Made by a program: the position numbers and the translations under genes
Notes under the pieces: model-generated
What the model saw: the letters and a program-made list of their open reading frames with translations, nothing else
What the model was told of the DNA's origin: nothing
The model's database searches: none
Shown here: one piece after another, positions 1-64,000 of the stretch
Layout: every line of letters begins with the position of its first letter
How positions within the stretch are numbered: the first letter of the stretch is position 1
Assembly (NCBI GenBank): GCA_024742695.1
Contig: JANSXY010000020.1
Location: 1-64,000, forward strand
Reading direction: 5' to 3'
Length of the DNA: 64,000 nucleotides
Origin: Paracoccaceae bacterium
GTDB lineage: Bacteria; Pseudomonadota; Alphaproteobacteria; Rhodobacterales; Rhodobacteraceae

Positions 1-641
1 AGCCGTTCTTCGCCCAGCCTGACGTTGCCGCGGTAGGGCAGGTTCTTCGGATCGGAGAGGATCTTGCGTACCTGCGGACGCCTGGCGTGGAACATGTCCA
101 TGTTGCCGCCGATGATCTTCTTGTGGTCGAAGTCGGGCACATCCGAGACAAAGGCGTCACGGTAGTCGACCATCAGCTTTTCCAGCGCCGGGTTCATGTG
201 CAGGATCCTGAAATCCTGGTCCAGCAGCATCATCGCGGCCGACGAGCCGTTGAAGGCGGCGCCCTGGAAGGCGGCATCGGCCGACCCCCTTGTACTGTCC
301 TCGAGCTCGCCGGCCAGTTGCAGCAGGTCGCGGGCGGCGATGCCGATCTCGTCCTTGCGCGTTGCGGCGGCGAGCGACAGGTCGAACCGACCCTCCCGCA
401 AGGCGCCGATGGCATCCTGCAGCGCCCCGTACGGGCGGATCGCGAGCAGATAGATCGCGACGGCCGGCGCCAGGAAGCACAGCGCCTCGATCGCGGGAAC
501 CAGCCAGCCCGGCGCGCTGGCCGAGATCAGCTGGCGTGCCGCAAGGCCCAGCGCGGTGAACAGCAAGGCGATCCCGATCGACTTGGCCAGCAGCGAGTTC
601 AGGAACGGAACCCGGTTCGGGGAATGTTCGGTCATCTCCAT
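1..641 (-). CDS. Methyl-accepting chemotaxis protein, N-terminal part (runs off window)
   Basis: This is the first 213 codons of a chemoreceptor, read on the minus strand and open at the left edge. Two hydrophobic segments near residues 20-38 and 51-70 are separated by only about a dozen residues, so it has almost no periplasmic domain and probably senses something inside the cell. A KDEIG motif near residue 98 is typical of a HAMP or linker helix. A PAS-type segment follows from about residue 125, with the motifs ILHMNPALEKLM and GGNMDMFHARRP. The methyl-accepting signalling domain would lie beyond the window. Two in-frame ATGs (641 and 635) are possible; an AAGGG-like ribosome site lies just upstream of 641. 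The family call rests on the TM-HAMP-PAS layout, which is common in alphaproteobacterial receptors; a PAS-containing kinase cannot be fully excluded. Confidence 0.8.
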   Translation of the reverse strand, partial: MEMTEHSPNRVPFLNSLLAKSIGIALLFTALGLAARQLISASAPGWLVPAIEALCFLAPAVAIYLLAIRPYGALQDAIGALREGRFDLSLAAATRKDEIGIAARDLLQLAGELEDSTRGSADAAFQGAAFNGSSAAMMLLDQDFRILHMNPALEKLMVDYRDAFVSDVPDFDHKKIIGGNMDMFHARRPQVRKILSDPKNLPYRGNVRLGEER

Positions 642-861
642 GAATCCCTTTTCCAAATGAGGATGGGGTCAAACCAGACGAGCTAATGAATGGACACGAA
701 GGATCGCCATTGGCGAGGCTGTCACCAGATTTTGCGCGCCGGGGTTGTGCATTGGTTAATCGGGCGCGCGCAGTACGGAGAATTCGACAGAAGATCTTCA
801 TCCCGCGTTAGGGATGCGCCGGGCAAGAATCACTGGCCCCGCGCCGGTCGGCGCATGGGCC

Positions 862-1290
862 ATGTCCGTGACGGGGCCGATGCCGATGCACCTTTCCAAG
901 CCACTGACATTCTTTGTCTATCGGTCCCGGAAACTATGCGGGCCGAATGCCGTCGATGATCTCGTCGCGCGGTCCGCGCGCAACAACCGGGCCGCGGGCG
1001 TGACCGGTCTTCTGGTGCACGACCCGGTCCATTTTCTTCAGTTTCTCGAAGGTCCGATGGATGCCGTCGGCGCGGCGGTTCTGCGGATTGCCGCCAGCGA
1101 CCTGCACGCGGACATGACCGTTCTCGCCTGCGAACCGACGGACATGCGGCTGTTCTCGGACTGGAGTCTGCGGGGCGTTTCGCTGGAGGGGCGGGGCGAG
1201 ACAATCGCCGATATCGCGGGCTCGCTCGACCTCGCCGATCCCGAAGGTTGCATCCGGCGCCTGAGGTTCTATGCCCTGTCGGTTGCATGA
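862..1290 (+). CDS. BLUF-domain blue-light photoreceptor
   Basis: This short protein (142 residues from this start) is essentially a single BLUF domain, which binds FAD and senses blue light. The key residues are all visible: Tyr20 (FFVYRSRKL), Asn42 (RNNRAAGVTGLL), Gln60 (FLQFLEGP) and Trp101 (FSDWSL). The Asn-Gln and Gln-Trp spacings (18 and 41) match those of AppA as I remember them. No output domain is fused, so it must signal by protein contact, as in AppA- or PixD-type systems. The start is uncertain: ATGs at 814, 862, 880 and 886 are in frame and none has a strong ribosome site. It stands alone next to a chemoreceptor on the other strand; a light-taxis link is only a guess. Confidence 0.9.
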   Translation: MSVTGPMPMHLSKPLTFFVYRSRKLCGPNAVDDLVARSARNNRAAGVTGLLVHDPVHFLQFLEGPMDAVGAAVLRIAASDLHADMTVLACEPTDMRLFSDWSLRGVSLEGRGETIADIAGSLDLADPEGCIRRLRFYALSVA

Positions 1291-1868
1291 CCGGGCGAAG
1301 CCGGCAGGCGGGTTTGAACCGGCCCCGCCGTCGGCGCATCCCGGTTGTGCCTGCCGCACGGTTCGGGTGCGCCTGACCCGATTGCAGCGCTTCCGTCATC
1401 GGTGATCCGCGAGGATCGCAGGAAACACGGGTGCCAATCAGCCTCCAGCCATGCCCCGGTTTCAGCGCCCGGAATTGACCCGCACGGGGCAGGGCTGACC
1501 CGCGCTGCGTCGTCCACCTGCTGCGCCTCGGCGGCCGGACGGGAGGGCCGCTCGCGCCGTACTCGGCCCTGGAAGGGCCAGCCTTGGTTGCCGGTCCCGA
1601 CGATCGCGCGGTGGTGGGTAAGGCGGCGCGGTCGCTGCGCTGCAAGGCGACCGCATTTCTCGCCGGGGGTGTCGGCCACCGGCGCCGAGGGTTCTGCGGT
1701 CGCCGGCTTCGCCATCCGGACCCGCTTCGCCGGTCCCCCCGCCGCAGCGTGCGGACCGGCCACGCACGGGGACTGCAACCGGGCCACCCGACCAGGGCAG
1801 GCCACGTTCTCATCGAGGCCGACAAAAGCATGTTGCCTAGGCTGCGGCTTGCCTGTCAGTTCTAATCC
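1291..1868. other. Intergenic region without a recognisable gene
   Basis: About 578 bases lie between the BLUF gene and the LysR gene. The open frames crossing it in several directions have low-complexity, Arg/Pro-rich translations typical of shadows in high-GC DNA. A GC-rich imperfect inverted repeat sits just after the BLUF stop (about 1300-1340, arms beginning GCCGGC and ending GTCGGC) and may help end transcription. I see no RNA gene or mobile element here. Confidence 0.5.
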
Positions 1869-2786
1869 ATGCCGAGACGCCTGCCCCCGCTCAATGCCAT
1901 CCGCGCCTTCGAGGCCAGCGCCCGTCATGGCGGCTTCGTGGCCGCCTCCCAGGAACTCGGCGTCACCCCCGCGGCGGTCAGCCTGCAGATACGCAAGCTT
2001 GAGGAATTTTACGAGGTCACCCTTTTCCACCGCCTTCCAAGCGGCGTTGAACTCACCGAGATCGGCGCCGCGGTCTTCGCAGACTGTACGGCGGCGCTTG
2101 CGACGCTCCAGTCCACCACCGATCTCGTGGCCGCGCGCGAGACGCGGTCGCGCATCGTCATCAGTTGCATCAACTCGCTGGCGCATCGCTGGCTTGCCCG
2201 GCATCTGGCGCAACTGTCAGCGCGCGTGCCGGATCACTGGATCGAGGTCCGCGCCGAGCCCGATCCGGTCGATTTCGAGGATCGGGGCGTCGATCTACGC
2301 ATTACCTACGGCGAGCATCTCTATCCCCACCACGACACGCGCCCCCTTTTCACCGACTGCCTCGTTCCGCTTTGCACGCCGCAGTACGCGGCATCGGCCG
2401 GCCTTCCCGGTCATTCGCCCGAGGTGCTGGAGGAAGAACAGCTGATCGAGACATGGTGGAGCCCCAGTTTCTGGGCCTATCCGACCTGGGGCGACTGGTT
2501 TGCCGAAGCGGGTTTCCCGCGCCAGCCCAGGCAGGGGATCGGACCGGCAGTGAATATGCCGGCGCTGGCCATCGACATGGCCTTGGCCGGCGTCGGGATC
2601 GCGCTGGGGCAGGTGGCGCTGGCGGCGCAGGACATTGACTCCGGCCGGCTGGTCGCACCCTACGATTGCCGGCTTCCGATGCCGAGCCCCTATGCGATCG
2701 TGACCCCGCGCTCCGCACGCCGGAAGAAACGGCTTGCGCGGGTGGTTGCGGCGCTGGAGGAACTGGCGGCGCCGCTTTCGGCCTGA
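1869..2786 (+). CDS. LysR-family transcriptional regulator (GcvA-like)
   Basis: A 305-residue LysR-type regulator. The N-terminus (LPPLNAIRAFEASARHGGF) is the GcvA-subgroup winged-helix signature, and the recognition helix region reads VTPAAVSLQIRKLEE. The rest is the periplasmic-binding-protein-like effector domain. The ATG at 1869 puts the helix-turn-helix at the usual distance from the N-terminus. It is the first gene of the catabolic island and lies about 170 bp upstream of the DddP-like gene on the same strand. It probably controls that operon or is co-transcribed with it, but no clear operator was found in the gap 2787-2956. Confidence 0.9.
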   Translation: MPRRLPPLNAIRAFEASARHGGFVAASQELGVTPAAVSLQIRKLEEFYEVTLFHRLPSGVELTEIGAAVFADCTAALATLQSTTDLVAARETRSRIVISCINSLAHRWLARHLAQLSARVPDHWIEVRAEPDPVDFEDRGVDLRITYGEHLYPHHDTRPLFTDCLVPLCTPQYAASAGLPGHSPEVLEEEQLIETWWSPSFWAYPTWGDWFAEAGFPRQPRQGIGPAVNMPALAIDMALAGVGIALGQVALAAQDIDSGRLVAPYDCRLPMPSPYAIVTPRSARRKKRLARVVAALEELAAPLSA

Positions 2787-2956
2787 CCGTTGCGGAATTG
2801 CCCTGCGCAAGCCGCTGCAGGCCCGGCGCCGGCACGGGCGGCCCTTGCCCCCATTTTTCCTTGTCCTGATGCAGTTTTTCTGCCGTTGAGGCCAGGGGTT
2901 GCCGTTCCTAACCTGCGCGCGAGTGCCACAGCCGGCACGAAGGGGAAGGGGTTGCC

Positions 2957-4240
2957 ATGGACGATCACCTGCCAAGGACGGGCGACGTGATTCCGGAACT
3001 CAGCGACGGACTGAAACGGTCCTTCCTGAACATCGACGCCTTTGGAAAACCCCTGAAATCCCCGATCCCGCAATCCACGCTCGACCGCACGCGGGCCTGG
3101 CGGCTGAAGCGGATGCGCGACCAGGTCGTGGCACATGACTGCGCGGCAATCCTGATGTATTCGCCGATCAACATCCGCTACGCCTTCGACTACACGAACA
3201 TGCAGATCTGGTCGACGCGCGAGGCCACGCGCTACGCGCTGCTGTTCGGCGAAGGCCCGGCGATCATGCACGAATACAAGGGTGCCGAGCATCTGGTGAA
3301 GAACGGCGCCGGGGTCGACATGGTGGTGCCCGCGACGACCTGGCTCTACATGATCTCCGACAGCGAGGTGCAGGCCCGCGCGGCCCGCTGGGCGGCGGAG
3401 ATCGCCGATCTGGTCACGCAGTACGGCGGCGGCAATCGCCGCATTGCGGCAGACAAGCTGGACCCGCTTGGTCTGCGCGCGCTCGAGGCTCTGGGCATCG
3501 AGGTGATCGACGGGCAGGAACTGGCCGAAAAGGCCCGCAGCCTGAAGTCGCCCGAGGAAATCGAGTTGATGCAGTGGACCCTGACGGTGGCCGAAAGCGG
3601 GATGTGGCGGATGCATGCCGCCTCCGTTCCCGGCGCCACGGAGAACGAGATCTGGGCCGAGCTGCACCACGAGAACATCCGTTCCGGAGGGGAATGGTTC
3701 GAGGCGCGGCTGCTGTCGTCCGGGCCCCGGACGAACCCGTGGTACCAGGAAGCCTCCGACCGGGTGATCTCGGAAGGCGAAATGATCAGCTTCGATACCG
3801 ACATGATCGGCCCCTACGGCTACTGCGCCGACCTCAGCCGGTCGTGGACCTGTGGCCACGTGCCGATGACGCCAACGCAACGGGGCCTCTACCGCCTGGC
3901 GCTGGACCAGATTCAGCAGAACACCGAGATCCTGCGCGCCGACATGACCTTTGCCGAGTTCAACGAGAAGAGCTGGAAAATCCCCGAGGAGAACCAGCCC
4001 TTCCGGTACTCGCTGGCGATTCATGGCGTCGGTCTGGTGGACGAATGGCCGGTCGTGCCCCTGCATGTGGACGTGGACGGCAGCTTCGGCGCGCGCGAGG
4101 GCCGGTTCCACGAGAACATGGTCGTCTGCGTCGAAAGCCTGATGGCGGCGCCGGGGACGGAAAGCATCAAGCTTGAAACGCAGGTTCTGATCACGGCGAA
4201 CGGGCCGGTCCGGCTCGACACCTTCCCATGGGAGATGTGA
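2957..4240 (+). CDS. M24-fold metalloprotein, DddP-like (possible DMSP lyase paralogue or Xaa-Pro dipeptidase-like)
   Basis: A 427-residue member of the M24 (pita-bread) family. The C-terminal domain carries a full metal-ligand set: Asp280, Asp282, Asp292, His356, Glu393 and Glu407. The D-x-D-x9-D-x63-H spacing equals that of the ligands I recall for DddP of Ruegeria (D295, D297, D307, H371). The segment GEWFEARLLSSGPRTNPWYQ also closely resembles DddP, the cofactor-binding lyase that cleaves dimethylsulfoniopropionate. Other M24 relatives (prolidase, creatinase) fit less well, but substrate cannot be assigned. The ATG at 2957 follows an AAGGGG ribosome site. Its stop overlaps the start of the MttB-like gene (TGATG), so the two are translationally coupled, suggesting that both act on the same methylated compound. 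Confidence 0.75.
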   Translation: MDDHLPRTGDVIPELSDGLKRSFLNIDAFGKPLKSPIPQSTLDRTRAWRLKRMRDQVVAHDCAAILMYSPINIRYAFDYTNMQIWSTREATRYALLFGEGPAIMHEYKGAEHLVKNGAGVDMVVPATTWLYMISDSEVQARAARWAAEIADLVTQYGGGNRRIAADKLDPLGLRALEALGIEVIDGQELAEKARSLKSPEEIELMQWTLTVAESGMWRMHAASVPGATENEIWAELHHENIRSGGEWFEARLLSSGPRTNPWYQEASDRVISEGEMISFDTDMIGPYGYCADLSRSWTCGHVPMTPTQRGLYRLALDQIQQNTEILRADMTFAEFNEKSWKIPEENQPFRYSLAIHGVGLVDEWPVVPLHVDVDGSFGAREGRFHENMVVCVESLMAAPGTESIKLETQVLITANGPVRLDTFPWEM

Positions 4241-5781
4241 TGCAAGTCCCCCGCCGCCGCGGGCGCGCGGCGCAATCCTCGGCCCGATCTGCCGCTGCCC
4301 GCATTCCGCAAGCCCCCAGGGGTGGCCCTCGGCACTGCACCGCCCCGCTTTCGTTCGTCGCCCCGGAGGCGCTGGTCCAGATTCACGAGGCCTCGCTCAC
4401 CATCCTCGAGGAGATCGGGATGGATTTCCTGTCGCCGCGGGCGCGTGCAATGGCCATTTCGGCCGGCGCCACGGCGGGACCGGAGCCGGAACGGCTGCGT
4501 TTCGACCGTGGCCTCGTGACGGAAATGGTGGCCAAGGCCCCGGCCCGGTTCGTCCTGCGGGCCGGCGACCCGTTGAAGAACCTTCCGATCGGCGAGGGTT
4601 TCACGCATTGGGGCTGCGTGTCTTCCGCCCCGCAGGTGAACGATCTCTCCGGCGGTCGCCGCCCCGGCAGCCAGGAGGATTTCCGCCGCTTCGTGAAGCT
4701 TGGCCACGGCCTGAACGTCATCGGCTTTTTCGGCGGCTACCCGGTGGAGCCGCAGGATCTCCCCCCCGCGACCCGTCATCTGGATTGCATCAGCGACTTC
4801 CTGACGCTGACCGACAAGGTCTTTCATCCCTACTGCCTTGGCGCGACGCGCATCCGGGACGCCCTGGACCTGATCCGGCTTGCACGCGGCCTGACCGAAG
4901 ACGAACTGCGCGAAGGACCGCAGTGCTATACCGTCGTCAACTCGTCTTCGCCGCTGCGCTACGATGCCCCGATGCTGGACGGGCTGATCGAAATGGCCTT
5001 GGCCAACCAGTGCGTCTGCTTCACCCCGTTCACGCTCGCGGGCGCGATGGCCCCGATCACGCTGGCAGGCGCGCTTGCCCAGCAGAACGCCGAGACGCTG
5101 GCCGGCATTGCCTTTGCCCAGATGGTCCGGCCCGGTGCGCCGGTGATCTACGGCGCCTACACGTCGAACGTCGACATGCGGACGGGGGCGCCCGCGATGG
5201 GGACGCCGGAGTATTTCAAGGCGGCCGTGATCTCGGGCCAACTCGCGCGGTTCTACGGCGTACCCTACCGGTCGTCCGGCGGCAACGCCGCGAACGCGCC
5301 CGACGCGCAGGCGGTCTACGAGACGACGTTCGCGCTCTGGGGGGCGAAGCTCGGGCAGGCGGATATCGTGATGCATTCCGCCGGCTGGCTGGAAGGCGGG
5401 CTTTCGGCCAGCCCCGAGAAACTGGTCATCGACGCGGAGATCCTTCAGGGAATCGATGCCGCGTTCGCGCCGGTCGCGGTGGATGACGAAAGCCTTGGCC
5501 TTGACGCGATCCGCGAGGTTGGGCCGGGCGGGCATTTCTTCGGGGCCGCGCACACGATGGCCCGCTACACGAGCGAATTCTACAGCCCGCTGCTTTCCGA
5601 CTGGTCGAACTTCGGCGCCTGGACGGCCGCCGGTTCGCGCGAAACCCTGGCAAGGGCGCACGACCTGATGAAGGCCCTGCTGGATGCCTACGAGCCCCCC
5701 GCGCTGGAACCGGCCCGGGCCGAGGCGATGGCCGCCCACGTCGCCCGCCGGAAGGCCGAGGGGGGCGCATTGGATGCCTGA
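4240..5781 (+). CDS. Trimethylamine methyltransferase (MttB) family protein, non-pyrrolysine type
   Basis: This 513-residue protein belongs to the MttB superfamily of TIM-barrel enzymes that move a methyl group from a quaternary or tertiary amine to a corrinoid protein. The frame has no internal amber codon, so it is the non-pyrrolysine kind, whose characterised members act on glycine betaine, proline betaine or carnitine. Visible segments include the N-terminal ILEEIGMDFLSPRA helix and the barrel region RSSGGNAANAPDAQAVYETT. The ATG at 4240 overlaps the preceding stop; a more upstream ATG at 4228 would overlap further. The first 35 residues are Arg/Ala-rich and poorly conserved in type. No corrinoid protein or activating enzyme is encoded in this window, so the methyl acceptor must be elsewhere or different. 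Its 3' end overlaps the next gene by 8 bp. Confidence 0.85.
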   Translation: MQVPRRRGRAAQSSARSAAARIPQAPRGGPRHCTAPLSFVAPEALVQIHEASLTILEEIGMDFLSPRARAMAISAGATAGPEPERLRFDRGLVTEMVAKAPARFVLRAGDPLKNLPIGEGFTHWGCVSSAPQVNDLSGGRRPGSQEDFRRFVKLGHGLNVIGFFGGYPVEPQDLPPATRHLDCISDFLTLTDKVFHPYCLGATRIRDALDLIRLARGLTEDELREGPQCYTVVNSSSPLRYDAPMLDGLIEMALANQCVCFTPFTLAGAMAPITLAGALAQQNAETLAGIAFAQMVRPGAPVIYGAYTSNVDMRTGAPAMGTPEYFKAAVISGQLARFYGVPYRSSGGNAANAPDAQAVYETTFALWGAKLGQADIVMHSAGWLEGGLSASPEKLVIDAEILQGIDAAFAPVAVDDESLGLDAIREVGPGGHFFGAAHTMARYTSEFYSPLLSDWSNFGAWTAAGSRETLARAHDLMKALLDAYEPPALEPARAEAMAAHVARRKAEGGALDA

Positions 5782-7813
5782 GGTCCGCGCCGGACTCGGA
5801 CCGCTGTTCGAGCCGCTGACGCTGCGGGGGCGGGTGCTGAAGAACCGGATCGCCAGCACGGCTCACGCGCCCGGCTACGCCGAGCAAGGCCTGCCCGGCC
5901 CGCGTTACCAGGCCTACCACGAGGCCAAGGCCAGGGGCGGAATCGGGCTGACGATGTTCGGCGGATCGTCGATCGTGTCGGGCGACGTTACCTCGATCTA
6001 CGGGCAGATCGACGTGTCGAACGACCGGATCATCCCGCATTTCCGCGCCTTTGCCGACCGCATACACGCCCATGGTGCGGCCCTGATGTGCCAGATCAGC
6101 CACATGGGCCGCCGGACCGCCTGGGACGCGGGCGACTGGATCGCCCCGGTTGGCCCATCGGCGGTGCGGGATCCCGCGCACCGCGCCATGCCCCGCGCCA
6201 TGGAAGAGGAGGACATCGCCCGCGTCCTTGCCGACTATGCCGCCGCCGCGCGCCGCTGCGCCGAGGGCGGACTCGATGGCTGCGAGGTCTTTGTCACGTC
6301 GCACCTGCCGGGCCAGTTCCTGTCGCCGGCAGCGAACCGGCGCGAGGACCGGTGGGGTGGCGACCTGCAAAACCGGATGCGGTTCCTGCTGGAGATCCTG
6401 CGCGGTGTCCGCACCGCGGTGCCGCAGGACTTCGTCGTCTCGCTGCGGATGAGCCCGGATGAAAGTGGCGAAGGCGGCCCGGATGCCGCCGAATGCCTCG
6501 CCGTTGCCGCCGCCGCCCGCGACGAGGGGCTGATCGACCTCGTGAACCTGATCGGCCCCGGCGGCGCGACCAATGCCTCGATCGCGCAGGTGATCCCCGG
6601 CATGGCGCTCCCGCTGGCGCCCTGGATGCAGATGGCGAAGGATTTCCGGGAACGGATTGGCCTGCCGGTTCTGCATGCCACCCGGATCACCGATCTCGGG
6701 ACCGCCGCCCATGCCGTCGCGTCGGGCGCGGTGGACCTTGTCGGCATGACGCGCGGCCATATCGCCGATCCGAACATCGTGCGAAAGGCGCTTGCCGGGC
6801 AGGAGGACCGCATCCGCCCCTGTGTCGGCGCCTCATACTGCATCGACCGGGTCTATTCCGGCAAGGACGCCCTTTGCCTGCACAATGCCGCCACCGGCCG
6901 CGAAACCTGGCTTCCGCAGGATATCGAGCCGTCCGAAACGCGTCTCAAGGCCGTGGTCGTGGGGGGCGGACCGGCCGGTATGGAGGCGGCGCGGGTGCTG
7001 GCACTGCGCGGGCATGAGGTGCTGCTTCTCGAGGCGTCCACACGCCTTGGCGGCCAGATCCGGCTGGCCCAGAAGGCAGCCTGGCGGCGCGACCTGGCCG
7101 GGATCGCCGACTGGCTGGTCGTGGAACTGGGCCATCTGGGTGTTTCCGTTCGGTTCGATGTCTGGGCCGAAGCCGAAACGGTGCTTGCCGAGGCGCCCGA
7201 CATCGTGATCGACGCGACGGGCGGGTTGCCCAAGGGCATGGCGATCCCTGGCGCCCACCTTGTCACCACGGGCTGGGAAGCGCTTTCAAATCCACCCGAA
7301 GCCGGCCGGTCCGTCCTGATCCACGACGAGGTCGGCGGGCATCAGGCGGTCTCCCTGGCCGAATTCCTCGTGCGACGGGGCTGCGACGTCGAGATATGCA
7401 CTCCGGATCGACTGGTCGGGCGCGAGCTTGGCGGGTCTTCGTACCCCGTCTACCTCGGCAATCTCGCCCGCGCGGGGGTGGTGATGACGCCGGCGACGGC
7501 GCTCGCCGCTGTCGAGGCGCGGGGCAATCGGCTGGTTGCGCGGCTGGCGCATGAATACGGCGGTCCCGAACTCCGGCGCACCGTCGACCTGGTGATCGCG
7601 GAATGCGGGACCGAACCGATACCCGACCTGTTCGCCGCCCTGAAACCGCATTCCGTCAATCATGGCGTGACCGATCTTGCCGCAACGCTGGCGGGAACGC
7701 CGCAGCCGCTGGCCGGCCGGGGAATGCGGCTGTTCAAGGTGGGCGACGCCGCCGCGAGCCGCGACATCCACGCCGCGCTCCTCGATTCCCTGCGCCTGTG
7801 CAAGGGACTTTGA
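5774..7813 (+). CDS. Flavin/Fe-S oxidoreductase of the TMADH/2,4-dienoyl-CoA reductase family (DgcA/StcD-like demethylase)
   Basis: A 679-residue two-part enzyme: an Old Yellow Enzyme-type FMN barrel (residues 1 to about 345) followed by a Fe-S segment and an NAD/FAD domain with a Rossmann motif VVGGGPAGMEAARVL near residue 395. Relatives oxidatively demethylate trimethylamine, dimethylglycine or N-methylproline. The Fe-S motif has Cys350, Cys356 and Cys368, but the position of the second TMADH cysteine is Ala353, so only three of the four expected ligands are present. I believe this is shared by DgcA/StcD-type proteins. The GTG-free start ATG at 5774 lies inside the end of the MttB-like gene (8-bp overlap), giving a tight three-gene unit with the DddP-like and MttB-like genes. 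This context supports a role in demethylating an N-methylated compound. Confidence 0.85.
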   Translation: MPEVRAGLGPLFEPLTLRGRVLKNRIASTAHAPGYAEQGLPGPRYQAYHEAKARGGIGLTMFGGSSIVSGDVTSIYGQIDVSNDRIIPHFRAFADRIHAHGAALMCQISHMGRRTAWDAGDWIAPVGPSAVRDPAHRAMPRAMEEEDIARVLADYAAAARRCAEGGLDGCEVFVTSHLPGQFLSPAANRREDRWGGDLQNRMRFLLEILRGVRTAVPQDFVVSLRMSPDESGEGGPDAAECLAVAAAARDEGLIDLVNLIGPGGATNASIAQVIPGMALPLAPWMQMAKDFRERIGLPVLHATRITDLGTAAHAVASGAVDLVGMTRGHIADPNIVRKALAGQEDRIRPCVGASYCIDRVYSGKDALCLHNAATGRETWLPQDIEPSETRLKAVVVGGGPAGMEAARVLALRGHEVLLLEASTRLGGQIRLAQKAAWRRDLAGIADWLVVELGHLGVSVRFDVWAEAETVLAEAPDIVIDATGGLPKGMAIPGAHLVTTGWEALSNPPEAGRSVLIHDEVGGHQAVSLAEFLVRRGCDVEICTPDRLVGRELGGSSYPVYLGNLARAGVVMTPATALAAVEARGNRLVARLAHEYGGPELRRTVDLVIAECGTEPIPDLFAALKPHSVNHGVTDLAATLAGTPQPLAGRGMRLFKVGDAAASRDIHAALLDSLRLCKGL

Positions 7814-7841
7814 GGGTTGGCATCGGGGCACAAAGCATAAG

Positions 7842-7866
7842 ATTTTCTGACCCGGAGTCAGGAATT
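7842..7866. promoter_or_regulatory. Imperfect palindrome upstream of the first binding-protein gene
   Basis: Two 10-base arms, ATTTTCTGAC and GTCAGGAATT, flank a 5-base centre (CCGGA); the inner five pairs are perfect and 8 of 10 pairs match overall. It lies about 110 bp before the ABC binding-protein start, where a regulator could act, and a GCATAA half-site sits at 7835-7840 just before it. It could also be a weak terminator of the preceding operon, though it has no T-tract. Confidence 0.35.
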
Positions 7867-7974
7867 GTGCAGTTGCCGCTTTGGTTCTCCTGAGCCTTGC
7901 TTGACGTGGGAAGAGCCAAGAGGCCGCCGATTCAGGAACAGATGCACGCACAAGCATCCTTCAGGGAGTAGCCC

Positions 7975-9618
7975 ATGTCTGACTTCATGCTCACCGGACG
8001 GTCCCTGCACCCGCAGGCCAAGGCGACCGCAGAGGATTTCCGCACCGGCCGGCTCAGCCGCCGCGAGTTCTTCGCGACGATGGCGGCATTCGGCGTCAGC
8101 GCAGCGGGGGCCTATGCCCTGGGCGGCATCCGGCCGGCAGCCGCGCAGGATGCGACGCCCGTCAAGGGCGGCACGCTTCGCGTTGCGATGCTGGTCAAGG
8201 CCTTCCGCGACCCGCGCATCTTCGAATGGACGGAGCCGGCGAATATCGCCGCCTGCTGCAACGATTACCTGGTCCGCTGGGACAACGACTTCAGCTTTGC
8301 GCCGCAGTTGCTCGAGAGCTGGGAAGCCAGCGACGACGCGATGACCTACACGTTCAACGTCCGCAAGGGGGTGAAGTGGTCGAACGGCGATGACTTCACG
8401 GCCGACGACGTGATCTTCAACCTGACCCGCTGGGCGGATTCCTCGGTCGAGGGCAATTCCTTCGTCGCGCGGCTGGCCGCGCTGATGGACGCGGATGGAA
8501 AGACGCTTCTGCCGAACGCGATCGAAAGGGTCGACGACCACACGGTCCGCCTGAACCTGCGCCAGCCCGACATCGCGCTGATCGCGAACCTTTCCGACTA
8601 CCCCGCCCTGATCATGCATCGCAGCTATGATGGCAGCGACGATCCCATGCAGGCCCTCGCCATCGGCACGGGTCCGTTCGAGCTTGTGTCCTTCGAGACC
8701 GGCATGCGCGCCGAGGTCCGGCGCCGGGCGCAACCGTGGTGGGGCGGCGACGTTCATCTCGACGGTGTCGTCTGGACGGATTACGGCACTGACTCGACCG
8801 CCATGGTTTCGGCCTTCGCGGCGGGCGAGATCGACGCAAACTACCAGACCACCCCCGATTTCCTTCCGCTCGTGGAAGCCGCCGGCATCACGACCGAAGG
8901 CGCGGCGACGGCGCAGACGCTGGTGCTCCGTCTGAACCAGGGCGTCGCGCCCTATGACGACGTCCGGGTGCGGCGCGCGATGCAGCTGGCCGTCGACAAC
9001 CAGAAGGTTCTGGAGCTTGGCTACGGCAACGCGGGAACCGTGGCGGCGAACCACCACGTCGGTCCGATGCACGAGGACTATGCCGACATCGGACCGGCCG
9101 TCACCGACGGCCAAGAGGCTGCCGCGCTGATGGAGGCGGCCGGGCAGGCCGATCACGAATTCGACCTGATCAGCCAGGAGGAGGAGTGGCAGTCCAACTC
9201 CTGCGATGCCGTCGCGGACCAGATGCGGGCGGCCGGGCTGAAGGTCAAGCGGACGCGGATTCCCGGTGCGACCTTCTGGAACGACTGGGACAAGTATCCG
9301 TTCTCGGCGACCGAGTGGGCCGGGCGCCCGTTGGGCGTGCAGGTCTACATGCTGGCCTACAAGTCCACCGGCCCGTGGAGCGAAACGGCCTTCTCGAACG
9401 CCGAGTTCGATGCGCTCCTGGATGAGGCGACCGCGATCGCCGACGCGCGAAAACGTTCGGAGGTGATGGCCAGGCTGCAGCGGATCATGATCGACGAGGG
9501 CGTCATCCTGCAGCCCTACTGGCGGTCGGTTTACCGGTCGTTCTCGCCGCGGGTACGGGGACTGGGCGCGCATCAGGCCTTCCGGCAGTTCATGGACCGG
9601 GTATGGCTGACCACCTGA
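7975..9618 (+). CDS. ABC transporter substrate-binding protein, peptide/nickel family (Tat-exported)
   Basis: A 547-residue solute-binding protein of the SBP_bac_5 family, which captures oligopeptides, opines and similar compounds in the periplasm. The N-terminus has a twin-arginine signal ([14 protein letters not shown]) about 27 residues in, followed by a hydrophobic stretch and an Ala-x-Ala-type cleavage site near PAAAQ. The conserved family block around [19 protein letters not shown] is clear. The ATG follows a GGGAG ribosome site. No permease gene is adjacent; the likely partners are the ABC genes at 12815-16418. A second Tat-type binding protein at 19358 may share the same permease. Confidence 0.9.
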
Positions 9619-9817
9619 CCCATTGACCCGAAAAATCGTCCGTCATGCCTTGAGCGATCTCGTCGTTCGCACAAGCCCGGCGACGCGCCCGGACTGTCGG
9701 GCTGCCCGCGCGATCGGTCCGCGCCCGGCCCCGGGTTGGGCTGAGGGCAAGAATAACTCCGGTGAGGCTTCGTCGGTTCCGCGCTAGAAGGACCGTCGAA
9801 GAAGGACACTGCGAACC

Positions 9818-10582
9818 ATGAAGATTGACGGGCTTTCGGCGCTGGTGACGGGCGCCGCCTCGGGTCTTGGCCTGGCCGCGGCCCGCGCGCTGCGCGAGGC
9901 GGGTGCGCGGGTCGCGCTGCTCGATCTCGACGCGCAACGGGTTGCCGACGCCGCGAACGCGTTGGGCGGCCTTGGCATCGAATGCGACGTGACCGACAGC
10001 GGTGCCGTCGCGAGGGCCATCGAAACGGCCGAGGCGCGGCACGGTCCCGTGCGGATCAACGTGAACTGCGCGGGGATACCGGGCGGAATGCGCCTCGTCG
10101 GGCGGGACGGGCCGGTGGATACCGCGGCCTTCGCGCGGGTCATCGAAGTGAACCTGATCGGCACGGTCAGCGTCATGACGAAATGCGCCGCCCGGATGAT
10201 GCAGTTGCCGCCGCTCAATGACGACGGCGAACGCGGGATCATCGTCAACACCGGTTCGATCACGGCCTTCGAGGGGCAGATCGGGCAGGGGGCCTATGTC
10301 GCGTCGAAGGGCGCGGTGGCCAGCCTGACCCTGCAGGCGGCACGAGAGTTCATGCCCAGGGGAATCCGTGTGATGACGATTGCCCCGGGGCTCTTTCGAA
10401 CGCCGATCGCCGACCACATCCCCCAGGAGGTGATCGACGGCATGCTTGACGGCCGCATGTTTCCGAACCGGTTCGGCGAGCCATCGGAATTCGGCCGGCT
10501 TGCCGTGGATATCATCCGAAACCCGATGCTGAACGGCGAGGTCATACGTCTCGACGCCGGCGTTCGGCTTCAGGCGCGCTGA
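9818..10582 (+). CDS. Short-chain dehydrogenase/reductase (3-hydroxyacyl-CoA dehydrogenase type-2-like)
   Basis: A 254-residue classical SDR. It has the NAD-binding TGAASGLG motif at residues 10-17, the NCAG motif, and the catalytic Ser/Tyr/Lys set in NTGSITAFEGQIGQGAYVASK-type context (S about 146, Y about 159, K about 163). The segment with AFEGQIGQ and the PLND...G insertion resembles HSD10-type 3-hydroxyacyl-CoA dehydrogenases, which oxidise 3-hydroxyacyl-CoA in beta-oxidation-like routes. That would fit with the acyl-CoA ligase at 16613. It converges with the LysR gene downstream, and the two 3' ends overlap by 13 bp. Confidence 0.88.
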   Translation: MKIDGLSALVTGAASGLGLAAARALREAGARVALLDLDAQRVADAANALGGLGIECDVTDSGAVARAIETAEARHGPVRINVNCAGIPGGMRLVGRDGPVDTAAFARVIEVNLIGTVSVMTKCAARMMQLPPLNDDGERGIIVNTGSITAFEGQIGQGAYVASKGAVASLTLQAAREFMPRGIRVMTIAPGLFRTPIADHIPQEVIDGMLDGRMFPNRFGEPSEFGRLAVDIIRNPMLNGEVIRLDAGVRLQAR

Positions 10583-11499
10583 GCCTCGCGGTTTCTTCGG
10601 TTCTCGGGGTCGCTTTCGGCCGTCTCGATCAGCCAGTCGCGAAACTTGTGCGCGTCCGGATGCTCGAATCCGCCCTCGGGCGAAATCAGGAAGAACGCCT
10701 CTTGCAGGGGCGCCTCGATCTCGAACGGGCTGACCAGCCGGCCGCGTTCGATCTCGACACCCAGCATCGATGACCGGGCCAGCGCCACCCCGCCGCCCCG
10801 CGATGCGAATTCGAACGCGAGGAGCGAAGTGTCGAACTGGAGACCTTGCCCGGAATTGATCTCGGTGACATTTGCATACCGCAGCCAGTCGGCCCAGCCT
10901 TCCTCGTAGCCCAGAACGTGCAGAAGCCTTTGCCGGGCAAGATCGTCCGGCGTTCGCAGCGCGTTCTCGCCACCCAGAAGACACGGGGCGCAGACCGGCT
11001 TTATCACCTCCCAGGTCAGGCGATCCGTCTTGTACCCGCTCCACTTCCCGGTGCCGTACTGGATATCCAGGTCGAAACGCTCGTTGTCGAACTGTTCGCC
11101 CCAGACGCTCGAAACGAGGCGCACTTCGGTATCGGGATGGCGATCGAAGAAACCCGCCAGCCGTGGCGCGATCCAGTTGACGGAGTAGCCGACGGGCGCG
11201 CGGACGGTCAGAACCTCCGATTGCCGCAGGCCGAAGACCTCCTCGGTGCCGGCCGCGAGCCGTTCGAAACCATCCCTGATCTTCGGCAGGTAGGCGGCGC
11301 CGACCTTGGTCAGGACAAGGCTGCGGGGCTTGCGCTCGAACAGCGGCGCGCGGAGGTGGTGCTCCAGCAGCTTCACCTGCTTGCTGATCGCCGCCTGGGT
11401 CAGGTTCAGTTCCTGCGCCGCGTTGGTGAAACTCAGGTGGCGTGCCGACGCCTCGAAGGCCCGAAGCCAAGTCAGATGCGGAAGCTTTCGTGGTCCCAT
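10570..11499 (-). CDS. LysR-family transcriptional regulator (GcvA-like)
   Basis: A 309-residue regulator with the GcvA-type N-terminus LPHLTWLRAFEASARHLSF and recognition helix NLTQAAISKQVKLLEHH. I prefer the ATG at 11499, because homologues begin a few residues before the LPxL motif; the ATG at 11514 would add five residues and lie inside the putative operator. It is divergent from the serine hydrolase gene, and a TGCATAA...CAGTT site lies in the shared promoter region, so it probably autoregulates and controls nearby catabolic genes. A similar site precedes the second binding-protein gene at 19358. Confidence 0.9.
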   Translation of the reverse strand: MGPRKLPHLTWLRAFEASARHLSFTNAAQELNLTQAAISKQVKLLEHHLRAPLFERKPRSLVLTKVGAAYLPKIRDGFERLAAGTEEVFGLRQSEVLTVRAPVGYSVNWIAPRLAGFFDRHPDTEVRLVSSVWGEQFDNERFDLDIQYGTGKWSGYKTDRLTWEVIKPVCAPCLLGGENALRTPDDLARQRLLHVLGYEEGWADWLRYANVTEINSGQGLQFDTSLLAFEFASRGGGVALARSSMLGVEIERGRLVSPFEIEAPLQEAFFLISPEGGFEHPDAHKFRDWLIETAESDPENRRNREAQRA

Positions 11500-11509
11500 G
11501 GCCAACCCG

Positions 11510-11524
11510 TGCATAATCTCAGTT
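11510..11524. promoter_or_regulatory. Putative LysR operator, TGCATAATCTCAGTT
   Basis: This 15-base site lies between the divergent LysR (start 11499) and serine hydrolase genes. Thirteen of its 15 bases are identical to the site at 19239-19253 upstream of the second ABC binding-protein gene. Position and repetition suggest binding by the neighbouring LysR protein. This is inference from two sites only. Confidence 0.45.
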
Positions 11525-11606
11525 GGGTTCTAGGGCGCTTTTCGATTGCTTGAAAGCAGGGATTGATCGGCCCCAGAATGACCGGAGACAGGATGGGAGC
11601 GCTGCC

Positions 11607-12812
11607 TTGCACGCCGACGACATCACCGGTTTCGATCCGCGGGGCCTGGCCCGCGTCAAGACCTGGATGGACAACCATGTGCGCGACGGGCGGCTGGCCG
11701 GGCTTGCCGTTCAGATCGCCCGTCGCGGACAGGTCGTCTTTTCGGAACGGTCGGGGCAACGTGACGTGGCCGCGGGCCTGCCGGTCGCCCCCGATACGAT
11801 CTGGCGGATCTATTCGATGACGAAGCCGGTGACGTCCCTCGCGCTCTTGACGCTTTACGAGGAGGGCGCGTTCCAGCTTGATCAGCCGATCGCCGATTTC
11901 CTGCCGGGCTTCGCCAATCCGCGCGTCTGGAAAGGGGAAGGTCATCCCCTGGCCGCCACGGAACCGGCGCGCCGCGACATCACGATCCATGACCTGCTGA
12001 CCCACCAGGCCGGGATCGTCTACGGGGATCGCGGCGGAAACGCGCTCGAGCGGGCGGTTTCCGATGCCGGGCTGGATTTCGACGGCCGGTTCGCGACCAT
12101 GGCCGAGGCCGTCGACGCGCTTGCCAGCCTGCCGCTGGCCTTTCATCCCGGAAGCCGCTGGTTCTACGGCCTGTCGACGGACGTCATCGGGCGGCTAATC
12201 GAGGTTCTCAGCGGCCGCACCCTGGGCGCGTTCCTGAAGGATCGGATCTTCGATCCGCTTGGCATGACCGACACGGGCTTCGAGGTGCGTGCAGAGCAGG
12301 AACCGCGGCTCGCCGCACTCTACGATCACGCGGACCGCGGCTTCGTTCTCTCGGCCGATCAGGACAAGTGCCTCGCTCCCGTGACGCTGCAAAGTGGCGG
12401 CGGCGGCCTTGTTTCGACCATGGCGGATTACCAACGCTTCGCGACGATGCTGTTGCGGCGCGGTGCCCACGAGGGCGGCCATATCGTCGGGCGAAAGACC
12501 TTCGACCTGATGGTTTCGAACCAGATGGGGGGCGACCTGGCGCAAAGGGGACAGGCGCATTTCAGCGAGACAACGTTCGAGGGAATCGGTTTCGGCCTTG
12601 GCGTTTCGGTGATGCTGGACCCGGCGAAGGCCAGGATCGTCGGCTCGCCCGGTGAATTCGCCTGGGGCGGCATGGCCTCGACGGCGTTCTGGGTGGACCC
12701 GGTGGAAGAGATGACGGTGATCCTGATGACCCAGCTGATCCCGTCGAGCGCCTACACGCTGCGCCGGCAACTGCGGGTGCTGAGCTATGCGGCGCTGATC
12801 GGCGAATCCTGA
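11607..12812 (+). CDS. Serine hydrolase of the class C beta-lactamase / EstB family
   Basis: A roughly 400-residue penicillin-binding-protein-fold serine hydrolase. The nucleophile motif is YSMTK (S-x-x-K), the second motif Tyr lies in RWFYGLSTD, and the third is FAWGGMAS, which replaces the KTG/HTG box as in EstB-type esterases. Such proteins usually hydrolyse esters or small amides. The start is uncertain: TTG at 11607 has a GGGAG site seven bases before it, while an in-frame ATG at 11523 would add 28 residues and overlap the LysR operator. It ends two bases before the stop of the convergent ABC ATPase gene. No signal peptide is evident, so it is probably cytoplasmic and may act on an imported substrate. 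Confidence 0.88.
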   Translation: MHADDITGFDPRGLARVKTWMDNHVRDGRLAGLAVQIARRGQVVFSERSGQRDVAAGLPVAPDTIWRIYSMTKPVTSLALLTLYEEGAFQLDQPIADFLPGFANPRVWKGEGHPLAATEPARRDITIHDLLTHQAGIVYGDRGGNALERAVSDAGLDFDGRFATMAEAVDALASLPLAFHPGSRWFYGLSTDVIGRLIEVLSGRTLGAFLKDRIFDPLGMTDTGFEVRAEQEPRLAALYDHADRGFVLSADQDKCLAPVTLQSGGGGLVSTMADYQRFATMLLRRGAHEGGHIVGRKTFDLMVSNQMGGDLAQRGQAHFSETTFEGIGFGLGVSVMLDPAKARIVGSPGEFAWGGMASTAFWVDPVEEMTVILMTQLIPSSAYTLRRQLRVLSYAALIGES

Positions 12813-12814
12813 CC

Positions 12815-14602
12815 TCAGGACACCGGCAGTTCCGCCACCGGAAGGTGGCAGGCGATCTGCAAGTCTCCGGGCAAGTCCCGCACAGCCGGGGCGGTCGTGT
12901 CGCAGGTGCCGCTGATCGCCAGGGCGCACCGATTGGCGAACGGGCATCCCGTGCCGCCGATCACGACGCTTGCGGCACTGGCCGCCCTGGCCTCGCTGGT
13001 GTCGGCCACGCCGTCCAGCCAGCCCTGCCGCATCTCGGGGACAGAGGACAGGAGAAGCTTCGTGTACGGGTGGAACGGCGGGCTGAACACGGCCTTCGAC
13101 GGGCCCTTTTCCACAACGCGGCCCGCGTAGAGAACCACGACCTCGTCGGCGAAGGAGGCCACGGTCGACAGGTCGTGGCTGATGAACATGTAGGCGACGC
13201 CAAGCTTGTCCTTCAGCGATTTCAGCAGCTCGATCACCCCGGCGGCGACGACGGTGTCGAGCGCCGAGGTGACCTCGTCGCACAGGATGACCTTGGGGTC
13301 CGCCGCGAGCGCGCGGGCCAGGTTGACGCGCTGCTTCTGCCCGCCCGACAACTCGCCGGGAAACCGCGACGCGAACCCGCGCGGCAGATCGACGAGTTCC
13401 AGAAGCTCCGCCACCCTCTCGGCCCGTTCGCGCCCCTTGAGCCCCTGGTAGAAGTCGAGGGGCCGACCGAGGATATCGCCGATCCGCTGCCGCGGGTTGA
13501 GGGCGGTATCGGCCATCTGGAAGACGATCTGGCAGTCCTTCAGCGCGGCGCGGGGCCGGTCCCTGACGGCAGGCGCCGCCGGTTTGCCGTCGAGGATGAC
13601 CGTTCCCTCGCGCAGCGGGGTCAGGCCCGCGACGACCCGCGCCAGCGTGCTCTTGCCGCACCCGCTTTCGCCGATCACGCCGACGACCGAGGCGGCGGGC
13701 ACGTCGACCGACACGTCCGAAAGGATCGTCAACGCGCCGTATCCCGCCGTGACGTTGCGCACCGAGATCACCGGCGCCTGCGCGGCTGCCGGGTCGATAT
13801 GGTCGACCAGGTGCGGTGCCGGCCGGACAGCGGCCATCAGCGTGCGCGTGTAGTCGTGTCGCGGGGCGTGCAGGATTTGGTTCGTTGGCCCTTCCTCGAC
13901 CGTCTCGCCGTTCTTCAGAACGAGGATGCGATCGGCCACCTGCGCGACGACGGCGAGGTCGTGGGTGACATAGATCGCCGCCGTTCCCTGATCGCGGATG
14001 ATGTCCCTGAAGGCCTTCAGAACCTCGATCTGCGTGGTCACGTCCAGCGCCGTGGTGGGTTCGTCCAGGATCAGAAGGTCGGGTCCGCAGGACATCGCCA
14101 TCGCGGCCATCAGGCGCTGCAACTGCCCGCCCGACACCTGGTGGGGGAACTTCTCGCCAACCGTCTCCGGGCTTGGCAGGTCGAGCTTGCGGTAAAGCTC
14201 CACCGCCGCCGCGGTCAGGGTCGCGGCATCTCCGGCGCCGTGCCACAGCGGTGCCTCGATCACCTGCCGGCCGATGCGCAGGGCCGGGTTGAAGCTTGCC
14301 GCGGCGGATTGCGCGACATACGACACCTCGTCCCCGCGCAGGGCATGCCGATCATGCGGGGGCAGGGCCATGATATCGCGGCCGTTCAGCCAGACCTCGC
14401 CCCGGGAAATCCGGCAGCCCGGCCGGGCAAAGCCCATCGCCGCCAGCGAGATGGTGGATTTGCCCGATCCGCTTTCCCCGATCAGCGCCAGAACCTCGCC
14501 CTTGCGGACGTTGAGCGAAACGCCCTTCACGATCGGCACGTAGTCGCCGCCGGGCGGGCGCCCCTCGACGTGGAGGTTCTTGATGGTCAGGACGTCGGTC
14601 AT
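12815..14602 (-). CDS. ABC transporter, fused dual ATP-binding protein (DppD-DppF type)
   Basis: A 595-residue protein containing two complete peptide-transporter ATPase domains in one chain. Walker A motifs are GESGSGKST near residue 40 and GESGCGKST near residue 305; signature motifs VSGGQLQR and LSGGQKQR and two Walker B/H-loop sets follow. The C-terminus has the Cys-containing oligopeptide-transporter extension (GCPFANRCA). It energises uptake of peptides, opines or similar solutes. The ATG at 14602 overlaps the stop of the upstream permease gene (ATGA), so the three minus-strand genes form a coupled operon in the order permease, permease, ATPase. A larger upstream extension of the frame is a shadow of the permease gene. 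Confidence 0.93.
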   Translation of the reverse strand: MTDVLTIKNLHVEGRPPGGDYVPIVKGVSLNVRKGEVLALIGESGSGKSTISLAAMGFARPGCRISRGEVWLNGRDIMALPPHDRHALRGDEVSYVAQSAAASFNPALRIGRQVIEAPLWHGAGDAATLTAAAVELYRKLDLPSPETVGEKFPHQVSGGQLQRLMAAMAMSCGPDLLILDEPTTALDVTTQIEVLKAFRDIIRDQGTAAIYVTHDLAVVAQVADRILVLKNGETVEEGPTNQILHAPRHDYTRTLMAAVRPAPHLVDHIDPAAAQAPVISVRNVTAGYGALTILSDVSVDVPAASVVGVIGESGCGKSTLARVVAGLTPLREGTVILDGKPAAPAVRDRPRAALKDCQIVFQMADTALNPRQRIGDILGRPLDFYQGLKGRERAERVAELLELVDLPRGFASRFPGELSGGQKQRVNLARALAADPKVILCDEVTSALDTVVAAGVIELLKSLKDKLGVAYMFISHDLSTVASFADEVVVLYAGRVVEKGPSKAVFSPPFHPYTKLLLSSVPEMRQGWLDGVADTSEARAASAASVVIGGTGCPFANRCALAISGTCDTTAPAVRDLPGDLQIACHLPVAELPVS

Positions 14603-15474
14603 TGATCGATCTTCTCCAGAACGGTCTCGCCTTGCTGGCGCTGCTGGAACCAGTCCACCAGAAGGTTCATGCTGACGGTCAGGGAGGCGATGCAGGCCGC
14701 CGGGATCAGCGCGGCGGACGAGCCGAGGAACAGCCCGCCGACGTTTTCCTGAACCATCAGCCCCCAGTCCGCGGCCGGTTCCTGCACGCCAAGGCCGAGG
14801 AAGGACAGGCCCGACAGGAACAGGATCGAGAAGGTGAAGCGCAGCCCGAATTCCGCGATCAGCGGGGCCATGGAATTCGGCAGGATCTCGCGGGTCAGGA
14901 TCCACCATGTCCCTTCGCCGCGGGCGCGCGCCGCCTCGACGAAATCCATCACGCCGATGTCGTAGCCAAGCGCCCGCGACACCCGGAACACGCCCGTCGA
15001 CAGCACCAGCCCGACCGTCAGCACCAGGACGGTGATCGAGGTTCCGAAGGCCCCGATCACCACCAGCGCCAGCAGGGTCGACGGAAAGGCCATGAACGCC
15101 TCGACGATGCGGCTGATCACGACGTCGAACCAGCCCTTCAGGATCGCGGCGGCGAACCCCAGCGTGACGCCGAAGGCGAAGGAGATCAGGGTGGTGATCA
15201 GGGCGAGCAGCATGGTCGTCCGAACGCCGTAGATCAGGCGCGAGAAGACGTCGCGCCCCAGCTTGTCGGTGCCCAGAAGCCCGCCTTCCCCGATCGGCGC
15301 GAAGGTGGTGCCCGAGATGATCTCGGCCTCGCCATGCGGCGCGATCCACGGCCCGAACAGGGCAAGGACCAGCCAGAACAGCAGGATCGCGCCGGCCAGA
15401 CCTGCCGTCCACGTCAGGCGCAAACCGGCGAAGACCGACGCCCGCGGCGCGCCGTGATCCGATACGTCGCTCAT
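14599..15474 (-). CDS. ABC transporter permease (DppC/OppC type)
   Basis: A 291-residue inner-membrane permease of the dipeptide/oligopeptide class. It has a cytoplasmic N-terminus, a first transmembrane segment near residues 25-45, then GTDKLGRDVFSRLIYG, the hallmark entry to the core domain, followed by about five more membrane segments. The coupling (EAA) loop is seen at ARARGEGTWWILTREILPN. Both ends overlap neighbouring genes by four bases (ATGA), showing translational coupling with the other permease and the ATPase. Confidence 0.93.
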   Translation of the reverse strand: MSDVSDHGAPRASVFAGLRLTWTAGLAGAILLFWLVLALFGPWIAPHGEAEIISGTTFAPIGEGGLLGTDKLGRDVFSRLIYGVRTTMLLALITTLISFAFGVTLGFAAAILKGWFDVVISRIVEAFMAFPSTLLALVVIGAFGTSITVLVLTVGLVLSTGVFRVSRALGYDIGVMDFVEAARARGEGTWWILTREILPNSMAPLIAEFGLRFTFSILFLSGLSFLGLGVQEPAADWGLMVQENVGGLFLGSSAALIPAACIASLTVSMNLLVDWFQQRQQGETVLEKIDQ

Positions 15475-16418
15475 TTCGGGTACCTCAGACGCGGGTTGGC
15501 CATGATCGACAGCACATCGGCCAGAAGGTTGAGCAGGATGTAGACCGTTCCGAAGATCATCGCGCAGGCCTGGATCAGCGGGATGTCACGCAGGGTGACG
15601 GCATCCACCAGAAGCCGGGTCAGACCCGGAACCCCGAACACGGTTTCGACGATGATCACGCCCGACACCATGTAGCTGAGGTTCAGCGCGATCACGGTGA
15701 GGATCGGCGACAGCGCGTTCGGCAGGGCATGGCGGATGACGAGCCGCCGCTTCGGCAACCCCTTGAGCGCGGCCATCTCCATGTAGGGCGAGGTGAAGAT
15801 GTTGATCACCGAGGAGCGCGTCATCCGCATCATGTGCGCCAGAACGGCGAAGCTGAGGGTGGCGACGGGCAGGGCCAGCGCACGGAAATTCTGCCAGAAG
15901 TCGAAATACGGCCGCGTGTTGGCCGAGGCGGACAGCCATTTGAGTTCGACGGCGAAGACCTTCATCAGGATCAGGCCGATGAAGAATTCCGGCACCGCGA
16001 TCAGCGCCAGCGTGGTCATCGCCAGCGTCTTGTCGACCCGGCCGCCCGCGCGCATGGCCGACCACAATCCGAACGCCAGGGACAGCGGAACGGAAATCGC
16101 CGCCGCCAGCAGGGCGAGACGCAGGGTGTTCCACATGCGGCTTTCGATCATGTCCGCCACCGGACGGTCCGTGGCCAGCGACGTCCCGAGGTCGCCCCGC
16201 AGCAGTCCGCCAAGCCAGTCGAAGTACCGCTCGATCGCCGGGCGGTTCAGACCCATCTCCTCGCGCAGCGCCGCCAGCGCCTCCTCCGTCCGGCTCTGGC
16301 CCAGGATCGCCTCGGCCACGTCGCCGGGCAGGATCTCGGTCGCGCCGAAGACGATGATGGAGGCCAGCAGCAGGGTCAGAAGCCCCTGCGCGAGGCGCGT
16401 CAGGATGATCCGGTACAC
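15471..16418 (-). CDS. ABC transporter permease (DppB/OppB type)
   Basis: A 315-residue permease, first gene of the minus-strand ABC operon. The start is taken as GTG at 16418: it has a GGGAGG ribosome site and gives the standard N-terminus (YRIILTRLAQGLLTLLLAS) with a membrane helix. The in-frame upstream ATG would add an unlikely, Pro/Arg-rich leader. Typical features are the GDVAEAILG and LRGDLGTSL blocks and the EAA-loop region at MEMAALKGLPKRRLVIRHAL. The operon shares its promoter region (16419-16612) with the divergent acyl-CoA ligase gene; that gap contains a GTTATG half-site at 16507. Confidence 0.92.
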   Translation of the reverse strand: MYRIILTRLAQGLLTLLLASIIVFGATEILPGDVAEAILGQSRTEEALAALREEMGLNRPAIERYFDWLGGLLRGDLGTSLATDRPVADMIESRMWNTLRLALLAAAISVPLSLAFGLWSAMRAGGRVDKTLAMTTLALIAVPEFFIGLILMKVFAVELKWLSASANTRPYFDFWQNFRALALPVATLSFAVLAHMMRMTRSSVINIFTSPYMEMAALKGLPKRRLVIRHALPNALSPILTVIALNLSYMVSGVIIVETVFGVPGLTRLLVDAVTLRDIPLIQACAMIFGTVYILLNLLADVLSIMANPRLRYPK

Positions 16419-16612
16419 CTTGTCCCTCCCTTCAAGGCTGCCGGCATCTTCGGTGCAAGCCCGATGCCCGACAAGCAACGATAGCGATCCGTATGGGGTT
16501 GTTTTGGTTATGGCGGCGGCATGCGTCGGCCGCCGTTCGGGCAAAGCCGTGGTTTTTATTGTTTGCCTGCCGGGTCCGAAAGGCGGCAAACCGGTTGCAA
16601 CCGGAGATGCCG

Positions 16613-18211
16613 ATGACCGCTCATGCCTATCCCCTTCTGATCAAGCAGATCCTCGACGCGCCGCTTGCCCATGCGCCGGGGCAGCGGATCATCGACGCCG
16701 AGGGGATGCAGTATGACTATCGCACCTTCGCCGATCGGATCGGCCGTGCCGCCGGGGCGCTGCGCGCACTGGGGGCGGGGGAAGGCAGCGTCGTCGCGGT
16801 CCTGGACTGGGACAGCCACCGCTACCTCGAATGTTTCTTTGCCGTGCCGATGATCGGCGCCACGCTGCATACCGTGAACATCCGCCTGTCGCCCGAGCAG
16901 GTTCTCTACACGATCAACCATGCCGGCGACGACCTGATCCTGTGCCACGCCGATTTCCTGCCGATGCTGTCCGGGATCGCGGCGCGCATCGAGCGCCCCT
17001 GGCGATTGGTGATCCTGGGGGACGAGGCCGCGGTTCCCGATACCCTGCCGTCGGAGGGCGGCTACGAGGCGTTGCTGGCGCGGGCCGACCCGGTGCGGGA
17101 GTTTCCCGATCTCGACGAAAATACCCGCGCCACGCTGTTCTACACGACGGGAACGACCGGCGATCCCAAGGGGGTGACCTATTCGCACCGCCAGCTGGTT
17201 CTGCACACCCTGGGGGTGGCCGCCGGGCTTGGCCCGATCCCCGGCGGCGGCCTGAACCGCGGCGACGTCTACATGCCGATCACCCCGCTGTTCCATGTTC
17301 ACGGCTGGGGCATTCCCTACGTGGCCACGCTGATGGGGCTGAAGCAGGTTTATCCCGGGCGCTACGATCCGGCGCGGCTGCTGGGCCTGATCGCCGAACA
17401 TGACGTGACGTTCTCGCACTGCGTGCCGACGATCCTGTCGATGCTTCTCGACGCGCCCGAGGCCGAAGGGACGGAGCTGGGCCGCTGGAAGGTCGTGATC
17501 GGCGGGTCGGCCTTGCCGGAAGGGCTGGCCCGGCGGGCGCTGCAACGCGGGATCGACGTGCACGCCGCCTACGGCATGTCCGAAACCTGCCCGTTCCTGA
17601 CGGTTGCCGACATGATGGCAAGCCGCGATCCCGATGCCCCGGCGAACCTGCGGACGGCGACCGGCAAACCGGTGCCGATGGTCCGGATCCGGGTGGTCGA
17701 CGCCGAGATGAACGACGTGCCGCCCGGCGGGACGGCAACGGGCGAGATCGTGGCGCGCGCGCCGTGGCTGACGCAGGCCTATCTGCGCAACGAGGCCGGG
17801 ACGGACGATCTCTGGCGCGGGGGATGGCTGCACACCGGGGATGTCGGGTTCCTCGACGATCAGGGCACGCTTCGGATCACCGACCGGCTGAAGGATGTGA
17901 TCAAGTCGGGTGGCGAATGGGTGTCCTCGCTGGCGCTGGAAAGCCTGGCGAGCACCGTCGACGGCGTGTCCGAGGTGGCGGCGATCGGCATCGCCGATCC
18001 GACATGGGGCGAACGCCCGCTTCTGGTCGTGGTGGTCGGCGGCGACCCGGCCGGCATCCGCGATCGGCTGCACGCGGCCTTCGGCCAGGCCGTGGCTCGC
18101 GGCGCCCTGTCGAAATGGGCGGTGCCGGAGCGGATCGAGTTTCTCGACAGCCTTCCCAAGACCTCGGTCGGCAAGCTTGACAAGAAGGCGCTTCGGCGCC
18201 GTTTCGCCTGA
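16613..18211 (+). CDS. AMP-forming acyl-CoA ligase (ANL superfamily, DmdB / medium-chain type)
   Basis: A 532-residue adenylate-forming enzyme that activates a carboxylic acid with ATP and CoA. Core motifs are present: YTTGTTGDPKGVTYSHR (P-loop, A3), YGMSETCP (A5), HTGDVGFLDDQG (A7), the hinge ITDRLKDVIKSGGEW (A8), and the catalytic lysine in KTSVGKLDKKALR (A10). The pattern TTGTTGDPKGV...SHRQLVLHT resembles the methylmercaptopropionate-CoA ligases (DmdB) and medium-chain fatty-acid ligases. The start ATG at 16613 has a GGAG site; an upstream in-frame extension is not supported. It is divergent from the ABC permease operon. With the SDR at 9818 it suggests CoA-based breakdown of an acid product. 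Confidence 0.88.
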   Translation: MTAHAYPLLIKQILDAPLAHAPGQRIIDAEGMQYDYRTFADRIGRAAGALRALGAGEGSVVAVLDWDSHRYLECFFAVPMIGATLHTVNIRLSPEQVLYTINHAGDDLILCHADFLPMLSGIAARIERPWRLVILGDEAAVPDTLPSEGGYEALLARADPVREFPDLDENTRATLFYTTGTTGDPKGVTYSHRQLVLHTLGVAAGLGPIPGGGLNRGDVYMPITPLFHVHGWGIPYVATLMGLKQVYPGRYDPARLLGLIAEHDVTFSHCVPTILSMLLDAPEAEGTELGRWKVVIGGSALPEGLARRALQRGIDVHAAYGMSETCPFLTVADMMASRDPDAPANLRTATGKPVPMVRIRVVDAEMNDVPPGGTATGEIVARAPWLTQAYLRNEAGTDDLWRGGWLHTGDVGFLDDQGTLRITDRLKDVIKSGGEWVSSLALESLASTVDGVSEVAAIGIADPTWGERPLLVVVVGGDPAGIRDRLHAAFGQAVARGALSKWAVPERIEFLDSLPKTSVGKLDKKALRRRFA

Positions 18212-18368
18212 TCGGAAGGGTGGCCGGCGTGGTCGCGGCCAGGATCGTGGTTCCGGCCCGCGGGGCGGAACGCCGGCGCCCGGTGCGCGCTGCGGGCGCG
18301 GGCGGCACGGCGGGGGGCGGAGCGGCCGCAGTCGGGATCGGTGCGGCCGACCCGAGCGAGGTGAGCTG

Positions 18369-19223
18369 ATGTCCGAACCGGTGAAACTGCTGCTCATCGT
18401 CCTCGATGGCGTGCCCTACCGGAACTTCCGAAGGCTCTTCGGCAACCTCGAAGGATGGGTCGCCTCCGGCGACGCCCGGGTGCGCCGCATGCGCTCGGTC
18501 CTGCCGTCGACGTCATCGGCCTGCTACGCGTCGATGCATACCGGTCTCTCGCCGGACCGGCACGGGGTCTACGGCAACAAGCACCGGAAACGCCTGTCGC
18601 ATCCCGATGTCTTTTCCGTGCTGGCCGGAACGGGCCGCAGAACCGGGGCCGTGGCGCTGAGCTGGTGGAGCGAACTGTTCCGCCGGATGCCCTTCGATCC
18701 GGTCCGCGACATCGAATGCGACACCCCCGAGGGACCGATCCATCACGGGCGGTTCCATACCATGGCCGATGCCACGGACGCCAATCAGATGAGTCCCTCG
18801 GACGCCGATCTCTTCGCGACGCTGACCTACCTGTGCGAGGCCAAGGCGCTGGACTACGGCCTGCTGCATACATCGACGCTGGACAGCATGGGCCACAGGT
18901 TCGGGCACGGCCGAAAGGAAATGAGCGATGCCTGTTACTACCTCGACGCCGCACTGGCGCCCTACGTGACCCGCTGGCGCGAGCTTGGCTACGACGTGAT
19001 CGTCACCGCCGACCATGGCCAGGACGACCTCGGCCACCACGGCGGCGCCGGCGAAGACCAGCAGGATGTCGCGTTCTACTACTTTGGCGGCAGTTCCCTT
19101 CCGCACGACGATGCGCTTCTGGATCAGCTGGCGCTCGCGCCGTCGATCCTGGCGCGGATGGGCGCACCCGTCCCGGCCGGCATGACCGCCGCGCCGTTCC
19201 TGACGCCCGATCCCGCACGCTGA
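18369..19223 (+). CDS. Type I phosphodiesterase / nucleotide pyrophosphatase (alkaline phosphatase superfamily)
   Basis: A 284-residue metal-dependent hydrolase. It has the first metal-site Asp in LLIVLDGVPYRN, the nucleophile region LPSTSSACYASMHTGLSPDRHG, a second metal site in STLDSMGHRFGH and the TADHGQDD and GHHGG segments with the remaining ligands. Family members cleave phosphodiester or phosphonate bonds. There is no signal peptide, so it is probably cytoplasmic. The ATG at 18369 is preceded by GAGGTGA. It sits between the acyl-CoA ligase and the second ABC binding protein on the same strand; whether it belongs to the same pathway is not clear. Confidence 0.85.
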   Translation: MSEPVKLLLIVLDGVPYRNFRRLFGNLEGWVASGDARVRRMRSVLPSTSSACYASMHTGLSPDRHGVYGNKHRKRLSHPDVFSVLAGTGRRTGAVALSWWSELFRRMPFDPVRDIECDTPEGPIHHGRFHTMADATDANQMSPSDADLFATLTYLCEAKALDYGLLHTSTLDSMGHRFGHGRKEMSDACYYLDAALAPYVTRWRELGYDVIVTADHGQDDLGHHGGAGEDQQDVAFYYFGGSSLPHDDALLDQLALAPSILARMGAPVPAGMTAAPFLTPDPAR

Positions 19224-19238
19224 CGCCACGCCGCCGCC

Positions 19239-19256
19239 TGCATAACCGCAGTTATG
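19239..19256. promoter_or_regulatory. Putative LysR operator with CATAAC-N4-GTTATG palindrome
   Basis: The first 15 bases (TGCATAACCGCAGTT) match 13 of 15 bases of the site at 11510-11524. Here the match is also part of a perfect 6+6 palindrome (19241-19256) with centre CGCA. It lies about 100 bp upstream of the second binding-protein gene, a sensible place for an activator or repressor of the LysR type. Confidence 0.5.
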
Positions 19257-19357
19257 GCAAAGTCATGAAATCGGTTGTTTGTGCGCGGACCGGCGGCCTC
19301 GCAATGTCTGGAGAATAGCGGGGATCGCCCGCCATTGGTCATCTGGGAGGGAAGACA

Positions 19358-20935
19358 ATGTCCGATATCGACAGCCTTGTCCGGCAATACAGGGCCGGCG
19401 CGCTGAGCCGCCGCGGGTTCTTCAAGCGCGCGGGTGCCTTCGGTCTGCTCATGCCGGCGGCAAGCGGCATTCTCGCCATGGCCGGCCCCGCCCGTGCGCA
19501 GACGCCGTCGCGCGGCGGCTGGCTGCGGGTCGCGCAGGGCAATACCGACAACACGCTGGAACCGGTGCGCATGGTCGATACCGACGACGGCATCTACAGC
19601 AACTGCGTCTACCAGCGCCTGACGCGCCTGTTGCCCACCCTCGAGGTCGAGGGCGACGCGGCAGAGGAATGGACGGTCAACGACGCGGCGACGGAGTGGA
19701 GCTTCAGGCTGCGTGGCGGCCTCATGTTCCACAATGGGCAGACCGTGACCGCGGCCGATGTCGTCGAAAGCCTGATGCGTCACATCGCGGAAGGTTCGGA
19801 ATCGCCCGCCAAGGCGCTGCTGTCGACCGTGACCGCCATCGAGGCGCCCGACGCCACGACGGTGAAGATCACGCTGTCCTCGGGCAATGCCGATCTTCCG
19901 GTGATCATGTCGGACTACCACCTGGCGATCCATCCGGCGGGCCATGCCGATTTCGTCAATGCGATCGGGTCCGGCCCGTTCAAGGTGATGGAGTTCATTC
20001 CGGGTGAACGCGTGGTTCTGGAGCGCTTCGAGAACTACTACGAAGACGGCAAGCCCTACCTCGACGGGATCGATTTCATTCCCGTTCCCGACGTCAATGC
20101 CACGCTCAGCACGCTGCTGGCCGGCGATGTCGACGCGATCCGTGACGTGCCCGCCTTCGCCGTCGAGCAACTGAGCGGCAACGACGCGGTCACGCTTTAC
20201 AACACGCCCACCGGCGCCTTCACCAACATGGTGATGATGGTGGACCGTGCACCCACGAACGATCCGAACTTCCGCAAGGGCATCAAGCACGCGCTGGATC
20301 GCGAACTGATCCTGAACCAGGTGTTCAAGGGCATCGGCACGCTTTCGGCCGATACGCCGATCGGGCCGACCTACAAGTACTGGTGCGAGGATGTGAAACC
20401 GGCCGAGTACGACCTCGACAAGGCGAAGTTCTACTTCGACAAGGCCGGCGTGAACGCGATCGACCTCTACACCTCGGAAACCGCCGGCAGCTCGGCCAAC
20501 GATATCGCGCTGACCTTCCAGCAGTCGGCCAAGGGCGCGGCGGATATCAACGTCGTCAAGACCCCGTCGGACGGCTTCTGGTCGAACATCTGGATGCAGA
20601 AGCCGATGACGATGTCGGGCTGGCAGGCGCGGCCGACGGTCGATGCGTTCCTGACCATCGCCCACATGAAGGGCGGCAGCTGGAACGAAACCATGTGGGG
20701 TTCGGACGAGTTCGACGCGATGATCATCGCGGCGCGCGCCGAACTGGACGAGGCGAAGCGCGCCCAGATGTATTGCGACATGCAGCACATGATGAACGAC
20801 GACGGCGGCTTCGTGAACGCGGTCTTCCAGAACCAGCTCGAGGCGACGTCCAAGAACGTGATGGGCTGGACCCCGCATTCCGTCGGCGGACTGGGCGGGT
20901 TCGGGCAGACCCTGCGCGACGTCTGGCTGGCCTGA
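19358..20935 (+). CDS. ABC transporter substrate-binding protein, peptide/nickel family (Tat-exported)
   Basis: A 525-residue SBP_bac_5 family periplasmic binding protein. A twin-arginine signal (LSRRGFFKRAGAFGLLMPAA) is followed by a cleavage site near ARAQ. The family block WSFRLRGGLMFHNGQTVTAADVV and the C-terminal VWLA end are typical. It is clearly different in sequence from the other binding protein in this island (7975), so the two may present different ligands to the shared permease encoded at 12815-16418. The ATG follows GGGAGGGAAG. A palindromic candidate operator lies upstream (19239) and a GC-rich hairpin downstream. Confidence 0.9.
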   Translation: MSDIDSLVRQYRAGALSRRGFFKRAGAFGLLMPAASGILAMAGPARAQTPSRGGWLRVAQGNTDNTLEPVRMVDTDDGIYSNCVYQRLTRLLPTLEVEGDAAEEWTVNDAATEWSFRLRGGLMFHNGQTVTAADVVESLMRHIAEGSESPAKALLSTVTAIEAPDATTVKITLSSGNADLPVIMSDYHLAIHPAGHADFVNAIGSGPFKVMEFIPGERVVLERFENYYEDGKPYLDGIDFIPVPDVNATLSTLLAGDVDAIRDVPAFAVEQLSGNDAVTLYNTPTGAFTNMVMMVDRAPTNDPNFRKGIKHALDRELILNQVFKGIGTLSADTPIGPTYKYWCEDVKPAEYDLDKAKFYFDKAGVNAIDLYTSETAGSSANDIALTFQQSAKGAADINVVKTPSDGFWSNIWMQKPMTMSGWQARPTVDAFLTIAHMKGGSWNETMWGSDEFDAMIIAARAELDEAKRAQMYCDMQHMMNDDGGFVNAVFQNQLEATSKNVMGWTPHSVGGLGGFGQTLRDVWLA

Positions 20936-20975
20936 GGGGCGTTCCCAGCCTCACGCGGCACCCATAATCGAACCC

Positions 20976-21005
20976 GGGCCGCCGGCCATGGCCGGCCGGC
21001 GGCCC
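20976..21005. terminator. GC-rich hairpin between binding-protein and DmdA-like genes
   Basis: Perfect 12-base arms (GGGCCGCCGGCC at 20976-20987 and its complement at 20994-21005) enclose a 6-base loop. No T-tract follows, so it may be a transcription attenuator or mRNA-stabilising hairpin rather than a full terminator. A CATAAT half-site lies just before it at 20963. It ends 33 bases before the DmdA-like start. Confidence 0.45.
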
Positions 21006-21038
21006 GTCTCATCGCGCCCCCGTTCCGCCGGAGCCATC

Positions 21039-22142
21039 ATGTTCTCCATCACCCCGTCCTCCCGGTTGCGAACCTCGCCGTTCTTCGAGGCCACGGTCGC
21101 CGAAGGCGTCTGCGCGATGACCACCTACAACCTCATGCTGATGCCAACCTCCTACGGGAACCCGGAGGAGGAATACTGGCGCTTGATCAACGGCGTTTCG
21201 ATGTGGGACGTCGCGGTCGAACGGCAGGTGCAGCTGAAGGGCCCCGATGCGGGCAGGTTGGCCCAGATCCTCGCGCCGCGCGACCTGTCCCGCTGCAAGG
21301 TCGGCCAGGGCAAGTACGTGCCGCTGTGCAATCACCGCGGCGTCCTGATCAACGATCCGATCCTGTTGAAGCGGGCGGACGATCTTTATTGGCTTTCGAT
21401 CGCCGACAGCAACATCTGGTTCTGGGCCGAGGCCATCGCCCGTGAACGCGGATTGCGCGTCGAGATCAGCGAGCCGGATGTCTCGCCGCTGGCCGTGCAG
21501 GGGCCCAAGGCGGAGGCCGTCGTGGCCTCGATCTTCGGCGACTGGGTGCGCGAGCTGAAATACTTCTGGTTCCGCGAGGCCGCGGTTTCCGGGATTCCCG
21601 TGGTCGTGGCCCGGTCGGGCTGGTCCAAGCAGGGCGGCTTTGAAATCTACCTGATGGACGGCTCCAGGGGCACCGCGCTTTGGAACATCGTCAAGGAGGC
21701 GGGACAGGCGCATGGCATCGGACCGGGCAACCCGAACTGGTGCGAACGCGTGGAAAGCGGCCTGGTCGCCTACGGCGGCGACACGGATGGCGAGACCAAC
21801 CCGTTCGAAGTGCGCATGGGCCGGTACGTGGATCTCGACGTGCCCGACGACACGATCGGGATCGGGGCGTTGCGCCGGATCGCGTCCGAAGGCCCCCGGC
21901 GCCACCAACTCGGCGTCGTGCTCGATGGCGCGGAACCGTTCGCGACCGGGTTCAGCTGGTCCGATATCGAGAAGGACGGTCGGAAGATCGGCGACCTGAC
22001 CAATTGCACATGGTCCTACCGGATGCGCCGGAACATCGGCTTCGCGCTCGTTGCCACCGCGGCCCGGCCCGGAGATGAAGTCCTGGTGCGGCGCGGCGCG
22101 GTCCCGGTGAAAGGCACCTTGTGTGAGTTGCCGTTCCTCTGA
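21039..22142 (+). CDS. GcvT-family THF-dependent methyltransferase, DmdA-like
   Basis: A 367-residue protein of the GcvT/DmdA family. It aligns by eye over its length with dimethylsulfoniopropionate demethylase: TSPFFEATVAEGV and YNLMLMPT at the N-terminus, WDVAVERQVQLKGPDA, SEPDVSPLAVQGPKAE, and VVARSGWSKQGGFEIYL, all nearly as in DmdA. DmdA transfers a methyl group from a sulfonium to tetrahydrofolate. Many close relatives outside the true DmdA clade have other or unknown methyl donors, so the substrate is not assigned. The ATG at 21039 (GGAG seven bases before) gives the DmdA-like N-terminus; the next in-frame ATG (21117) would cut off conserved sequence. Its place beside the MttB-, DgcA- and DddP-like genes supports a role in handling methyl groups. 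Confidence 0.8.
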   Translation: MFSITPSSRLRTSPFFEATVAEGVCAMTTYNLMLMPTSYGNPEEEYWRLINGVSMWDVAVERQVQLKGPDAGRLAQILAPRDLSRCKVGQGKYVPLCNHRGVLINDPILLKRADDLYWLSIADSNIWFWAEAIARERGLRVEISEPDVSPLAVQGPKAEAVVASIFGDWVRELKYFWFREAAVSGIPVVVARSGWSKQGGFEIYLMDGSRGTALWNIVKEAGQAHGIGPGNPNWCERVESGLVAYGGDTDGETNPFEVRMGRYVDLDVPDDTIGIGALRRIASEGPRRHQLGVVLDGAEPFATGFSWSDIEKDGRKIGDLTNCTWSYRMRRNIGFALVATAARPGDEVLVRRGAVPVKGTLCELPFL

Positions 22143-22326
22143 GGACATGGTCCGCAACGCGGCGTCGCCGGGCGCGGGGCGGCCCGGACAGGGCGGCCGG
22201 CTACGCGGACGGTGAACCGCGCCTCCTGTCCTCTCCCATCGGGCGGGGCTGGAATTCCCGGCCGTCAGGGTTTATTTACGGGTCTTCACGCCTCGCCAGT
22301 GTTCGTTGCGAGTTCAGAGGTAACCA

Positions 22327-25300
22327 GTGGCCTTCAACACATCAGCGGCGCCCCGCCCCGCACGGCCAACCGTCGTGACCCCATGTCTCGCGTGGGCCTT
22401 CTGGCGCGGGCAGCCCCTGCAGCGCGTGGCGGCCGCCGATCCGGACACCCTGACGCGCATCGCGCGGCATCCGCAGGCGCGGCGGGTGCGCGTCGATCCG
22501 CGCTGCCCCGCCACCTCGGTCGCGCGTCTGCTTGGCGGGCTGGCGACGGCGATCGTCGTGCTGCCGGTCGCGGCCCTTGCCCAGCAGACCGATTTCGTCC
22601 CGGTCTCGTCGATCCCGTGGATCGAGCGCATGGAACTGAATGCCGACGGCTCGGCCCTGTTCGAGCTGACCAACGGCAACCAGGTTCTGGTTGCGCCGGA
22701 ATACCTGCGCATCACCAAGGAAGGCGGGATCCTGGTCTCGCTGTCGGCCTTCGACGACGATACCGAGGCGCTGCCGCTGCTGTTCTTCCCGGGCGGACTG
22801 GGCGCGCTGGCCGCGGGTGGGGTCGCGGTCGGCATCGGGGCGGGGGGCGGTGACGGCGCGGGTGGCGGCGACGGTGGCGGTGGCGGGGGCGGTGTCGATC
22901 CGTCGTCCGGCACCGGCTACGTCGTCGACGGCTATCTGGTCGACACCCGGGTGTTCCGCGATCTCGATCTCGACGGCGTCTGGGACGCGGGCGTGGAACC
23001 CTCCACCCGGACAGGTGGCCGCGGGGCGTTCGACTTCGCCTTCCTGCCCGGCGCCGGGCCGATCGTGGCCGAGGGCGGCTACGATCTGACCACCGGCCTA
23101 CCGGTCGCGGGGCAGCTGTCGGCGCCCGACGGGGCGACGGTGATCACGCCGCTCACGACGCTGGTGCACGAGATGGTCATGGCGCGCGCGGACACGACCA
23201 TGGCCCTGACGGCGGCGGAGGCCGAGGCCGGGCTGCGCGCGGCGCTGGGCCTGACCGGCGGCACGATGCTGGACCGCGACCCGATGGCCGAGGCCGAGGC
23301 CGGCGACACCGCGGCCTTCGCCGCCGCCGCGCGGGTGGCCAATATCCTGCACGTGGCCGAGGCGCTGGGCGCGGACCAGGGCGCGGTGGCCGCCGCGCTG
23401 GCCGAGGCGCTGGCCGCGGCGGCGCCGGGGACCGACCCGCTGGCGGATGCCGCGGCGATCACCGCGGCGCTGGAGGCCGGGCTGTCGTCGGCCCCCGTGG
23501 TCTCCACCGCCGCGCTGGGCGTCCTGCTGGCCGAGGTCGCGCCGGTCGCCGGCGACGAGATCGAGACGATCGAGTACAGTCTGGAAACCGTGGCGATCAC
23601 CCTGGCCGGGATGATCCGCGCAGGTGGCCCCCTGCCCGCGGGCATGGCCGAGATCATGGAGGACGGCTGGCCGTTCACGCCCTACCTCTTCGGGTTCGAC
23701 GGGGTGATCGGCGCGTACGAGGTCGCCGCCGGGGCGGAGATTTCCGGGCATGGCTATCCGGGCTCCACCGTCACCCTGACGATCGCCGGGCTGACCGGAA
23801 CCGCCACCGTCGCCGCCGACGATACCTGGACCGTCCAGTTCGCGCCGGGCGCCTTCACCGCCGAGGGACGGTTCGACATCGCCATCGTGGCCGAGCGGAT
23901 CGCCGATGGCGTCCTGCTCGTCAGCCGCACGGTGCGCGAGGAGGCGGTGATCGACCTCACCCCCTCCGTCATAGACGGCGACATCACCGGCGACGTGACC
24001 GAGGATGCCGTGCCGGACACGGCGGCGGGCAGGCTGACCTATTCGGACCCGGACGCGACCGCGACGTGGTCGGGGGATGCCAATGGCACCTACGGTCGCT
24101 TCGCGATCACCGCGGCGGGGGCCTGGACCTACACGCTGGACAACGCGCGGGCGGCGACGCAGGGGCTGGCGGAGGGCCAGAGCGAGACCGAGACCTTCAC
24201 GGTGACGGTGACCGACGACAAGGGCGCGACGGCGACGCGGGACGTGACGATCACGGTGACGGGGACGAACGACGCGCCGGTGATCGACGGGACGTCCGTG
24301 GTCTCCGGGGCCGTGGTCGAGAGCGGAAGCGATGGGACCGGTTTGGAAGTCGTGCCCGGTACACCGACGGCCACGGGCACGCTGACCGCGTCGGATGTCG
24401 ACGACGGGGCGACGGCGATCTGGTCGGGGAATGCTGACGGCCGCTACGGCCGCTTCGTGATCGATCCGGCGGGGGCCTGGACCTACACGCTGGACAACAC
24501 ACGGGACGAGACCCAGGCGCTGGCCGAGGGGACAAGCGAGACCGAGACCTTCACGGTGACGGTGACCGACGAGCATGGCGCGACGGCGACGCGGGACGTG
24601 GCGATCACGGTGACGGGGACGAACGACGCGCCGGTGATTTCTGGGACGGCGACGGGGGCGGTGACCGAGGATGCCGCGCAGACCACGACGACGGGCACGC
24701 TGACCGCGTCGGATGTCGACGACGGGGCGACGGCGATCTGGTCGGGGGATGCTGACGGCCGCTACGGCCGCTTCATGATCGATCCGGCGGGGGCCTGGAC
24801 CTACACGCTGGACAACACACGGGACGAGACCCAGGCGCTGGCCGAGGGGACAAGCGAGACCGAGACCTTCACGGTGACGGGGACTAACGACGCGCCGGTG
24901 ATTTCCGGGACGGCGACGGGGGCGGTGGTCGAGAGCGGAAGCGATGGGACCGGTCTGGAAGTCGTGCCCGGCACACCGACGGCCACGGGCACGCTGACCG
25001 CGTCGGATGTCGACGCCGGGGCGACGGAGACGTGGTCGGCGGCGCCGACGGAGGGCATCTACGGCAGCTTCGCGATCACCGCGACCGGGGACTGGACCTA
25101 CACGCTGGACAACACGCGGGACGAGACCCAGGCGCTGGCCGAGGGGACAAGCGAGACCGAGACCTTCACGGTGACGGTGACCGACGACAAGGGCGCGACG
25201 GCGACGCGGGACGTGACGATCACGGTGACGGGGACGTATGACAGCGGTTTCGTGATCATCGGCGCGCGGTCCCACGATTTGTCCGGCTACTCCGTCAGCG

Positions 25301-28300
25301 GGGCGGGCGACGTGAACGGCGATGGGCTGGACGACCTGATCGTCGGGGCGTATCGGGCCCTGGGTACGGGCGCAAGCTACGTCGTGTTCGGCAGGTCCGA
25401 TGGCACGCATGTGGATTTGTCGGATACTGGCGCCGACGGTTTCGCGATCAACGGCGCGGTGGGGGGCGACTGGTCCGGCCATTCCGTCAGCGGGGCGGGG
25501 GATGTGAATGGCGACGGGCTGGCCGACCTGATCGTGGGCGCGCCTCAGGCCGATCCGAACGGCAATGGCTCCGGCGCCAGCTACGTTGTGTTCGGCAAGG
25601 CCGATGCCACGGCCGTCGATCTGTCCGCTCTGGGCGCGGCGGAGGGCTTCGTGATCAACGGCGCGGCGGCGGGGGACCGGGGCGGCTGGTCCGTCAGCGG
25701 GGCGGGCGACGTCAACGGCGACGGGCTGGACGACCTGATCGTCGGCGCGCCCGATGTCGGCACGCAATCTGCCGGCGCGGGCTATGTGGTGTTCGGCAAG
25801 TCCGATGGTGCTGCGGTGGAACTGTCGGCGCTCGGCCCGGATGACGGCTTCGTGATGCGGGCCGGGCCTGAGCCCATCCAGGAATTCGCCGGCTGGTCCG
25901 TCAGCGGGGCGGGGGACGTGAACGGCGATGGGTTCGACGACCTGATCGTCGGGGCGCCGCGGTCGGATCGGTCCGGCGTAGCCGATGCCGGCGCGAGCTA
26001 CGTGGTGTTCGGCAGGTCCGATGCCACGGTGGTGGAACTGTCCGAAGTCGCCGGCGGCAGCGGCGGCTTCGCGATTCTTGGCGGTGCCTGGGACGACGAG
26101 TCCGGCCAGTCCGTCAGCGCCGCGGGCGACGTGAACGGCGACGGACTCGCCGACCTGATCGTCGGGGCGCATGGGGCCGACCCGAACGGCAATGGCTCCG
26201 GCGCCAGCTACGTGGTGTTCGGCAAGTCCGGGGACACGGCGGCGGTGGACCTGTCGGATATGGGCGCGAGCGACGGTTTCGCGATCCGGGGCGCGATGGC
26301 GGGCGACCGGTCCGGCTGGTCGGTCAGCGGGGCGGGGGATGTGAACGGCGACGGGCTCGACGACCTGATCGTCGGGGCTTATCTGGCCGACGCGAACGGC
26401 GTGGACTCCGGCGACAGCTACGTGGTCTTCGGCAAGTCCGACGGCGCGGCGGTGGACTTGTCCGGCGTCGCCGACGGCAACGGCGGTTTCGCAATCCGGG
26501 GCGTGGCCGCGGGCGACCGGTCCGGCTGGTCGGTCAGCGGTGCCGGCGATGTCGATGGCGATGGCTTCGCCGATCTGATCGTCGGCGCGTCTCGTGCCGA
26601 CCCGGAAGGCAGGTCGGAGGCCGGCGCCAGCTACGTGATCTACGGCGGCGATTTCGACTTCACCGGGTCGGTGATGCAGATCGGTACCGACGCAGCCGAA
26701 ACCCTGACCGGCACCGCCGGGGCCGAGGGGCTGGTTGGCGGCGCGGGCGACGACACGCTCGTGGGCGGCGGCGGGGCCGATGTGCTTTACGGCGGCGCGG
26801 GCGACGACGTGATCGCGGTGCCCGACCTCGGGTTCAAACGGATCGACGGCGGCAACGGCACCGACACGTTGCGGCTGGACGGCGGCGGCCTGACGCTGGA
26901 CCTGACCGAACCGGGCGACCTGCCGATCCGGTCGGTCGAGCGGATCGACCTGGGCAGGAACGGTAACGGGCTGAAGCTCTCCACGCTCGACCTGCAGCGG
27001 CTGAGCGACCGGCGGCACCTTGAGACCGGCGAAACGGCGGAGGGAAACCTGACGCTGCGGGTGACGGGCGGCGCCACCGACCGGGTCGAACTGACCGACA
27101 CGGGCTGGACCCTGACGGGGCAACTGTCCGACGCGGGCACCAGCTTCGACGTCTACGAAAGCGGGCTGGCGCGGATCGAGATCGAAACCGGCGTCCGCCT
27201 GATCGGCGGGCCGGTGCTGCGGATCGAACTGTCCGAGGTGCAGCAGGATGCGGACGAACGCGGCTTCCTGATGGCGGGAATGGCGCCATTCCACCGGACT
27301 GGCCAATCCGTCAGCTATGCCGGCGATGTCGATGGCGACGGGCTGGCCGACCTGATCGTCGGGGCGCCCTTGGCCAGTCCGAACGGGTTCTGGTCCGGCG
27401 TTGGCTACGTGGTGTTCGGCAAGACCGGCGGCGCGGCGGTCGATCTGTCGGCGCCCGGGACCGGCGGCTTCGCGATCGAGGGCGCGGCGGCGGGTGACTA
27501 CACCGGCTGGTCCGTGAGCGGGGCGGGCGAAGTGAACGGCGACGGGCGGGCGGACCTGATCCTGGGGGCGCCGCGGTCCGATCCGAGCGGCAACGAGGCC
27601 GGCACCAGCTACGTGGTGTTCGGCAAATTCGACGGCACGGCGGTCGACCTGTCGGCGCTTGGTGCGGATGAGGGGTTCAGGATCACCGGCGCGTCGACCC
27701 TGGACAACTCCGGCTATTCCGTCAGCGGGGCGGGGGATGTGAACGGCGACGGGCTGGCCGACCTGATCCTGGGCGCGAACGGGGCCGATCCGAATGGCAT
27801 CGGCGATGCCGGTGCCGGCTACGTGGTGTTCGGCAAGACCGGTGGAACGGCGGTCGATCTTGCGGCGCTTGGTGCGGATGACGGATTCAGGATCGCCGGC
27901 GCGGCGGACCGCGACGCGGCCGGCTACTCGGTCAGCGGGGCGGGGGATGTGAACGGCGACGGGTTCGCCGACCTGATCGTCGGGGCGCCCACGGCCGATC
28001 CGAACGGCGACCGTTCCGGCGCCAGCTACGTCGTGTTCGGCAAACCCGATGGCGTCGCGGTCGAGCTGTCGGTGCTGGGCACCGGCGGCTTCGAGATCAG
28101 GGGCGCGGCGGCGGACGACGAGGCGGGCAATTCCGTCAGCGCCGCGGGGGACGTCAACGGCGACGGGCTGGCCGACCTGATCGTCGGGGCGAACTTGGCC
28201 GACCCCGATGGCAGGAACACTGCCGGCGCCAGCTACGTGGTGTTCGGCAAGACCGATGACACGACCGTCGAGCTTTCGGCCATCGCCGACGGCACCGGCG

Positions 28301-29565
28301 GTTTCACGATCATCGGCGCGGCGGCGGGCGACTCTTCCGGCTGGTCCGTGAGCGGGGCGGGGGATGTGAACGGCGACGGGTTCGACGACCTGATCGTCGG
28401 GGCGCCCAACGCCGACCTGAACGGCGACCGTTCCGGCACCAGCTACGTGGTGTTCGGCAAGTCCGATGGCGCGGCGGTCGATCTGTCGGCGCTCGGCGCG
28501 GCCGACGGTTTCCTGATCGTCGGCGCGGCGGCGGATGACGGGGCCGGCCATTCCGTCCGCGCGGCGGGCGACGTGAACGGTGACGGCTTCGCCGACCTGA
28601 TCGTCGGCGCGCCCACGGCCGACCCTTTCGGCAGGAGCGATGCCGGCGCCGGCTACGTGGTGTTCGGCGGCGATTTCACCGGGTCGATGGTGCGGGTCGG
28701 CGGTGTCGGCGACGACAGCATCGCCGGCGGGGCCGGTGCCGACAGGGTCGTCGGCGGCGCGGGAGACGACACGCTTGCCGGCGGCGGCGGGGCCGATGTG
28801 CTTTACGGCGGCGCGGGCGATGACGTGATCGCGGTTTCCGACCCTGGATTCCGGCGCATCGACGGCGGCACCGGCACCGACACGCTGCGGCTGGAGGGCA
28901 CGGGCCTGACGCTCGACCTCGTGGCGAGCGACCTGCCGATCCATTCGATCGAGCGGATCGACCTTGGCGGGAACGGCAACACGCTCAGGCTCTCCGCGCT
29001 CGACCTGCAGCGGCTGACCGGGGCGCGGCACCTGGAGGCGGGCGAGACCGTCGAAGGCCATTTGGTGCTGCGGGTGACCGGCGATAGCGATGACGAGGTT
29101 CAGCTGTCCGGCACGGGCTGGACCCCCGGGGATGACCTGACCGACGACGGCAGCGTGTTCCGGGTCTACGAGAACGGCCGCGCGCGGATCGAGATCGCAG
29201 ACGGTGTCGCGATCGAAACCCTGTCCGGCGGCGCGGCGCTGCTGTCGCTCATGGCCGGGGAGGAGGACGCGGAGGCCGAGATGGCCGACCTCGTGCTGTC
29301 CGGCACGTCGGGCGCCGATGTCCATGCGGTGCCCGACGTGGCGGGGGTGGTGTCGATCATCGATTTCCGCCCCGGGCAGGGCGACGTGATCGACCTCACG
29401 GCCTTCGGGTTCACGGATTTCGACGCCGTGATGGACATCGTGTCGAGCGATGGTGCGACGGATGCGGGCAGCCGCCTCGCGCTGGACGGCGACACCGAAC
29501 TGGTGATTGCCGGTTTCGCGCCGGCGCTGCTGGACGACGGGCAGTTCCATCTGCCGGTCGTCTAG
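22327..29565 (+). CDS. Giant surface/secreted protein: VCBS repeats plus two FG-GAP beta-propellers and RTX repeats
   Basis: A 2,412-codon gene. The start is GTG at 22327 with AGAGG before it. Layout by residue: N-terminal region with a hydrophobic segment near 68-86 (LATAIVVLPVAALAQ), possibly an atypical signal; Gly-rich linker about 174-190; an Ala-rich helical region about 240-420; four VCBS repeats about 545-972; seven FG-GAP repeats about 974-1446; RTX nonapeptides (GGAGDD, GGGGAD) about 1454-1500; a linker module about 1501-1636; seven more FG-GAP repeats about 1646-2116; RTX about 2124-2168; the linker module again; and a C-terminal domain rich in acidic and hydrophobic residues, as in type I secreted proteins. 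Calcium binding, export and adhesion or biofilm roles are inferred from the domains. No secretion genes are nearby. Confidence 0.88.
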   Translation: MAFNTSAAPRPARPTVVTPCLAWAFWRGQPLQRVAAADPDTLTRIARHPQARRVRVDPRCPATSVARLLGGLATAIVVLPVAALAQQTDFVPVSSIPWIERMELNADGSALFELTNGNQVLVAPEYLRITKEGGILVSLSAFDDDTEALPLLFFPGGLGALAAGGVAVGIGAGGGDGAGGGDGGGGGGGVDPSSGTGYVVDGYLVDTRVFRDLDLDGVWDAGVEPSTRTGGRGAFDFAFLPGAGPIVAEGGYDLTTGLPVAGQLSAPDGATVITPLTTLVHEMVMARADTTMALTAAEAEAGLRAALGLTGGTMLDRDPMAEAEAGDTAAFAAAARVANILHVAEALGADQGAVAAALAEALAAAAPGTDPLADAAAITAALEAGLSSAPVVSTAALGVLLAEVAPVAGDEIETIEYSLETVAITLAGMIRAGGPLPAGMAEIMEDGWPFTPYLFGFDGVIGAYEVAAGAEISGHGYPGSTVTLTIAGLTGTATVAADDTWTVQFAPGAFTAEGRFDIAIVAERIADGVLLVSRTVREEAVIDLTPSVIDGDITGDVTEDAVPDTAAGRLTYSDPDATATWSGDANGTYGRFAITAAGAWTYTLDNARAATQGLAEGQSETETFTVTVTDDKGATATRDVTITVTGTNDAPVIDGTSVVSGAVVESGSDGTGLEVVPGTPTATGTLTASDVDDGATAIWSGNADGRYGRFVIDPAGAWTYTLDNTRDETQALAEGTSETETFTVTVTDEHGATATRDVAITVTGTNDAPVISGTATGAVTEDAAQTTTTGTLTASDVDDGATAIWSGDADGRYGRFMIDPAGAWTYTLDNTRDETQALAEGTSETETFTVTGTNDAPVISGTATGAVVESGSDGTGLEVVPGTPTATGTLTASDVDAGATETWSAAPTEGIYGSFAITATGDWTYTLDNTRDETQALAEGTSETETFTVTVTDDKGATATRDVTITVTGTYDSGFVIIGARSHDLSGYSVSGAGDVNGDGLDDLIVGAYRALGTGASYVVFGRSDGTHVDLSDTGADGFAINGAVGGDWSGHSVSGAGDVNGDGLADLIVGAPQADPNGNGSGASYVVFGKADATAVDLSALGAAEGFVINGAAAGDRGGWSVSGAGDVNGDGLDDLIVGAPDVGTQSAGAGYVVFGKSDGAAVELSALGPDDGFVMRAGPEPIQEFAGWSVSGAGDVNGDGFDDLIVGAPRSDRSGVADAGASYVVFGRSDATVVELSEVAGGSGGFAILGGAWDDESGQSVSAAGDVNGDGLADLIVGAHGADPNGNGSGASYVVFGKSGDTAAVDLSDMGASDGFAIRGAMAGDRSGWSVSGAGDVNGDGLDDLIVGAYLADANGVDSGDSYVVFGKSDGAAVDLSGVADGNGGFAIRGVAAGDRSGWSVSGAGDVDGDGFADLIVGASRADPEGRSEAGASYVIYGGDFDFTGSVMQIGTDAAETLTGTAGAEGLVGGAGDDTLVGGGGADVLYGGAGDDVIAVPDLGFKRIDGGNGTDTLRLDGGGLTLDLTEPGDLPIRSVERIDLGRNGNGLKLSTLDLQRLSDRRHLETGETAEGNLTLRVTGGATDRVELTDTGWTLTGQLSDAGTSFDVYESGLARIEIETGVRLIGGPVLRIELSEVQQDADERGFLMAGMAPFHRTGQSVSYAGDVDGDGLADLIVGAPLASPNGFWSGVGYVVFGKTGGAAVDLSAPGTGGFAIEGAAAGDYTGWSVSGAGEVNGDGRADLILGAPRSDPSGNEAGTSYVVFGKFDGTAVDLSALGADEGFRITGASTLDNSGYSVSGAGDVNGDGLADLILGANGADPNGIGDAGAGYVVFGKTGGTAVDLAALGADDGFRIAGAADRDAAGYSVSGAGDVNGDGFADLIVGAPTADPNGDRSGASYVVFGKPDGVAVELSVLGTGGFEIRGAAADDEAGNSVSAAGDVNGDGLADLIVGANLADPDGRNTAGASYVVFGKTDDTTVELSAIADGTGGFTIIGAAAGDSSGWSVSGAGDVNGDGFDDLIVGAPNADLNGDRSGTSYVVFGKSDGAAVDLSALGAADGFLIVGAAADDGAGHSVRAAGDVNGDGFADLIVGAPTADPFGRSDAGAGYVVFGGDFTGSMVRVGGVGDDSIAGGAGADRVVGGAGDDTLAGGGGADVLYGGAGDDVIAVSDPGFRRIDGGTGTDTLRLEGTGLTLDLVASDLPIHSIERIDLGGNGNTLRLSALDLQRLTGARHLEAGETVEGHLVLRVTGDSDDEVQLSGTGWTPGDDLTDDGSVFRVYENGRARIEIADGVAIETLSGGAALLSLMAGEEDAEAEMADLVLSGTSGADVHAVPDVAGVVSIIDFRPGQGDVIDLTAFGFTDFDAVMDIVSSDGATDAGSRLALDGDTELVIAGFAPALLDDGQFHLPVV
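23960..25239 (+). repeat. Four VCBS repeats, the third with a 54-bp internal deletion
   Basis: Four tandem copies of a roughly 100-codon VCBS module lie here. Units 2-4 are nearly identical at DNA level over long stretches (for example around 24310-24400 and 24932-25015). The third unit lacks 18 codons: where the second reads ETFTVTVTDE...ITVTGTND, the third reads ETFTVTGTND. In the second unit the missing piece is bounded by the 11-base direct repeat CACGGTGACGG (24552 and 24606), which explains the deletion by slippage or recombination. Confidence 0.85.
25247..26670 (+). repeat. First FG-GAP beta-propeller (seven repeats)
   Basis: Seven copies of a 60-65-codon unit follow one another, each with the core VSGAGDVNGDGLxDLIVGA and a closing SYVVFGK-like strand, the last ending in YGGDF. 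Seven FG-GAP repeats are the number needed to close an integrin-alpha-like propeller. The D-x-N-G-D-G loops are typical calcium sites. Confidence 0.85.
26690..26820 (+). repeat. RTX calcium-binding nonapeptides, first block
   Basis: Tandem Gly/Asp-rich nonapeptides of the type GGAGDDTLV and GGAGDDVIA follow the first propeller. They form a calcium-binding parallel beta-roll and are typical of proteins exported by type I secretion. Confidence 0.8.
27262..28680 (+). repeat. Second FG-GAP beta-propeller (seven repeats)
   Basis: Another seven FG-GAP units, starting GFLMAGMAPFHRTGQSVSYA and ending YVVFGGDFTG. The block parallels the one at 25247-26670 and is again followed by RTX repeats and the same linker module (motif RIDLGxNGNxLxLS). 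Confidence 0.85.
28700..28836 (+). repeat. RTX calcium-binding nonapeptides, second block
   Basis: Gly/Asp-rich nonapeptides (GGAGADRVV, GGAGDDTLA, GGAGDDVIA) follow the second propeller. Part of the DNA (around GGGGCCGATGTGCTTTACGG) is the same as in the first RTX block, showing that the propeller-RTX-linker unit was duplicated. Confidence 0.8.
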
Positions 29566-29585
29566 GAAGCGCCGGGGCCGGGCGA

Positions 29586-30533
29586 TCAGAACATCGCGTG
29601 CGCGCCCAGATCGGCGTCGGCCCGCCCCGCGATCAGGTCGGCATAGTGATCCCACAGGGTATCCGACCCGAACTCGGGCGTGGCGTCGGCGTCATAGCGA
29701 CCCCGAGCGGCATCCCAAAGCAGCATCGATTCGGTCGCGTAGTACCGGCCCGTCCGCGCGAACTCGGCCTTGTCCCGCATCCGGCGGCTGGCGTGGCCCA
29801 GAAGCCCGAACGCCCCGACGAGGATGTCCATCATCGCCAGCGGCACGTGACGAACGCGCGTCTCCCGCCCCAGCAACTCGTGCAGGCGCGTCGCCTGTTC
29901 GAGCGGCGTGATCGCCGGGCCGGGGCCGCCGATCGGCAGAATCCGGTTGCGCCTGCCGGGGTCGGACAGGCAGCCGGTGATGTAGCGTGCCAGATCGCGG
30001 TCGCTTATCGGTTTGCAGGCCGTCTGCCGACCGTCCCCGAAGACGAGAAAGGGCTTGCCGGCCTGAACCCGCGCGACCTGTCCAGACAGCGACTTGAAGA
30101 ACGCCGTCGGCCGCACGATGGTCCAGTCAAGCCCGGCCTGAACCAGCTCGCGCTCGAAGGCCAGCTTGGCGTGCTGGAAGGCGAGCGCCGGCTTCTGGAC
30201 GCAGATCGCCGACAGCAGGATGAAATGCCGCGCGCCGGCGCGCGTGCCTTCGGCCAGAAGGTTCGCCTGCGCGTGGTATTCCACCGCCCAGGCATCGGCC
30301 GGAGCCCCGCTGCGCGTCGCCATGCAGGAAATCACCGCGTCGATCCGGCGCCCGTGCAGCGCCGCGGCCAGGCTGCCCGGTTTCGTCAGGTGGCATTCGA
30401 CCGGTGTGGCCCCCGGTTGCCGCAGTGTCGATCCCGGCCGTAGCGGACAGAGAACCTCGTGCCCGCCCGCGACCAGTTCGGCCGCCACCGCGCGCCCGAT
30501 CGTGCCCGTCGCCCCTGACAGAAGTACCGTCAT
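29586..30533 (-). CDS. bciA: Divinyl (proto)chlorophyllide 8-vinyl-reductase
   Basis: A 315-residue NAD(P)H-dependent extended-SDR protein. The Rossmann motif is GATGTIGRAVAAEL. The BciA signature is very clear: LLSAICVQKPALAFQHAKLA, IVRPTAFFKSLSGQV, ACKPISDRDLA and RILPIGGPGPAITP. BciA reduces the C8 vinyl group of divinyl chlorophyllide in bacteriochlorophyll synthesis. It is outside any visible photosynthesis gene cluster, as in Rhodobacter. It converges with the giant gene (20-bp gap). Its presence is the best evidence in the window that the host is an anoxygenic phototroph. Confidence 0.9.
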   Translation of the reverse strand: MTVLLSGATGTIGRAVAAELVAGGHEVLCPLRPGSTLRQPGATPVECHLTKPGSLAAALHGRRIDAVISCMATRSGAPADAWAVEYHAQANLLAEGTRAGARHFILLSAICVQKPALAFQHAKLAFERELVQAGLDWTIVRPTAFFKSLSGQVARVQAGKPFLVFGDGRQTACKPISDRDLARYITGCLSDPGRRNRILPIGGPGPAITPLEQATRLHELLGRETRVRHVPLAMMDILVGAFGLLGHASRRMRDKAEFARTGRYYATESMLLWDAARGRYDADATPEFGSDTLWDHYADLIAGRADADLGAHAMF

Positions 30534-30651
30534 CCGCCCGTCCCCGCCGCGTCAACGGGCCAAGCCTACTTCGAAAGGCGGCGCATGGGTAATCCCCTGC
30601 GCGGACCCGTCGGCGCGGCGAACCGGCGATGCGCGGCGGTGCCGGCCCCGG

Positions 30652-32478
30652 TCAGGGGGCGAGGCGCTTCTGAGCGGCGATCCGGCACGAGGCGTTGGCC
30701 GCGCCGTAGCCGCCGTAGCCGCCCCGGCGCTCGACGATCTCGAAGACAACGCCGGGCCCGAACGGGCGGGAATAGAGATGGAAGAATTCTCCGTCGCCGA
30801 CCCGGTCGTAGAGGATGTTCGCGGCCTGCATCCGCGCCAGCCTGTCGGCCGGGATGTCGAACCGCGCGGCGAGATCGTCGTAGTAGTTTCGCGGCATCGG
30901 CAGGCTTTCGAACCCGCGCGCGGCCAGCCTGTCCGCGGTCGCGAGGATGTCGTCGGTCGCGAAGGCGAGGTGCTGCACGGTCGCGCCGCCGCCCTCGGCC
31001 AGGAACCGGCCGGCCAGCGTGCGCGGCGTCTCGGCGCCGTTCAGCACCAACCGCACCCGGCCGTCGGGCGACCCGAGCGCCCGGCTGCGCACCAGCCCGC
31101 CGGGATCGACGAGATCGATGATCGGCCCCGCGCTGATGTCGAAAAGCGAGGTGTAGAACAGCGACCAGGCGAGCATTTCCTCAAACGGCACGGTCTGCGC
31201 GACGTGGTCGATCCGGACCAGCCCGCAGCCGCCCGCCGGGGTCGCCGGGCCGGCCTGCGGCGCGGCGTCATCCAGGAATTGCACGATCCCGCCGGCGGGA
31301 TCGCACACGGCGTCCCGTCCGCCCGCGTCGCTCCCCGCCGGGCCCGACACCGGTTTCGCGCCCAGCGCCGTCGCCCGCGTCACGGCATCGGCGGCCGACG
31401 CGACGCGAAACCCGAGGCGCGCGACCGTCGGCGACGCAATCGCCGGCGCCGCAGGCCGCGGCGTTGCCGCGATCCGGATTTCGCCCTGTTGCCAAAGCTG
31501 CCGCCCGTCCGTCGCCACGGACGGCAGCCTTTCGAATCCGAGGCTGTCGAGCATCGCGGCCAGCCCCGGGGCATCGGCCCCCGAGGCGTGGAACTCCACG
31601 ACGTCGAGGCCGCGCGCCGCCACCCGGCCCGGTATCGCGGGGGCATCGACCGCCAGTTTCGGCTCGGCCCGCCGGACGTCATCGATCAGCGCGACGAGCG
31701 CCCGGTAGCCATCCCGCGCGATCGTCTCCGGCGGCGCGCCGCGATACTGGTCGTTGAAGATCTCCAGACTGACGGGTCCGCAATAGCCCGTGGCCATCGC
31801 CGCCCGCAGGAAGCGGGTTACGTCGAGATCGCCCTCGCCTGGCATGTTGCGGAAGTGCCGCGACCAATACAGCACGTCCATCTCGATCGCCGGTGCGTCG
31901 GCCACCTGCACGAGGAAGATCCTGTCGCCGGGAATGTCGCGGATCGTGTCGGGGTCGATCCGGCGGCCGAGGGTATGGAAGCTGTCGAGGATGATGCCGA
32001 TCGCGGGATGGTCGGCGCGGCGCACCGCCTCCCAGGCGTCGCGGTGATCGTTGATGAACCGGCCCCAGGCCAGCGCCTCGTAGCCCACGCGCAGCCCGCG
32101 CCGTGCCGCGCGCTCGCCCAGGTCGGCCAGGTCGGCCGCGGCCCTGTCGATGCCGCCCAGCGCCTCCGGATGCACGCTGGACACGACGAGGAGAAGCTCG
32201 CAGCCCAGCTCCTGCATCAGGTCGAACTTGCGTTCCGCACGGTCGAATGCCTTGGCGCGCGCCGCGCCCGTCAGCCCCTCGAAGTCCCGGAACGGCTGGT
32301 AGAGCGTGACCTCCAGACCCGCGTCGCGGGCCGCCTGACCGATCTCGCGCGGGCTGCGGTCGTCCGCTACGAGGTCTTGTTCGAGAATCTCGACACCGGT
32401 GAACCCGGCCGCGGCGATCGCCGCGAGCTTTTCGTCCAGCGTACCTGAGATCGAGACCGTCGCGATGGCCGTCTTCAA
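30652..32478 (-). CDS. quiC: 3-Dehydroshikimate dehydratase, QuiC type (sugar-isomerase / HPPD-like fusion)
   Basis: A 608-residue two-domain protein. The N-terminal half is an AP-endonuclease-2 TIM barrel, with metal ligands suggested by Glu in YEALAWGRF, Asp and His in ILDSFHTL, and Glu in SLEIFND. The C-terminal half is a vicinal-oxygen-chelate domain like 4-hydroxyphenylpyruvate dioxygenase, with His in RIDHVAQTV, His in VQHLAFATDD and Glu in VFEIVERRGGYGGYGAAN. Such fusions convert 3-dehydroshikimate to protocatechuate, feeding quinate and shikimate into the beta-ketoadipate route. I place the start at TTG 32478, because homologues begin with xKTxIATVSxSGTL; it lacks a good ribosome site, and an in-frame ATG at 32622 is an alternative. 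A LysR gene lies upstream on the same strand. Confidence 0.85.
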   Translation of the reverse strand: MKTAIATVSISGTLDEKLAAIAAAGFTGVEILEQDLVADDRSPREIGQAARDAGLEVTLYQPFRDFEGLTGAARAKAFDRAERKFDLMQELGCELLLVVSSVHPEALGGIDRAAADLADLGERAARRGLRVGYEALAWGRFINDHRDAWEAVRRADHPAIGIILDSFHTLGRRIDPDTIRDIPGDRIFLVQVADAPAIEMDVLYWSRHFRNMPGEGDLDVTRFLRAAMATGYCGPVSLEIFNDQYRGAPPETIARDGYRALVALIDDVRRAEPKLAVDAPAIPGRVAARGLDVVEFHASGADAPGLAAMLDSLGFERLPSVATDGRQLWQQGEIRIAATPRPAAPAIASPTVARLGFRVASAADAVTRATALGAKPVSGPAGSDAGGRDAVCDPAGGIVQFLDDAAPQAGPATPAGGCGLVRIDHVAQTVPFEEMLAWSLFYTSLFDISAGPIIDLVDPGGLVRSRALGSPDGRVRLVLNGAETPRTLAGRFLAEGGGATVQHLAFATDDILATADRLAARGFESLPMPRNYYDDLAARFDIPADRLARMQAANILYDRVGDGEFFHLYSRPFGPGVVFEIVERRGGYGGYGAANASCRIAAQKRLAP

Positions 32479-32784
32479 CGGCCGCGGTCGGGTGGCGCCG
32501 CCGCGCCGTCGCGAATCGATGCTGTCGGATCCCGGCCCCGAAACCGGCCGGACTTCATCGGGCACTCCATCCGAAAGGCTGGCTGCAACGCGCGAAAATG
32601 CATCTGAGCCCTGCGTGCCCATCGATCATCCCGGAAAAAATTCTTCGAAATAGCCCTAGTCGAAAGCATATAACACATCCTGAATAGCCTGTCGGCGGCG
32701 GGCTGTCATGGTGCCATCGGCCCGGTCCCGCAACCGGACCGCGGGCGGACGAAGTCCCGCCGCCGGGCATGGCCGGGCCGGCGG
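32479..32784. promoter_or_regulatory. Intergenic region between quiC-like and LysR genes
   Basis: About 300 bases hold the likely promoter of the quiC-like gene (AT-rich part 32625-32690) and GC-rich hairpins (for example CGGTCC...GGACCG near 32725-32745) that may end the LysR transcript. An AAAGCAT word at 32663-32669 repeats the centre of the palindrome at 33729-33745, so the LysR protein might bind here too. Confidence 0.35.
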
Positions 32785-33720
32785 CTACGGCGCGCCCAGC
32801 GTGTCCTCGATCTCGGCCTGCATCCGCTCCACCGCCGCTTCGAGATCGGCGATGAAGGCGCGTGCAACGAGGGACTGGGTGGCGTAGCCCGGCGTCAGGA
32901 TCGAGACGCTGTTCGAGATCCGGGGCCGGAAGCGCCGGATCGACAGGCGGGCCGGTTCGGGGGCCTGCAGGAGGTGGCTGTAGGCGGTGATCATGTCGCT
33001 GACCATCACGCAGACACCCGCGGCGACGAACTGAAGGCCGGGTAGAAAGGTTCGGAGTTCCAGGCGCTTGTCGAACCGCTTGCCGGCCGTGCGAAACGCC
33101 GCCTCGGTCTGGATCGCGGTCCGGTGCTGACCGAACAGGACGGCCATGGGGCGACCGTCGAGATCGTCCGGGGTGATCACGGCGCGGGCCGCGAGAGGAT
33201 CGTCGGTCGGCAGCACGCAAACGCATTCCAGATCGTAGTCCTTCTGCCGGATCGAGGCGCGCGGCGCCGGGGTCTCGGCGAAACCCACGTCGAACTGCTG
33301 GGAGGCGATCAGATCCTCGATCACGTCCGACGACCGCATGATGAACGACACCTCGAGTTCCCCCCGGCCTTCCAGGAACCGTGTGAGAAGGCGCGGCAGG
33401 AACACGCTGGACGCGGCGGGGTGGCTGGCGACCTTGAGCTTGCCCGACTGCAGCGCGCTGATCCGGCCCATGGTGCGTTCGGTGCGTTCGAGACGGGCGA
33501 GGATCTCGTCGCATTCCTCGAGGAAGAAGCGCGCTTCGGGCGTCGGGATCAGCTTGCCGCGCGACCGCAGGAACAGCCGCAGCCCCAGCTGGTCTTCCAG
33601 CGTCTGGATCATCGTCGAGACGGCGGGCTGCGTCCGGCCGAGGGCGCGCGCGGCCTCGCTGATCGAGCCCGAGCGCATGACCTCGCGGAAGGTGAGCATC
33701 TGCCGGAAGGACAGGTTCAT
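32785..33720 (-). CDS. LysR-family transcriptional regulator
   Basis: A 311-residue LysR regulator starting MNLSFRQMLTFREVMRSGSI with recognition helix GRTQPAVSTMIQTLEDQLG, then the effector domain. In-frame ATGs at 33738 and 33726 are possible, but 33720 gives the usual short N-terminus and leaves the palindrome at 33729-33745 as non-coding operator DNA. The gene is divergent from the TRAP transporter operon and upstream of the quiC-like gene, and probably controls one or both. Confidence 0.9.
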   Translation of the reverse strand: MNLSFRQMLTFREVMRSGSISEAARALGRTQPAVSTMIQTLEDQLGLRLFLRSRGKLIPTPEARFFLEECDEILARLERTERTMGRISALQSGKLKVASHPAASSVFLPRLLTRFLEGRGELEVSFIMRSSDVIEDLIASQQFDVGFAETPAPRASIRQKDYDLECVCVLPTDDPLAARAVITPDDLDGRPMAVLFGQHRTAIQTEAAFRTAGKRFDKRLELRTFLPGLQFVAAGVCVMVSDMITAYSHLLQAPEPARLSIRRFRPRISNSVSILTPGYATQSLVARAFIADLEAAVERMQAEIEDTLGAP

Positions 33721-33728
33721 GGTCATAG

Positions 33729-33745
33729 CATAAAGCATCTTTATG
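33729..33745. promoter_or_regulatory. Perfect palindrome CATAAAG-CAT-CTTTATG
   Basis: Seven-base perfect arms with a three-base centre lie between the divergent LysR and TRAP transporter genes, directly before the LysR start. This is the classic place for a LysR autoregulatory and activation site. AT-rich DNA follows on the TRAP side. Confidence 0.55.
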
Positions 33746-33833
33746 AAGTCAGAGAAACTATCAAATTGAGTTTATGCCTGGCTTCCCCCGAGACTTCGAT
33801 GAACCCCGCGACGAGTCGGGGCCGGGGGAGCGC

Positions 33834-34304
33834 ATGGACAAGTTCGCCAAATACCTGCTGACGGCGCTGATCTGCATCGTGGCGCTTGGCCAGTTCGTGC
33901 AGGTCATCACCCGCTACGTGCTTCAGGTGCCGGTGATGGGGCTGGAAGAGACGATGCTCTACCCGACCCTTTGGCTTTACATCCTCGGTTCGGTCAACGC
34001 GTCGCGCGAGAACACGCATATCCGCGCCAACGTGCTCGAGATCTTCCTGAAAACCGACCGCGGCCACACGATCCTCGCGATCGTGGGCGAGGTCATCAGC
34101 CTCGTCGTCGGGCTCTGGCTGCTGTCCTGGGCCTGGGATTACACCCGCTACGCCTGGAGGGTCTGGCGCGAAAGCCCGACGCTTTACATCCCGACCTTCT
34201 ATTCCGACATCGCGCTGCTCACCGGGCTTGCGCTGATGATGGTCTACACCGCCTGGCACCTGGCCCGGCATGTCCAGATCCTGCGCACCGGAGGCCCGGC
34301 ATGA
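33834..34304 (+). CDS. dctQ: TRAP transporter small permease (DctQ family)
   Basis: A 156-residue membrane protein with four hydrophobic segments (starting LLTALICIVALGQFVQVITR), the size and pattern of the small subunit of tripartite ATP-independent periplasmic transporters. The family motif region MGLEETMLYPTLWLYILGS is present. ATG 33834 follows GGGGGAGCGC; an upstream ATG at 33774 lacks support. It overlaps the start of the large permease gene by four bases (ATGA). Confidence 0.9.
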   Translation: MDKFAKYLLTALICIVALGQFVQVITRYVLQVPVMGLEETMLYPTLWLYILGSVNASRENTHIRANVLEIFLKTDRGHTILAIVGEVISLVVGLWLLSWAWDYTRYAWRVWRESPTLYIPTFYSDIALLTGLALMMVYTAWHLARHVQILRTGGPA

Positions 34305-35611
34305 TCGAGATCGCGCTCATCGCCATTGCCGTGCTGGTGATCACGCTGACGCTGGGGGTGCCCTTGCCCTACTGTTTCGGCGCGGCGCTGATGGTGATGT
34401 ATTTCATCGGCGACGTGACGATGAAGGGCATGATGCTCTGGGGCTTCCAGCAGCTTGGAAACCCGGTGCTTCTGGCGATCCCGCTGTTCGTGCTTGCCGG
34501 AACGATCATGTCGGAATCGGGTATCGCTGCCTCGCTTCTGCGCTTCGTCAACGCCTTCATCGGCCATGTCCGCGGCGGGCTTGGCGTCGTCGCCGCCGTG
34601 TCCTGCGCGATCATCGGCGCGATTTCCGGCTCCGGGCTGACCGGCATCGCCGCGATCGGCCCGCTGCTGATCCCCGAGATGGAAAAGCGTGGCTATCCGC
34701 GCGAATACGCGACCGCGCTGATCGCCAATTCCTCGATCCTCGGCCTGCTGATCCCGCCGTCGGTGACGATGATCGTCTACGGCTGGGTCACCGACACCTC
34801 GATCCTGGCCTGTTTCCTCGCCACGCTGGGGCCGGGGCTGCTGATCATGGTGTCGTTTTCCGTGATCAACCTGTTCATGTCGCGCCGCTTCAACCTGGTG
34901 CTCGACGAGAAGCCGACAGCGGCGGAACTGACGCGCGAGGTCACGCGCCGCGGCTGGCACGCCTTTCCCGCGCTGCTGATGCCGATCATCATCCTCGGCG
35001 GCATCTACGGCGGGGTGATGACCCCGACCGAGGCCGCCGCCGTCGCGGTGATCTACGCGGTGCCCGTCGGCTTCCTGATCTACAAGGGGCTGAAGCTGCC
35101 CAACTTCCTCGAGGCGGGCAAGGAGGCGGCGACGGCGGTGGGCGCGATCATGATGATGATCCTGTTCTCGATGATCCTCAGCCAGATGTTCACCTACGAG
35201 CGCATTCCCCAGCAGATGGTCGAAGGCATCTTCTCGATCACCGAAAACAAGGTGCTGCTGCTCATCCTGATCAATATCCTGCTGTTCCTTGTCGGCATGG
35301 TCGTCAACGACGTCACGGCGATCATCCTGATCGCGCCGCTGCTGCTGCCGCTGATGACGGCGATCGGGGTCAGCCCGGTGCAGTTCGCCGCGATCATGGG
35401 CGTCAACACGGCGATGGGCGGCGTCACCCCGCCCTATGCCTCGATCCTCTATCTCGGCGCGCGGATCGGCAAGGTGAAGGTCACCAAGGTGATCCCGCCG
35501 GCGATGAAGCTGATCCTGTTCGGCTACGTGCCGGTGGTGTTCCTGACCTCGCTCTGGCCCGACCTGTCGCTCTTCCTGCCGCGCTTCTTCGGCTACGACG
35601 TGGCGCCCTGA
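34301..35611 (+). CDS. dctM: TRAP transporter large permease (DctM family)
   Basis: A 436-residue inner-membrane protein with about 12 hydrophobic segments. Signature stretches include GAISGSGLTGIAAIGPLLIP, NSSILGLLIPPSVTMIVYG and GVNTAMGGVTPPYASILYLG. It forms the sodium-driven translocation channel with the DctQ subunit. Start and stop fit a compact operon: overlap with dctQ and 37 bases before dctP. Confidence 0.93.
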   Translation: MIEIALIAIAVLVITLTLGVPLPYCFGAALMVMYFIGDVTMKGMMLWGFQQLGNPVLLAIPLFVLAGTIMSESGIAASLLRFVNAFIGHVRGGLGVVAAVSCAIIGAISGSGLTGIAAIGPLLIPEMEKRGYPREYATALIANSSILGLLIPPSVTMIVYGWVTDTSILACFLATLGPGLLIMVSFSVINLFMSRRFNLVLDEKPTAAELTREVTRRGWHAFPALLMPIIILGGIYGGVMTPTEAAAVAVIYAVPVGFLIYKGLKLPNFLEAGKEAATAVGAIMMMILFSMILSQMFTYERIPQQMVEGIFSITENKVLLLILINILLFLVGMVVNDVTAIILIAPLLLPLMTAIGVSPVQFAAIMGVNTAMGGVTPPYASILYLGARIGKVKVTKVIPPAMKLILFGYVPVVFLTSLWPDLSLFLPRFFGYDVAP

Positions 35612-35648
35612 TCACCCCGACCCCTGCAATCCAAACGGAGGAAACCCG

Positions 35649-36647
35649 ATGAAACACGCATTGCTGACCACTGCCGCCGCCGCGCTCATGGCGCTGGGCA
35701 GCCAGGCCCAGGCGCAGGATCTGAAAATGAGCCACGTGCGCCCGCAGGACGCCACGATCGACGTGGAACTGCGCGCCTTCTCGGCGGCCGTCGCCGAGGC
35801 GACCGGCGGCGACGTCAATGTCGAGATCTTCCCGGCCTCGGCGCTGGGCGACTACACGACCGTGCAGGAACGCATCAGCGTGGGCGCCATCGACATGGCC
35901 ACCCAGCCGGCCGCCACCGCCGCGGACCGCCGGATGCAGATCAGCTCGTTCCCCTACCTTGCCGGCAACTGGGACCAGGCCCGCGCGGTCTACGGGCCCG
36001 GCGGCGTGGTGCGCGAGGTCATGGCCGGGCTTTACGCCGAGCAGGGCATCACCATGCTGGCGGCCTACCCGGTGTATTTCGGCGGCATCTCTCTCAACGT
36101 CGAGAACCCGAATGCCGGCTCGACCGAGCCGAACGGCATCAAGGTGCGCGTGCCGGGCATCAAGAGCTTCCAGCTGACCGGCGAGGCGCTGGGCTACATC
36201 CCCTCGCCGATCCCGTTCTCCGAAGCGTTCACCGCGGTCCAGACCGGCGTCGTCGACGGCGTGATCGGATCGGGGGCGGAGGGCTACTATGCCTCCTTCC
36301 GCGACGTCACCAAGACCTACATCCCCGCCAATACCCATTTCGAGGTCTGGTACATGATCATCTCGGACGAAAGCCTGGCGGGGCTTTCCGACGAGGATCA
36401 GGCCGCGCTGAAGGATCAGGCCGCGGCCTTCGAGGCGACCCGCTGGGAGGTCGCCGAAGCCGACCAGGCCCGCAATGAACAGCGGCTGGTCGACGAACTG
36501 GGCGCGACCGTCGTGGCGCTGAGCGACGCGGAACTGGCCGCCATGGCCGCCAAGGCCCGCGCCGATGTCTGGCCCGCGGTGCTGGAGGACGTGGGCGCCG
36601 ACTGGGGCCAGGCGATCCTTGACCAGGTCGCCGCCGCCGGCAACTGA
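35649..36647 (+). CDS. dctP: TRAP transporter solute-binding protein (DctP family)
   Basis: A 332-residue periplasmic protein with a Sec signal peptide (MKHALLTTAAAALMALG, cut near AQAQ). The conserved arginine that usually salt-bridges a ligand carboxylate is seen in IKVRVPGIKSF, so an organic acid or amino-acid-like ligand is likely. The ATG is preceded by a strong GGAGG site. Candidate substrates are suggested by neighbours: shikimate-type acids (quiC-like gene) or an amino acid/opine (the dehydrogenase genes just downstream). Confidence 0.92.
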   Translation: MKHALLTTAAAALMALGSQAQAQDLKMSHVRPQDATIDVELRAFSAAVAEATGGDVNVEIFPASALGDYTTVQERISVGAIDMATQPAATAADRRMQISSFPYLAGNWDQARAVYGPGGVVREVMAGLYAEQGITMLAAYPVYFGGISLNVENPNAGSTEPNGIKVRVPGIKSFQLTGEALGYIPSPIPFSEAFTAVQTGVVDGVIGSGAEGYYASFRDVTKTYIPANTHFEVWYMIISDESLAGLSDEDQAALKDQAAAFEATRWEVAEADQARNEQRLVDELGATVVALSDAELAAMAAKARADVWPAVLEDVGADWGQAILDQVAAAGN

Positions 36648-36654
36648 TACCAGC

Positions 36655-36694
36655 GGGGGCGGGGCGGATCGTCCGCCCTGCCCCCTGCCTTTTT
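36655..36694 (+). terminator. Rho-independent terminator or attenuator after dctP
   Basis: A GC-rich stem (GGGGCGGGGCGGA pairing with TCCGCCCTGCCCC, one wobble, loop TCG) is followed by TTTTT. It ends only about 20 bases before the start of the oxidoreductase gene, so it probably limits read-through from the transporter genes into the enzyme genes rather than fully separating them. Confidence 0.7.
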
Positions 36695-36714
36695 CGCGCC
36701 ATCGGGACGGGCCC

Positions 36715-37815
36715 ATGGACACCGATTATGCCATCATCGGGGGCGGCGTTGTCGGCCTCTCGGTCGCCTGGGGGCTGCTGAAGCGCGGCCTGACGGTGAC
36801 GGTTCTGGATGGCGACGACGGTGCGTTCCGGGCCAGCCGGGGGAACTTCGGCCTGGTCTGGGTGCAGTCCAAGGGCATGACCCAGCCGCGCTACGCCCGG
36901 TGGTCGCAGCAATCCGCCGCGATCTGGGCGGAGTTCGCGGCGGAACTGGGGGCCAATACCGGGCAGGCGGTGCCCTTGGAACAGAAGGGCGGGTATGACC
37001 TGCATTTCTCGGAAGAGACGCTGCAGGCGACCGTGGAGAGATACGAGGGCCTGAAGGCGAAGCTGGGCGGCGATTACCCGTTCGAGGTGCTGGGCCACAA
37101 CGCGCTGCGCAAGGAAGAGCCGCATATCGGCCCGAAGGTCGTGGGCGCGATCCTGCACCACCAGGATGGCCACGCGAACCCGCTGAAGCTGCTGCGGGCG
37201 CTCGCCGCCGACGTGCGGCGCATGGGTGGCCGGGTGCTGACCGGCAAGACGGTGACCGGCGTCAGCAAGCCCGACGGGTTCCGCATCGCCTGCGCCGATG
37301 GCAGTGTCACCGGCGCGGGCAAGGTGATCCTTTCCGCCGGGCTGGGGGCCGCGCAGCTTGGCCCGGCGATGGGATTCAAGGCCCCGGTCCGGCCGCAGCG
37401 CGGGCAGGTGCTGATTACCGAGAAACTGCCGAAGCTGATCAACCGCCCCTCGCTGATCGCCCGGCAGGTCGACGAGGGCGGCATCCAGATCGGCGCCACC
37501 AACGAAGAGGTGGGCCCCGACGACCGGGTGACGCAACCGGGCCTTTCGGGTCTCGCCGCAGAGGCGATCGCCGCCTATCCCGCGCTCGCGCGCGCGCAAC
37601 TCGTCCGGTCCTGGGGGGCGCTTCGGGTGCTGTCGCCCGATGGTCTGCCGATCTACCAGGAAAGCGCCGAGATGCCGGGCGCCTACCTGGTGACCTGTCA
37701 CAGCGGCATCACGCTTGCCGCCGCCCATGCGCGCCTGCTGCCCGACTGGCTGGAACGCAGCGCGGCCGCGCCCGACCTGGAGGTTTTCGGTGAAGCCCGT
37801 TTCGCCGTTTCTTGA
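36715..37815 (+). CDS. FAD-dependent oxidoreductase, DAO family (HcnC-like catalytic subunit)
   Basis: A 366-residue flavoprotein with the N-terminal dinucleotide motif AIIGGGVVGLSVAWGLL. It belongs to the glycine/D-amino-acid oxidase family and, with the two following genes, resembles the three-subunit HcnABC-type dehydrogenases. These include hydrogen cyanide synthase, opine oxidases and hydroxyproline dehydrogenases. Oxidation of an amino acid or opine to an imine, with electrons passed to the other subunits, is the likely reaction. The next gene starts inside its 3' end (26-bp overlap). Confidence 0.88.
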   Translation: MDTDYAIIGGGVVGLSVAWGLLKRGLTVTVLDGDDGAFRASRGNFGLVWVQSKGMTQPRYARWSQQSAAIWAEFAAELGANTGQAVPLEQKGGYDLHFSEETLQATVERYEGLKAKLGGDYPFEVLGHNALRKEEPHIGPKVVGAILHHQDGHANPLKLLRALAADVRRMGGRVLTGKTVTGVSKPDGFRIACADGSVTGAGKVILSAGLGAAQLGPAMGFKAPVRPQRGQVLITEKLPKLINRPSLIARQVDEGGIQIGATNEEVGPDDRVTQPGLSGLAAEAIAAYPALARAQLVRSWGALRVLSPDGLPIYQESAEMPGAYLVTCHSGITLAAAHARLLPDWLERSAAAPDLEVFGEARFAVS

Positions 37816-38104
37816 GACCGAGTCCGGGACCGAGGCCGGGCCGCGGGTGCCGGTGTCGTTTGACGGCCGGACGCTGGAATTGCCGGAGGGCGCGAACCTG
37901 GCCGCCGCCCTTCTGGCCGCCGGGGTGCAGGTGTTCCGCCGGACCCCGGTCTCGGGGGCGCCGCGCGCGCCCTATTGCATGATGGGGGCCTGTTTCGACT
38001 GTCTTGTCGAGATCGACGGGGTGGTGCGGCAGGCCTGCATGATCGAGGTGACCGGGGGGCTGGCGATCCGCAGACCGCACGAGGCGCATGATGACCCGGC
38101 GTGA
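37790..38104 (+). CDS. Small [2Fe-2S] ferredoxin-like subunit (HcnA-like)
   Basis: A 104-residue protein with a plant-type-like [2Fe-2S] motif: PYCMMGACFDC followed about 13 residues later by RQACM. The GTG at 37790 has a perfect GGAGG six bases upstream, located inside the preceding gene, so translation is coupled. It is the electron-transfer partner of the flanking flavoproteins. Its own stop overlaps the next gene. Confidence 0.88.
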   Translation: MKPVSPFLETESGTEAGPRVPVSFDGRTLELPEGANLAAALLAAGVQVFRRTPVSGAPRAPYCMMGACFDCLVEIDGVVRQACMIEVTGGLAIRRPHEAHDDPA

Positions 38105-39482
38105 CCTTGCGATCATCGGCGCGGGGCCCGCCGGAATGGCCGCGGCGGCGCAGGCCGCCGCCCTCGGGCTGGCCGTGACGCTCGTGGACGAACAGCCCCG
38201 GCCGGGCGGCCAGATCTACCGTGACGTCGACCGGGCCGTGGCGCTGCGCGGCGCGATCCTGGGGGCCGACTACGGCCGTGGCGCCAGGCTCACCGCCGGG
38301 CTGCGGCGCGACGGCATCGACCATGTGGCGGGGGCCGTCGTCTGGGCGATCGAGGAGGGGTTCTCGATCCTCTACACGCGTGAGGGGCGCGGCGCGCGGA
38401 TCGCGGCAGACCGCGTCCTGCTGGCCACCGGCGCGCTGGAACGGCCGATGCCGCTGCCCGGCTGGACGCTGCCGGGGGTGATGACGGCCGGGGCGGGGCA
38501 GATCCTGCTCAAGCAATCCGGGGTGCTGGCGCGGCGCGCGGTGCTGGTGGGATCAGGGCCGCTGCTTTACCTGATCGCGGCGCAGATGGTGCGCGCGGGC
38601 ACGCCGCCGCTGGCGCTGGTGGAAACGCAAAGCCGCGGCGACCTTGCCCGCGCCATGGGTCATGCCGGCGGTGCGCTGCGCGGCTGGCGCTATCTGGCCA
38701 AGGGGCTGGGGCTGCTGGCCGAGATCGCCCGCGCCCGCGTTCCCCGGCATACCGGCGCGACCGGCATCGCGATCGAGGGCGAGGGCCGGGCCGAGGCCGT
38801 CCGCTTCACCAGCCGCGGCCGCGCGCATCGCATCGCCTGCGACACGGTCTTCCTGCATCACGGCGTGGTTCCGAACATGCAGGCGGCCCGGTCGCTGGGC
38901 GTGGCGCATCGCTGGCACCAGGCTCAGGCCTGCTTCGTGCCGCAGTTGGACGGCTGGGGCCGGACCGAGATGCCGGGCCTGTTCATCGCCGGGGACGGGG
39001 CCGGGATCGGCGGCGCGGCGGCGGCCGAGATCGCCGGGCGCCTCGCCGCCCTGAAACTCGCCGAGGAGGCGGGGCGACTGTCGCCCGAGGCATGCGACCG
39101 GCAGGCGCGCCCGTTGCGGGCCGCGCAGGCCCGCGAACTGGCCGCACGCGCGTTCCTAGACCGGGCCTATCCGCCTTTTGCCGAGGCGTTGGCCCCGGCC
39201 GACGCGACGGTGGTGTGCCGTTGCGAAGAGGTCACGGCGGGCGAGATCCGGGGCCATGCGCGGCTTGGCTGCCTTGGCCCGAACCAGGCCAAGGCCTTCG
39301 GGCGCGCGGGCATGGGGCCCTGCCAGGGGCGCTATTGCGGCCTGACCGTCACCGCGCTTCTCGCCGAGGCGAACGCGCGAACGCCGGACGAAACCGGCTA
39401 CTACCGGATCCGGCCACCGCTGAAACCGGTGACGCTTGGCGAACTGGCCGCGATGGAGGATGCTGCCGAAGCGGCGCAATAG
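38088..39482 (+). CDS. FAD/NAD(P)-binding oxidoreductase with BFD-like [2Fe-2S] domain (HcnB-like)
   Basis: A 464-residue flavoprotein. The N-terminus has LAIIGAGPAGMAAAAQAA, a second nucleotide motif lies near residue 148 (AVLVGSGPLLYL), and a GDGAGIGGA motif near residue 303. The C-terminal region has four cysteines in VVCRCEEVTAGEI and GPCQGRYCG, typical of the BFD-like [2Fe-2S] domain of opine oxidase, SoxA and HcnB. Tandem ATGs at 38088 and 38091 are possible; GAGG fits 38091 well. It completes the three-subunit dehydrogenase with the two preceding genes. Confidence 0.88.
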   Translation: MMTRRDLAIIGAGPAGMAAAAQAAALGLAVTLVDEQPRPGGQIYRDVDRAVALRGAILGADYGRGARLTAGLRRDGIDHVAGAVVWAIEEGFSILYTREGRGARIAADRVLLATGALERPMPLPGWTLPGVMTAGAGQILLKQSGVLARRAVLVGSGPLLYLIAAQMVRAGTPPLALVETQSRGDLARAMGHAGGALRGWRYLAKGLGLLAEIARARVPRHTGATGIAIEGEGRAEAVRFTSRGRAHRIACDTVFLHHGVVPNMQAARSLGVAHRWHQAQACFVPQLDGWGRTEMPGLFIAGDGAGIGGAAAAEIAGRLAALKLAEEAGRLSPEACDRQARPLRAAQARELAARAFLDRAYPPFAEALAPADATVVCRCEEVTAGEIRGHARLGCLGPNQAKAFGRAGMGPCQGRYCGLTVTALLAEANARTPDETGYYRIRPPLKPVTLGELAAMEDAAEAAQ

Positions 39483-39491
39483 GAGAACGAC

Positions 39492-39830
39492 ATGATCGAA
39501 CGGATCGAGACCGGGCGGCGGATGAGCAAGATCGTCAAGCACGGGGGTGTGGCCTATCTGGCCGGTCAGGTGGGGGATGGCGCCACGGTGGCCGAACAGA
39601 CCCGCGATTGCCTGTCGCGGATCGAGGCGTTGTTGGCGACGGCGGGATCCTCGCCCGAGCGGATCCTCCAGGCGGTCATCTGGCTGGCCGATATCGACGA
39701 TTTCGACGAGATGAACGCGGTCTGGGATGCCTGGGTGCCCGAGGGTCATGCCCCGGCGCGCGCCTGCGGCGAAGCCCGGCTCGCCCGGTCCGATCTGAAG
39801 GTCGAGATCATCGTCACGGCGGCCTGCTGA
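39492..39830 (+). CDS. RidA-family reactive-intermediate deaminase
   Basis: A 112-residue protein of the RidA/YjgF/UK114 family. It has the VAYLAGQVG strand, the [21 protein letters not shown] helix and the C-terminal block with Arg in [12 protein letters not shown], which normally supplies the carboxylate-binding arginine. RidA proteins hydrolyse enamine/imine products of amino-acid-oxidising enzymes, which fits the dehydrogenase encoded directly upstream. GGAG precedes the ATG. Confidence 0.9.
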
Positions 39831-39887
39831 TCCGGGCCGGAGGGCGGCCGGACCGTACTCTGCCGGCGTCCTTCGAGTTCGTCTCCG

Positions 39888-40004
39888 TCATGTGCGCGAT
39901 GAAGGGGCCGCGAACCGCGAAAGCCTGGCCAGGGCCAGGTCTTTCCCGTCGTCGGCGTTGCCGCCGCCGAAATCCGTGCTGATGATGTGAAGAGGAGCGT
40001 TCAT
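39888..40004 (-). pseudogene. Broken gene start, family not recognised
   Basis: A minus-strand ORF begins at an ATG (40004) with a good GGAGG site and reads MNAPLHIISTDFGGGNADDG, then stops after 38 codons. Past that point another frame reads RGPFIAHMTETNSKDAG, which looks like continued coding sequence, so a frameshift or deletion has probably broken the gene. It converges with the RidA gene. I cannot name the family. Confidence 0.3.
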
Positions 40005-40049
40005 GACGCCTCCATCGCTGGGCCGGATTGGGGCCGGCCGACTGATGGG

Positions 40050-40067
40050 GGCATGGGATCCCATGCC
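40050..40067. repeat. Perfect 18-bp palindrome
   Basis: GGCATGGGATCCCATGCC is its own reverse complement over all 18 bases. It stands in non-coding DNA between the broken gene start and the transposon. Its role is unknown. Confidence 0.6.
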
Positions 40068-40212
40068 GACGATCGCGTCCCGGAAGACGGCGCGCTACGG
40101 CGCCGCCACGATGGTCAAGTCTCGCAGGCCCGGTTCCGTCCAGTTCTGCCGCAGCCCTAAGTGCGAGGGGCTCACCAGGATTGAGAGGTCGGTTGCGTCG
40201 GTCGGACCCAGA

Positions 40213-40244
40213 TCTGCGCGGCTTCTTCGAACACGCCGCGCAGA
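40213..40244. repeat. Inverted repeat, 10-bp arms
   Basis: Arms TCTGCGCGGC and GCCGCGCAGA enclose a 12-base loop. There is no T-tract in either direction, so it is not a standard terminator. It could be part of decayed coding sequence. Confidence 0.4.
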
Positions 40245-40394
40245 CCCGGGCGCCGCCGATGTCCAGGCTTTCCTACCGGAGATACTTAGGAGTAACCCGA
40301 GCCCATTGAGGCCAAATCAATGATATCAGGTACTTAAGTCTCTGAGGGCAAGTATCCCCGGACCAAATGTGCAGAAAACCCCCCGGAAAGGGCG

Positions 40395-40580
40395 TTTATC
40401 GCCGTACGACACACCTGATCCGACCACCTTATCGTGGCCATCAATCGCCAGAGTTGCCGCCTAACCCATTGTTTTATATATAGTCTAATTTCCGCGCGGC
40501 CAGCAACTTGGCCATTCTGCAACCGATTTGTGGCCATTGGGAAAATGCACGTGGTGACAGAATTTGTTGGCATTTGCCGT
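40395..40580 (+). repeat. Candidate transposase-binding repeats near the left end
   Basis: A degenerate motif about TTTGTGGCCATT occurs at least three times in the same direction (TTATCGTGGCCATCAA at 40428, AACTTGGCCATTCTG near 40505, ATTTGTGGCCATTGGG near 40526). A weaker copy is at 40561 (AATTTGTTGGCATTTG). Tn7-like ends carry such arrays of TnsB/TniA sites. No matching inverted copies were found at the right side. Confidence 0.35.
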
Positions 40581-40603
40581 CTCTGCCGCGCGCGGACAAA
40601 GAA

Positions 40604-40628
40604 GAAGGCCGCCTGAGTGGCGGCCTTC
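40604..40628 (-). terminator. Rho-independent terminator after tniQ
   Basis: Perfect 10-base arms (GAAGGCCGCC / GGCGGCCTTC) with a 5-base loop. Read on the minus strand it is followed by TTCTTTGT, so it ends the transposition operon about 45 bases after the tniQ stop. Confidence 0.75.
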
Positions 40629-40672
40629 AGTACGATGATTTGAGAACTTTTCTGTCCGAATGCGGCGGGGGT

Positions 40673-42520
40673 CTATGCAGCCTTTGGCGCCGGGAACTGG
40701 TCGATCCGATAGAGATCCATCCCGATCTCGTGTCGGTGAATGGCCGGGCGGGCACGGGTTTTCTTGAGATGGTGCAATAGCTCCGATGCCCCGCAGTTCT
40801 GTGTGTTGGCGATCTGCGGGACGGTCGCGAACCTGGCCATGAAGGTCGCGACATCATCTTCGCCGAACCGATGAAACTGGTGCGAACCGTTCCGTCCGAC
40901 CACGATCGTTGACGGGATGCGCGGTTCGTCTTCCCGTAGGACAAGGGCCCACCCAGTCGAACGCGAAACATTGAGGCGCCCGAACACTTCGCTGGCCCTG
41001 AGACCCTGCTTGCAGATCCCGATCTCCGTCCTCACTTCGTCGGGGTCGACGTGGATCGCCGCGATCCCGGATGCATGCGCCAGCCGCACGACCCTGGTGA
41101 GGAAACCTCCCAACACGAGGTGGAGGACATCGACACTGGTGGCCTTTGCTTTTTCCGCGGCCTTCGAGATCGGCACCATCTCCAGCGGAACAGATTGGAC
41201 AACGGTCGCGCAGTCATGCAGCTTTTCGAGGAACGCGCCGACTTCGCGAGAATCGACAGATTTCCGGGTCCGCCCAATGGCGGCAATGACCCGGTTCGAA
41301 ATCTGCCGAAGAAGGCCCTCATCGAGCAACTGCTCAGCCTGTGGGCGGGTGCAGTTCAGGGCGGTGCCGAGCGCGCTGACATGGATCTGCCTGCCAATGG
41401 AGTTGGCGAGTTTCTGACCTTCGTGTGCATCGAAGACGTGATGCCCGGTGACCTTTTCCTCAACGGGAATGAGGCCGTTGGCAGCAAGAACATTGCGAAG
41501 CGTCTTGGGGTGTAGCCGCGCCTCGGCGGCAAGCGACTCGACGCTGTGAAGGCGTCGCTCGGCCAGCGGGCCGCCAAGAACTGTGGTGCCTCCAGCGATT
41601 TCCATGGTGTCAAAGATGTGTTCGCGAAGGATGCGTTTGATGTCCCCCGGATCCTTGGTGCCCTTGGCGAAGGACAGCCACTCGTAGAGCGCGCCGAAGA
41701 CCTTTCGGCCGCCTGGTTTCCCGCCCTTGCCACGGAACTCGGCCTGGACGCCGTGAAGGGCTTCGCGAATTGCCGCTTCGCCGGCGGAAGTGACCGCAAA
41801 ACCCGTACGGCCAGCGCGGTCCCAATCCTGCATGCCAAGGGTCGCGGGCTGCGCCGCAGACCCGAACTCGAGAAGGAGGCCGAGCATCTCGGTCGCCCGC
41901 ACCGCCTGTTCTAGACTCTGGCTGTCGAGCCAGTCATGCGGTGTGTCACCGTCGAGCCGTTGCATCACGTAGACCTGCAGAGGGGACGGCGTCTGCTCCG
42001 GAGCGCATTCGATCAGGCGATCGAGATCGTCGCCGCGCTCCGGCACCCGACGGGCGAGCTCGTGGTACTTGTCATGCCATTGCGCCTTCTCCCGGGCGAC
42101 GAGGGCAAGACCGTGTCGCGGACAGGTGCGGACGGCACCCAAGGTCCAATCGAGACGCCCGCGCCGGGCGCTTCCCACGTCGGCGGCACCGGCGTCATCC
42201 TCGCGCAGGCAGGCGGGGCAGAACACCGTGTAGGGGCTCGAGAAGAACTCCGAACTCACAACGTTTCCGCGCAGGTTGAAACGGCGCTTGGCAACGCGGC
42301 ACGCGGCATTGCGATGCAACGCTTCGCCTTCGACGCCGGCAACCGCGGACAGGCGCTCCACGGCATCATGCTCGCCGCCGAGCAAGGCTTCGGGGCTGAT
42401 ACCGATGTCGCGCAAGAACGGAACGACCGAGCTGCGGATGTGGAAACTCGCGAGGCGGGTCGCGAAGGAGAGCGGCGTCTCTGCCGGATCGAAGGGGAGG
42501 AAGGGAAACAGAGCCGGCAT
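40673..42520 (-). CDS. tniQ: TniQ family transposon targeting protein (long, TnsD-like)
   Basis: A 615-residue protein starting MPALFPFLPFDPAETPLSFA, the usual TniQ N-terminus. A zinc finger is visible: FCPAC near residue 104 and RTCPRHGLAL about 30 residues later (C-x2-C...C-x2-H). At 615 residues it is longer than simple TniQ proteins (about 400) and nearer to TnsD, which recognises a fixed chromosomal site. The C-terminal half has several helix-turn-helix-like stretches, such as HSVESLAAEARLHPKTLRNV and LRASEVFGRLNVSRSTGWAL, that could bind DNA. ATG 42520 has GGAGG six bases upstream; the longer frame is not supported. It is the last gene of the operon. Confidence 0.88.
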   Translation of the reverse strand: MPALFPFLPFDPAETPLSFATRLASFHIRSSVVPFLRDIGISPEALLGGEHDAVERLSAVAGVEGEALHRNAACRVAKRRFNLRGNVVSSEFFSSPYTVFCPACLREDDAGAADVGSARRGRLDWTLGAVRTCPRHGLALVAREKAQWHDKYHELARRVPERGDDLDRLIECAPEQTPSPLQVYVMQRLDGDTPHDWLDSQSLEQAVRATEMLGLLLEFGSAAQPATLGMQDWDRAGRTGFAVTSAGEAAIREALHGVQAEFRGKGGKPGGRKVFGALYEWLSFAKGTKDPGDIKRILREHIFDTMEIAGGTTVLGGPLAERRLHSVESLAAEARLHPKTLRNVLAANGLIPVEEKVTGHHVFDAHEGQKLANSIGRQIHVSALGTALNCTRPQAEQLLDEGLLRQISNRVIAAIGRTRKSVDSREVGAFLEKLHDCATVVQSVPLEMVPISKAAEKAKATSVDVLHLVLGGFLTRVVRLAHASGIAAIHVDPDEVRTEIGICKQGLRASEVFGRLNVSRSTGWALVLREDEPRIPSTIVVGRNGSHQFHRFGEDDVATFMARFATVPQIANTQNCGASELLHHLKKTRARPAIHRHEIGMDLYRIDQFPAPKAA

Positions 42521-42548
42521 GTCAGGCCTCCGTCTGGAAATGACCGGA

Positions 42549-43505
42549 TTACTTCGCGCTCGGGCGCAGATTGATGGACGACCAGCGGGGCGCCATGAAG
42601 ACGTTCTCGGCAACCGGGCACCCTTCTCTTTCGAAGTAGGCTTCCGCGAAGTGTTCGATTGTCAGGCGGGAGGCGCCGCGCATCAGAGCCACCTCGATCG
42701 CCGCAATCATCTGTTCTACGCAAAGGCCGAAGCGCTGCTGACCTGCATAGGCAAGGCGTTCTACGAGGTCGCCCTGCTCGGGCCGATCCAGAGCAGCGGT
42801 ATCGCAGAAGTTGCCCAGAACCTTGGCCAGGACCTTTCGATCTGCAGCCGTCGAAACGGGCGGCAGATCGAAACGGGCGAAGCGACGCTTCACCTGGCTG
42901 TCCTTGCAGAGATCGTCCCAGAGTATCTCGAGGCCCGAGAGGACCACGATCACGGCTCCGGTTCCCTGCATGCGGCGCTTGAGGTGATTGAGGATCTCCG
43001 GAGCGTCGGTTTTACTTTTGCCCGCGAAAATGTCGTGGGCCTCATCGATCCAGAGAACGACGGTGCCGAGGAGAGCAAGACGGGTATCGACGTCCGCCCA
43101 GATCTTCCACGCCGGACGGTCGGAATGGATTTCCGAGTATCCGGTGGCCTTCAGGATTTCCATTCCGAGGCTCTTGATCGTGGCCGGGTTCGGCACACTG
43201 ACAGCCACGAGAGGCATCTGGGCAGCTTCCGACGGCTGCAGCGCCGGATGCTTCGACAGCGCGCGATGCACCAGCGACGTCTTGCCGCTGCCTGCAGTGC
43301 CGGTGAGGGCGATGCCGCGCGTCTCACCGGTTGACGTGAAGGTCACGGGGCGGCCCGTGAACCCGCCGGCCTCGTCGCGCATCAGCAGGCGGTCTAGCTT
43401 CGCGACAAACGCCCGGTCCCGTTCGAGAGTGATGTACTTTCCCATCACGGCGGCGATCGCATGCGGTGTGGTCTGTGCGGAAGGGCTGGCAAGGCTAGTC
43501 ATCAT
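42549..43505 (-). CDS. tniB: TniB/TnsC-like AAA+ ATPase, transposition regulator
   Basis: A 318-residue ATPase with Walker A GTAGSGKT, Walker B VVLWIDEAHDIF, a sensor region VIVVLSGLE and a candidate arginine finger in KRRFARFDLPP. TnsC/TniB proteins form a filament on target DNA, link the TniQ target selector to the transposase, and enforce target choice. Tandem ATGs at 43505/43502 overlap the tniA stop. The tniQ start follows 28 bases after its stop. Confidence 0.9.
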   Translation of the reverse strand: MMTSLASPSAQTTPHAIAAVMGKYITLERDRAFVAKLDRLLMRDEAGGFTGRPVTFTSTGETRGIALTGTAGSGKTSLVHRALSKHPALQPSEAAQMPLVAVSVPNPATIKSLGMEILKATGYSEIHSDRPAWKIWADVDTRLALLGTVVLWIDEAHDIFAGKSKTDAPEILNHLKRRMQGTGAVIVVLSGLEILWDDLCKDSQVKRRFARFDLPPVSTAADRKVLAKVLGNFCDTAALDRPEQGDLVERLAYAGQQRFGLCVEQMIAAIEVALMRGASRLTIEHFAEAYFEREGCPVAENVFMAPRWSSINLRPSAK

Positions 43506-45706
43506 TTATCTCCGATCTCGAACTCAGGTTCGTCCGGGTCATCGTCCTGATCGGGGCGATGTTCGGCACGAGTCGGACCTGCTGTCGTTGGAACGGGCCC
43601 GGAAACCGGCACAGGAGATTTCTGAAGAAACTCGTTCACGAATCCGTGATCATGGTCGGAGCCGACGGCGAACTCTTCGCCATAGGCTTTCTCGGTGCGA
43701 TGGCCATCGGTCTCGCCCTCAGAAGGTTCGATCCTGAATCCGATGTGCCGGCGCGCTTCTTCACGGTCGATCCGGTCGGGCGTCCAGTAATCGGTGAGCA
43801 GACCGATCCGCCGCATCGCGTTGCCATTGATTGCCTCGATGTCTGAAATGGCCTGGAACACGACATCCTCGTCGAGCGCGGCCTCCTGTTTGTAGCGGGC
43901 TGCCAACGCGGCGCGGGCCATGTTCCAGGTCTGAGCCCGGACGCCACGAAAGCGTGCAAAAACAGAGGGGACGTCGATCCACTTTCCGTTCAGCTCGACC
44001 GCGATTGCCCCGATGTCCTCACTGTACCAGCGCACCTTCATTTTGTTGTCCCGCATGTGCGGGAACCAGGCGGCGAGTTGATCGGAGTGATAGCGAACCC
44101 CCAGGACGGTGATCCCATCCTTTTGAACCGTCCGCTCCATCCGCGTGCCAAACGCCATTCGTCTACGGCGGAGGTCAGCCCCCGGTGCCGCCCCGTAACG
44201 CGCGGTCAGCCGGTCCCAGCAATTGGCAGGCGTTTCGCCGTCGAGGCCACTGTGCATACGCCGATGATAGATATCGGCGACCCAGCGGGTCAGGGCTTCG
44301 CAGAAATCATCGGCGGTCAGCGCCGCGCGGCCCTTGGAGTCGTAATCCCCTCGCTGGATCGAGTTGCTGAAGGTTCGACCACTCAGCCGCTCCATCAGGT
44401 TGATCGACATCGTCCGAAAGAATGACTCGATGCGGGCCCGCATCTCCGGCAAGCCGCCGGGTGCATGCATGAGCGGGATTCCAAGATCGCTCGCGGCGAT
44501 CTGCACGTCATAGGCGGCATACTCCGGACCCAAGTCGGTCACGATCAGTTCGGGTTTGCCGTGCATGTGCCAAGGAGTGAGCGCGCCGACTGCGTCGGTC
44601 CAAACCCCCTTGTCCTGCATGATCATGTCGAGGACCTGGATCGTGGCCATCGTATTCGCTGTGCGCGAAAGCTTCATTCCGAGAATGCATCGGGTGGTGG
44701 CGCAGATCGCAACCGTCAGAAACCAGCGCTTCGTCGATCCTGTCAGTCCGAGGAGCCGCCGTTCTTTCTCCGACATTTGTTCCAGAAGGCCAGATGCCGT
44801 CATGAGCGTCAGCACGTCGACCCTGCATGTGTCGATCTCGACGCGTTCGAGCGGGCGCGTGAGGTCGAGCCCCGTCCCCACAGGCGCGTGTTTCATCCTT
44901 GCCCTGTCGGCGCCCTCACGGATCAGATCGCAAAGGTACGGGTCGAGGCGCAGGATTTCCTGGCGGACGGTTTCGCGCGTAGGACATGCCAGATCGGGCT
45001 CGCCCCGCATCCGGCGTTCCTCGTTCGCATTCCGGATCGCTCGCCTGACATCGTTATAGATCGCCGCTTGGGTAGGGCGCAGTTCAGACATGTAGCCGTT
45101 CACGCATTTCGTGAGGATAGCCAATGTCTGCGGGCAGAGACGCCGTTTCCGGTAGCCACGCTCGTCGACATGATCAAACAGGCCACCGACGCCGCGTCTT
45201 TCGAAGGCTGCGAGCCACCGACGCAGCGAGCGCGCCGAAAAATCGGGAACGATGGCGCTTTTTTCGATTTCGCTGCCGCTCTTAAGTATTTTGGCTGCAG
45301 CACCTGTGATCGCGTTATTCTCTGCCGTGATGGATGCGTCCGTGCGTTTGACCTTTCCTTGTCTTTCGAGGTCTAGGAAGGCGCGAACCACAGCCTCCCT
45401 GCCGCGCGCCGCCGCGTGTTTCGAAGGTGGGAGCGAAGAGAGCATCTGCTCCGGCATTTCGAGCCGGGCCTTGGCGCTCAGGGGAAGCAGGGCATTGCGC
45501 TCGTGGCTGACCCGCCCGAGGCTGACCATCCGGGCCATTTCGCTTCGCGTGTAGCTTATCGCGACCCCTTCTCCATCGAGACGGCGGAAGACGTATCCTG
45601 CGTCGGTCGCGTCGATCATCCGGTAGGCCACGTCGGAAATAGTGACCGTGTCGTACTTGCCGAAGGCATAGTTCGGCGTCTGCGGGCTCGGAGAAAAATC
45701 CAGCAT
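43502..45706 (-). CDS. tniA: TniA/TnsB-like DDE transposase
   Basis: A 734-residue transposase with an RNase H-like core. The catalytic triad is seen as Asp in VEIDTCRVD, Asp in ELIVTDLGPEYAAYD and Glu in MRARIESFFRTM. The N-terminal third carries helix-turn-helix-type DNA-binding regions, and a Mu-type C-terminal beta-barrel region follows. It cuts the 3' ends of the element and joins them to target DNA. ATG 45706 overlaps the stop of the TnsA-like gene (TGATG) and has GGAGG upstream, so the two are translated together. The C-terminus is very acidic (DQDDDPDEPEFEIGD), likely the TniB contact region. Confidence 0.92.
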   Translation of the reverse strand: MLDFSPSPQTPNYAFGKYDTVTISDVAYRMIDATDAGYVFRRLDGEGVAISYTRSEMARMVSLGRVSHERNALLPLSAKARLEMPEQMLSSLPPSKHAAARGREAVVRAFLDLERQGKVKRTDASITAENNAITGAAAKILKSGSEIEKSAIVPDFSARSLRRWLAAFERRGVGGLFDHVDERGYRKRRLCPQTLAILTKCVNGYMSELRPTQAAIYNDVRRAIRNANEERRMRGEPDLACPTRETVRQEILRLDPYLCDLIREGADRARMKHAPVGTGLDLTRPLERVEIDTCRVDVLTLMTASGLLEQMSEKERRLLGLTGSTKRWFLTVAICATTRCILGMKLSRTANTMATIQVLDMIMQDKGVWTDAVGALTPWHMHGKPELIVTDLGPEYAAYDVQIAASDLGIPLMHAPGGLPEMRARIESFFRTMSINLMERLSGRTFSNSIQRGDYDSKGRAALTADDFCEALTRWVADIYHRRMHSGLDGETPANCWDRLTARYGAAPGADLRRRRMAFGTRMERTVQKDGITVLGVRYHSDQLAAWFPHMRDNKMKVRWYSEDIGAIAVELNGKWIDVPSVFARFRGVRAQTWNMARAALAARYKQEAALDEDVVFQAISDIEAINGNAMRRIGLLTDYWTPDRIDREEARRHIGFRIEPSEGETDGHRTEKAYGEEFAVGSDHDHGFVNEFLQKSPVPVSGPVPTTAGPTRAEHRPDQDDDPDEPEFEIGDK

Positions 45707-46425
45707 CAGATGATCCTCCGGCGCACCCGGCTCTCGGGCTCGATCCGTCCGGGATCGGCAAGTTCGAGTTCCCGCGACCGGACCAATCGCACGACCGAGC
45801 GAAACCCTCTGCCCGGCCAACCGGAGGCATCTACGACGTCGGCGATCTTCACCGGGCCCGCAATCGCGGCAATCACCCGGCGGACCGCCGCATCAGGCTC
45901 AGGGTCCGGTTCGCGTACGCTGTGGATCAGCCCGGCATTGTAGATCTCGACCGGATCGAGGTCATTGGCCGTCATCAGAGAAACGCGGTGCGCGAAATCG
46001 GGCGTGACCTGGCTTGCAAGCCAGCTCAGCTCCATCCGGAACTCGGCATCGGTTGCCTTGTGCGGGGCCTTCACCACCACGGCGATCCGAGTGCCGTCGC
46101 GAAGGGTGATCCGGAAGTCGAAGAAGTGCTTCCGGGCCTTGCCGGCGCGATCAACCCAGTTGAACAGCACCTGGTTCTCGACATTGGTTACATCGTGCCG
46201 GGCCAGCATGACGAGCGCGACGAGCCGTTCGGTATTGCTTTCGAATGCGAACTCGCGGCCTTCATCTTCTCCGACCACCATCTTGCCGGTGAAGTGCCGC
46301 TTCTTGCCCATCGGGATCCGCCGCGCTGCATCCCTCGGGCGCGGGAGGCTGATGCTGCCATCAGGTTCCATGTGCATGTTTTCTGGTCCCTCTTCGGGTT
46401 TCGGTCCAGGCTCCGTCGAGAACAT
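45706..46425 (-). CDS. TnsA-like endonuclease-fold protein, active-site motif altered
   Basis: A 239-residue protein directly upstream of and coupled to tniA. The fold elements of TnsA are visible: Glu in FAFESNTERLVALVMLARHD, then NVENQVLF, Asp in KHFFDFRITLRDGT and Lys in RIAVVVKAP. In TnsA the residue two before the lysine is Gln or Glu (x-K of the PD-(D/E)xK fold); here it is Val. TnsA normally cuts the 5' ends so that transposition is cut-and-paste; this variant may be weak or inactive. A C-terminal winged-helix-like part follows. Starts at 46425, 46377 or 46371 are possible; an AGAGGG site lies before 46377. Confidence 0.75.
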   Translation of the reverse strand: MFSTEPGPKPEEGPENMHMEPDGSISLPRPRDAARRIPMGKKRHFTGKMVVGEDEGREFAFESNTERLVALVMLARHDVTNVENQVLFNWVDRAGKARKHFFDFRITLRDGTRIAVVVKAPHKATDAEFRMELSWLASQVTPDFAHRVSLMTANDLDPVEIYNAGLIHSVREPDPEPDAAVRRVIAAIAGPVKIADVVDASGWPGRGFRSVVRLVRSRELELADPGRIEPESRVRRRII

Positions 46426-46459
46426 CTTTTCGATGAGCCGGACTCGGAAACTTCCTCAG

Positions 46460-46499
46460 GAAAGAATCTTCCAGAGGCCTGATCTCATGGGATTCTTTC
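46460..46499. repeat. Inverted repeat before the TnsA-like gene
   Basis: Perfect 9-base arms GAAAGAATC (46460-46468) and GATTCTTTC (46491-46499) with a 22-base loop lie between the unknown gene 46581-47024 and the TnsA-like gene. It could be an operator for the transposition genes or a terminator for the gene upstream. Confidence 0.45.
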
Positions 46500-46580
46500 T
46501 TGTGCTCTGGGCTGTGACACCCCGGCCTGCCCGTACTCCGCACATGCGGTCGGTCGCGGCTAGGCAACGATCCCAGCCCC

Positions 46581-47024
46581 CTATGACGAAAGCAGGCGCT
46601 TGAGCGCGCGGTCGGCCGCAATGCGATCGAGGGCGGCATCCCTGGTGGCGACGAAGCCTGCAAAGGTTCGCTGCAGGTCCAGCAGAGCCATTCCGCGCGG
46701 GCTATAGACCGGGCATTCGACTACATCGCCTTGGACACCGTGCTCATCGCAGTGGGTTTCGACGAAGTACCGTTCTGTGCCGATGATCTCGGACCTCAGG
46801 TCGTCGTCGAGAATTCCGGCGATGGCAGCGAAGGAGCCGTCATCTCGCGGGTCGAATGGCTTGCGGTCGGCAAGTCGGCGCAACGCCCGGTCCGCGATGG
46901 CGAAATCACGGCTGTTGCCACCCAGATAGACTTCATGTGCCCTCCGGGCGAGTTCCCGCCCGAGCCTCACCGCCATGGCGGCAAGCTCGTCGAGATCCGG
47001 CTTTGGTGTTTGCGCTTGGTTCAT
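46581..47024 (-). CDS. Unknown protein, 147 residues, in the transposon
   Basis: A mostly helical, charged protein starting MNQAQTPKPDLDELAAMAVR. Its ATG has a GAGG site six bases upstream and coding looks real on this strand. I do not recognise the family. There is one Cys/His-containing stretch (ETHCDEHGVQGDVVECPVYS) that could bind metal, and a C-terminal helix-rich part. It is the gene just upstream of the TnsA-like gene, separated by 155 bases with an inverted repeat, and may be cargo or an accessory factor of the element. Confidence 0.6.
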   Translation of the reverse strand: MNQAQTPKPDLDELAAMAVRLGRELARRAHEVYLGGNSRDFAIADRALRRLADRKPFDPRDDGSFAAIAGILDDDLRSEIIGTERYFVETHCDEHGVQGDVVECPVYSPRGMALLDLQRTFAGFVATRDAALDRIAADRALKRLLSS

Positions 47025-47101
47025 TTGAGACCTCTTCGTTTGCCGAGCCTCTTTCGGCCGGCGTCAAGACGCGGCCCCTTTGGCAGGAGCCGGGTGAGGT
47101 A

Positions 47102-47497
47102 TCATGCAGCGGAGGGACGGACCGCTCGGGTCGGGCGGCCGATCGTGTCCTCGACCTCGGACAGCAGATCTTGGAGCATGTCCGTCAGTAGGCAGATCAG
47201 CTCGATGTCCTGCGACGCTGGGTCGAGTGCAGGGAGAAACCCACCATTGGGGTCGTCCGGGTCGGGAATATCCTCCAGCGCCAGCAACCGATGCAGCGCA
47301 TGGAGATCCTGCTTGAGGCGACGGTCGATGCGCATGCATCCGTCGAGCCGGATCGCGCAGGATACGACCCTCGCCTCGGCGGCGGCTCCGCCAAGCAATG
47401 CGGCGGCCGTCGCCAGCTGGTGGCCGTGCTCCGCAAAGAAACAGCGCGCCCGGGACAGGCCGCAGCAGCGGATATCGTTGGAATGGACATCGAACAT
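47102..47497 (-). CDS. Unknown protein, 131 residues, in the transposon
   Basis: A small protein starting MFDVHSNDIRCCGLSRARCF. It has an N-terminal hydrophobic/Ala-rich helix (HQLATAAALLGGAAAEARVV) and an acidic helical C-terminal half (DIELICLLTDMLQDLLSEVE). The start at 47497 has an AAGAG-like site. Other frames here are less protein-like. It is the outermost gene of the element, 77 bases upstream of the other unknown gene on the same strand. Function unknown. Confidence 0.55.
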   Translation of the reverse strand: MFDVHSNDIRCCGLSRARCFFAEHGHQLATAAALLGGAAAEARVVSCAIRLDGCMRIDRRLKQDLHALHRLLALEDIPDPDDPNGGFLPALDPASQDIELICLLTDMLQDLLSEVEDTIGRPTRAVRPSAA

Positions 47498-47834
47498 TGG
47501 CTTTGCTCTTCGTCGTCGCGCTGCACCATCGCGGCAGCTTCAAGCAGGCCCCCGTGCCCTCCTCTCCCTGGGCTTCTCATCGGTTCATTCAATAGATTGG
47601 CCGGTATCCGCAAAGGCGAAGCGGAATACTGAAGTTTTTTTCGTGCCAGTGATTGACGGCGCGAATAGGTCCGGGGGCGCGGATCGATCAAGCGCTCTTC
47701 ACCAAGATCGAGCAAGTCCAGTCATGCAGGTTGTGCGCCTGGAAAGTGAAGCCCGGCCGCCGCCGCAGGCGTGCCGCCAGATCTCGGGCCTTGCTCCCAG
47801 AAGCTCGTGCTCGAGCAGGCGCACGGAGCCTTCC
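47498..47834. other. Region between the transposon genes and the SDR fragment
   Basis: No gene is recognised. The promoter of the outermost transposon gene and the right end of the element should lie here. A T-run at about 47635 stands out. One frame continues from the SDR fragment at right but loses similarity to the family near 47835. Confidence 0.35.
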
Positions 47835-47957
47835 TGTGCGGATCTTGCTGCCTTCCATCGCCGCTTCCATCCGCAACGCCTCCATGAAGTTCTCCACGAA
47901 CCACTTGGTCCCGCCGTAAACGGCGGCGCCCGGATAGGCCTTAACCTGCGCATGGCC
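47835..47957 (-). pseudogene. Internal fragment of a short-chain dehydrogenase gene
   Basis: Read on the minus strand, 41 codons give GHAQVKAYPGAAVYGGTKWF and VENFMEALRMEAAMEGSKIR. This is the catalytic-helix region of a short-chain dehydrogenase: Tyr and Lys of the Y-x-x-x-K motif are in VYGGTK. The usual upstream Rossmann part and the following TTTIYPAAI-type strand are missing. The 5' side ends within about 15 bases of the palindromic element at 47971, so the gene was cut there. Confidence 0.6.
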
Positions 47958-47970
47958 TCGGCGGGCGGGT

Positions 47971-48084
47971 TCTATGTGTGAAGTCTCAGGAGGTTGTTCA
48001 TCCTTCGGGGTCCTCGGCTGGAGTTTGGCGATTGCAGCCTAACCCCGAACCGGGTGAACAACCTCCTGAGACTTCACACATAGA
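47971..48084. repeat. 114-bp palindromic MITE-like element with perfect 30-bp inverted arms
   Basis: The arms 47971-48000 and 48055-48084 are perfect reverse complements over 30 bases. The outer part of each arm reads TCTATGTGTGAAGTC. Inside the 54-base centre a second pair (TTCGGGGT and ACCCCGAA) continues the stem. If the element runs from TGTGTGAAG to CTTCACACA, it is flanked by TA on both sides, as for insertions at a TA dinucleotide. It encodes nothing. The right arm overlaps the last codons and the stop of the serine hydrolase gene. Confidence 0.7.
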
Positions 48085-49231
48085 GCGCCTCGTAGAGCGC
48101 CTTGATGAGCCTCTGGGACATCCGGTTGACACCTGCCCCTCCGGCAATGAGTGCGTTGCAGCAATAGCTGAACGAGACATGGCGCACCGGATCGGCGAAA
48201 CCGAGGCTGCCTCCGATGCCATGAAACCCGACCGTAGAGGGCGTGCCGTCGAAGCGATAGAGGTCGTCGGCCATCTGGAACCCCGCCGCGAAGCGGCCCG
48301 GCCCCTGGCCGAAACGGTCGTAGCCCGACCAATGCTCGGCGATGGCGGAGGCCACGTGATCCGACGCGATGACCTGTTGCCCGTCGAGAAGCCCGGCATT
48401 GGCCAGCGGCGTCATCAGTCCCGCGATGCCGCGTGCATTGCCGTGCCCCGCCAGCGAGAAGAAGGCATGCCGACGCCAGTCGTCCGAGTTGAAGTCCTCG
48501 GCTCGGTCGAGCGCACGCCAGTGGTGATAGACGTCCTCGCTGGGGTGGTTGCGGAACGGATGGAGCGTTCCATTGTCGGGATTGTCGATGACGGTCGCGC
48601 ACCGGGCGATCTCGTCCTCGGTCAGACCGGTCGCGAAAGCGAGGCCGAAGGGTTCTGTGAAGCGGTCCCGCAGGTGCCGATCGAGCGGCGTCCCCGTGGC
48701 CCGCAGTACCCATTCCTGCAGGATCGGGCCGTAGGTAAAGCTGTGATAGCCCGCCTGCGTCCCCGGCACCCATTCCGGGGCCATGGCCTCGATGGCGCGG
48801 GTCATGACCCCCTGCGTCCAGAGCGAACCGTCAGGCACATCGGGGTTCAGGAGGCCGGCGGTCTGCGCCAGAACCATGCGCGCGGTGATCGCGCCCTTGC
48901 CGTTCTGCGCGAAGTCGGGCCAGGCCGCGGCGATGGGGGCGTCGATGTCGACCATTCCGTCGCTGTGCAGCGCGTGGATCACGATGGCCGCCACGGCCTT
49001 CGTCACGGAAAAGACGCAGACGATGGTGTCGGCGGTCCAGGGCTCGGTGCGGGCGGCGTCGCGATGGCCGCCCCAGAGGTCCACCACCGTTTCGCCATCG
49101 ACGCGCGCCGAGACCGCAGCGCCGACATCCGTGTCGCCGCCCCAGCGCGCCCCGTCGAAATTGGCGACGAAGGCCTCTCTTACAGCCTCGAATTCCGGGC
49201 GGCAGGTGCCGCCGATGGGCAGATCGGTCAT
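48074..49231 (-). CDS. Serine hydrolase of the class C beta-lactamase / EstB family
   Basis: A 385-residue hydrolase with the nucleophile motif FSVTK (S-x-x-K), a Tyr motif in YHSFTYGPIL and a C-terminal FHGIGGS box resembling the KTG triad position. It is a different branch from the hydrolase at 11607: it starts GTCRPEFEAVREAFVANFD, as in EstB-like esterases and lactonases. The ATG at 49231 has AAGG upstream. Its last three codons and TGA stop lie in the arm of the palindromic element at 47971-48084, so the original C-terminus may have been replaced. The aldo/keto reductase gene is 21 bases upstream on the same strand, suggesting an operon. Confidence 0.88.
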   Translation of the reverse strand: MTDLPIGGTCRPEFEAVREAFVANFDGARWGGDTDVGAAVSARVDGETVVDLWGGHRDAARTEPWTADTIVCVFSVTKAVAAIVIHALHSDGMVDIDAPIAAAWPDFAQNGKGAITARMVLAQTAGLLNPDVPDGSLWTQGVMTRAIEAMAPEWVPGTQAGYHSFTYGPILQEWVLRATGTPLDRHLRDRFTEPFGLAFATGLTEDEIARCATVIDNPDNGTLHPFRNHPSEDVYHHWRALDRAEDFNSDDWRRHAFFSLAGHGNARGIAGLMTPLANAGLLDGQQVIASDHVASAIAEHWSGYDRFGQGPGRFAAGFQMADDLYRFDGTPSTVGFHGIGGSLGFADPVRHVSFSYCCNALIAGGAGVNRMSQRLIKALYEALYV

Positions 49232-49252
49232 CGGCTGCCTTTCATGGTCGTT

Positions 49253-50092
49253 TCAATCGAAATCCGGGAAATAGGGCATCTCCACAATGCGTTTGCCCCG
49301 GTCCATTCCGCGCAGCGCCGCCATGTCCGAGGCATCGAGGGCAACGTTCCGCGCGGCGAGATTGTCGCGCATCTGTTCGGGGTCGATGGTCGTTGAGAGG
49401 GTGACATGCCCCTCGGCGATCAGGAAGGCGAGGCAGATCTGAGACACTGTCGCGCCGTGCTTATCGGCCAGGTCCAGAAGCGTCCGATGCGGCCCCAGCC
49501 GCGCCTCGGGGATGCCGAAGACCATGCCGCGGGCCAGCGCGCAATAGGCCGTGGCCGGGATCGCGCGCGCGCGGCAATGGGCGACCACCTTGGGGTTCTG
49601 GTGATAGACGTGGATCTCCACCTGGTTCGTCGCGACATTGCCCGCGCCCAGGATCTCTTCGGCGCGGATCATCTGCGCGATGGTGAAGTTCGACACGCCC
49701 ACCTGCCGTGTCATCCCGCGCGCCTGCGCCTCGGCCAGTTGCTCCAGATAGACCTCCATCGGGATCTCGTCCCAAGGCGAGGGATAGTGGATCAGCGTAA
49801 GGTCGATGTAATCGACGCCGAGCGCCTCGCGGCTGGCCTCGACGCTTGGCACCAGAGCGCCCGGGGCGAAGTTTCGTGGGGTGATCTTGGTGGTCACGAA
49901 CACGTCGTCGCGTGGCAGCCCGAAGGCGGCGAGCGCCGCGCCCACGTCGGACTCGTTGGCGTAGCTTTGCGCCGTGTCGACATGGCGGAACCCGGTGGCA
50001 AGTGCATCCTCGACCGCCCGACGTGTCGTTGCCGGATCGAGGGCGTAGACACCGAAGCCAAGGACCGGAATCGTTTGCTGTTGCGTTTTCAT
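49253..50092 (-). CDS. Aldo/keto reductase
   Basis: A 279-residue NADPH-dependent AKR of the DkgA/DkgB-like kind. The catalytic tetrad is visible: Asp and Tyr in RHVDTAQSYANE, Lys in VFVTTKITP and His in LTLIHYPSPWD. The VSNFTIAQM segment and the C-terminal NADP-binding part are normal. It reduces an aldehyde or ketone, possibly a product of the neighbouring hydrolase. It is divergent from the racemase-fold gene, with only 46 bases between the starts. Confidence 0.9.
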   Translation of the reverse strand: MKTQQQTIPVLGFGVYALDPATTRRAVEDALATGFRHVDTAQSYANESDVGAALAAFGLPRDDVFVTTKITPRNFAPGALVPSVEASREALGVDYIDLTLIHYPSPWDEIPMEVYLEQLAEAQARGMTRQVGVSNFTIAQMIRAEEILGAGNVATNQVEIHVYHQNPKVVAHCRARAIPATAYCALARGMVFGIPEARLGPHRTLLDLADKHGATVSQICLAFLIAEGHVTLSTTIDPEQMRDNLAARNVALDASDMAALRGMDRGKRIVEMPYFPDFD

Positions 50093-50138
50093 GCGGGCCC
50101 CGTGACGTTTCTTCTGAAGATACAGATTAAGGATTCAA

Positions 50139-50924
50139 ATGAAAGACGAGACTGTCGAAAACGAACCGTCGGAAACCCCGACGGGCGGCAACCGGAAACC
50201 TTTCCGTCAGCAGGTCGCGTTCGTCGGACCGCCGGGCTATTTCGACGCTTCGCCCACCGATTTCCTGCGCCTCGCCCCGGAGGGCACAGGCGTCACCGCG
50301 CGGCAGGTCGTGGCCGCGGACGCCGCCCGAGACATGGCGCGGGCCATCTCGCAGGCGGTGGAGGCTTGTGCCGCGTCGGGCGCGGACGTGGTGGCGGTCG
50401 TGGGGTCGAACTGGTCCAAGGTCGGGCTCGGCGGTCGGGATGACATGGTGGCGTTTCGCGACAGGCTACAAGCGGCCAGCGAGGCGAAGGTCTGCCTCGC
50501 GCCGCTGTCGCTGGCGGATGGTTTGCATGCCCGCCGTGCAAGGCGGATTGCCATCGACGCGGTCTACGCGACACCGGACTGGCGCGCGGCCCTGTCGGAG
50601 TACTTTGCCGCGTCCGGTTTCTCGGTCGCCTATTGCGGAAACTTGGTCGATCTGGGCCTTGTCCCGGACCTGCCGACGCTGGTGCATTATGGCGGGGTCT
50701 TTCCCGGTCGCCTTGCGGCAGCGTCGATCGCTTCGGTCCTGGAGCGGGCCGGTGAGGTCGATGCGGTGGTCGTGACCGGCATCCCGAGTTTTTTCGATGA
50801 CGCAACGGGGCGTATGCAGCGCATGGTTCACCTGCTTCCGGTGCTGCAACCGTACGTTGCCGTTCCCATCATCACGACCGACGTCGCGCTCTACCATGAC
50901 ATGATCGGGTACCTGCAAGCCTGA
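50139..50924 (+). CDS. Asp/Glu racemase-fold protein (maleate isomerase / arylmalonate decarboxylase family) lacking both catalytic cysteines
   Basis: A 261-residue protein of the Asp/Glu racemase superfamily, most like the maleate cis-trans isomerase branch. It has VAFVGPPGYFDASPTDF, a DGLHARRARRIAIDAVYAT block and a VDAVVVTGIPSFFDD strand. In active family members a cysteine lies at each end of the two pseudo-repeats; here the corresponding stretches read VVAVVGSNWS and AVVVTGIPS, without cysteine. It may use other residues or act as a binding protein. The ATG follows AAGGA. It is divergent from the aldo/keto reductase gene and converges with the ABC ATPase gene. Confidence 0.7.
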   Translation: MKDETVENEPSETPTGGNRKPFRQQVAFVGPPGYFDASPTDFLRLAPEGTGVTARQVVAADAARDMARAISQAVEACAASGADVVAVVGSNWSKVGLGGRDDMVAFRDRLQAASEAKVCLAPLSLADGLHARRARRIAIDAVYATPDWRAALSEYFAASGFSVAYCGNLVDLGLVPDLPTLVHYGGVFPGRLAAASIASVLERAGEVDAVVVTGIPSFFDDATGRMQRMVHLLPVLQPYVAVPIITTDVALYHDMIGYLQA

Positions 50925-50957
50925 CCGGCGCGCCACAAGAGGCGTATCGCGCCAGAC

Positions 50958-52565
50958 CTAGCCCCGCGCTTCGAGCGTGCGGGTGAGCCAGTCGGGGTCC
51001 ATATCGGGGACTGAGGACAGGAGCAGTTCGGTATAGGGGTCGTGGGGCGGTGAGAAGACCTGGGCCTTCGGGCCGTCCTCCACCACCTTGCCGTATTGCA
51101 TCACGACAACGGAATCGGCGACCGCGCGGACCGTGGCGAGGTCGTGCGTGATGAAGAGGTAGGACAGGTCCAGTTCCTGCTGCAGGCGGTCAAGGAGGCG
51201 CAGGATGCCTTCGGCCACCAGCTGGTCCAGCGCGCTCGTCACCTCGTCGCAGATGATCAGCCGGGGCTCGGCGGCGAGCGCGCGGGCGATCCCAATCCTC
51301 TGCTTCTGTCCGCCCGACAATTCACCCGGCAGACGACTGCGGAACACGCCCGGCTCAAGGTCGATCAGCGCCAGGAGGTCGTCGACCCGGTCCTGCAAGG
51401 CCTTGCCCGACAGGCCGGTGAAGAATCTCGCCGGGCGGGCGAGGATCTGGGCCACCGTCTGGCGCGGGTTCAGAGCGGTGTCGGGGATCTGGTAGATCAT
51501 CTGGATCGCGCGCAGGTCGTCCTTGCCGCGGCGACGGAAATCCGGCGCGAGTGCCTTGCCGTCCATAACGATGCGGCCTTGCTTGGGCGGCAGAAGCCCC
51601 GTGATCGCGCGCGCCAGCGTGGACTTGCCAGACCCGCTTTCGCCCACGACGGCCACGGTGCGACCGGTCTGCACCTTGGTGGAGATGTCGTGCAACACCG
51701 TGAGGTCGCCATAGGCGGCGGTCACGTTCTCGACCTGCAAGAGCGGCGCGGGGTCGCTTGCGGGTTTGGGCGTCGCTTCGAAGGTTCGGACCGACCAGAG
51801 CGATTTGGTGTAGGCCTCCTGCGGGGCCGACAGCATCCGGCGGGTGTCGGCCTCTTCGACCAGATTTCCATAGCGGAGCACCATGATGCGGTCGGCCATC
51901 TGCGCGACCACGGCCAGATCATGAGTGATGTAGATTGCCGCCGTGCCGAGTTCGGACACCGCCTTGCGGATCGCGGCCAGCACCTCGATCTGCGTCGTCA
52001 CGTCAAGCGCGGTCGTCGGTTCGTCGAAGACAATGAGGTCGGGCTTGCAGGCCATGGCCATCGCCGTCATTGCGCGCTGGAGCTGCCCGCCCGAAACCTG
52101 GTGGGGATAGCGGAAACCGATGGTCCGCGGCTCCGGCAATTGCACCGCGTCGTAGAGCGCCACGGCCTCGGCCTGCGAGGTCGAGCGGTCAGCGAGGCCA
52201 TGAATCATCGGGCCTTCGCTAAACTGGTCGATCAGGTTATGCGCCGGATTGAAGCTGGCCGCCGCCGATTGCGCCACATAGGCGATCCGCCTGCCTCGAA
52301 GGGCTCGCAGGTCGTTGCGGGTGGCACCGACCAGTTCCTGCCCATCGAACTTAATGGACCCGCCGGAGATGCGGCATCCGCCACGTTTGTATCCCATCGC
52401 CGCGAGGCCCAGCGTGGACTTGCCCGCACCGCTTTCCCCTATCAGACCCAGAACCTCTCCCTTCCGAAGTGTCAGGTCCACGCCCTTGATGATCGGGAGC
52501 CAGTCGGGACCGGTCTGGCCCTCGATCTTGACACCACGCATCTCCAGCAGAATGGGCTCGGCCAT
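50958..52565 (-). CDS. ABC transporter, fused dual ATP-binding protein (peptide/opine type)
   Basis: A 535-residue double ATPase, paralogous to the one at 12815. Walker A motifs are GESGAGKST near residue 43 and GESGSGKST near residue 305; signatures are VSGGQLQR and LSGGQKQR. It lacks the Cys-rich C-terminal extension seen in the other copy. The ATG has GGAG seven bases upstream. It is the third gene of a minus-strand operon with two permeases, four bases after the second. No solute-binding protein gene is adjacent. Confidence 0.93.
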   Translation of the reverse strand: MAEPILLEMRGVKIEGQTGPDWLPIIKGVDLTLRKGEVLGLIGESGAGKSTLGLAAMGYKRGGCRISGGSIKFDGQELVGATRNDLRALRGRRIAYVAQSAAASFNPAHNLIDQFSEGPMIHGLADRSTSQAEAVALYDAVQLPEPRTIGFRYPHQVSGGQLQRAMTAMAMACKPDLIVFDEPTTALDVTTQIEVLAAIRKAVSELGTAAIYITHDLAVVAQMADRIMVLRYGNLVEEADTRRMLSAPQEAYTKSLWSVRTFEATPKPASDPAPLLQVENVTAAYGDLTVLHDISTKVQTGRTVAVVGESGSGKSTLARAITGLLPPKQGRIVMDGKALAPDFRRRGKDDLRAIQMIYQIPDTALNPRQTVAQILARPARFFTGLSGKALQDRVDDLLALIDLEPGVFRSRLPGELSGGQKQRIGIARALAAEPRLIICDEVTSALDQLVAEGILRLLDRLQQELDLSYLFITHDLATVRAVADSVVVMQYGKVVEDGPKAQVFSPPHDPYTELLLSSVPDMDPDWLTRTLEARG

Positions 52566-52569
52566 CGCG

Positions 52570-53460
52570 CTACTCCTTCAGGCCGCTGGAGATCTTCAGC
52601 AGCCAGTCGACGATGAAATTCACGCAGATCGTCAAAAGGCCAATGGCCGCGGCTGGGTAGAGGGGCGTCATCTCGCCGAAACTGATGAGTGCCGCGTTTT
52701 CCCGGACCATCGTGCCCCAGTCGGCCGCAGGCGGCTGGATGCCGAGGCCAAGGAAACTGAGCGCCGAGATGGTCAGGAACACGAAGCAGAAACGCAGGCC
52801 GAATTCTGCCATGAGCGGCGCGATGGTGTTGGGCAGCACCTCGCGCGTGACGGTCCACAGAAGGCCCTCACCCCTGAGGAGCGCAGCCTCGACATATTCC
52901 ATCACGACAACCCCCATGGCCACGGCGCGCGCCATGCGAAAGACGCGCGTGGCGTCAACGAGCGCGATGATCAGGATCAGGTTCAGCGTCGAGGTGCCGA
53001 AGATCGACAGAAGCAGCAGGGCGAAGATCAGCGGCGGGATCGCCATCAGGACATCGACAGCACGGCCCAGACCCTGGTCAAGCCAGCCGCCCAGCGTCGC
53101 CGCCAGAAGGCCGAGGAAACCACCGATGGTGAATGAGATCAGCGTCGTAACGATGGCGATCAGGACAGTGTTCTGCGCGGCATAGATCATCCGCGACAGG
53201 AAATCCCGGCCAAGTGCGTCGGTGCCCATCGGGTGCTCGGCGCTGGCCGGAAGGAAACTGCCCGCGACGATCTCGGTCTCCGGGAAGGGGGCGATGACCC
53301 CGGCGAAGACGACCAGCACAGCATAGCAGGCCAGCACGACAAGCGAGAACCAGACGCTGAGCGGTGCGGCCTTCAGGAGGCGCCAGAACCGCCGGAGCTT
53401 GGTTTCGGTATCGATCGGCAGGGGGGCCTGATCGACCATGGTATCGATCGGATCGCTCAT
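52570..53460 (-). CDS. ABC transporter permease (DppC/OppC type)
   Basis: A 296-residue permease with a cytoplasmic N-terminus, first membrane segment near residues 35-58, the core entry motif GTDALGRDFLSRMIYAAQ and the coupling loop at ALLRGEGLLWTVTREVLPN. Its start overlaps the stop of the preceding permease gene by four bases (ATGA). Confidence 0.93.
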   Translation of the reverse strand: MSDPIDTMVDQAPLPIDTETKLRRFWRLLKAAPLSVWFSLVVLACYAVLVVFAGVIAPFPETEIVAGSFLPASAEHPMGTDALGRDFLSRMIYAAQNTVLIAIVTTLISFTIGGFLGLLAATLGGWLDQGLGRAVDVLMAIPPLIFALLLLSIFGTSTLNLILIIALVDATRVFRMARAVAMGVVVMEYVEAALLRGEGLLWTVTREVLPNTIAPLMAEFGLRFCFVFLTISALSFLGLGIQPPAADWGTMVRENAALISFGEMTPLYPAAAIGLLTICVNFIVDWLLKISSGLKE

Positions 53461-54599
53461 TTCGGGTGCAGCAGCCTGGGGTTGGTGGCGATAGCGAAGA
53501 CATCGGCCATCATGTTCAGCAGCACATAGGCCGCCGCGAAGATCAGGCAGCAGGCCTGCACCATGGTGATGTCGCGCTTGGCCACGCTGTCAACCAGAAG
53601 CTGGCCGAGGCCGGGATAGACGAAGACCGCCTCGACCACGACGACACCGGTGATCAGATAGGCGAGCGTCAGGGCGACGACGTTGATGATCGGCGCCCAG
53701 GCATTGGGCAGCGCATGCCAGAAGATGATGCGCGCGGGCGGGACGCCCTTCAGCGTCGCCATCTCGATATAGGGGGCCGCCAGGATGTTGACGATATTGG
53801 CCCGTGTCATCCGCATTGTGTAGGCCGTGGTCACGAGAACGAGCGTCAGCATCGGCAGGATCGAGTTGAAGATCCGTTCTCCGAAATCGGTATCCTCCGA
53901 CATCCGGCTGAGAGACGGCAGAACCCGCATCGGCTCGGTCGTCAGCGGGAGGAAACGGAAGTATCCGTTCAGTAGGATCAACAGGAAGACGGCCGCGATA
54001 ACGAGTTGGATGCCGCTCGTCTCACCTGTCTTGCGCGCTTGCAGAATGCCGCGCAGAAGCGCCAGCAGGACGAAGGCCGCGATGACGGCGAGCGGGCCGG
54101 ACATCTGGAAGCTGAACCCGATCGAGAAGAACAGAACGAGGATATAGGCGATGAAGAACTCCGGCAGGGAAATCGCCGCCAGCGTCACCGTGTTGATCGT
54201 GCGATCGAACCAGGTGTCGCGGTAAAGCGCGGCCATGACCCCGAGAAACAGCGCCAGCGGAATCGCGACGATAGCCGCGAAAGCCGCGAGGAACAGGGTG
54301 TTACCCAGCCGCCCGATCACCAGATCGCCGATCGGCTGGCCGGTGACGAGGGATGCGCCCAGATCGCCCTGCACGATGCCGCGGAGCCAGGAGAGATATC
54401 GCAGGATCGCGGGGTCGTTCAGTCCGAGGCGTTCGCGCAGCGCGGCCAGCGTCTCGGGCGTGGCATCGCGACCGAGGATCTGTTGCGCCACGTCGCCGGG
54501 AAGCAGTTCGACCGCGAAGAAGATGACGATCGAGACGACGACCAGCGTGATGATCCCGTAGAACAGGCGCGTGCCTGCCAGTCTGAGAAGGGAATTCAC
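53457..54599 (-). CDS. ABC transporter permease (DppB/OppB type), enlarged
   Basis: A 380-residue permease, first gene of the second ABC operon. The start is GTG at 54599 with GAGG seven bases upstream. It has the GDVAQQILGRDATPETL and VQGDLGASLVTGQ blocks and the loop MATLKGVPPARIIFWHALPN. Compared with the copy at 15471 (315 residues) it carries about 60 extra residues in the middle (around residues 180-250) with an additional hydrophobic segment, VIAAVFLLILLNGYF. Confidence 0.92.
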   Translation of the reverse strand: MNSLLRLAGTRLFYGIITLVVVSIVIFFAVELLPGDVAQQILGRDATPETLAALRERLGLNDPAILRYLSWLRGIVQGDLGASLVTGQPIGDLVIGRLGNTLFLAAFAAIVAIPLALFLGVMAALYRDTWFDRTINTVTLAAISLPEFFIAYILVLFFSIGFSFQMSGPLAVIAAFVLLALLRGILQARKTGETSGIQLVIAAVFLLILLNGYFRFLPLTTEPMRVLPSLSRMSEDTDFGERIFNSILPMLTLVLVTTAYTMRMTRANIVNILAAPYIEMATLKGVPPARIIFWHALPNAWAPIINVVALTLAYLITGVVVVEAVFVYPGLGQLLVDSVAKRDITMVQACCLIFAAAYVLLNMMADVFAIATNPRLLHPK

Positions 54600-54899
54600 G
54601 TGAGGCCCTCATGTGGGGTGTCCGTTCGACTAGAGGATTCCGCGCGGCTCCGGATCAGCTCTAGGGCGGGTAATTTCACGATTCGGCCTCATCGAGATCG
54701 CCGTTTAGGCTTTGCCGGTGGACGTAGGCACGCGGTGCATGGCTATTGCAAAAGGTTACGCGACGTTCTTAAGATGACGCAAGTTTTTCTTTAAAAGAAC
54801 CATGAGCCTTGCCTCTTGGTCCGACTGCACGCTATGCGGCAGGCCGCTGAACTGGACTTCCTGCGCGTTCTGCGGCCATTGTCGTCATTATAGATTGAA
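54600..54899. promoter_or_regulatory. Divergent promoter region of the second ABC operon and the XRE-cupin regulator
   Basis: About 300 bases without a gene. The part 54740-54800 is AT-rich and contains an inverted repeat GTTCTT (54765-54770) / AAGAAC (54795-54800), a possible operator for the XRE-cupin regulator encoded to the right. A short open frame starting at 54802 does not look like a protein. Confidence 0.45.
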
Positions 54900-55586
54900 A
54901 TGGGAAAACCGATGCCACTCAACTCACCTGCCAAGCGGTGGGCCGATGTCGCGACCGAAGCAGACGATGCGCGGCGTAGCCTCAACCAGTTCGTCGGTGC
55001 GCAGATCCGCGAACGCCGGATGCGCCTTGGCATGACGATCGCCGATCTCGCGCAGGCGACTGGCCTATCGACTAGCAACCTGTCGAAGATCGAAACCGGC
55101 ATCGTGTCGCCTTCGCTTCAATCGATCTCGTCCATCGCGGCAGCGATCTCGCTGCCGGTGCATCAGCTGTTCCAAGGTTATGATGACGAGGGGCACATGA
55201 TCCATGTGCCGCATGGCACCGGCCTGAACGTGCAGCAGGCACCGAACGGCAGCGGCATGATCTGTGAGTTGCTGGTCGCCAGTGCCGGTCAGCTGCGCGG
55301 GTTTCAACCCTATGTCGTGACCTTGGAAAACCCGATCGAGAACCACGCCTCGCACGCATATGACGGCACGCAATTCGCCTATGTGCTGGAAGGGCGGATC
55401 GTCTATGCCTACGGGCGGCGCCAGATCGAGTTGCTCCCCGGCGACACGCTGATCTTCGACGCCTCCGTGCCGCATGGGCCCTTGGCCATTGAAGGCGACC
55501 GGGCGAAATACGTCTGCGTGCTGCTCGATGCGCAGGTGCTGGAATCCGTGCGTTCGGCACGCAATGCCAAGCGGCCCTTTGCATGA
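54900..55586 (+). CDS. XRE-family transcriptional regulator with C-terminal cupin domain
   Basis: A 228-residue regulator. Residues about 30-88 are a helix-turn-helix of the lambda-repressor type (MRLGMTIADLAQATGLSTSN with LSKIETGIVSPSLQSI). The C-terminal half is a cupin sensor domain (YDGTQFAYVLEGRIVYAYG and LLPGDTLIFDASVPHG). Such proteins often control amino-acid or polyamine catabolism and sense a small ligand. ATGs at 54900 and 54912 are both possible. It is divergent from the second ABC operon, which it may control. Confidence 0.9.
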   Translation: MGKPMPLNSPAKRWADVATEADDARRSLNQFVGAQIRERRMRLGMTIADLAQATGLSTSNLSKIETGIVSPSLQSISSIAAAISLPVHQLFQGYDDEGHMIHVPHGTGLNVQQAPNGSGMICELLVASAGQLRGFQPYVVTLENPIENHASHAYDGTQFAYVLEGRIVYAYGRRQIELLPGDTLIFDASVPHGPLAIEGDRAKYVCVLLDAQVLESVRSARNAKRPFA

Positions 55587-55646
55587 CCGGCGTGGCTCCG
55601 GTGATGCATGTCGAACACCCGATGGCGGTCACGGGGCAATAACACC

Positions 55647-56528
55647 ATGCATCTGCCGAATGTCGACCAGCTTCGCAGCCTCGTGACCGTTGCCCGGTCC
55701 GGCAGCATAAGCGCCGCGTCGGACATTCTGCACCGGTCGCAATCGGCCATCTCGATCCAGATCAAGCAGCTCGAGGAGCAGATGGGCGTGCGTCTGCTCA
55801 GCCGTCATTCCCGCGGCGTGGTCCTGACGCGCGAGGGCGAGGTGGTGGTGGGCTATGCCAGCCGCGTTCTGTCGCTCCTTCACGAACTGATGCAGATCTC
55901 GGATGCCGATCTGGCCAGTGGCACCGTGCGCTTCGGCATGACGGAGGAATACTCGGTCGGTCGCCTGCCACATCTTCTGCGCCAGTTCGTCGAAATGCAG
56001 CGCACCATCGAGATCGAGATCGTGGTGGCGGAGACCGCGCGCCTCGAAGAGCACCTGAACGAGGGGCGCATCGACCTCGCGCTCGGTACCACGCAATACA
56101 TGTCCCGCGCGCCGCATATTCGGTGGAAGACGCCGCTTCTGTGGGTCGCGAACAAGTATCTCGATCTCGATCGGGGCAAGCCCCTGCCGCTGGTTCTTAT
56201 CGGCGAGGGGGACCGGCGTTGGGGTTGGCAGGTCCTCGCGACGCTGGAAGATGCCGGGGTCACGTGGCGTCAGGTCTATTCCACGACGACCTTCGCCTCG
56301 GTCTTCGCGGCGGTCGAGGCGGGACTGGGCGTGACGTATCTTATCGGAGAATGCCTGCGCCCGTCCCTGCGCGTACTCGGGGAGGCAGATGGCCTGCCGC
56401 CCCTGCCGGCGATCGAGTTCGGCCTGTTCTGCCGTGACGAGACTCCGGAACGCAGCGTGCTGGCGCTGGTCAAGGTGCTGCAAACCGCGCTGCAACTGCC
56501 CTATGCGGCGAAGGATGCGGACGCCTAG
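55647..56528 (+). CDS. LysR-family transcriptional regulator
   Basis: A 293-residue LysR protein starting MHLPNVDQLRSLVTVARSGS with recognition helix HRSQSAISIQIKQLEEQMG. I prefer ATG 55647 to the upstream 55608, because the helix-turn-helix is then at the normal position. It follows the XRE-cupin regulator by 60 bases and precedes the PLP decarboxylase gene on the same strand. It could regulate that gene or the nearby minus-strand operon. Confidence 0.9.
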   Translation: MHLPNVDQLRSLVTVARSGSISAASDILHRSQSAISIQIKQLEEQMGVRLLSRHSRGVVLTREGEVVVGYASRVLSLLHELMQISDADLASGTVRFGMTEEYSVGRLPHLLRQFVEMQRTIEIEIVVAETARLEEHLNEGRIDLALGTTQYMSRAPHIRWKTPLLWVANKYLDLDRGKPLPLVLIGEGDRRWGWQVLATLEDAGVTWRQVYSTTTFASVFAAVEAGLGVTYLIGECLRPSLRVLGEADGLPPLPAIEFGLFCRDETPERSVLALVKVLQTALQLPYAAKDADA

Positions 56529-56653
56529 CTGCCTGGCCGACGAGCTATCAATTCGGTCAATACAAACCTTGCGGGCTTTGAACTGGTTCGCATCGGCGCC
56601 CGTCCCTTATCGTCAGGCCATACCACCCGCACGGCACAGGAAAGGCCGGTCCG

Positions 56654-58060
56654 ATGAACGCCATGGATTTCGATTCCTCCCAGACGCTGCTGGACCACTG
56701 GCTGACGCCGCAGGATCACCTGAGCGTCGATGAGACTGGAACGCTGTGCATCGACGGGCAATCGGCGCGCAGCCTCGTCAAGAAATATGGCAGCCCGCTT
56801 TTCGTGATGTCAGAACGGACCCTGCGCGACAATTACCGCCGGATCCGGGCCGCCTTCACCAGTCGATGGCCGCGGCCCGTGAACATCATGTATGCGATCA
56901 AGGCAAATCCCAATATCGCCATTCGCGCGATCCTTGGCGAGGAAGGGGCGGGCGGCGACTGTTTTTCGATGGGAGAGCTTCACGCGACCTTCGAGGGCGG
57001 GGCCGATCCCGCAAAGATCGTCGTCAACGGGTCGTGGAAATCCGATGAGATCATCGCCAAGGCCATCGAGCATGGTGTGTGCATCAACATGGACAGCGAG
57101 GAGGAGGTCGACGCGATCGAGCGCGTGGCCGCCGCGATGGACAAGCCCGTGCGCGTCGCCATCCGCATCAAGGTGCTGCCCGAGGACTACTTCGCCGAGT
57201 TCACCAGCGACTGTTTCAAGCGCCCCGATTTCTTCGGCGCCATGCGGCGGTCGAAATGGGGCGAGACGCTGCCCGCAGCGGAACGCATCATCGCGCGGCT
57301 GAAGGATCACCCGCACCTGCGCATGTTCGGCTATCACACCCATGTTGGGCGTGCCTCCAAAGACCCGGCGATGTTTGCCGCTGTGGGCGGGGAACTGGCC
57401 GCGACGATCTCGCAATTGCACAAGCGGACCGGCTTCGCGCCCGTCATGGTCGATCTCGGCGGCGGCTGGGCGCGGGAGCGCGACCCCGAGGCCTCGGGCG
57501 AATTGCGCAACCCCAACCCGATCGAGGACTACGCCGACGCGGTCTGCACCGAGATGGCCCGCGTGTTCGAGGAAGGCGGCTGCCCGCTGCCGGAACTCTG
57601 GCTGGAACCGGGGCGCTACATCGTCGGCAATGCCGGCGTGTTCCTGACCAGCGTGGGCGTGGTCAAGACCGATGCCGATCTGGGGTTCACCTGGATCAAC
57701 GTGGACAGTTCCACCAACAACCTGCCTCAGGTCGACCTTTTCGGGTATACCTACATGGTCCTCGCGGCGGAAAAGATGAAACGCCCGCTCTCGCACCCGG
57801 CGGACGTGGTGGGGCAGACCTGTGTTCCGTCCATCTTCGGCAAGGATGTCCCGCTGCCGGAGCTCGAGGAAGGCGATCTGATCGCGATCCTCGACGCGGG
57901 CATGTATGCCGAGGCGAAGGGACATCAGTTCAATTCCCTGCCGCGCCCTGCCACGGCACTTGTCAGCGGTGAGTTTTCCTGGCTGATCCGGCGGCGTGAG
58001 ACGCTGCAGGACGTGTTCGGAACGATGGTCGTGCCCGAACGCTTCGCAAGGAACGGTTAG
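56654..58060 (+). CDS. PLP-dependent decarboxylase, diaminopimelate decarboxylase-like (fold type III)
   Basis: A 468-residue alanine-racemase-fold enzyme of the ornithine/diaminopimelate decarboxylase group. The PLP lysine is in NIMYAIKANPN, the phosphate-binding GGG in VDLGGGWARE, and EPGRYIVGNAGVF is the typical downstream block. It is longer than usual LysA proteins and the C-terminal Cys-Asp motif region is not standard, so the substrate may not be diaminopimelate; another D-amino acid or related compound is possible. It sits in a catabolic island, not with lysine genes. Its stop overlaps that of the convergent FrhB-family gene. Confidence 0.85.
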   Translation: MNAMDFDSSQTLLDHWLTPQDHLSVDETGTLCIDGQSARSLVKKYGSPLFVMSERTLRDNYRRIRAAFTSRWPRPVNIMYAIKANPNIAIRAILGEEGAGGDCFSMGELHATFEGGADPAKIVVNGSWKSDEIIAKAIEHGVCINMDSEEEVDAIERVAAAMDKPVRVAIRIKVLPEDYFAEFTSDCFKRPDFFGAMRRSKWGETLPAAERIIARLKDHPHLRMFGYHTHVGRASKDPAMFAAVGGELAATISQLHKRTGFAPVMVDLGGGWARERDPEASGELRNPNPIEDYADAVCTEMARVFEEGGCPLPELWLEPGRYIVGNAGVFLTSVGVVKTDADLGFTWINVDSSTNNLPQVDLFGYTYMVLAAEKMKRPLSHPADVVGQTCVPSIFGKDVPLPELEEGDLIAILDAGMYAEAKGHQFNSLPRPATALVSGEFSWLIRRRETLQDVFGTMVVPERFARNG

Positions 58061-59316
58061 TCCTCGTCGGCGGGCGTCACCGGGTCCTCGCTGAACCGGC
58101 CGCGATGCACACGCAGGCGCGCGCCCCGTGCGGCGCGCAGGTTCTCCGCAAGGCTCTGTGCCTCCGCGAGGTCACGCAGGCGCAAACCCTCCTCGACCCG
58201 CATCACCGGGTGCCCGGCGGCTTCCAACCCCCTGAGCCGCGCCCACATCTCGCGTTTCTTCGTGACCTGGTGCGGTTGGGTGTAGGACATGTCCGCCACC
58301 TCCAGCCGCCGCACCACCGTCAGGAACCCCGAGTTTTGCGCCGCCTCGAATATCGCGCGGCCGCGCTGCGTCCGAACCATGATCGAGTTGAAGCCCGCGT
58401 CTTCCTTCGTGGGCTGGCAATGGGGCCAGAAATCGCCCGAAACCACGTCGGCGCTTTCGCCGATCCCGTCGGGGCAGATCCTGCACCGCGGCTGGCTACA
58501 CCATTTGCTTTCGTCGTCCCAAAGCTCGGCATAGGTCAGCTCCACCGCGTGGCCGTCGCGTGTCTCCACCCGCGCGCGGCCCGGATTTCCGTAACCGCGA
58601 TAGCGCATCACGGTGACGTCCCGCTCGCGATAGCCCAGCTCGTGCACGAGATCGCGGGATTTGCGGAACTCCGGCCCGCCGCCGCAGACGATGGCCAGCA
58701 TCGCCTTGCAGTGTTCGACCACGCGCGGGTCCTCGCGGGCGTAATTCCGGACGCCGGTGATGTCGCAGGGCTTGCCCACGACGGCGAAGCGTTCGCCGAG
58801 GTCGAGCGCCGCACGCAGCGAGTCGAGCGGCGTGGACGGACCGTAGCGCGACCCGGAGGCGCGAATGACCTCGTCGACGGAGCGCGAAAAGACGGTCTCG
58901 CTGCGCATCGGGGCCTCCGCCGCCGCCTTCACCTGCATCACGAAATCGACCTCGCCGCGCGCCAGAAGGGAGGCGGCCAGCGCCGTCATCGCGCCGCCAC
59001 CCGCCGCGCGAAAGCGCAGGTCGGGGTCGGTCGCATGTCCCAGCACCACCTTGTCCAGCCGCCCCCAGACCGGGTCGACGGCGATGCCGTCCTCGGTGGA
59101 CGGCGCGCTGACATTGATCCCGGGGCAGGTGCGCGCGATCAGCGCCCATTGTTCCGGGTCGATCGGCGCGATCTGGCGCGGGCGCTGGCGGCCGTCGGGC
59201 GTGATCGTCGCTTCGATGCGGTCCTTGCCCGCGATGGACTGGCACAGGCCGCAGCCCATGCAATGGCCGGTCTCCACGATCTCGGCGAGGGAGGTGAAGG
59301 ACGATCGATCGCTCAT
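58057..59316 (-). CDS. Coenzyme F420 hydrogenase/dehydrogenase beta-subunit (FrhB) family Fe-S flavoprotein
   Basis: A 419-residue protein of the FrhB/FdhB family, which use FAD and Fe-S clusters to pass electrons between ferredoxin-like donors and a substrate. A 4Fe-4S motif starts at the N-terminus (CMGCGLCQ, with a later Cys in ARTCPG), and a second group of cysteines lies in SKWCSQPRCRICPDG. The RAAGGGAMTALAASLL segment is typical of the family. The ATG overlaps the stop of the amidase gene. The family also includes BciB (a chlorophyllide reductase), but the operon context with amidase and acyl-CoA synthetase points to a catabolic redox step of unknown substrate. Confidence 0.85.
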   Translation of the reverse strand: MSDRSSFTSLAEIVETGHCMGCGLCQSIAGKDRIEATITPDGRQRPRQIAPIDPEQWALIARTCPGINVSAPSTEDGIAVDPVWGRLDKVVLGHATDPDLRFRAAGGGAMTALAASLLARGEVDFVMQVKAAAEAPMRSETVFSRSVDEVIRASGSRYGPSTPLDSLRAALDLGERFAVVGKPCDITGVRNYAREDPRVVEHCKAMLAIVCGGGPEFRKSRDLVHELGYRERDVTVMRYRGYGNPGRARVETRDGHAVELTYAELWDDESKWCSQPRCRICPDGIGESADVVSGDFWPHCQPTKEDAGFNSIMVRTQRGRAIFEAAQNSGFLTVVRRLEVADMSYTQPHQVTKKREMWARLRGLEAAGHPVMRVEEGLRLRDLAEAQSLAENLRAARGARLRVHRGRFSEDPVTPADED

Positions 59317-60770
59317 GCCCTCTCCCTGCGCGGCGCATCGGTCACGTGAACAGGCGGGCGGCGGGATGTCCAGGGCATCGCCGCCTCCAGCTGTCCCGCC
59401 ACCTGGAACAGCAGGTCCTCGCGCGCGAATGCGGCCTCGAGGTGAACGCCGATGGGAAGGCTCTCGGTGCTCTGGCCCAGTGGCAGGCTGATCGCGGGCT
59501 GGCCGGTGACATTCGCCAGCAGGAGAAAACAATCCTCGGCATGGATGATGTCCGACCATTGGCGCGGCCTGAGACCCTGCATGTCGGCGTCATGGGTGCC
59601 ATGCGGCGGCGCGGTTCGGATACTCGTCGGCGTCAGGAACAGGTCGTGCGTGCCGAAGAACGGCGCCACCTGCCGCGTGACTGCATCGAGATGCGCCATG
59701 GCGGCGATCAGTTCGGTGGCGGGGATGGTTTTGCCATATCTGTAAGTCTCGTAGGTCGTGTGATGAAGCAGGGTGGGCGACGCGGCCTGTCCGGTGTTGC
59801 GCGCGATCTCCTCGACGCGGAGCGCGATGCCGGCGGCGGCGGTCGTCAGGATGGCATCGACCAGCCTGTCCCAGTCATAATCCGGCGCGGCCTCCTCGAC
59901 GTCGTGGCCCATGGCCGAAAGACGGCGCGCGGTGTCCTGTACGGCGGCTACCACCTCGGGCTCGATCGCCCCCCCGTTCGGCGCGGCGGTGCTGACGGCG
60001 ATCCGCAGACGGCCGGGGGGTCTCGTGCAGGCGGTTCGGCACGGCATCGCCAGCTCCGCAATCGCGAAGGGATCGCCCGGCACGGCACCGGCCCAGGCGT
60101 CGAGCGCGGCGGCGCTGTCGCGCAGGGTTCGGCTGACGACGAATTGCACGGGGCGACCGCCGGGCGGCATGCCGATGCCGGGGGCGGCGCTGATCCGTCC
60201 GCGGCTGGGCTTGAGGCCGACAAGCCCGCACCAGGCGGCGGGATTGCGGATCGAACCGCTGCCGTCCGAGGCATGGGCCATCGGCACGATCCCGGATGCG
60301 ACGGCGGCGGCGGCCCCGCCGCTCGACCCCCCGGCGCTGCGGTCGGTATTCCAGGGGTTGCGGGTGATCCCCGCAAGGCGGCTTTCGGTGGAGGCCGACC
60401 ATCCGAACTCGGGCGAGGCGGTGCGTCCCATCAGGTTCAGACCGCTCGCCCGCATGCGCCGCACGATCTCGCTGTCGGCGGTGGCCACATGGCCCTTCAG
60501 CATCAGGCTGCCGGAATCGCAGACGCGCCCGGCCTGCGTGGCCGACAGGTCCTTCAGCAGGAAGGGCACGCCGCTGAACGGACCCTCCGATGCGATGTCC
60601 GGGGCTTCGACCGCATCGGAATAGACCTCCCGCACGGCGTTGAGGGCGGGGTTCACCCGTGCCGTGGCCTCCGCCGCGCAGCTGGCCAGGTCCGCGGCGC
60701 TGACCTCGCCCGACCGAACCAGCGCAGCCAGCGCAAGAGCATCGTGGTCGGCATAGTCCGAGAGGTTCAT
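59313..60770 (-). CDS. Amidase (amidase signature family)
   Basis: A 485-residue amidase with the Ser-cisSer-Lys triad: Lys in VPFLLKDLSATQAG, the serine pair in RSAGGSSGGAAAAVASG and the DGSGSIRNPAAWCG block. It hydrolyses an amide to an acid and ammonia or an amine. Both ends overlap neighbours by four bases (ATGA), so it is coupled to the acyl-CoA synthetase upstream and the FrhB-family gene downstream. A product acid could then be CoA-activated by the synthetase. Confidence 0.92.
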   Translation of the reverse strand: MNLSDYADHDALALAALVRSGEVSAADLASCAAEATARVNPALNAVREVYSDAVEAPDIASEGPFSGVPFLLKDLSATQAGRVCDSGSLMLKGHVATADSEIVRRMRASGLNLMGRTASPEFGWSASTESRLAGITRNPWNTDRSAGGSSGGAAAAVASGIVPMAHASDGSGSIRNPAAWCGLVGLKPSRGRISAAPGIGMPPGGRPVQFVVSRTLRDSAAALDAWAGAVPGDPFAIAELAMPCRTACTRPPGRLRIAVSTAAPNGGAIEPEVVAAVQDTARRLSAMGHDVEEAAPDYDWDRLVDAILTTAAAGIALRVEEIARNTGQAASPTLLHHTTYETYRYGKTIPATELIAAMAHLDAVTRQVAPFFGTHDLFLTPTSIRTAPPHGTHDADMQGLRPRQWSDIIHAEDCFLLLANVTGQPAISLPLGQSTESLPIGVHLEAAFAREDLLFQVAGQLEAAMPWTSRRPPVHVTDAPRRERA

Positions 60771-62896
60771 GTCGGTGTCACCGGCACCTGGGTGCGCAAC
60801 ACCACCGCGGCATCGACCGCGGGCGCGGCGCGGGGTCCGGCGATGACCGGGTTCACGTCCATCTCGGCGATATGGTCGCGCATCGCGTGGCAGATCGCCG
60901 AAAACCGCGCCAGAGCTTCGGTGAGCCGGTCGATATCCGATGGCGGCGCACCGCGCGCGCCCTGAAGCAGTTTCCAAGCCTTGAGCGATTGCAGGAGCCG
61001 CCGGGCCTCGCCCGTGCCGAACGGCGCGACGGCGAAGGCGCGGTCGTCGAGGATTTCGACCATCGTGCCCCCGGCGCTGACCATCACCACCGGCCCGAAT
61101 TGCGGATCGTTCACCATGCCGAGCGCGATCTCGACGCCGGGATCGGCCATGGGCGCGACGGCGACCTCGGGGCCCAGTCCGCCGAGCGCGGAATAGGCCG
61201 CGCGCACGGCCTCCGCCGAGGGAAGGTTCAGATGCACCCCGCCACTGTCGGATTTGTGCAGAACCCCCGGAACAGCGGTCTTGAGGACGACGGGATACCT
61301 CAGCGCGTCGGCGGCGCTCACGGCATCGGATTCGGTGGCGACGACAACGCCCGCCGTCGTGTCCAGCCCCAGATCGGCCAGCATGCGCAGCGCGTCGGTC
61401 TCGCCCATCCGGGACATCGCTGACAGCCGATCGTGCCAAAGGCCGAGCGCATCCCGGGGCAGGGCGGGGGCGTCCTCGGTCTCCCGGGATCGGAAGGCGC
61501 GGTAGTCGAAGGCCGCCTTCACGCCCTCCAGCATCGGGCGCAGCCCGTTGATCACCGGCACGCCGCATCCCAGCATCTCGGCGGCGAACCCCATGTTCGG
61601 CGCGGCGCCGAGCGCGTAGCTCAGCGCATAGGGTTTGGCGTGGCGCGCGGGCATCTTGCGCGCGGCATCGATGGTGCTCTGAACCCCCGCCGTGGTGTCG
61701 GTGTAGAAGAATTCATGCACCAGCCCCGCGACGCCCGGATCTTCTGCAAGAATATCGAGGCAATCGCCCATCACCACGCCCAGTTCCTCGGTATAGGGGC
61801 CGGCGGCATCCAGCGGGTTTGCCGGTTCCAGCCCGAAATAGATACGCTTTTCCAAACGTTCTACCGAGGCGGGCGCGAGATCGGCGAAGGGCAGGCCGAG
61901 ATCGTCGGCGAGATCCAGCATCAACTCCCGCAAGCCGCCGGAATCGAGCAGGCTCGCCATCTCGCCCGGGCCCATCCTCGGATGGATCGCGAGGATCTGT
62001 GCCGCGGCCATCATCGCGTCGAGATCGGGCACGCGGATCGCGCCATAGCGATCGCAGATCGCCTCGAACGCCGCGTGATCGCCCGCAAGCGCGCCGGAAT
62101 GGGTGAGCGCGAAACGCGCGCTGGCGGCCGTGCGTCCGACCTTGAGGATGATGACCGGAACATCGCGCCGCGCGGCCTTGTCGAGCGCGGCGACGAAACC
62201 CTCAGGATCGCGGATCGCCTCGGCGAACAGGGCGACGACGCGGGTCGTCGGCTGGTCGAGCGCGTAATCCATGTAGTCCGCGATCGTGCCGTTGATTTCC
62301 TGCCCCTGCGCGGTCAGCAGGTTGAAGCCATAGCGCGGCGCGGCGTCGGCCAGCATCGCGAAGACGGACCCGGAATGGCACAGAACGGTGATATTCCCCG
62401 GCGTCAGGGTGGTGGGTTCCTGGAAGCTGACGAAGGTGCCCGCGTCGAAGTTGAAGAACCCCATCCCGTTGCCGCCGCAGACGGGAACGCCCGCCTCCAC
62501 CGCCATGGCGCGCAGGCGGTCGGTCAGGACGGGCGTGGTGTCGTGCTCGATCTGGCAGAAATCGAAGATGACGGCGGCGCGCGCACCCACGCGGATCGCC
62601 TCGGCCAGGGCCGCCTCCATGCGGGGGGAGGAGACCGACAGCACCGCGAGGTCGGGCGCTTGCGAAAGCTCCGACAGGCCGCCGACCACCTCGACCCCAT
62701 CGATTCGGGGCAAGGACGGGTTCACGACCGTGGCCTTGCCCGAATAGCCGCCCGCGCGCAGCGTCCGGATCATCAGATCGCCGACGGAGCCACGCTTGGC
62801 CGAGCCGCCGACCAGCGCGATGGACGCGGGCGCGAGGAGCGGGCTCAACGGATGGCCCTCGGCCGCTTCGGGCGGGATCGGGCGTGTCTCGTTCAT
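60767..62896 (-). CDS. ADP-forming acyl-CoA synthetase (acetate-CoA ligase family)
   Basis: A 709-residue NDP-forming acyl-CoA synthetase with fused alpha and beta parts. The N-terminal CoA-binding domain starts ASIALVGGSAKRGSVGDLMI; the phosphohistidine region is THSGALAGDHAAFEAIC near residue 263; the C-terminal ATP-grasp domain begins near residue 495 (YPVVLKTAVPGVLHKSDSGG). It makes an acyl-CoA from acid, CoA and ATP. The ATG at 62896 has an AAGGA site and lies 18 bases after the enoyl-CoA hydratase family gene, so they are co-transcribed. Confidence 0.92.
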   Translation of the reverse strand: MNETRPIPPEAAEGHPLSPLLAPASIALVGGSAKRGSVGDLMIRTLRAGGYSGKATVVNPSLPRIDGVEVVGGLSELSQAPDLAVLSVSSPRMEAALAEAIRVGARAAVIFDFCQIEHDTTPVLTDRLRAMAVEAGVPVCGGNGMGFFNFDAGTFVSFQEPTTLTPGNITVLCHSGSVFAMLADAAPRYGFNLLTAQGQEINGTIADYMDYALDQPTTRVVALFAEAIRDPEGFVAALDKAARRDVPVIILKVGRTAASARFALTHSGALAGDHAAFEAICDRYGAIRVPDLDAMMAAAQILAIHPRMGPGEMASLLDSGGLRELMLDLADDLGLPFADLAPASVERLEKRIYFGLEPANPLDAAGPYTEELGVVMGDCLDILAEDPGVAGLVHEFFYTDTTAGVQSTIDAARKMPARHAKPYALSYALGAAPNMGFAAEMLGCGVPVINGLRPMLEGVKAAFDYRAFRSRETEDAPALPRDALGLWHDRLSAMSRMGETDALRMLADLGLDTTAGVVVATESDAVSAADALRYPVVLKTAVPGVLHKSDSGGVHLNLPSAEAVRAAYSALGGLGPEVAVAPMADPGVEIALGMVNDPQFGPVVMVSAGGTMVEILDDRAFAVAPFGTGEARRLLQSLKAWKLLQGARGAPPSDIDRLTEALARFSAICHAMRDHIAEMDVNPVIAGPRAAPAVDAAVVLRTQVPVTPT

Positions 62897-62914
62897 CGTG
62901 CCATTCCTTTTCCG

Positions 62915-63709
62915 TCACACGCCGCGGAACACCGGCGCGCGTTTCTCGACGAAGGCGCGCGGGCCTTCCTTTCGGTCCTCGCTGGGGATCATGCGGGCGA
63001 CGGTCTCGTATTGCCCGGCATTCACCTTGTTGAGCGCGTCCTGGAACGTCTTGTTCTCCGCATCGCGCACGATCTCCTTGGTCGCCGCGTAGACAAGCGG
63101 CGGGCCCTTGGCGAGCTTGGCCGCGATCTCCCACGCCTTGTCCATCAGGTCGGCGGCGGGCACCACGTGGTTCACGAGACCCCAGCGATGCGCCTCCGCG
63201 GCATCGAACCAGCGCCCGGTCAGCAGCATTTCCATCGCGATGTGATAGGGAATGCGCTTGGGCAGCGCGATATAGGCGGCAGGGGCGTGGGTGCCGATAT
63301 TGACCTCGGGCAGGGAAAAGGTCGCGTGCTCGGCGGCGATCAGGATGTCGGCATCCATCGCGATCTCCAGGCCGCCGCCGCAGCAGATGCCGTTGATCGC
63401 GAAGATCACCGGCTTGTAAAGGCGCGGAATGTCCTGAAACCCGCCGAAGCCGCCGACGCCCATATCGGCGTCGTTGCCCAGCCCGCTGGGGTCGGCCTTC
63501 ATGTCCCAGCCGGGGCAGAAGAACCGCTCGCCGGTGGCGGTCAGGAGAAGCACGCGCAAATCCGGATCGTCCCGGAAGGACAGAACGATCCTCCCAAGCG
63601 CCTGGCTTGCCTTCGCGTCGATGGCATTGGCGGGCGGACGGTCGATCGTGACGATCAGAACGCCATCGCGCGTTTCGGTGGAGATGCCGGAGGTGTCGGG
63701 CAGGGTCAT
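62915..63709 (-). CDS. Enoyl-CoA hydratase/isomerase (crotonase) family protein, CaiD-like
   Basis: A 264-residue crotonase-fold protein. The oxyanion-hole region NGICCGGGLEIAMDADILIA and both acidic residues typical of hydratases are present: Glu in GGLEIAMDAD and Glu in FSLPEVNIG. The usual GxxPxxGG stretch that follows is replaced by GTHAPAAYIALPKRIP. The end is typical for carnitinyl-CoA dehydratase-like proteins. It is the first gene of the minus-strand operon and probably acts on the CoA thioester made by the synthetase next to it. Confidence 0.88.
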   Translation of the reverse strand: MTLPDTSGISTETRDGVLIVTIDRPPANAIDAKASQALGRIVLSFRDDPDLRVLLLTATGERFFCPGWDMKADPSGLGNDADMGVGGFGGFQDIPRLYKPVIFAINGICCGGGLEIAMDADILIAAEHATFSLPEVNIGTHAPAAYIALPKRIPYHIAMEMLLTGRWFDAAEAHRWGLVNHVVPAADLMDKAWEIAAKLAKGPPLVYAATKEIVRDAENKTFQDALNKVNAGQYETVARMIPSEDRKEGPRAFVEKRAPVFRGV

Positions 63710-63814
63710 GGGCGGATCACCTTGATGATGGCGTGAAGGTTAGACCGGCGCGGCCGGGTCGGCCCAATTCAAAATCCGCAACGGAGCCTTCGGTTTGCCG
63801 AAAGGAAATCACCC

Positions 63815-63875
63815 GAAAAAGAAACGGCCGTGCGGACCATTCGTGCCGCTTCGGGCAACGGTGGTCCGCACGGCC
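63815..63875 (-). terminator. Strong rho-independent terminator
   Basis: Perfect 14-base arms (63826-63839 and 63862-63875, GGCCGTGCGGACCA and its complement) with a 22-base loop. Read on the minus strand, it is followed by TTTCTTTTTC, so it ends the partial gene at the right edge and separates it from the enoyl-CoA hydratase operon. Confidence 0.85.
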
Positions 63876-63910
63876 TCCGACAGGGAGAGTGTCGGTGTTC
63901 GCGGGCAGGA

Positions 63911-64000
63911 TCAGCTTTCGTCGATCCACCAGCGCTGCAGGCCGCGCATGCCGTCCAGTTCGAACACGCCCGACATCTCCTCGGGGTGCTTGACCTTCTC
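63911..64000 (-). CDS. C-terminal end of an unidentified gene (possibly an ABC binding protein)
   Basis: Only the last 29 codons are in the window. They read EKVKHPEEMSGVFELDGMRG and LQRWWIDES before the TGA stop. The pattern around GMRGLQRWWIDE is compatible with the end of a peptide-family solute-binding protein, which would supply the missing partner of the ABC operon at 50958-54599, but this is too short to be sure. Confidence 0.45.
   Translation of the reverse strand, partial: EKVKHPEEMSGVFELDGMRGLQRWWIDES

Follow-up and report, generated by a model that had tools for sequence, protein, structure and literature searches.

A five-gene cassette with a DddP-like M24 metalloprotein, an MttB-family methyltransferase and an HpbA-type flavoprotein, and its possible role in betaine catabolism

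Gene layout and conservation of the cassette

The window, i.e. the whole 64,000-nt stretch of Paracoccaceae DNA that was analysed, carries three full-length ORFs, all on the plus strand, which code for an M24 metalloprotein, an MttB-family methyltransferase and an OYE-type flavoprotein (Table 1). The ORFs lie where an earlier, sequence-only reading of the window had placed them, and the two overlaps it had described (TGATG and 8 bp) were found and recur to the base in a second genome, G103. For MttB, an in-frame ATG at 4228 is a possible start besides the one at 4240. The conserved unit is not the trio alone: it comprises five genes, LysR-M24-MttB-OYE-SBP5 (1869-9618), the last of which encodes an Opp-like binding protein with a twin-arginine signal (SRREFF).

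Table 1. Cassette genes, their junctions and other features of the surrounding DNA (positions in the window)
Feature	Position	Strand	Remarks
BLUF blue-light sensor domain protein	814-1290	+	immediately upstream of LysR
LysR regulator (GcvA-like)	1869-2786	+	first cassette gene; 77% identity in G103, 67% in G029, position kept
M24 metalloprotein, DddP-like, outside the DddP clade	2957-4240	+	427 aa; 93% identity in G103
M24 stop/MttB start overlap, TGATG	4238-4242	+	identical in G103
MttB-family (PF06253) non-pyrrolysine corrinoid methyltransferase	4240-5781	+	513 aa; 84% identity in G103
MttB end/OYE start overlap, 8 bp	5774-5781	+	identical in G103
OYE-type flavoprotein, HpbA/StcD (N-methylproline demethylase) class, DgcA-like	5774-7813	+	679 aa; 81% identity in G103
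SBP_bac_5 (SBP5, Opp-like) binding protein	7975-9618	+	last cassette gene; 83% identity in G103, 74% in G029
Opp-type ABC transporter	12815-16589	-	two permeases and a fused double ATPase; no binding protein of its own; SBP5 genes on both sides, at 7975 and 19358
Second SBP5 gene	19358-20935	+	adjoins the DmdA-like gene
GcvT-family protein near DMSP demethylase DmdA	20988-22142	+	370/410 bits, under the cut-off
Giant ORF, adhesin-like	22327-29565	+	2412 aa; FG-GAP, cadherin-like, Big_9 and RTX calcium-binding repeats

In a family sample of 296 genomes, one per genus, an M24 protein at least 80% identical to that of the window was present in three: the window genome itself (G000), G103 and G029. 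The gene order is intact in G103. G029 is a Gemmobacter metagenome-assembled genome (MAG), in which the cassette genes are split over two contig ends: one has LysR-M24-MttB, the other OYE and SBP5, the latter two separated by an OCD/mu-crystallin protein and a HutH-like lyase. The M24 stop codon of G029 merges into an in-frame GTG, a possible start of MttB. Thus, the three-gene order noticed in the window is conserved in related genomes, the overlaps are kept in a second genus, and the coupled M24-MttB junction is present in a third. The HutH-like aromatic lyase of G029 (L148, 11369-12928, minus strand) scores below the HutH cut-off and matches the structure of ergothionase almost equally well.

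The genes flanking the window cassette had no counterpart in the G103 regions read. The cassette was delimited without the genes downstream (SDR, LysR, beta-lactamase, Opp permease and DmdA-like), none of which was found near the G103 or the G029 copy.

The exact five-gene arrangement is known from three genera only. A class-wide sample of 385 genomes yielded no further M24 protein of more than 60% identity beyond the window genome. A fourth M24, partial and 79% identical, is located at the end of a contig in a MAG that bears the label Rhizobium, and is preceded by a desaturase-like and a divergent LysR gene. A degenerate-pattern scan with M24 over 84,980 genomes gave only 2 loci, and the distribution of M24 described here therefore rests on the sampled whole-genome searches.

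The three enzymes and their closest relatives

The first enzyme of the trio belongs to the Peptidase_M24 family, and its best NCBIfam profile is DddP, in agreement with the DddP-like assignment of the sequence-only reading. However, its score (361 bits) is below the cut-off of 600 bits, and the nearest solved structures, the DddPs 4b28 and 4rzy, are 38-40% identical to it. In a maximum-likelihood tree both solved DddPs formed a 100/100 clade together with C12, a separate true DddP encoded in the same genome (764 bits against the DddP profile). The window M24 is outside this clade, which, along with the score, excludes its identification as DddP. It nevertheless groups with the DddP side of the tree and not among prolidases, so the prolidase placement named earlier as the outcome contrary to the proposal did not occur. 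Prolidase 1pv9 has Gly at position 282 and His at position 362, while the window M24 has Asp at both; these residues and the tree placement rule out a prolidase.

The pita-bread fold is predicted for the window M24 by sequence, the DEWP motif is retained, and all tested DddP positions are kept, including those of the metal site (D280, D282, D292, H356, E393 and E407). The catalytic candidates of DddP, Tyr366 and Asp377 (PMC4108388), map by alignment to Y351 and D362. Two further PDB chains of DddP have Ala and Asn exactly opposite these residues, as Tyr366/Asp377 mutants would show, and the mapping is therefore confirmed. The surroundings of the conserved substrate tryptophan differ between the two proteins. 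The three trio-type M24 proteins have fixed R88 and E89 near this tryptophan, as well as H105, whereas position 88 is His in the compared sister and DddP proteins and position 89 is Asn in nearly all of them. Since the catalytic and metal residues are kept but those flanking the tryptophan are changed, the chemistry of M24 is probably DddP-like and its substrate probably different from that of DddP, with which it also does not share its gene neighbours. A conserved active site is no proof of lyase chemistry; we regard a lyase reaction of M24 as possible but doubtful. In two other DddP-like M24 proteins (L017 and L018) the Tyr366 and Asp377 positions are occupied by Gln and Asn, and their catalysis is probably different or lost.

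MttB matches PF06253 over its full length (606 bits over residues 1-500) and contains neither an in-frame stop nor a pyrrolysine codon, which bears out the earlier description of a non-pyrrolysine MttB protein. Against the profile of the pyrrolysine TMA methyltransferase (TIGR02369) it scores below the cut-off (283/525 bits). The closest structures are 4yyc, of unknown function, and the glycine betaine methyltransferase MtgB.

The earlier suggestion that this protein acts without a nearby corrinoid partner is correct for the locus, where none is encoded, but a search of the whole genome overturned the notion of a missing partner. The only PF02607 protein of the genome (C50) is a free-standing, MtgC-like corrinoid protein of 240 aa (PF02607 and PF02310), located beside DUF1638, and an MtgD-like pterin-binding protein (PF00809 and a CdhD match) is encoded at C1; the other pterin-binding protein is FolP-like and located beside FolB. 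Aerobic bacteria have up to seven MttB/MtgB paralogs with mostly unknown substrates, and these were proposed to feed different compounds into a shared MtgC/MtgD pair, which in Ruegeria pomeroyi, as shown with mutants, serves methionine synthesis as well as the demethylation of glycine betaine (PMC12478193). As the window genome encodes seven MttB paralogs and, away from the cassette, MtgC- and MtgD-like proteins, the R. pomeroyi precedent would explain the absence of a local partner. The window MttB differs from MtgB of that system, of which it is a distant and separate paralog, in its link to M24 and an HpbA-type flavoprotein.

The third enzyme consists of Oxidored_FMN and Pyr_redox_2 domains, and its closest annotated relatives are HpbA/N-methylproline demethylases (44-47% identity). 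It had been called TMADH-like, a designation that did not hold. In comparison with TMADH, Ala occupies the position of Cys30 (6-S-cysteinyl FMN), and the second Cys of the four-Cys 4Fe-4S motif is also replaced by Ala. Loss of the second Cys is family-wide, the remaining three-Cys motif being common to nearly all OYEs compared. The absent Cys30 and the altered iron-sulfur motif rule out TMADH, and in sequence the protein resembles the HpbA type. While HpbA/StcD enzymes are paired with a Rieske stachydrine demethylase, the window protein, with its predicted demethylase function, is paired with MttB.

MttB-OYE pairs that lack an M24 partner were found in the window genome and elsewhere (e.g. L052, 8664-12085, and L172, 6839-10443); in Mesorhizobium the two genes overlap, and one Mesorhizobium pair is located beside an Opp-type transporter. 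This suggests that MttB and OYE form a module of their own.

Gene neighbours of related M24 proteins

To examine the genomic context of M24, 39 loci outside the DddP clade, picked by M24 similarity alone, were inspected for MttB within 8 kb. MttB was present in 14 of them, whereas seven MttB genes in a genome of 4.16 Mb would lead one to expect about 1.1 such loci (binomial tail 2e-12, with relatedness ignored), and 10 of these 14 loci also contained a DMGDH- or OYE-type demethylase. In the class-level sample alone, MttB accompanied M24 in 8 of 20 loci (4.6e-8). MttB was found in one of the 11 DddP-clade loci, a contrast that is not significant (Fisher p = 0.14), and 12 of the 39 loci, some of them on truncated contigs, had no partner from the panel. 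Because genomes of related organisms are not independent of each other, and since the contrast with the DddP clade is not significant, we claim an association of M24 with MttB, not exclusivity.

The M24-MttB-demethylase associations span many alphaproteobacterial families, which strengthens the earlier idea of one common pathway for a methylated compound. In Sinorhizobium meliloti (pSymA) and Shinella, a set of DMGDH, LysR, MttB, GlxA, M24, isochorismatase and a glycine-betaine-type ABC transporter was found, together with mandelate-racemase-family and Ldh-family enzymes. Such MttB-DMGDH-M24 clusters, also present in Parasedimentitalea and several families, unite the same three functions as the window cassette and in rhizobia are accompanied by betaine-type transporters. 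They differ in having a DMGDH-type (FAD and GcvT) in place of the OYE-type demethylase, another gene order and a more distant M24.

M24 relatives also have partners other than MttB. In Rhizobium, a related M24 follows GbcA/GbcB-like Rieske genes (418/670 and 320/500 bits), with a hydroxyproline epimerase and a glycine betaine/proline transporter nearby. These megaplasmid clusters (L173, L186 and L187) belong to a close M24 clade and share with the window a betaine-type first-step demethylase, but this is an oxygen-dependent Rieske enzyme where the window has the corrinoid MttB. The transporter is present in two of the three, and one of the loci adjoins formaldehyde-detoxification genes. In Pseudomonas, an M24 relative occurs with Rieske and BCCT transporter genes, while a 2-oxoglutarate (2OG) oxygenase-like gene commonly precedes it in Rhodobacteraceae; two such 2OG-M24 pairs (L039 and L040) adjoin lyases related to the HutH-like protein of G029. 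The window genome itself encodes a second M24 outside the DddP clade (L035, G000:C65, 6260-15042), located behind 2OG-oxygenase-like and desaturase-like genes and adjoining an MttB-DMGDH pair.

On the M24 tree the partner types interleave, with at least seven changes among 40 labelled rows (a quick tree with some long branches). This swapping of the demethylase partner points to an M24 step in quaternary-amine catabolism. In known systems the first methyl group of a betaine is removed by either of two unrelated enzymes, the Rieske-type GbcAB and the corrinoid-dependent MtgB. That these two types replace each other beside a single M24 family is, for this reason, the strongest clue to the pathway.

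Proposed pathway and competing explanations

Based on these observations, we suggest that the cassette is an operon under LysR control which serves the catabolism of a quaternary ammonium compound, likely an amino-acid betaine. We assign this reading a probability of roughly 0.6, and much the same applies to betaine catabolism as the setting of the cassette. For the substrate, the order of the steps and the M24 chemistry we infer the following scheme. SBP5 would capture the betaine for import, and MttB would move one N-methyl group to MtgC, the corrinoid protein shared by the seven MttB paralogs, from which MtgD would hand it on to tetrahydrofolate. The HpbA-type flavoprotein might then oxidatively strip a further methyl group from the resulting tertiary amine. 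Lastly, M24, by means of its DddP dinuclear-metal site with Asp and Tyr, may break the carbon skeleton, perhaps in a beta-elimination reaction at a C-N bond; the opening of the substrate proposed earlier would correspond to this presumed step.

As to the substrate, a cyclic amino-acid betaine would be the most economical, although weak, guess: the flavoprotein is HpbA-like, proline betaine is the substrate of MtpB, an MttB relative that has been characterised (listed in PMC12478193), and hydroxyproline genes occur in loci of related M24 proteins. The import of a betaine through an Opp-like SBP5 has a precedent in Prb of S. meliloti, which a title cited in PMC11337228 describes as an opp-like transporter for proline betaine. 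Histidine betaine or ergothioneine was also considered, as a HutH-like lyase is present in the G029 cassette and beside two relatives, but this enzyme is absent from the conserved core and the candidate was set aside.

Each of the families is known. In the open-licence literature searched, we found no description of an M24-MttB pathway, as the sequence-only reading had also supposed for the three families, nor of this combination of genes or of the shifting demethylase partnership of the M24 subfamily. The cassette can be seen as a betaine demethylation module with an additional putative step, that of M24, and it ties one MttB/MtgB paralog to defined partners within a single testable operon. 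More speculatively, and with limited confidence, the DddP-like M24 subfamily might represent a new metal-dependent class of betaine-processing enzymes, probably C-N lyases, whose partners across Proteobacteria, be they Rieske, corrinoid or 2-oxoglutarate enzymes, are interchangeable, and define an undescribed route of quaternary-ammonium degradation. Many DddP-resembling proteins annotated as 'Xaa-Pro peptidase' may, as the cassette also suggests, be involved in betaine turnover and not in proteolysis or DMS production, a reassignment that would affect the genome-based reading of marine DMS potential and nitrogen-osmolyte cycling.

Other explanations of the cassette were weighed against betaine catabolism. 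M24 could be a di- or oligopeptidase that frees an N-methylated amino acid from peptides imported through SBP5, with MttB and OYE demethylating the product. Such a role agrees with the M24 fold, with the usual binding of peptides by SBP_bac_5 proteins and with the 'Xaa-Pro peptidase family' annotation of M24 relatives. It seems unlikely, however, as the protein bears the DddP signature (the extra Asp 282 and Asp 362) instead of prolidase residues and groups with DddP, its relatives adjoin betaine-type and not peptide transporters, and Opp-like transporters can carry betaines, as the cited Prb title indicates (PMC11337228). Retention of all the DddP catalytic and metal residues, together with a DmdA-like gene 13 kb away, would also fit a divergent DMSP lyase in an operon handling DMSP plus an N-betaine. 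We find this very unlikely in view of the DddP equivalog cut-off (361 versus 600 bits), the position outside the 100/100 DddP clade, the possession of a DddP (C12) by the genome and the R-E pair that, solely in the clade of the window M24, takes the place of H-N close to the conserved Trp.

It is rather improbable, too, that M24 acts first, as a lyase that splits a larger onium compound and sets free a methylated amine, which MttB and OYE then demethylate. Although M24 is the first enzyme gene of the cassette and DddP likewise frees a methylated leaving group, MttB is of the non-pyrrolysine type and far from the TMA methyltransferase, and OYE lacks the flavin-linking Cys of TMADH and groups with HpbA-type proteins. 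The many MttB paralogs of the genome and the existence of MttB-OYE pairs without M24 could, in turn, mean that the genes are co-transcribed for convenience while their substrates differ. To this we give hardly any credence, since both overlaps are kept in G103, the cassette boundaries are exact and the association recurs in many families in which the genes are differently ordered and arranged.

Some of the loci with M24 carry genes of a different kind. Hydantoinase/oxoprolinase-family genes are located near MttB and M24 in L180, L185 and L048, and an isochorismatase-family gene follows M24 in L178 and L179; these genes recall N-carbamoyl or hydantoin chemistry.

Follow-up and report, generated by a model that had tools for sequence, protein, structure and literature searches.

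The window analysed here comprises positions 1-64000 (64,000 nucleotides) of contig C29, which is 74,266 bp long and belongs to a 4.16-Mb genome assembled in 67 contigs. Its minus strand carries six genes in the order ORF1-ORF2-tnsA-tniA-tniB-tniQ, where TniA is of the TnsB type, TniB of the TnsC type and TniQ TnsD-like (Table 1). All six lie at the location and on the strand given in the original prediction, and the overlaps that it described within the operon can be read from the sequence as ATGA at both the tnsA/tniA and the tniA/tniB junctions. The proposed span of 40395-47497 does contain these genes, but it does not describe the whole element, which begins at 40416 and has its other end outside the window. 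The stretch directly upstream of ORF1 is similar in relatives and is a probable promoter/operator for the operon.

Table 1. Features of the Tn7-like element located in the window.
Feature	Position	Strand	Evidence
Target-site duplication (5 bp; ACACC on +, GGTGT on -) bordering the TniQ-side end	40411..40415		identical 5 bp outside the nrdJ-side end in the same genome
TniQ-side (left) end, TG terminus	40416..40545	+	nhmmer with nrdJ-side ends, E 3.5e-05; motif scan
TniQ / TnsD-like target selector, 615 aa, ATG at 42520	40673..42520	-	PF06527 1.5e-15, above cut-off
TniB / TnsC AAA+ ATPase, 318 aa, Walker A GTAGSGKT	42549..43505	-	PF05621 2.8e-19, above cut-off
TniA / TnsB transposase, 735 aa	43502..45709	-	Mu-transpos_C 6.1e-07, above cut-off
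TnsA-like endonuclease, 239 aa	45706..46425	-	NF033179 9.5e-09, sub-threshold
ORF2, 147 aa, second gene of accessory pair	46581..47024	-	same place in L032 and L034, 54-56% identical
ORF1, 131 aa, first gene of accessory pair	47102..47497	-	same place in L032 and L034, 40-45% identical
Upstream region similar in relatives (ACCGGCCAAT..., GCTTGAAGCTGCCGC...)	47498..47630	-	alignment of 4 loci

The transposition genes are those of a Tn7-like element, as predicted, with a TnsB-type transposase, TnsA, a TnsC-type ATPase, TniQ, and ends with transposase-type sites. What had appeared to be an unusual mixture of Tni proteins with an added TnsA is simply the Pfam naming of TnsB, TnsC and TniQ homologues. 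The closest solved relative of TniA is the TnsB of Tn6677 (5.7e-24), and residues D330, D429 and E465 of TniA (numbered in a 772-aa frame that starts at 45820) are invariant among eight aligned proteins. The match of TnsA to NCBIfam NF033179 scores 35 bits, where the cut-off is 110, and the Pfam TnsA family gives only 0.16; the assignment is made from this sub-threshold match combined with the position and overlap of the gene and with E66 and D103, which are invariant among nine aligned proteins. In the two protein families these are the catalytic residues. All four tns genes are open and have kept them where examined, and their products are presumably active. Relatives of TniA occur in 66 of 295 genomes of the host family at E <= 1e-10, the closest being those of L032 and L034 (57% identity each), and a search of viral contigs with TniA found no relative.

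TniQ, whose length of 615 residues and PF06527 match are confirmed, is the single match of its kind in the whole genome. Its CCCH cysteines had been taken as a sign of a fixed attachment site; we take them to be the ordinary TniQ zinc knuckle, and thus no pointer to such a site on their own. Faure et al. (2023, PMC10293859) read a TniQ/TnsD longer than 400 aa, when it occurs in a dual locus, as indicating direct targeting; the 615-aa TniQ and the site described below agree with this. No direct repeats of at least 22 nt within 300 bp were found between 40 and 64 kb, so this stretch holds no CRISPR array, and the earlier statement to that effect stands for this part of the window. With regard to CRISPR-associated transposons, which combine an array with a Cas effector, the same stretch has no array-like repeat, and the element most likely extends past the contig. 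Transport and catabolic genes lie to the right of 47.5 kb.

The left end of the element contains TGGCCA-type sites at 40435, 40509 and 40531, with 25 nt from the terminus to the end of the first. A matching end is found elsewhere in the same genome, on contig C15, 20 bp past the stop codon of nrdJ, the gene for the B12-dependent ribonucleotide reductase. The five bases outside it, GGTGT, are the reverse strand of the ACACC outside the left end in the window. The two ends are equal at 16 of their 25 terminal bases and align over a 29-bp block with a score of 36, which was reached by none of 1000 shuffles. The right end of the element lies outside the window, most likely at nrdJ on C15, and profile and pairwise searches between ORF1 and 48.1 kb returned nothing above shuffles. 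A 33-bp inverted repeat at 47971-48084 was considered as a transposon end and rejected, because TGGCCA sites are absent from it and a portion of it is repeated in a different intergenic region of this genome. By eye, an SDR-like fragment can also be made out about 260 bp upstream of ORF1.

The region downstream of nrdJ is a recurrent location for elements of this type. Ends with TGGCCA-type repeats follow nrdJ in 18 loci, which were chosen by their ORF1 or TniA match, and in most of these nrdJ-side ends the terminus lies, by eye, 25 nt from the end of the first TGGCCA-type site. The same five bases stand outside both ends in three of six other genomes (CTTGT in L108, CCTAT in G348 and GCTGA in G231), and ORF1 lies inside all three of these paired elements. 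L108 is plasmid p420573 of Paracoccus seriniphilus, where tnsA-tniA-ORF1-ORF2 reaches the 3' end of nrdJ and tniB-tniQ is at the far side; the cargo between them includes a type I restriction system. Ends could not be paired in G221, G230 and G009, possibly because several elements lie there in tandem, and tandem elements at nrdJ are seen in L037, L033 and L108. A comparison with related genomes lacking the element had been proposed as a check. No genome with an empty site was found: when the nrdJ downstream regions of 30 relatives (our genome included) were compared with the left flank in the window, blastn gave three short chance-like matches and tblastx G+C-rich noise. The DNA downstream of nrdJ is not conserved between relatives.

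It could be argued that the agreement of GGTGT with ACACC is accidental, that the element in the window has a different insertion site (next to the serine hydrolase gene at 48074, for example), and that C15 carries a different element. The unpaired ends in half of the other genomes, and the existence of tandem elements at nrdJ, are in keeping with this. We regard it as improbable, since a five-base match at fixed places is expected by chance about once in 1000 cases, the two ends have their terminal bases and the 29-bp block in common, and the genome encodes one TniQ. Taken together, the equal five bases, the similarity of the ends and the single TniQ make it most likely that the element was inserted at nrdJ, with its far end at 40416. 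The attachment site is most likely the nrdJ 3' end, fixed for the family and, by the shared 5-bp duplication, most likely also for the copy in the window. The fixed attachment site that had been suspected is supported by the ends past nrdJ in many relatives and in this genome. In the literature searched, including passages of PMC10293859 and PMC8649781, nrdJ is not named as an attachment site of Tn7-like elements.

We infer that the ends in the window and on C15 belong to one copy; the element most likely exceeds the span first reported and is interrupted by gaps in the assembly. Both C15 and C29 end in parts of a multi-copy element, which we take to be of the IS21 family, and each of its two ends occurs on five contigs. 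When C15 and C29 were compared for a join through this element, the bases beside the two IS ends were judged by eye to form no duplication. These contig ends count against the reading as one element, whose continuity from C15 to C29 is at most presumed, and the stretch to the right of 47.5 kb is either cargo or was introduced by rearrangement. A related possibility is that the window holds a dead remnant, in which the left end and operon were moved or severed from nrdJ by recombination of the IS21-like element and the right part was lost. The missing right end beside ORF1, the SDR-like fragment nearby, the IS21-like ends at both contig ends, and the little cargo that the right end on C15 retains would all agree with such a history. 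Against it, the four tns genes are open with their catalytic residues kept, and both ends with equal five bases are still in the genome; this history is plausible, but we do not favour it.

The two genes at the head of the operon form a two-gene family of its own that was previously undescribed. Neither ORF1 nor ORF2 matched a Pfam family, and searches of PHROGs and Pfam with alignments of the two proteins gave nothing consistent. Of 394 genomes of the host family, 55 gave an ORF1 match and 19 an ORF2 match in profile searches (E <= 1e-5). The ratio dN/dS for ORF1 was 0.26, 0.08, 0.56 and 0.19 in four pairs. AlphaFold2 models show four helices for ORF1 (pLDDT 81.5) and helices with a long beta hairpin for ORF2 (pLDDT 92.4). 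Foldseek found no match under E 0.1 for either model, and the highest VIA-align Z scores, 7.2 for ORF1 and 8.8 for ORF2, are typical of common helical bundles. No fold match indicates a function for the two proteins. As a weak lead, Avd of diversity-generating retroelements appears in the VIA-align lists of both and 2gsc in that of ORF2. These searches (Pfam, Foldseek and VIA-align, the last with middling Z scores) detected no similarity of ORF1 or ORF2 to TnsE or TnsF.

The pair is linked to Tn7-like elements in other genomes. Among 20 stretches around the best TniA matches, tblastn finds ORF1 in three (L032, L034 and L035) and ORF2 in two (L032 and L034); with profiles, ORF2 also came to light in L035 and, immediately upstream of tnsA, in L040, while L046 gave a weak ORF1-like gene that follows tniQ. 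The pair lies upstream of tnsA in L032, L034 and L068, upstream of tniB-tniQ in L069, and directly downstream of tniA in L035, L072 and L108. A wider survey of the stretches around the ORF1 profile matches covered 93 ORF1 modules; the window and a few modules from neighbouring sequence are counted among them, whereas plasmid loci are excluded, as are L071 and L073, where no ORF1 was found. In 14 of the 93 a Tn7-like gene is no more than 10 kb away, another 18 are at most 5 kb from nrdJ or from an end of Tn7 type (32 of 93 together), and 22 are within 6 kb of a tyrosine-recombinase (YR) pair, which brings the number to 54. Ten more are within 8 kb of another integrase, cases that are not independent because the integrase queries were taken from the same loci, and 29 have no recombinase or nrdJ marker. 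In 11 control windows from ORF1-bearing genomes there were no Tn7-like, YR or integrase matches, and nrdJ with an end occurred in one, by chance.

Profile searches detect ORF2 in 40 of the 93 ORF1 modules, and in several modules without it a different small gene comes after ORF1. In YR cassettes, ORF1-ORF2 often follows directly after the recombinase pair. The proteins of these cassettes have no match in the window, where ORF1-ORF2 does not have the setting of a Tsy/tyrosine-recombinase element (HTH, YRec and TnsF-like genes next to the pair). A tree of ORF1 with 102 rows places the window in one group with L034, L032 and L068 (100/97), all of which have the ORF1-ORF2-tnsA arrangement, and rows linked to Tn7 or nrdJ fall in several separate supported groups. 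About 11 changes between Tn7/nrdJ-linked and other rows are needed on this tree, compared with a mean of 28 and a minimum of 21 in 500 shuffles; with few columns and long branches, single forks are unsure. Most of the more distant Tn7-like relatives have no ORF1-ORF2 next to the operon. Given this absence, and the presence of the pair beside YR cassettes and in loci with neither kind of element, the pair is a portable accessory module, and the suggestion that it may be part of the Tn7 core machinery is not supported.

On this evidence, the preferred reading of ORF1-ORF2 is that of an optional helper or regulator with a presumed role in transposition. Nearly as likely, if somewhat short of an even chance, is that the pair is cargo, an addiction, defence or regulatory pair that rides any island and takes no part in transposition. 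Cargo would account for its association with several kinds of recombinase and with none detected in 29 modules, for its absence from some Tn7-like relatives, and for the toxin genes that adjoin it in the plasmid loci L111 (PemK/MazF) and L112 (RES/Xre). It accounts less well for the placement of the pair, which opens the tns operon throughout its own clade (the window, L032, L034 and L068), follows directly after tniA in three loci, and often directly follows the recombinase pair in YR cassettes.

Cutting and joining in Tn7 are the work of TnsA and TnsB; TnsC forms the bridge, and TnsD chooses the site, which is fixed and lies past glmS. The element described here has the same four kinds of protein as Tn7 and Tn7-like elements, terminal arrays of transposase-type sites, a 5-bp duplication and a fixed site past a housekeeping gene. 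It differs from Tn7 in that the site is past nrdJ and in carrying ORF1-ORF2; in the relatives p420573 and G348, moreover, tnsA-tniA and tniB-tniQ are at opposite ends of the element. Elements of the Tn5053/Tn402 type (TniABQR) share the Pfam names TniB and TniQ but have no TnsA, whereas the present element has TnsA and a long, TnsD-like TniQ. Tn554-type elements (TnpA/TnpB/TnpC), with two tyrosine recombinases followed by small proteins, may resemble the YR cassettes, whose proteins have no match in the window. A parallel for the sharing of an accessory is TnsF, which, according to passages of Faure et al. (2023, PMC10293859), is common to the Tn7-like Tn6022 and to Tsy, an element with HTH and tyrosine-recombinase genes; TnsF combines zinc fingers with a recombinase-like domain, and its target is comM. 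The presence of ORF1-ORF2 both in Tn7-like elements and beside HTH/tyrosine-recombinase cassettes resembles this sharing by analogy, with different proteins: ORF1 and ORF2, of 131 and 147 aa, have no such domains by Pfam, and the site is nrdJ, not comM.

The most probable reading, in which we have reasonable confidence, is that of a Tn7-like transposon at nrdJ, with its right end on C15 and a portable ORF1-ORF2 module that most likely aids or regulates recombination. In this model, TnsA and TniA would jointly cut the donor and join the ends, TniB would connect the transposase with the target, and the long TniQ, in the role of TnsD, would direct the element to a position about 20 bp past the nrdJ stop with a 5-bp duplication. 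The window would carry the left end (40416) and the operon, and the nrdJ locus on C15 the right end. ORF1 and ORF2, which are first in the operon, small and predicted to be mostly helical, would be a two-gene module exchanged repeatedly between Tn7-like and tyrosine-recombinase elements, helping or regulating recombination as a partner in target selection or complex assembly. A bolder version, which is rather unlikely as it stands, holds that the pair is a recombination accessory of a new kind: two proteins that, as helper or target selector, serve both DDE (Tn7-like) transposases and tyrosine recombinases and have been exchanged between them many times in this alphaproteobacterial family, with nrdJ as a shared landing site.

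Reading a single contig leads to the size of such elements being underestimated. If ORF1-ORF2 does act in transposition, two mechanistically different classes of transposon would have one more accessory in common, for which no link to TnsE or TnsF has been detected, and the published idea that target selectors are modular and exchanged would gain support. The nrdJ site, for its part, would serve insertion tools in Rhodobacterales as a fixed landing pad.

In related genomes, the accessory pair ORF1-ORF2 is found in cassettes where it follows an HTH gene and two recombinase-like genes, the first of which codes for a large tyrosine-recombinase-like protein (stretches L066, L067, L102, L100, and others). 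Pfam integrase scores in these cassettes are often no better than marginal, and the cassettes look like relatives of Tsy, a published tyrosine-recombinase element. The small gene divergent from ORF1 is kept in two relatives, and no counterpart to it was found in the window.

Near ORF1 in the window, a fragment (YGGTKWFVENFMEAL) looks, by eye only, like the catalytic portion of a short-chain dehydrogenase and is truncated on its ORF1-facing side. Part of the 33-bp inverted repeat occurs a second time between other genes of the same genome (C28:35166-35241). On contig C39, a 141-bp copy of the RidA-like gene's 3′ end (window 39711-39851), 88% identical to it, adjoins an ABC transporter gene.

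Features in the window and in stretches from related genomes
Feature	Location	Strand	Remark
33-bp inverted repeat, 48-nt spacer	window 47971-48084		serine hydrolase gene 3′ end
Short-chain dehydrogenase-like fragment	window 47760-47965	minus	by eye
HTH/recombinase/ORF1-ORF2 cassette	L066:4349-9228		
HTH/recombinase/ORF1-ORF2 cassette	L067:4736-9198		
Small gene divergent from ORF1	L034:14387-14581	-	~65 aa
Small gene divergent from ORF1	L032:16095-16259	+	~65 aa

Tn7-type ends of several sequence types lie at the nrdJ 3′ end (3′ flanks in L084-L093, L104, L107, and L120-L148), sometimes in tandem (L033, L037, and L108), which suggests that this is a single site hit by successive insertions.
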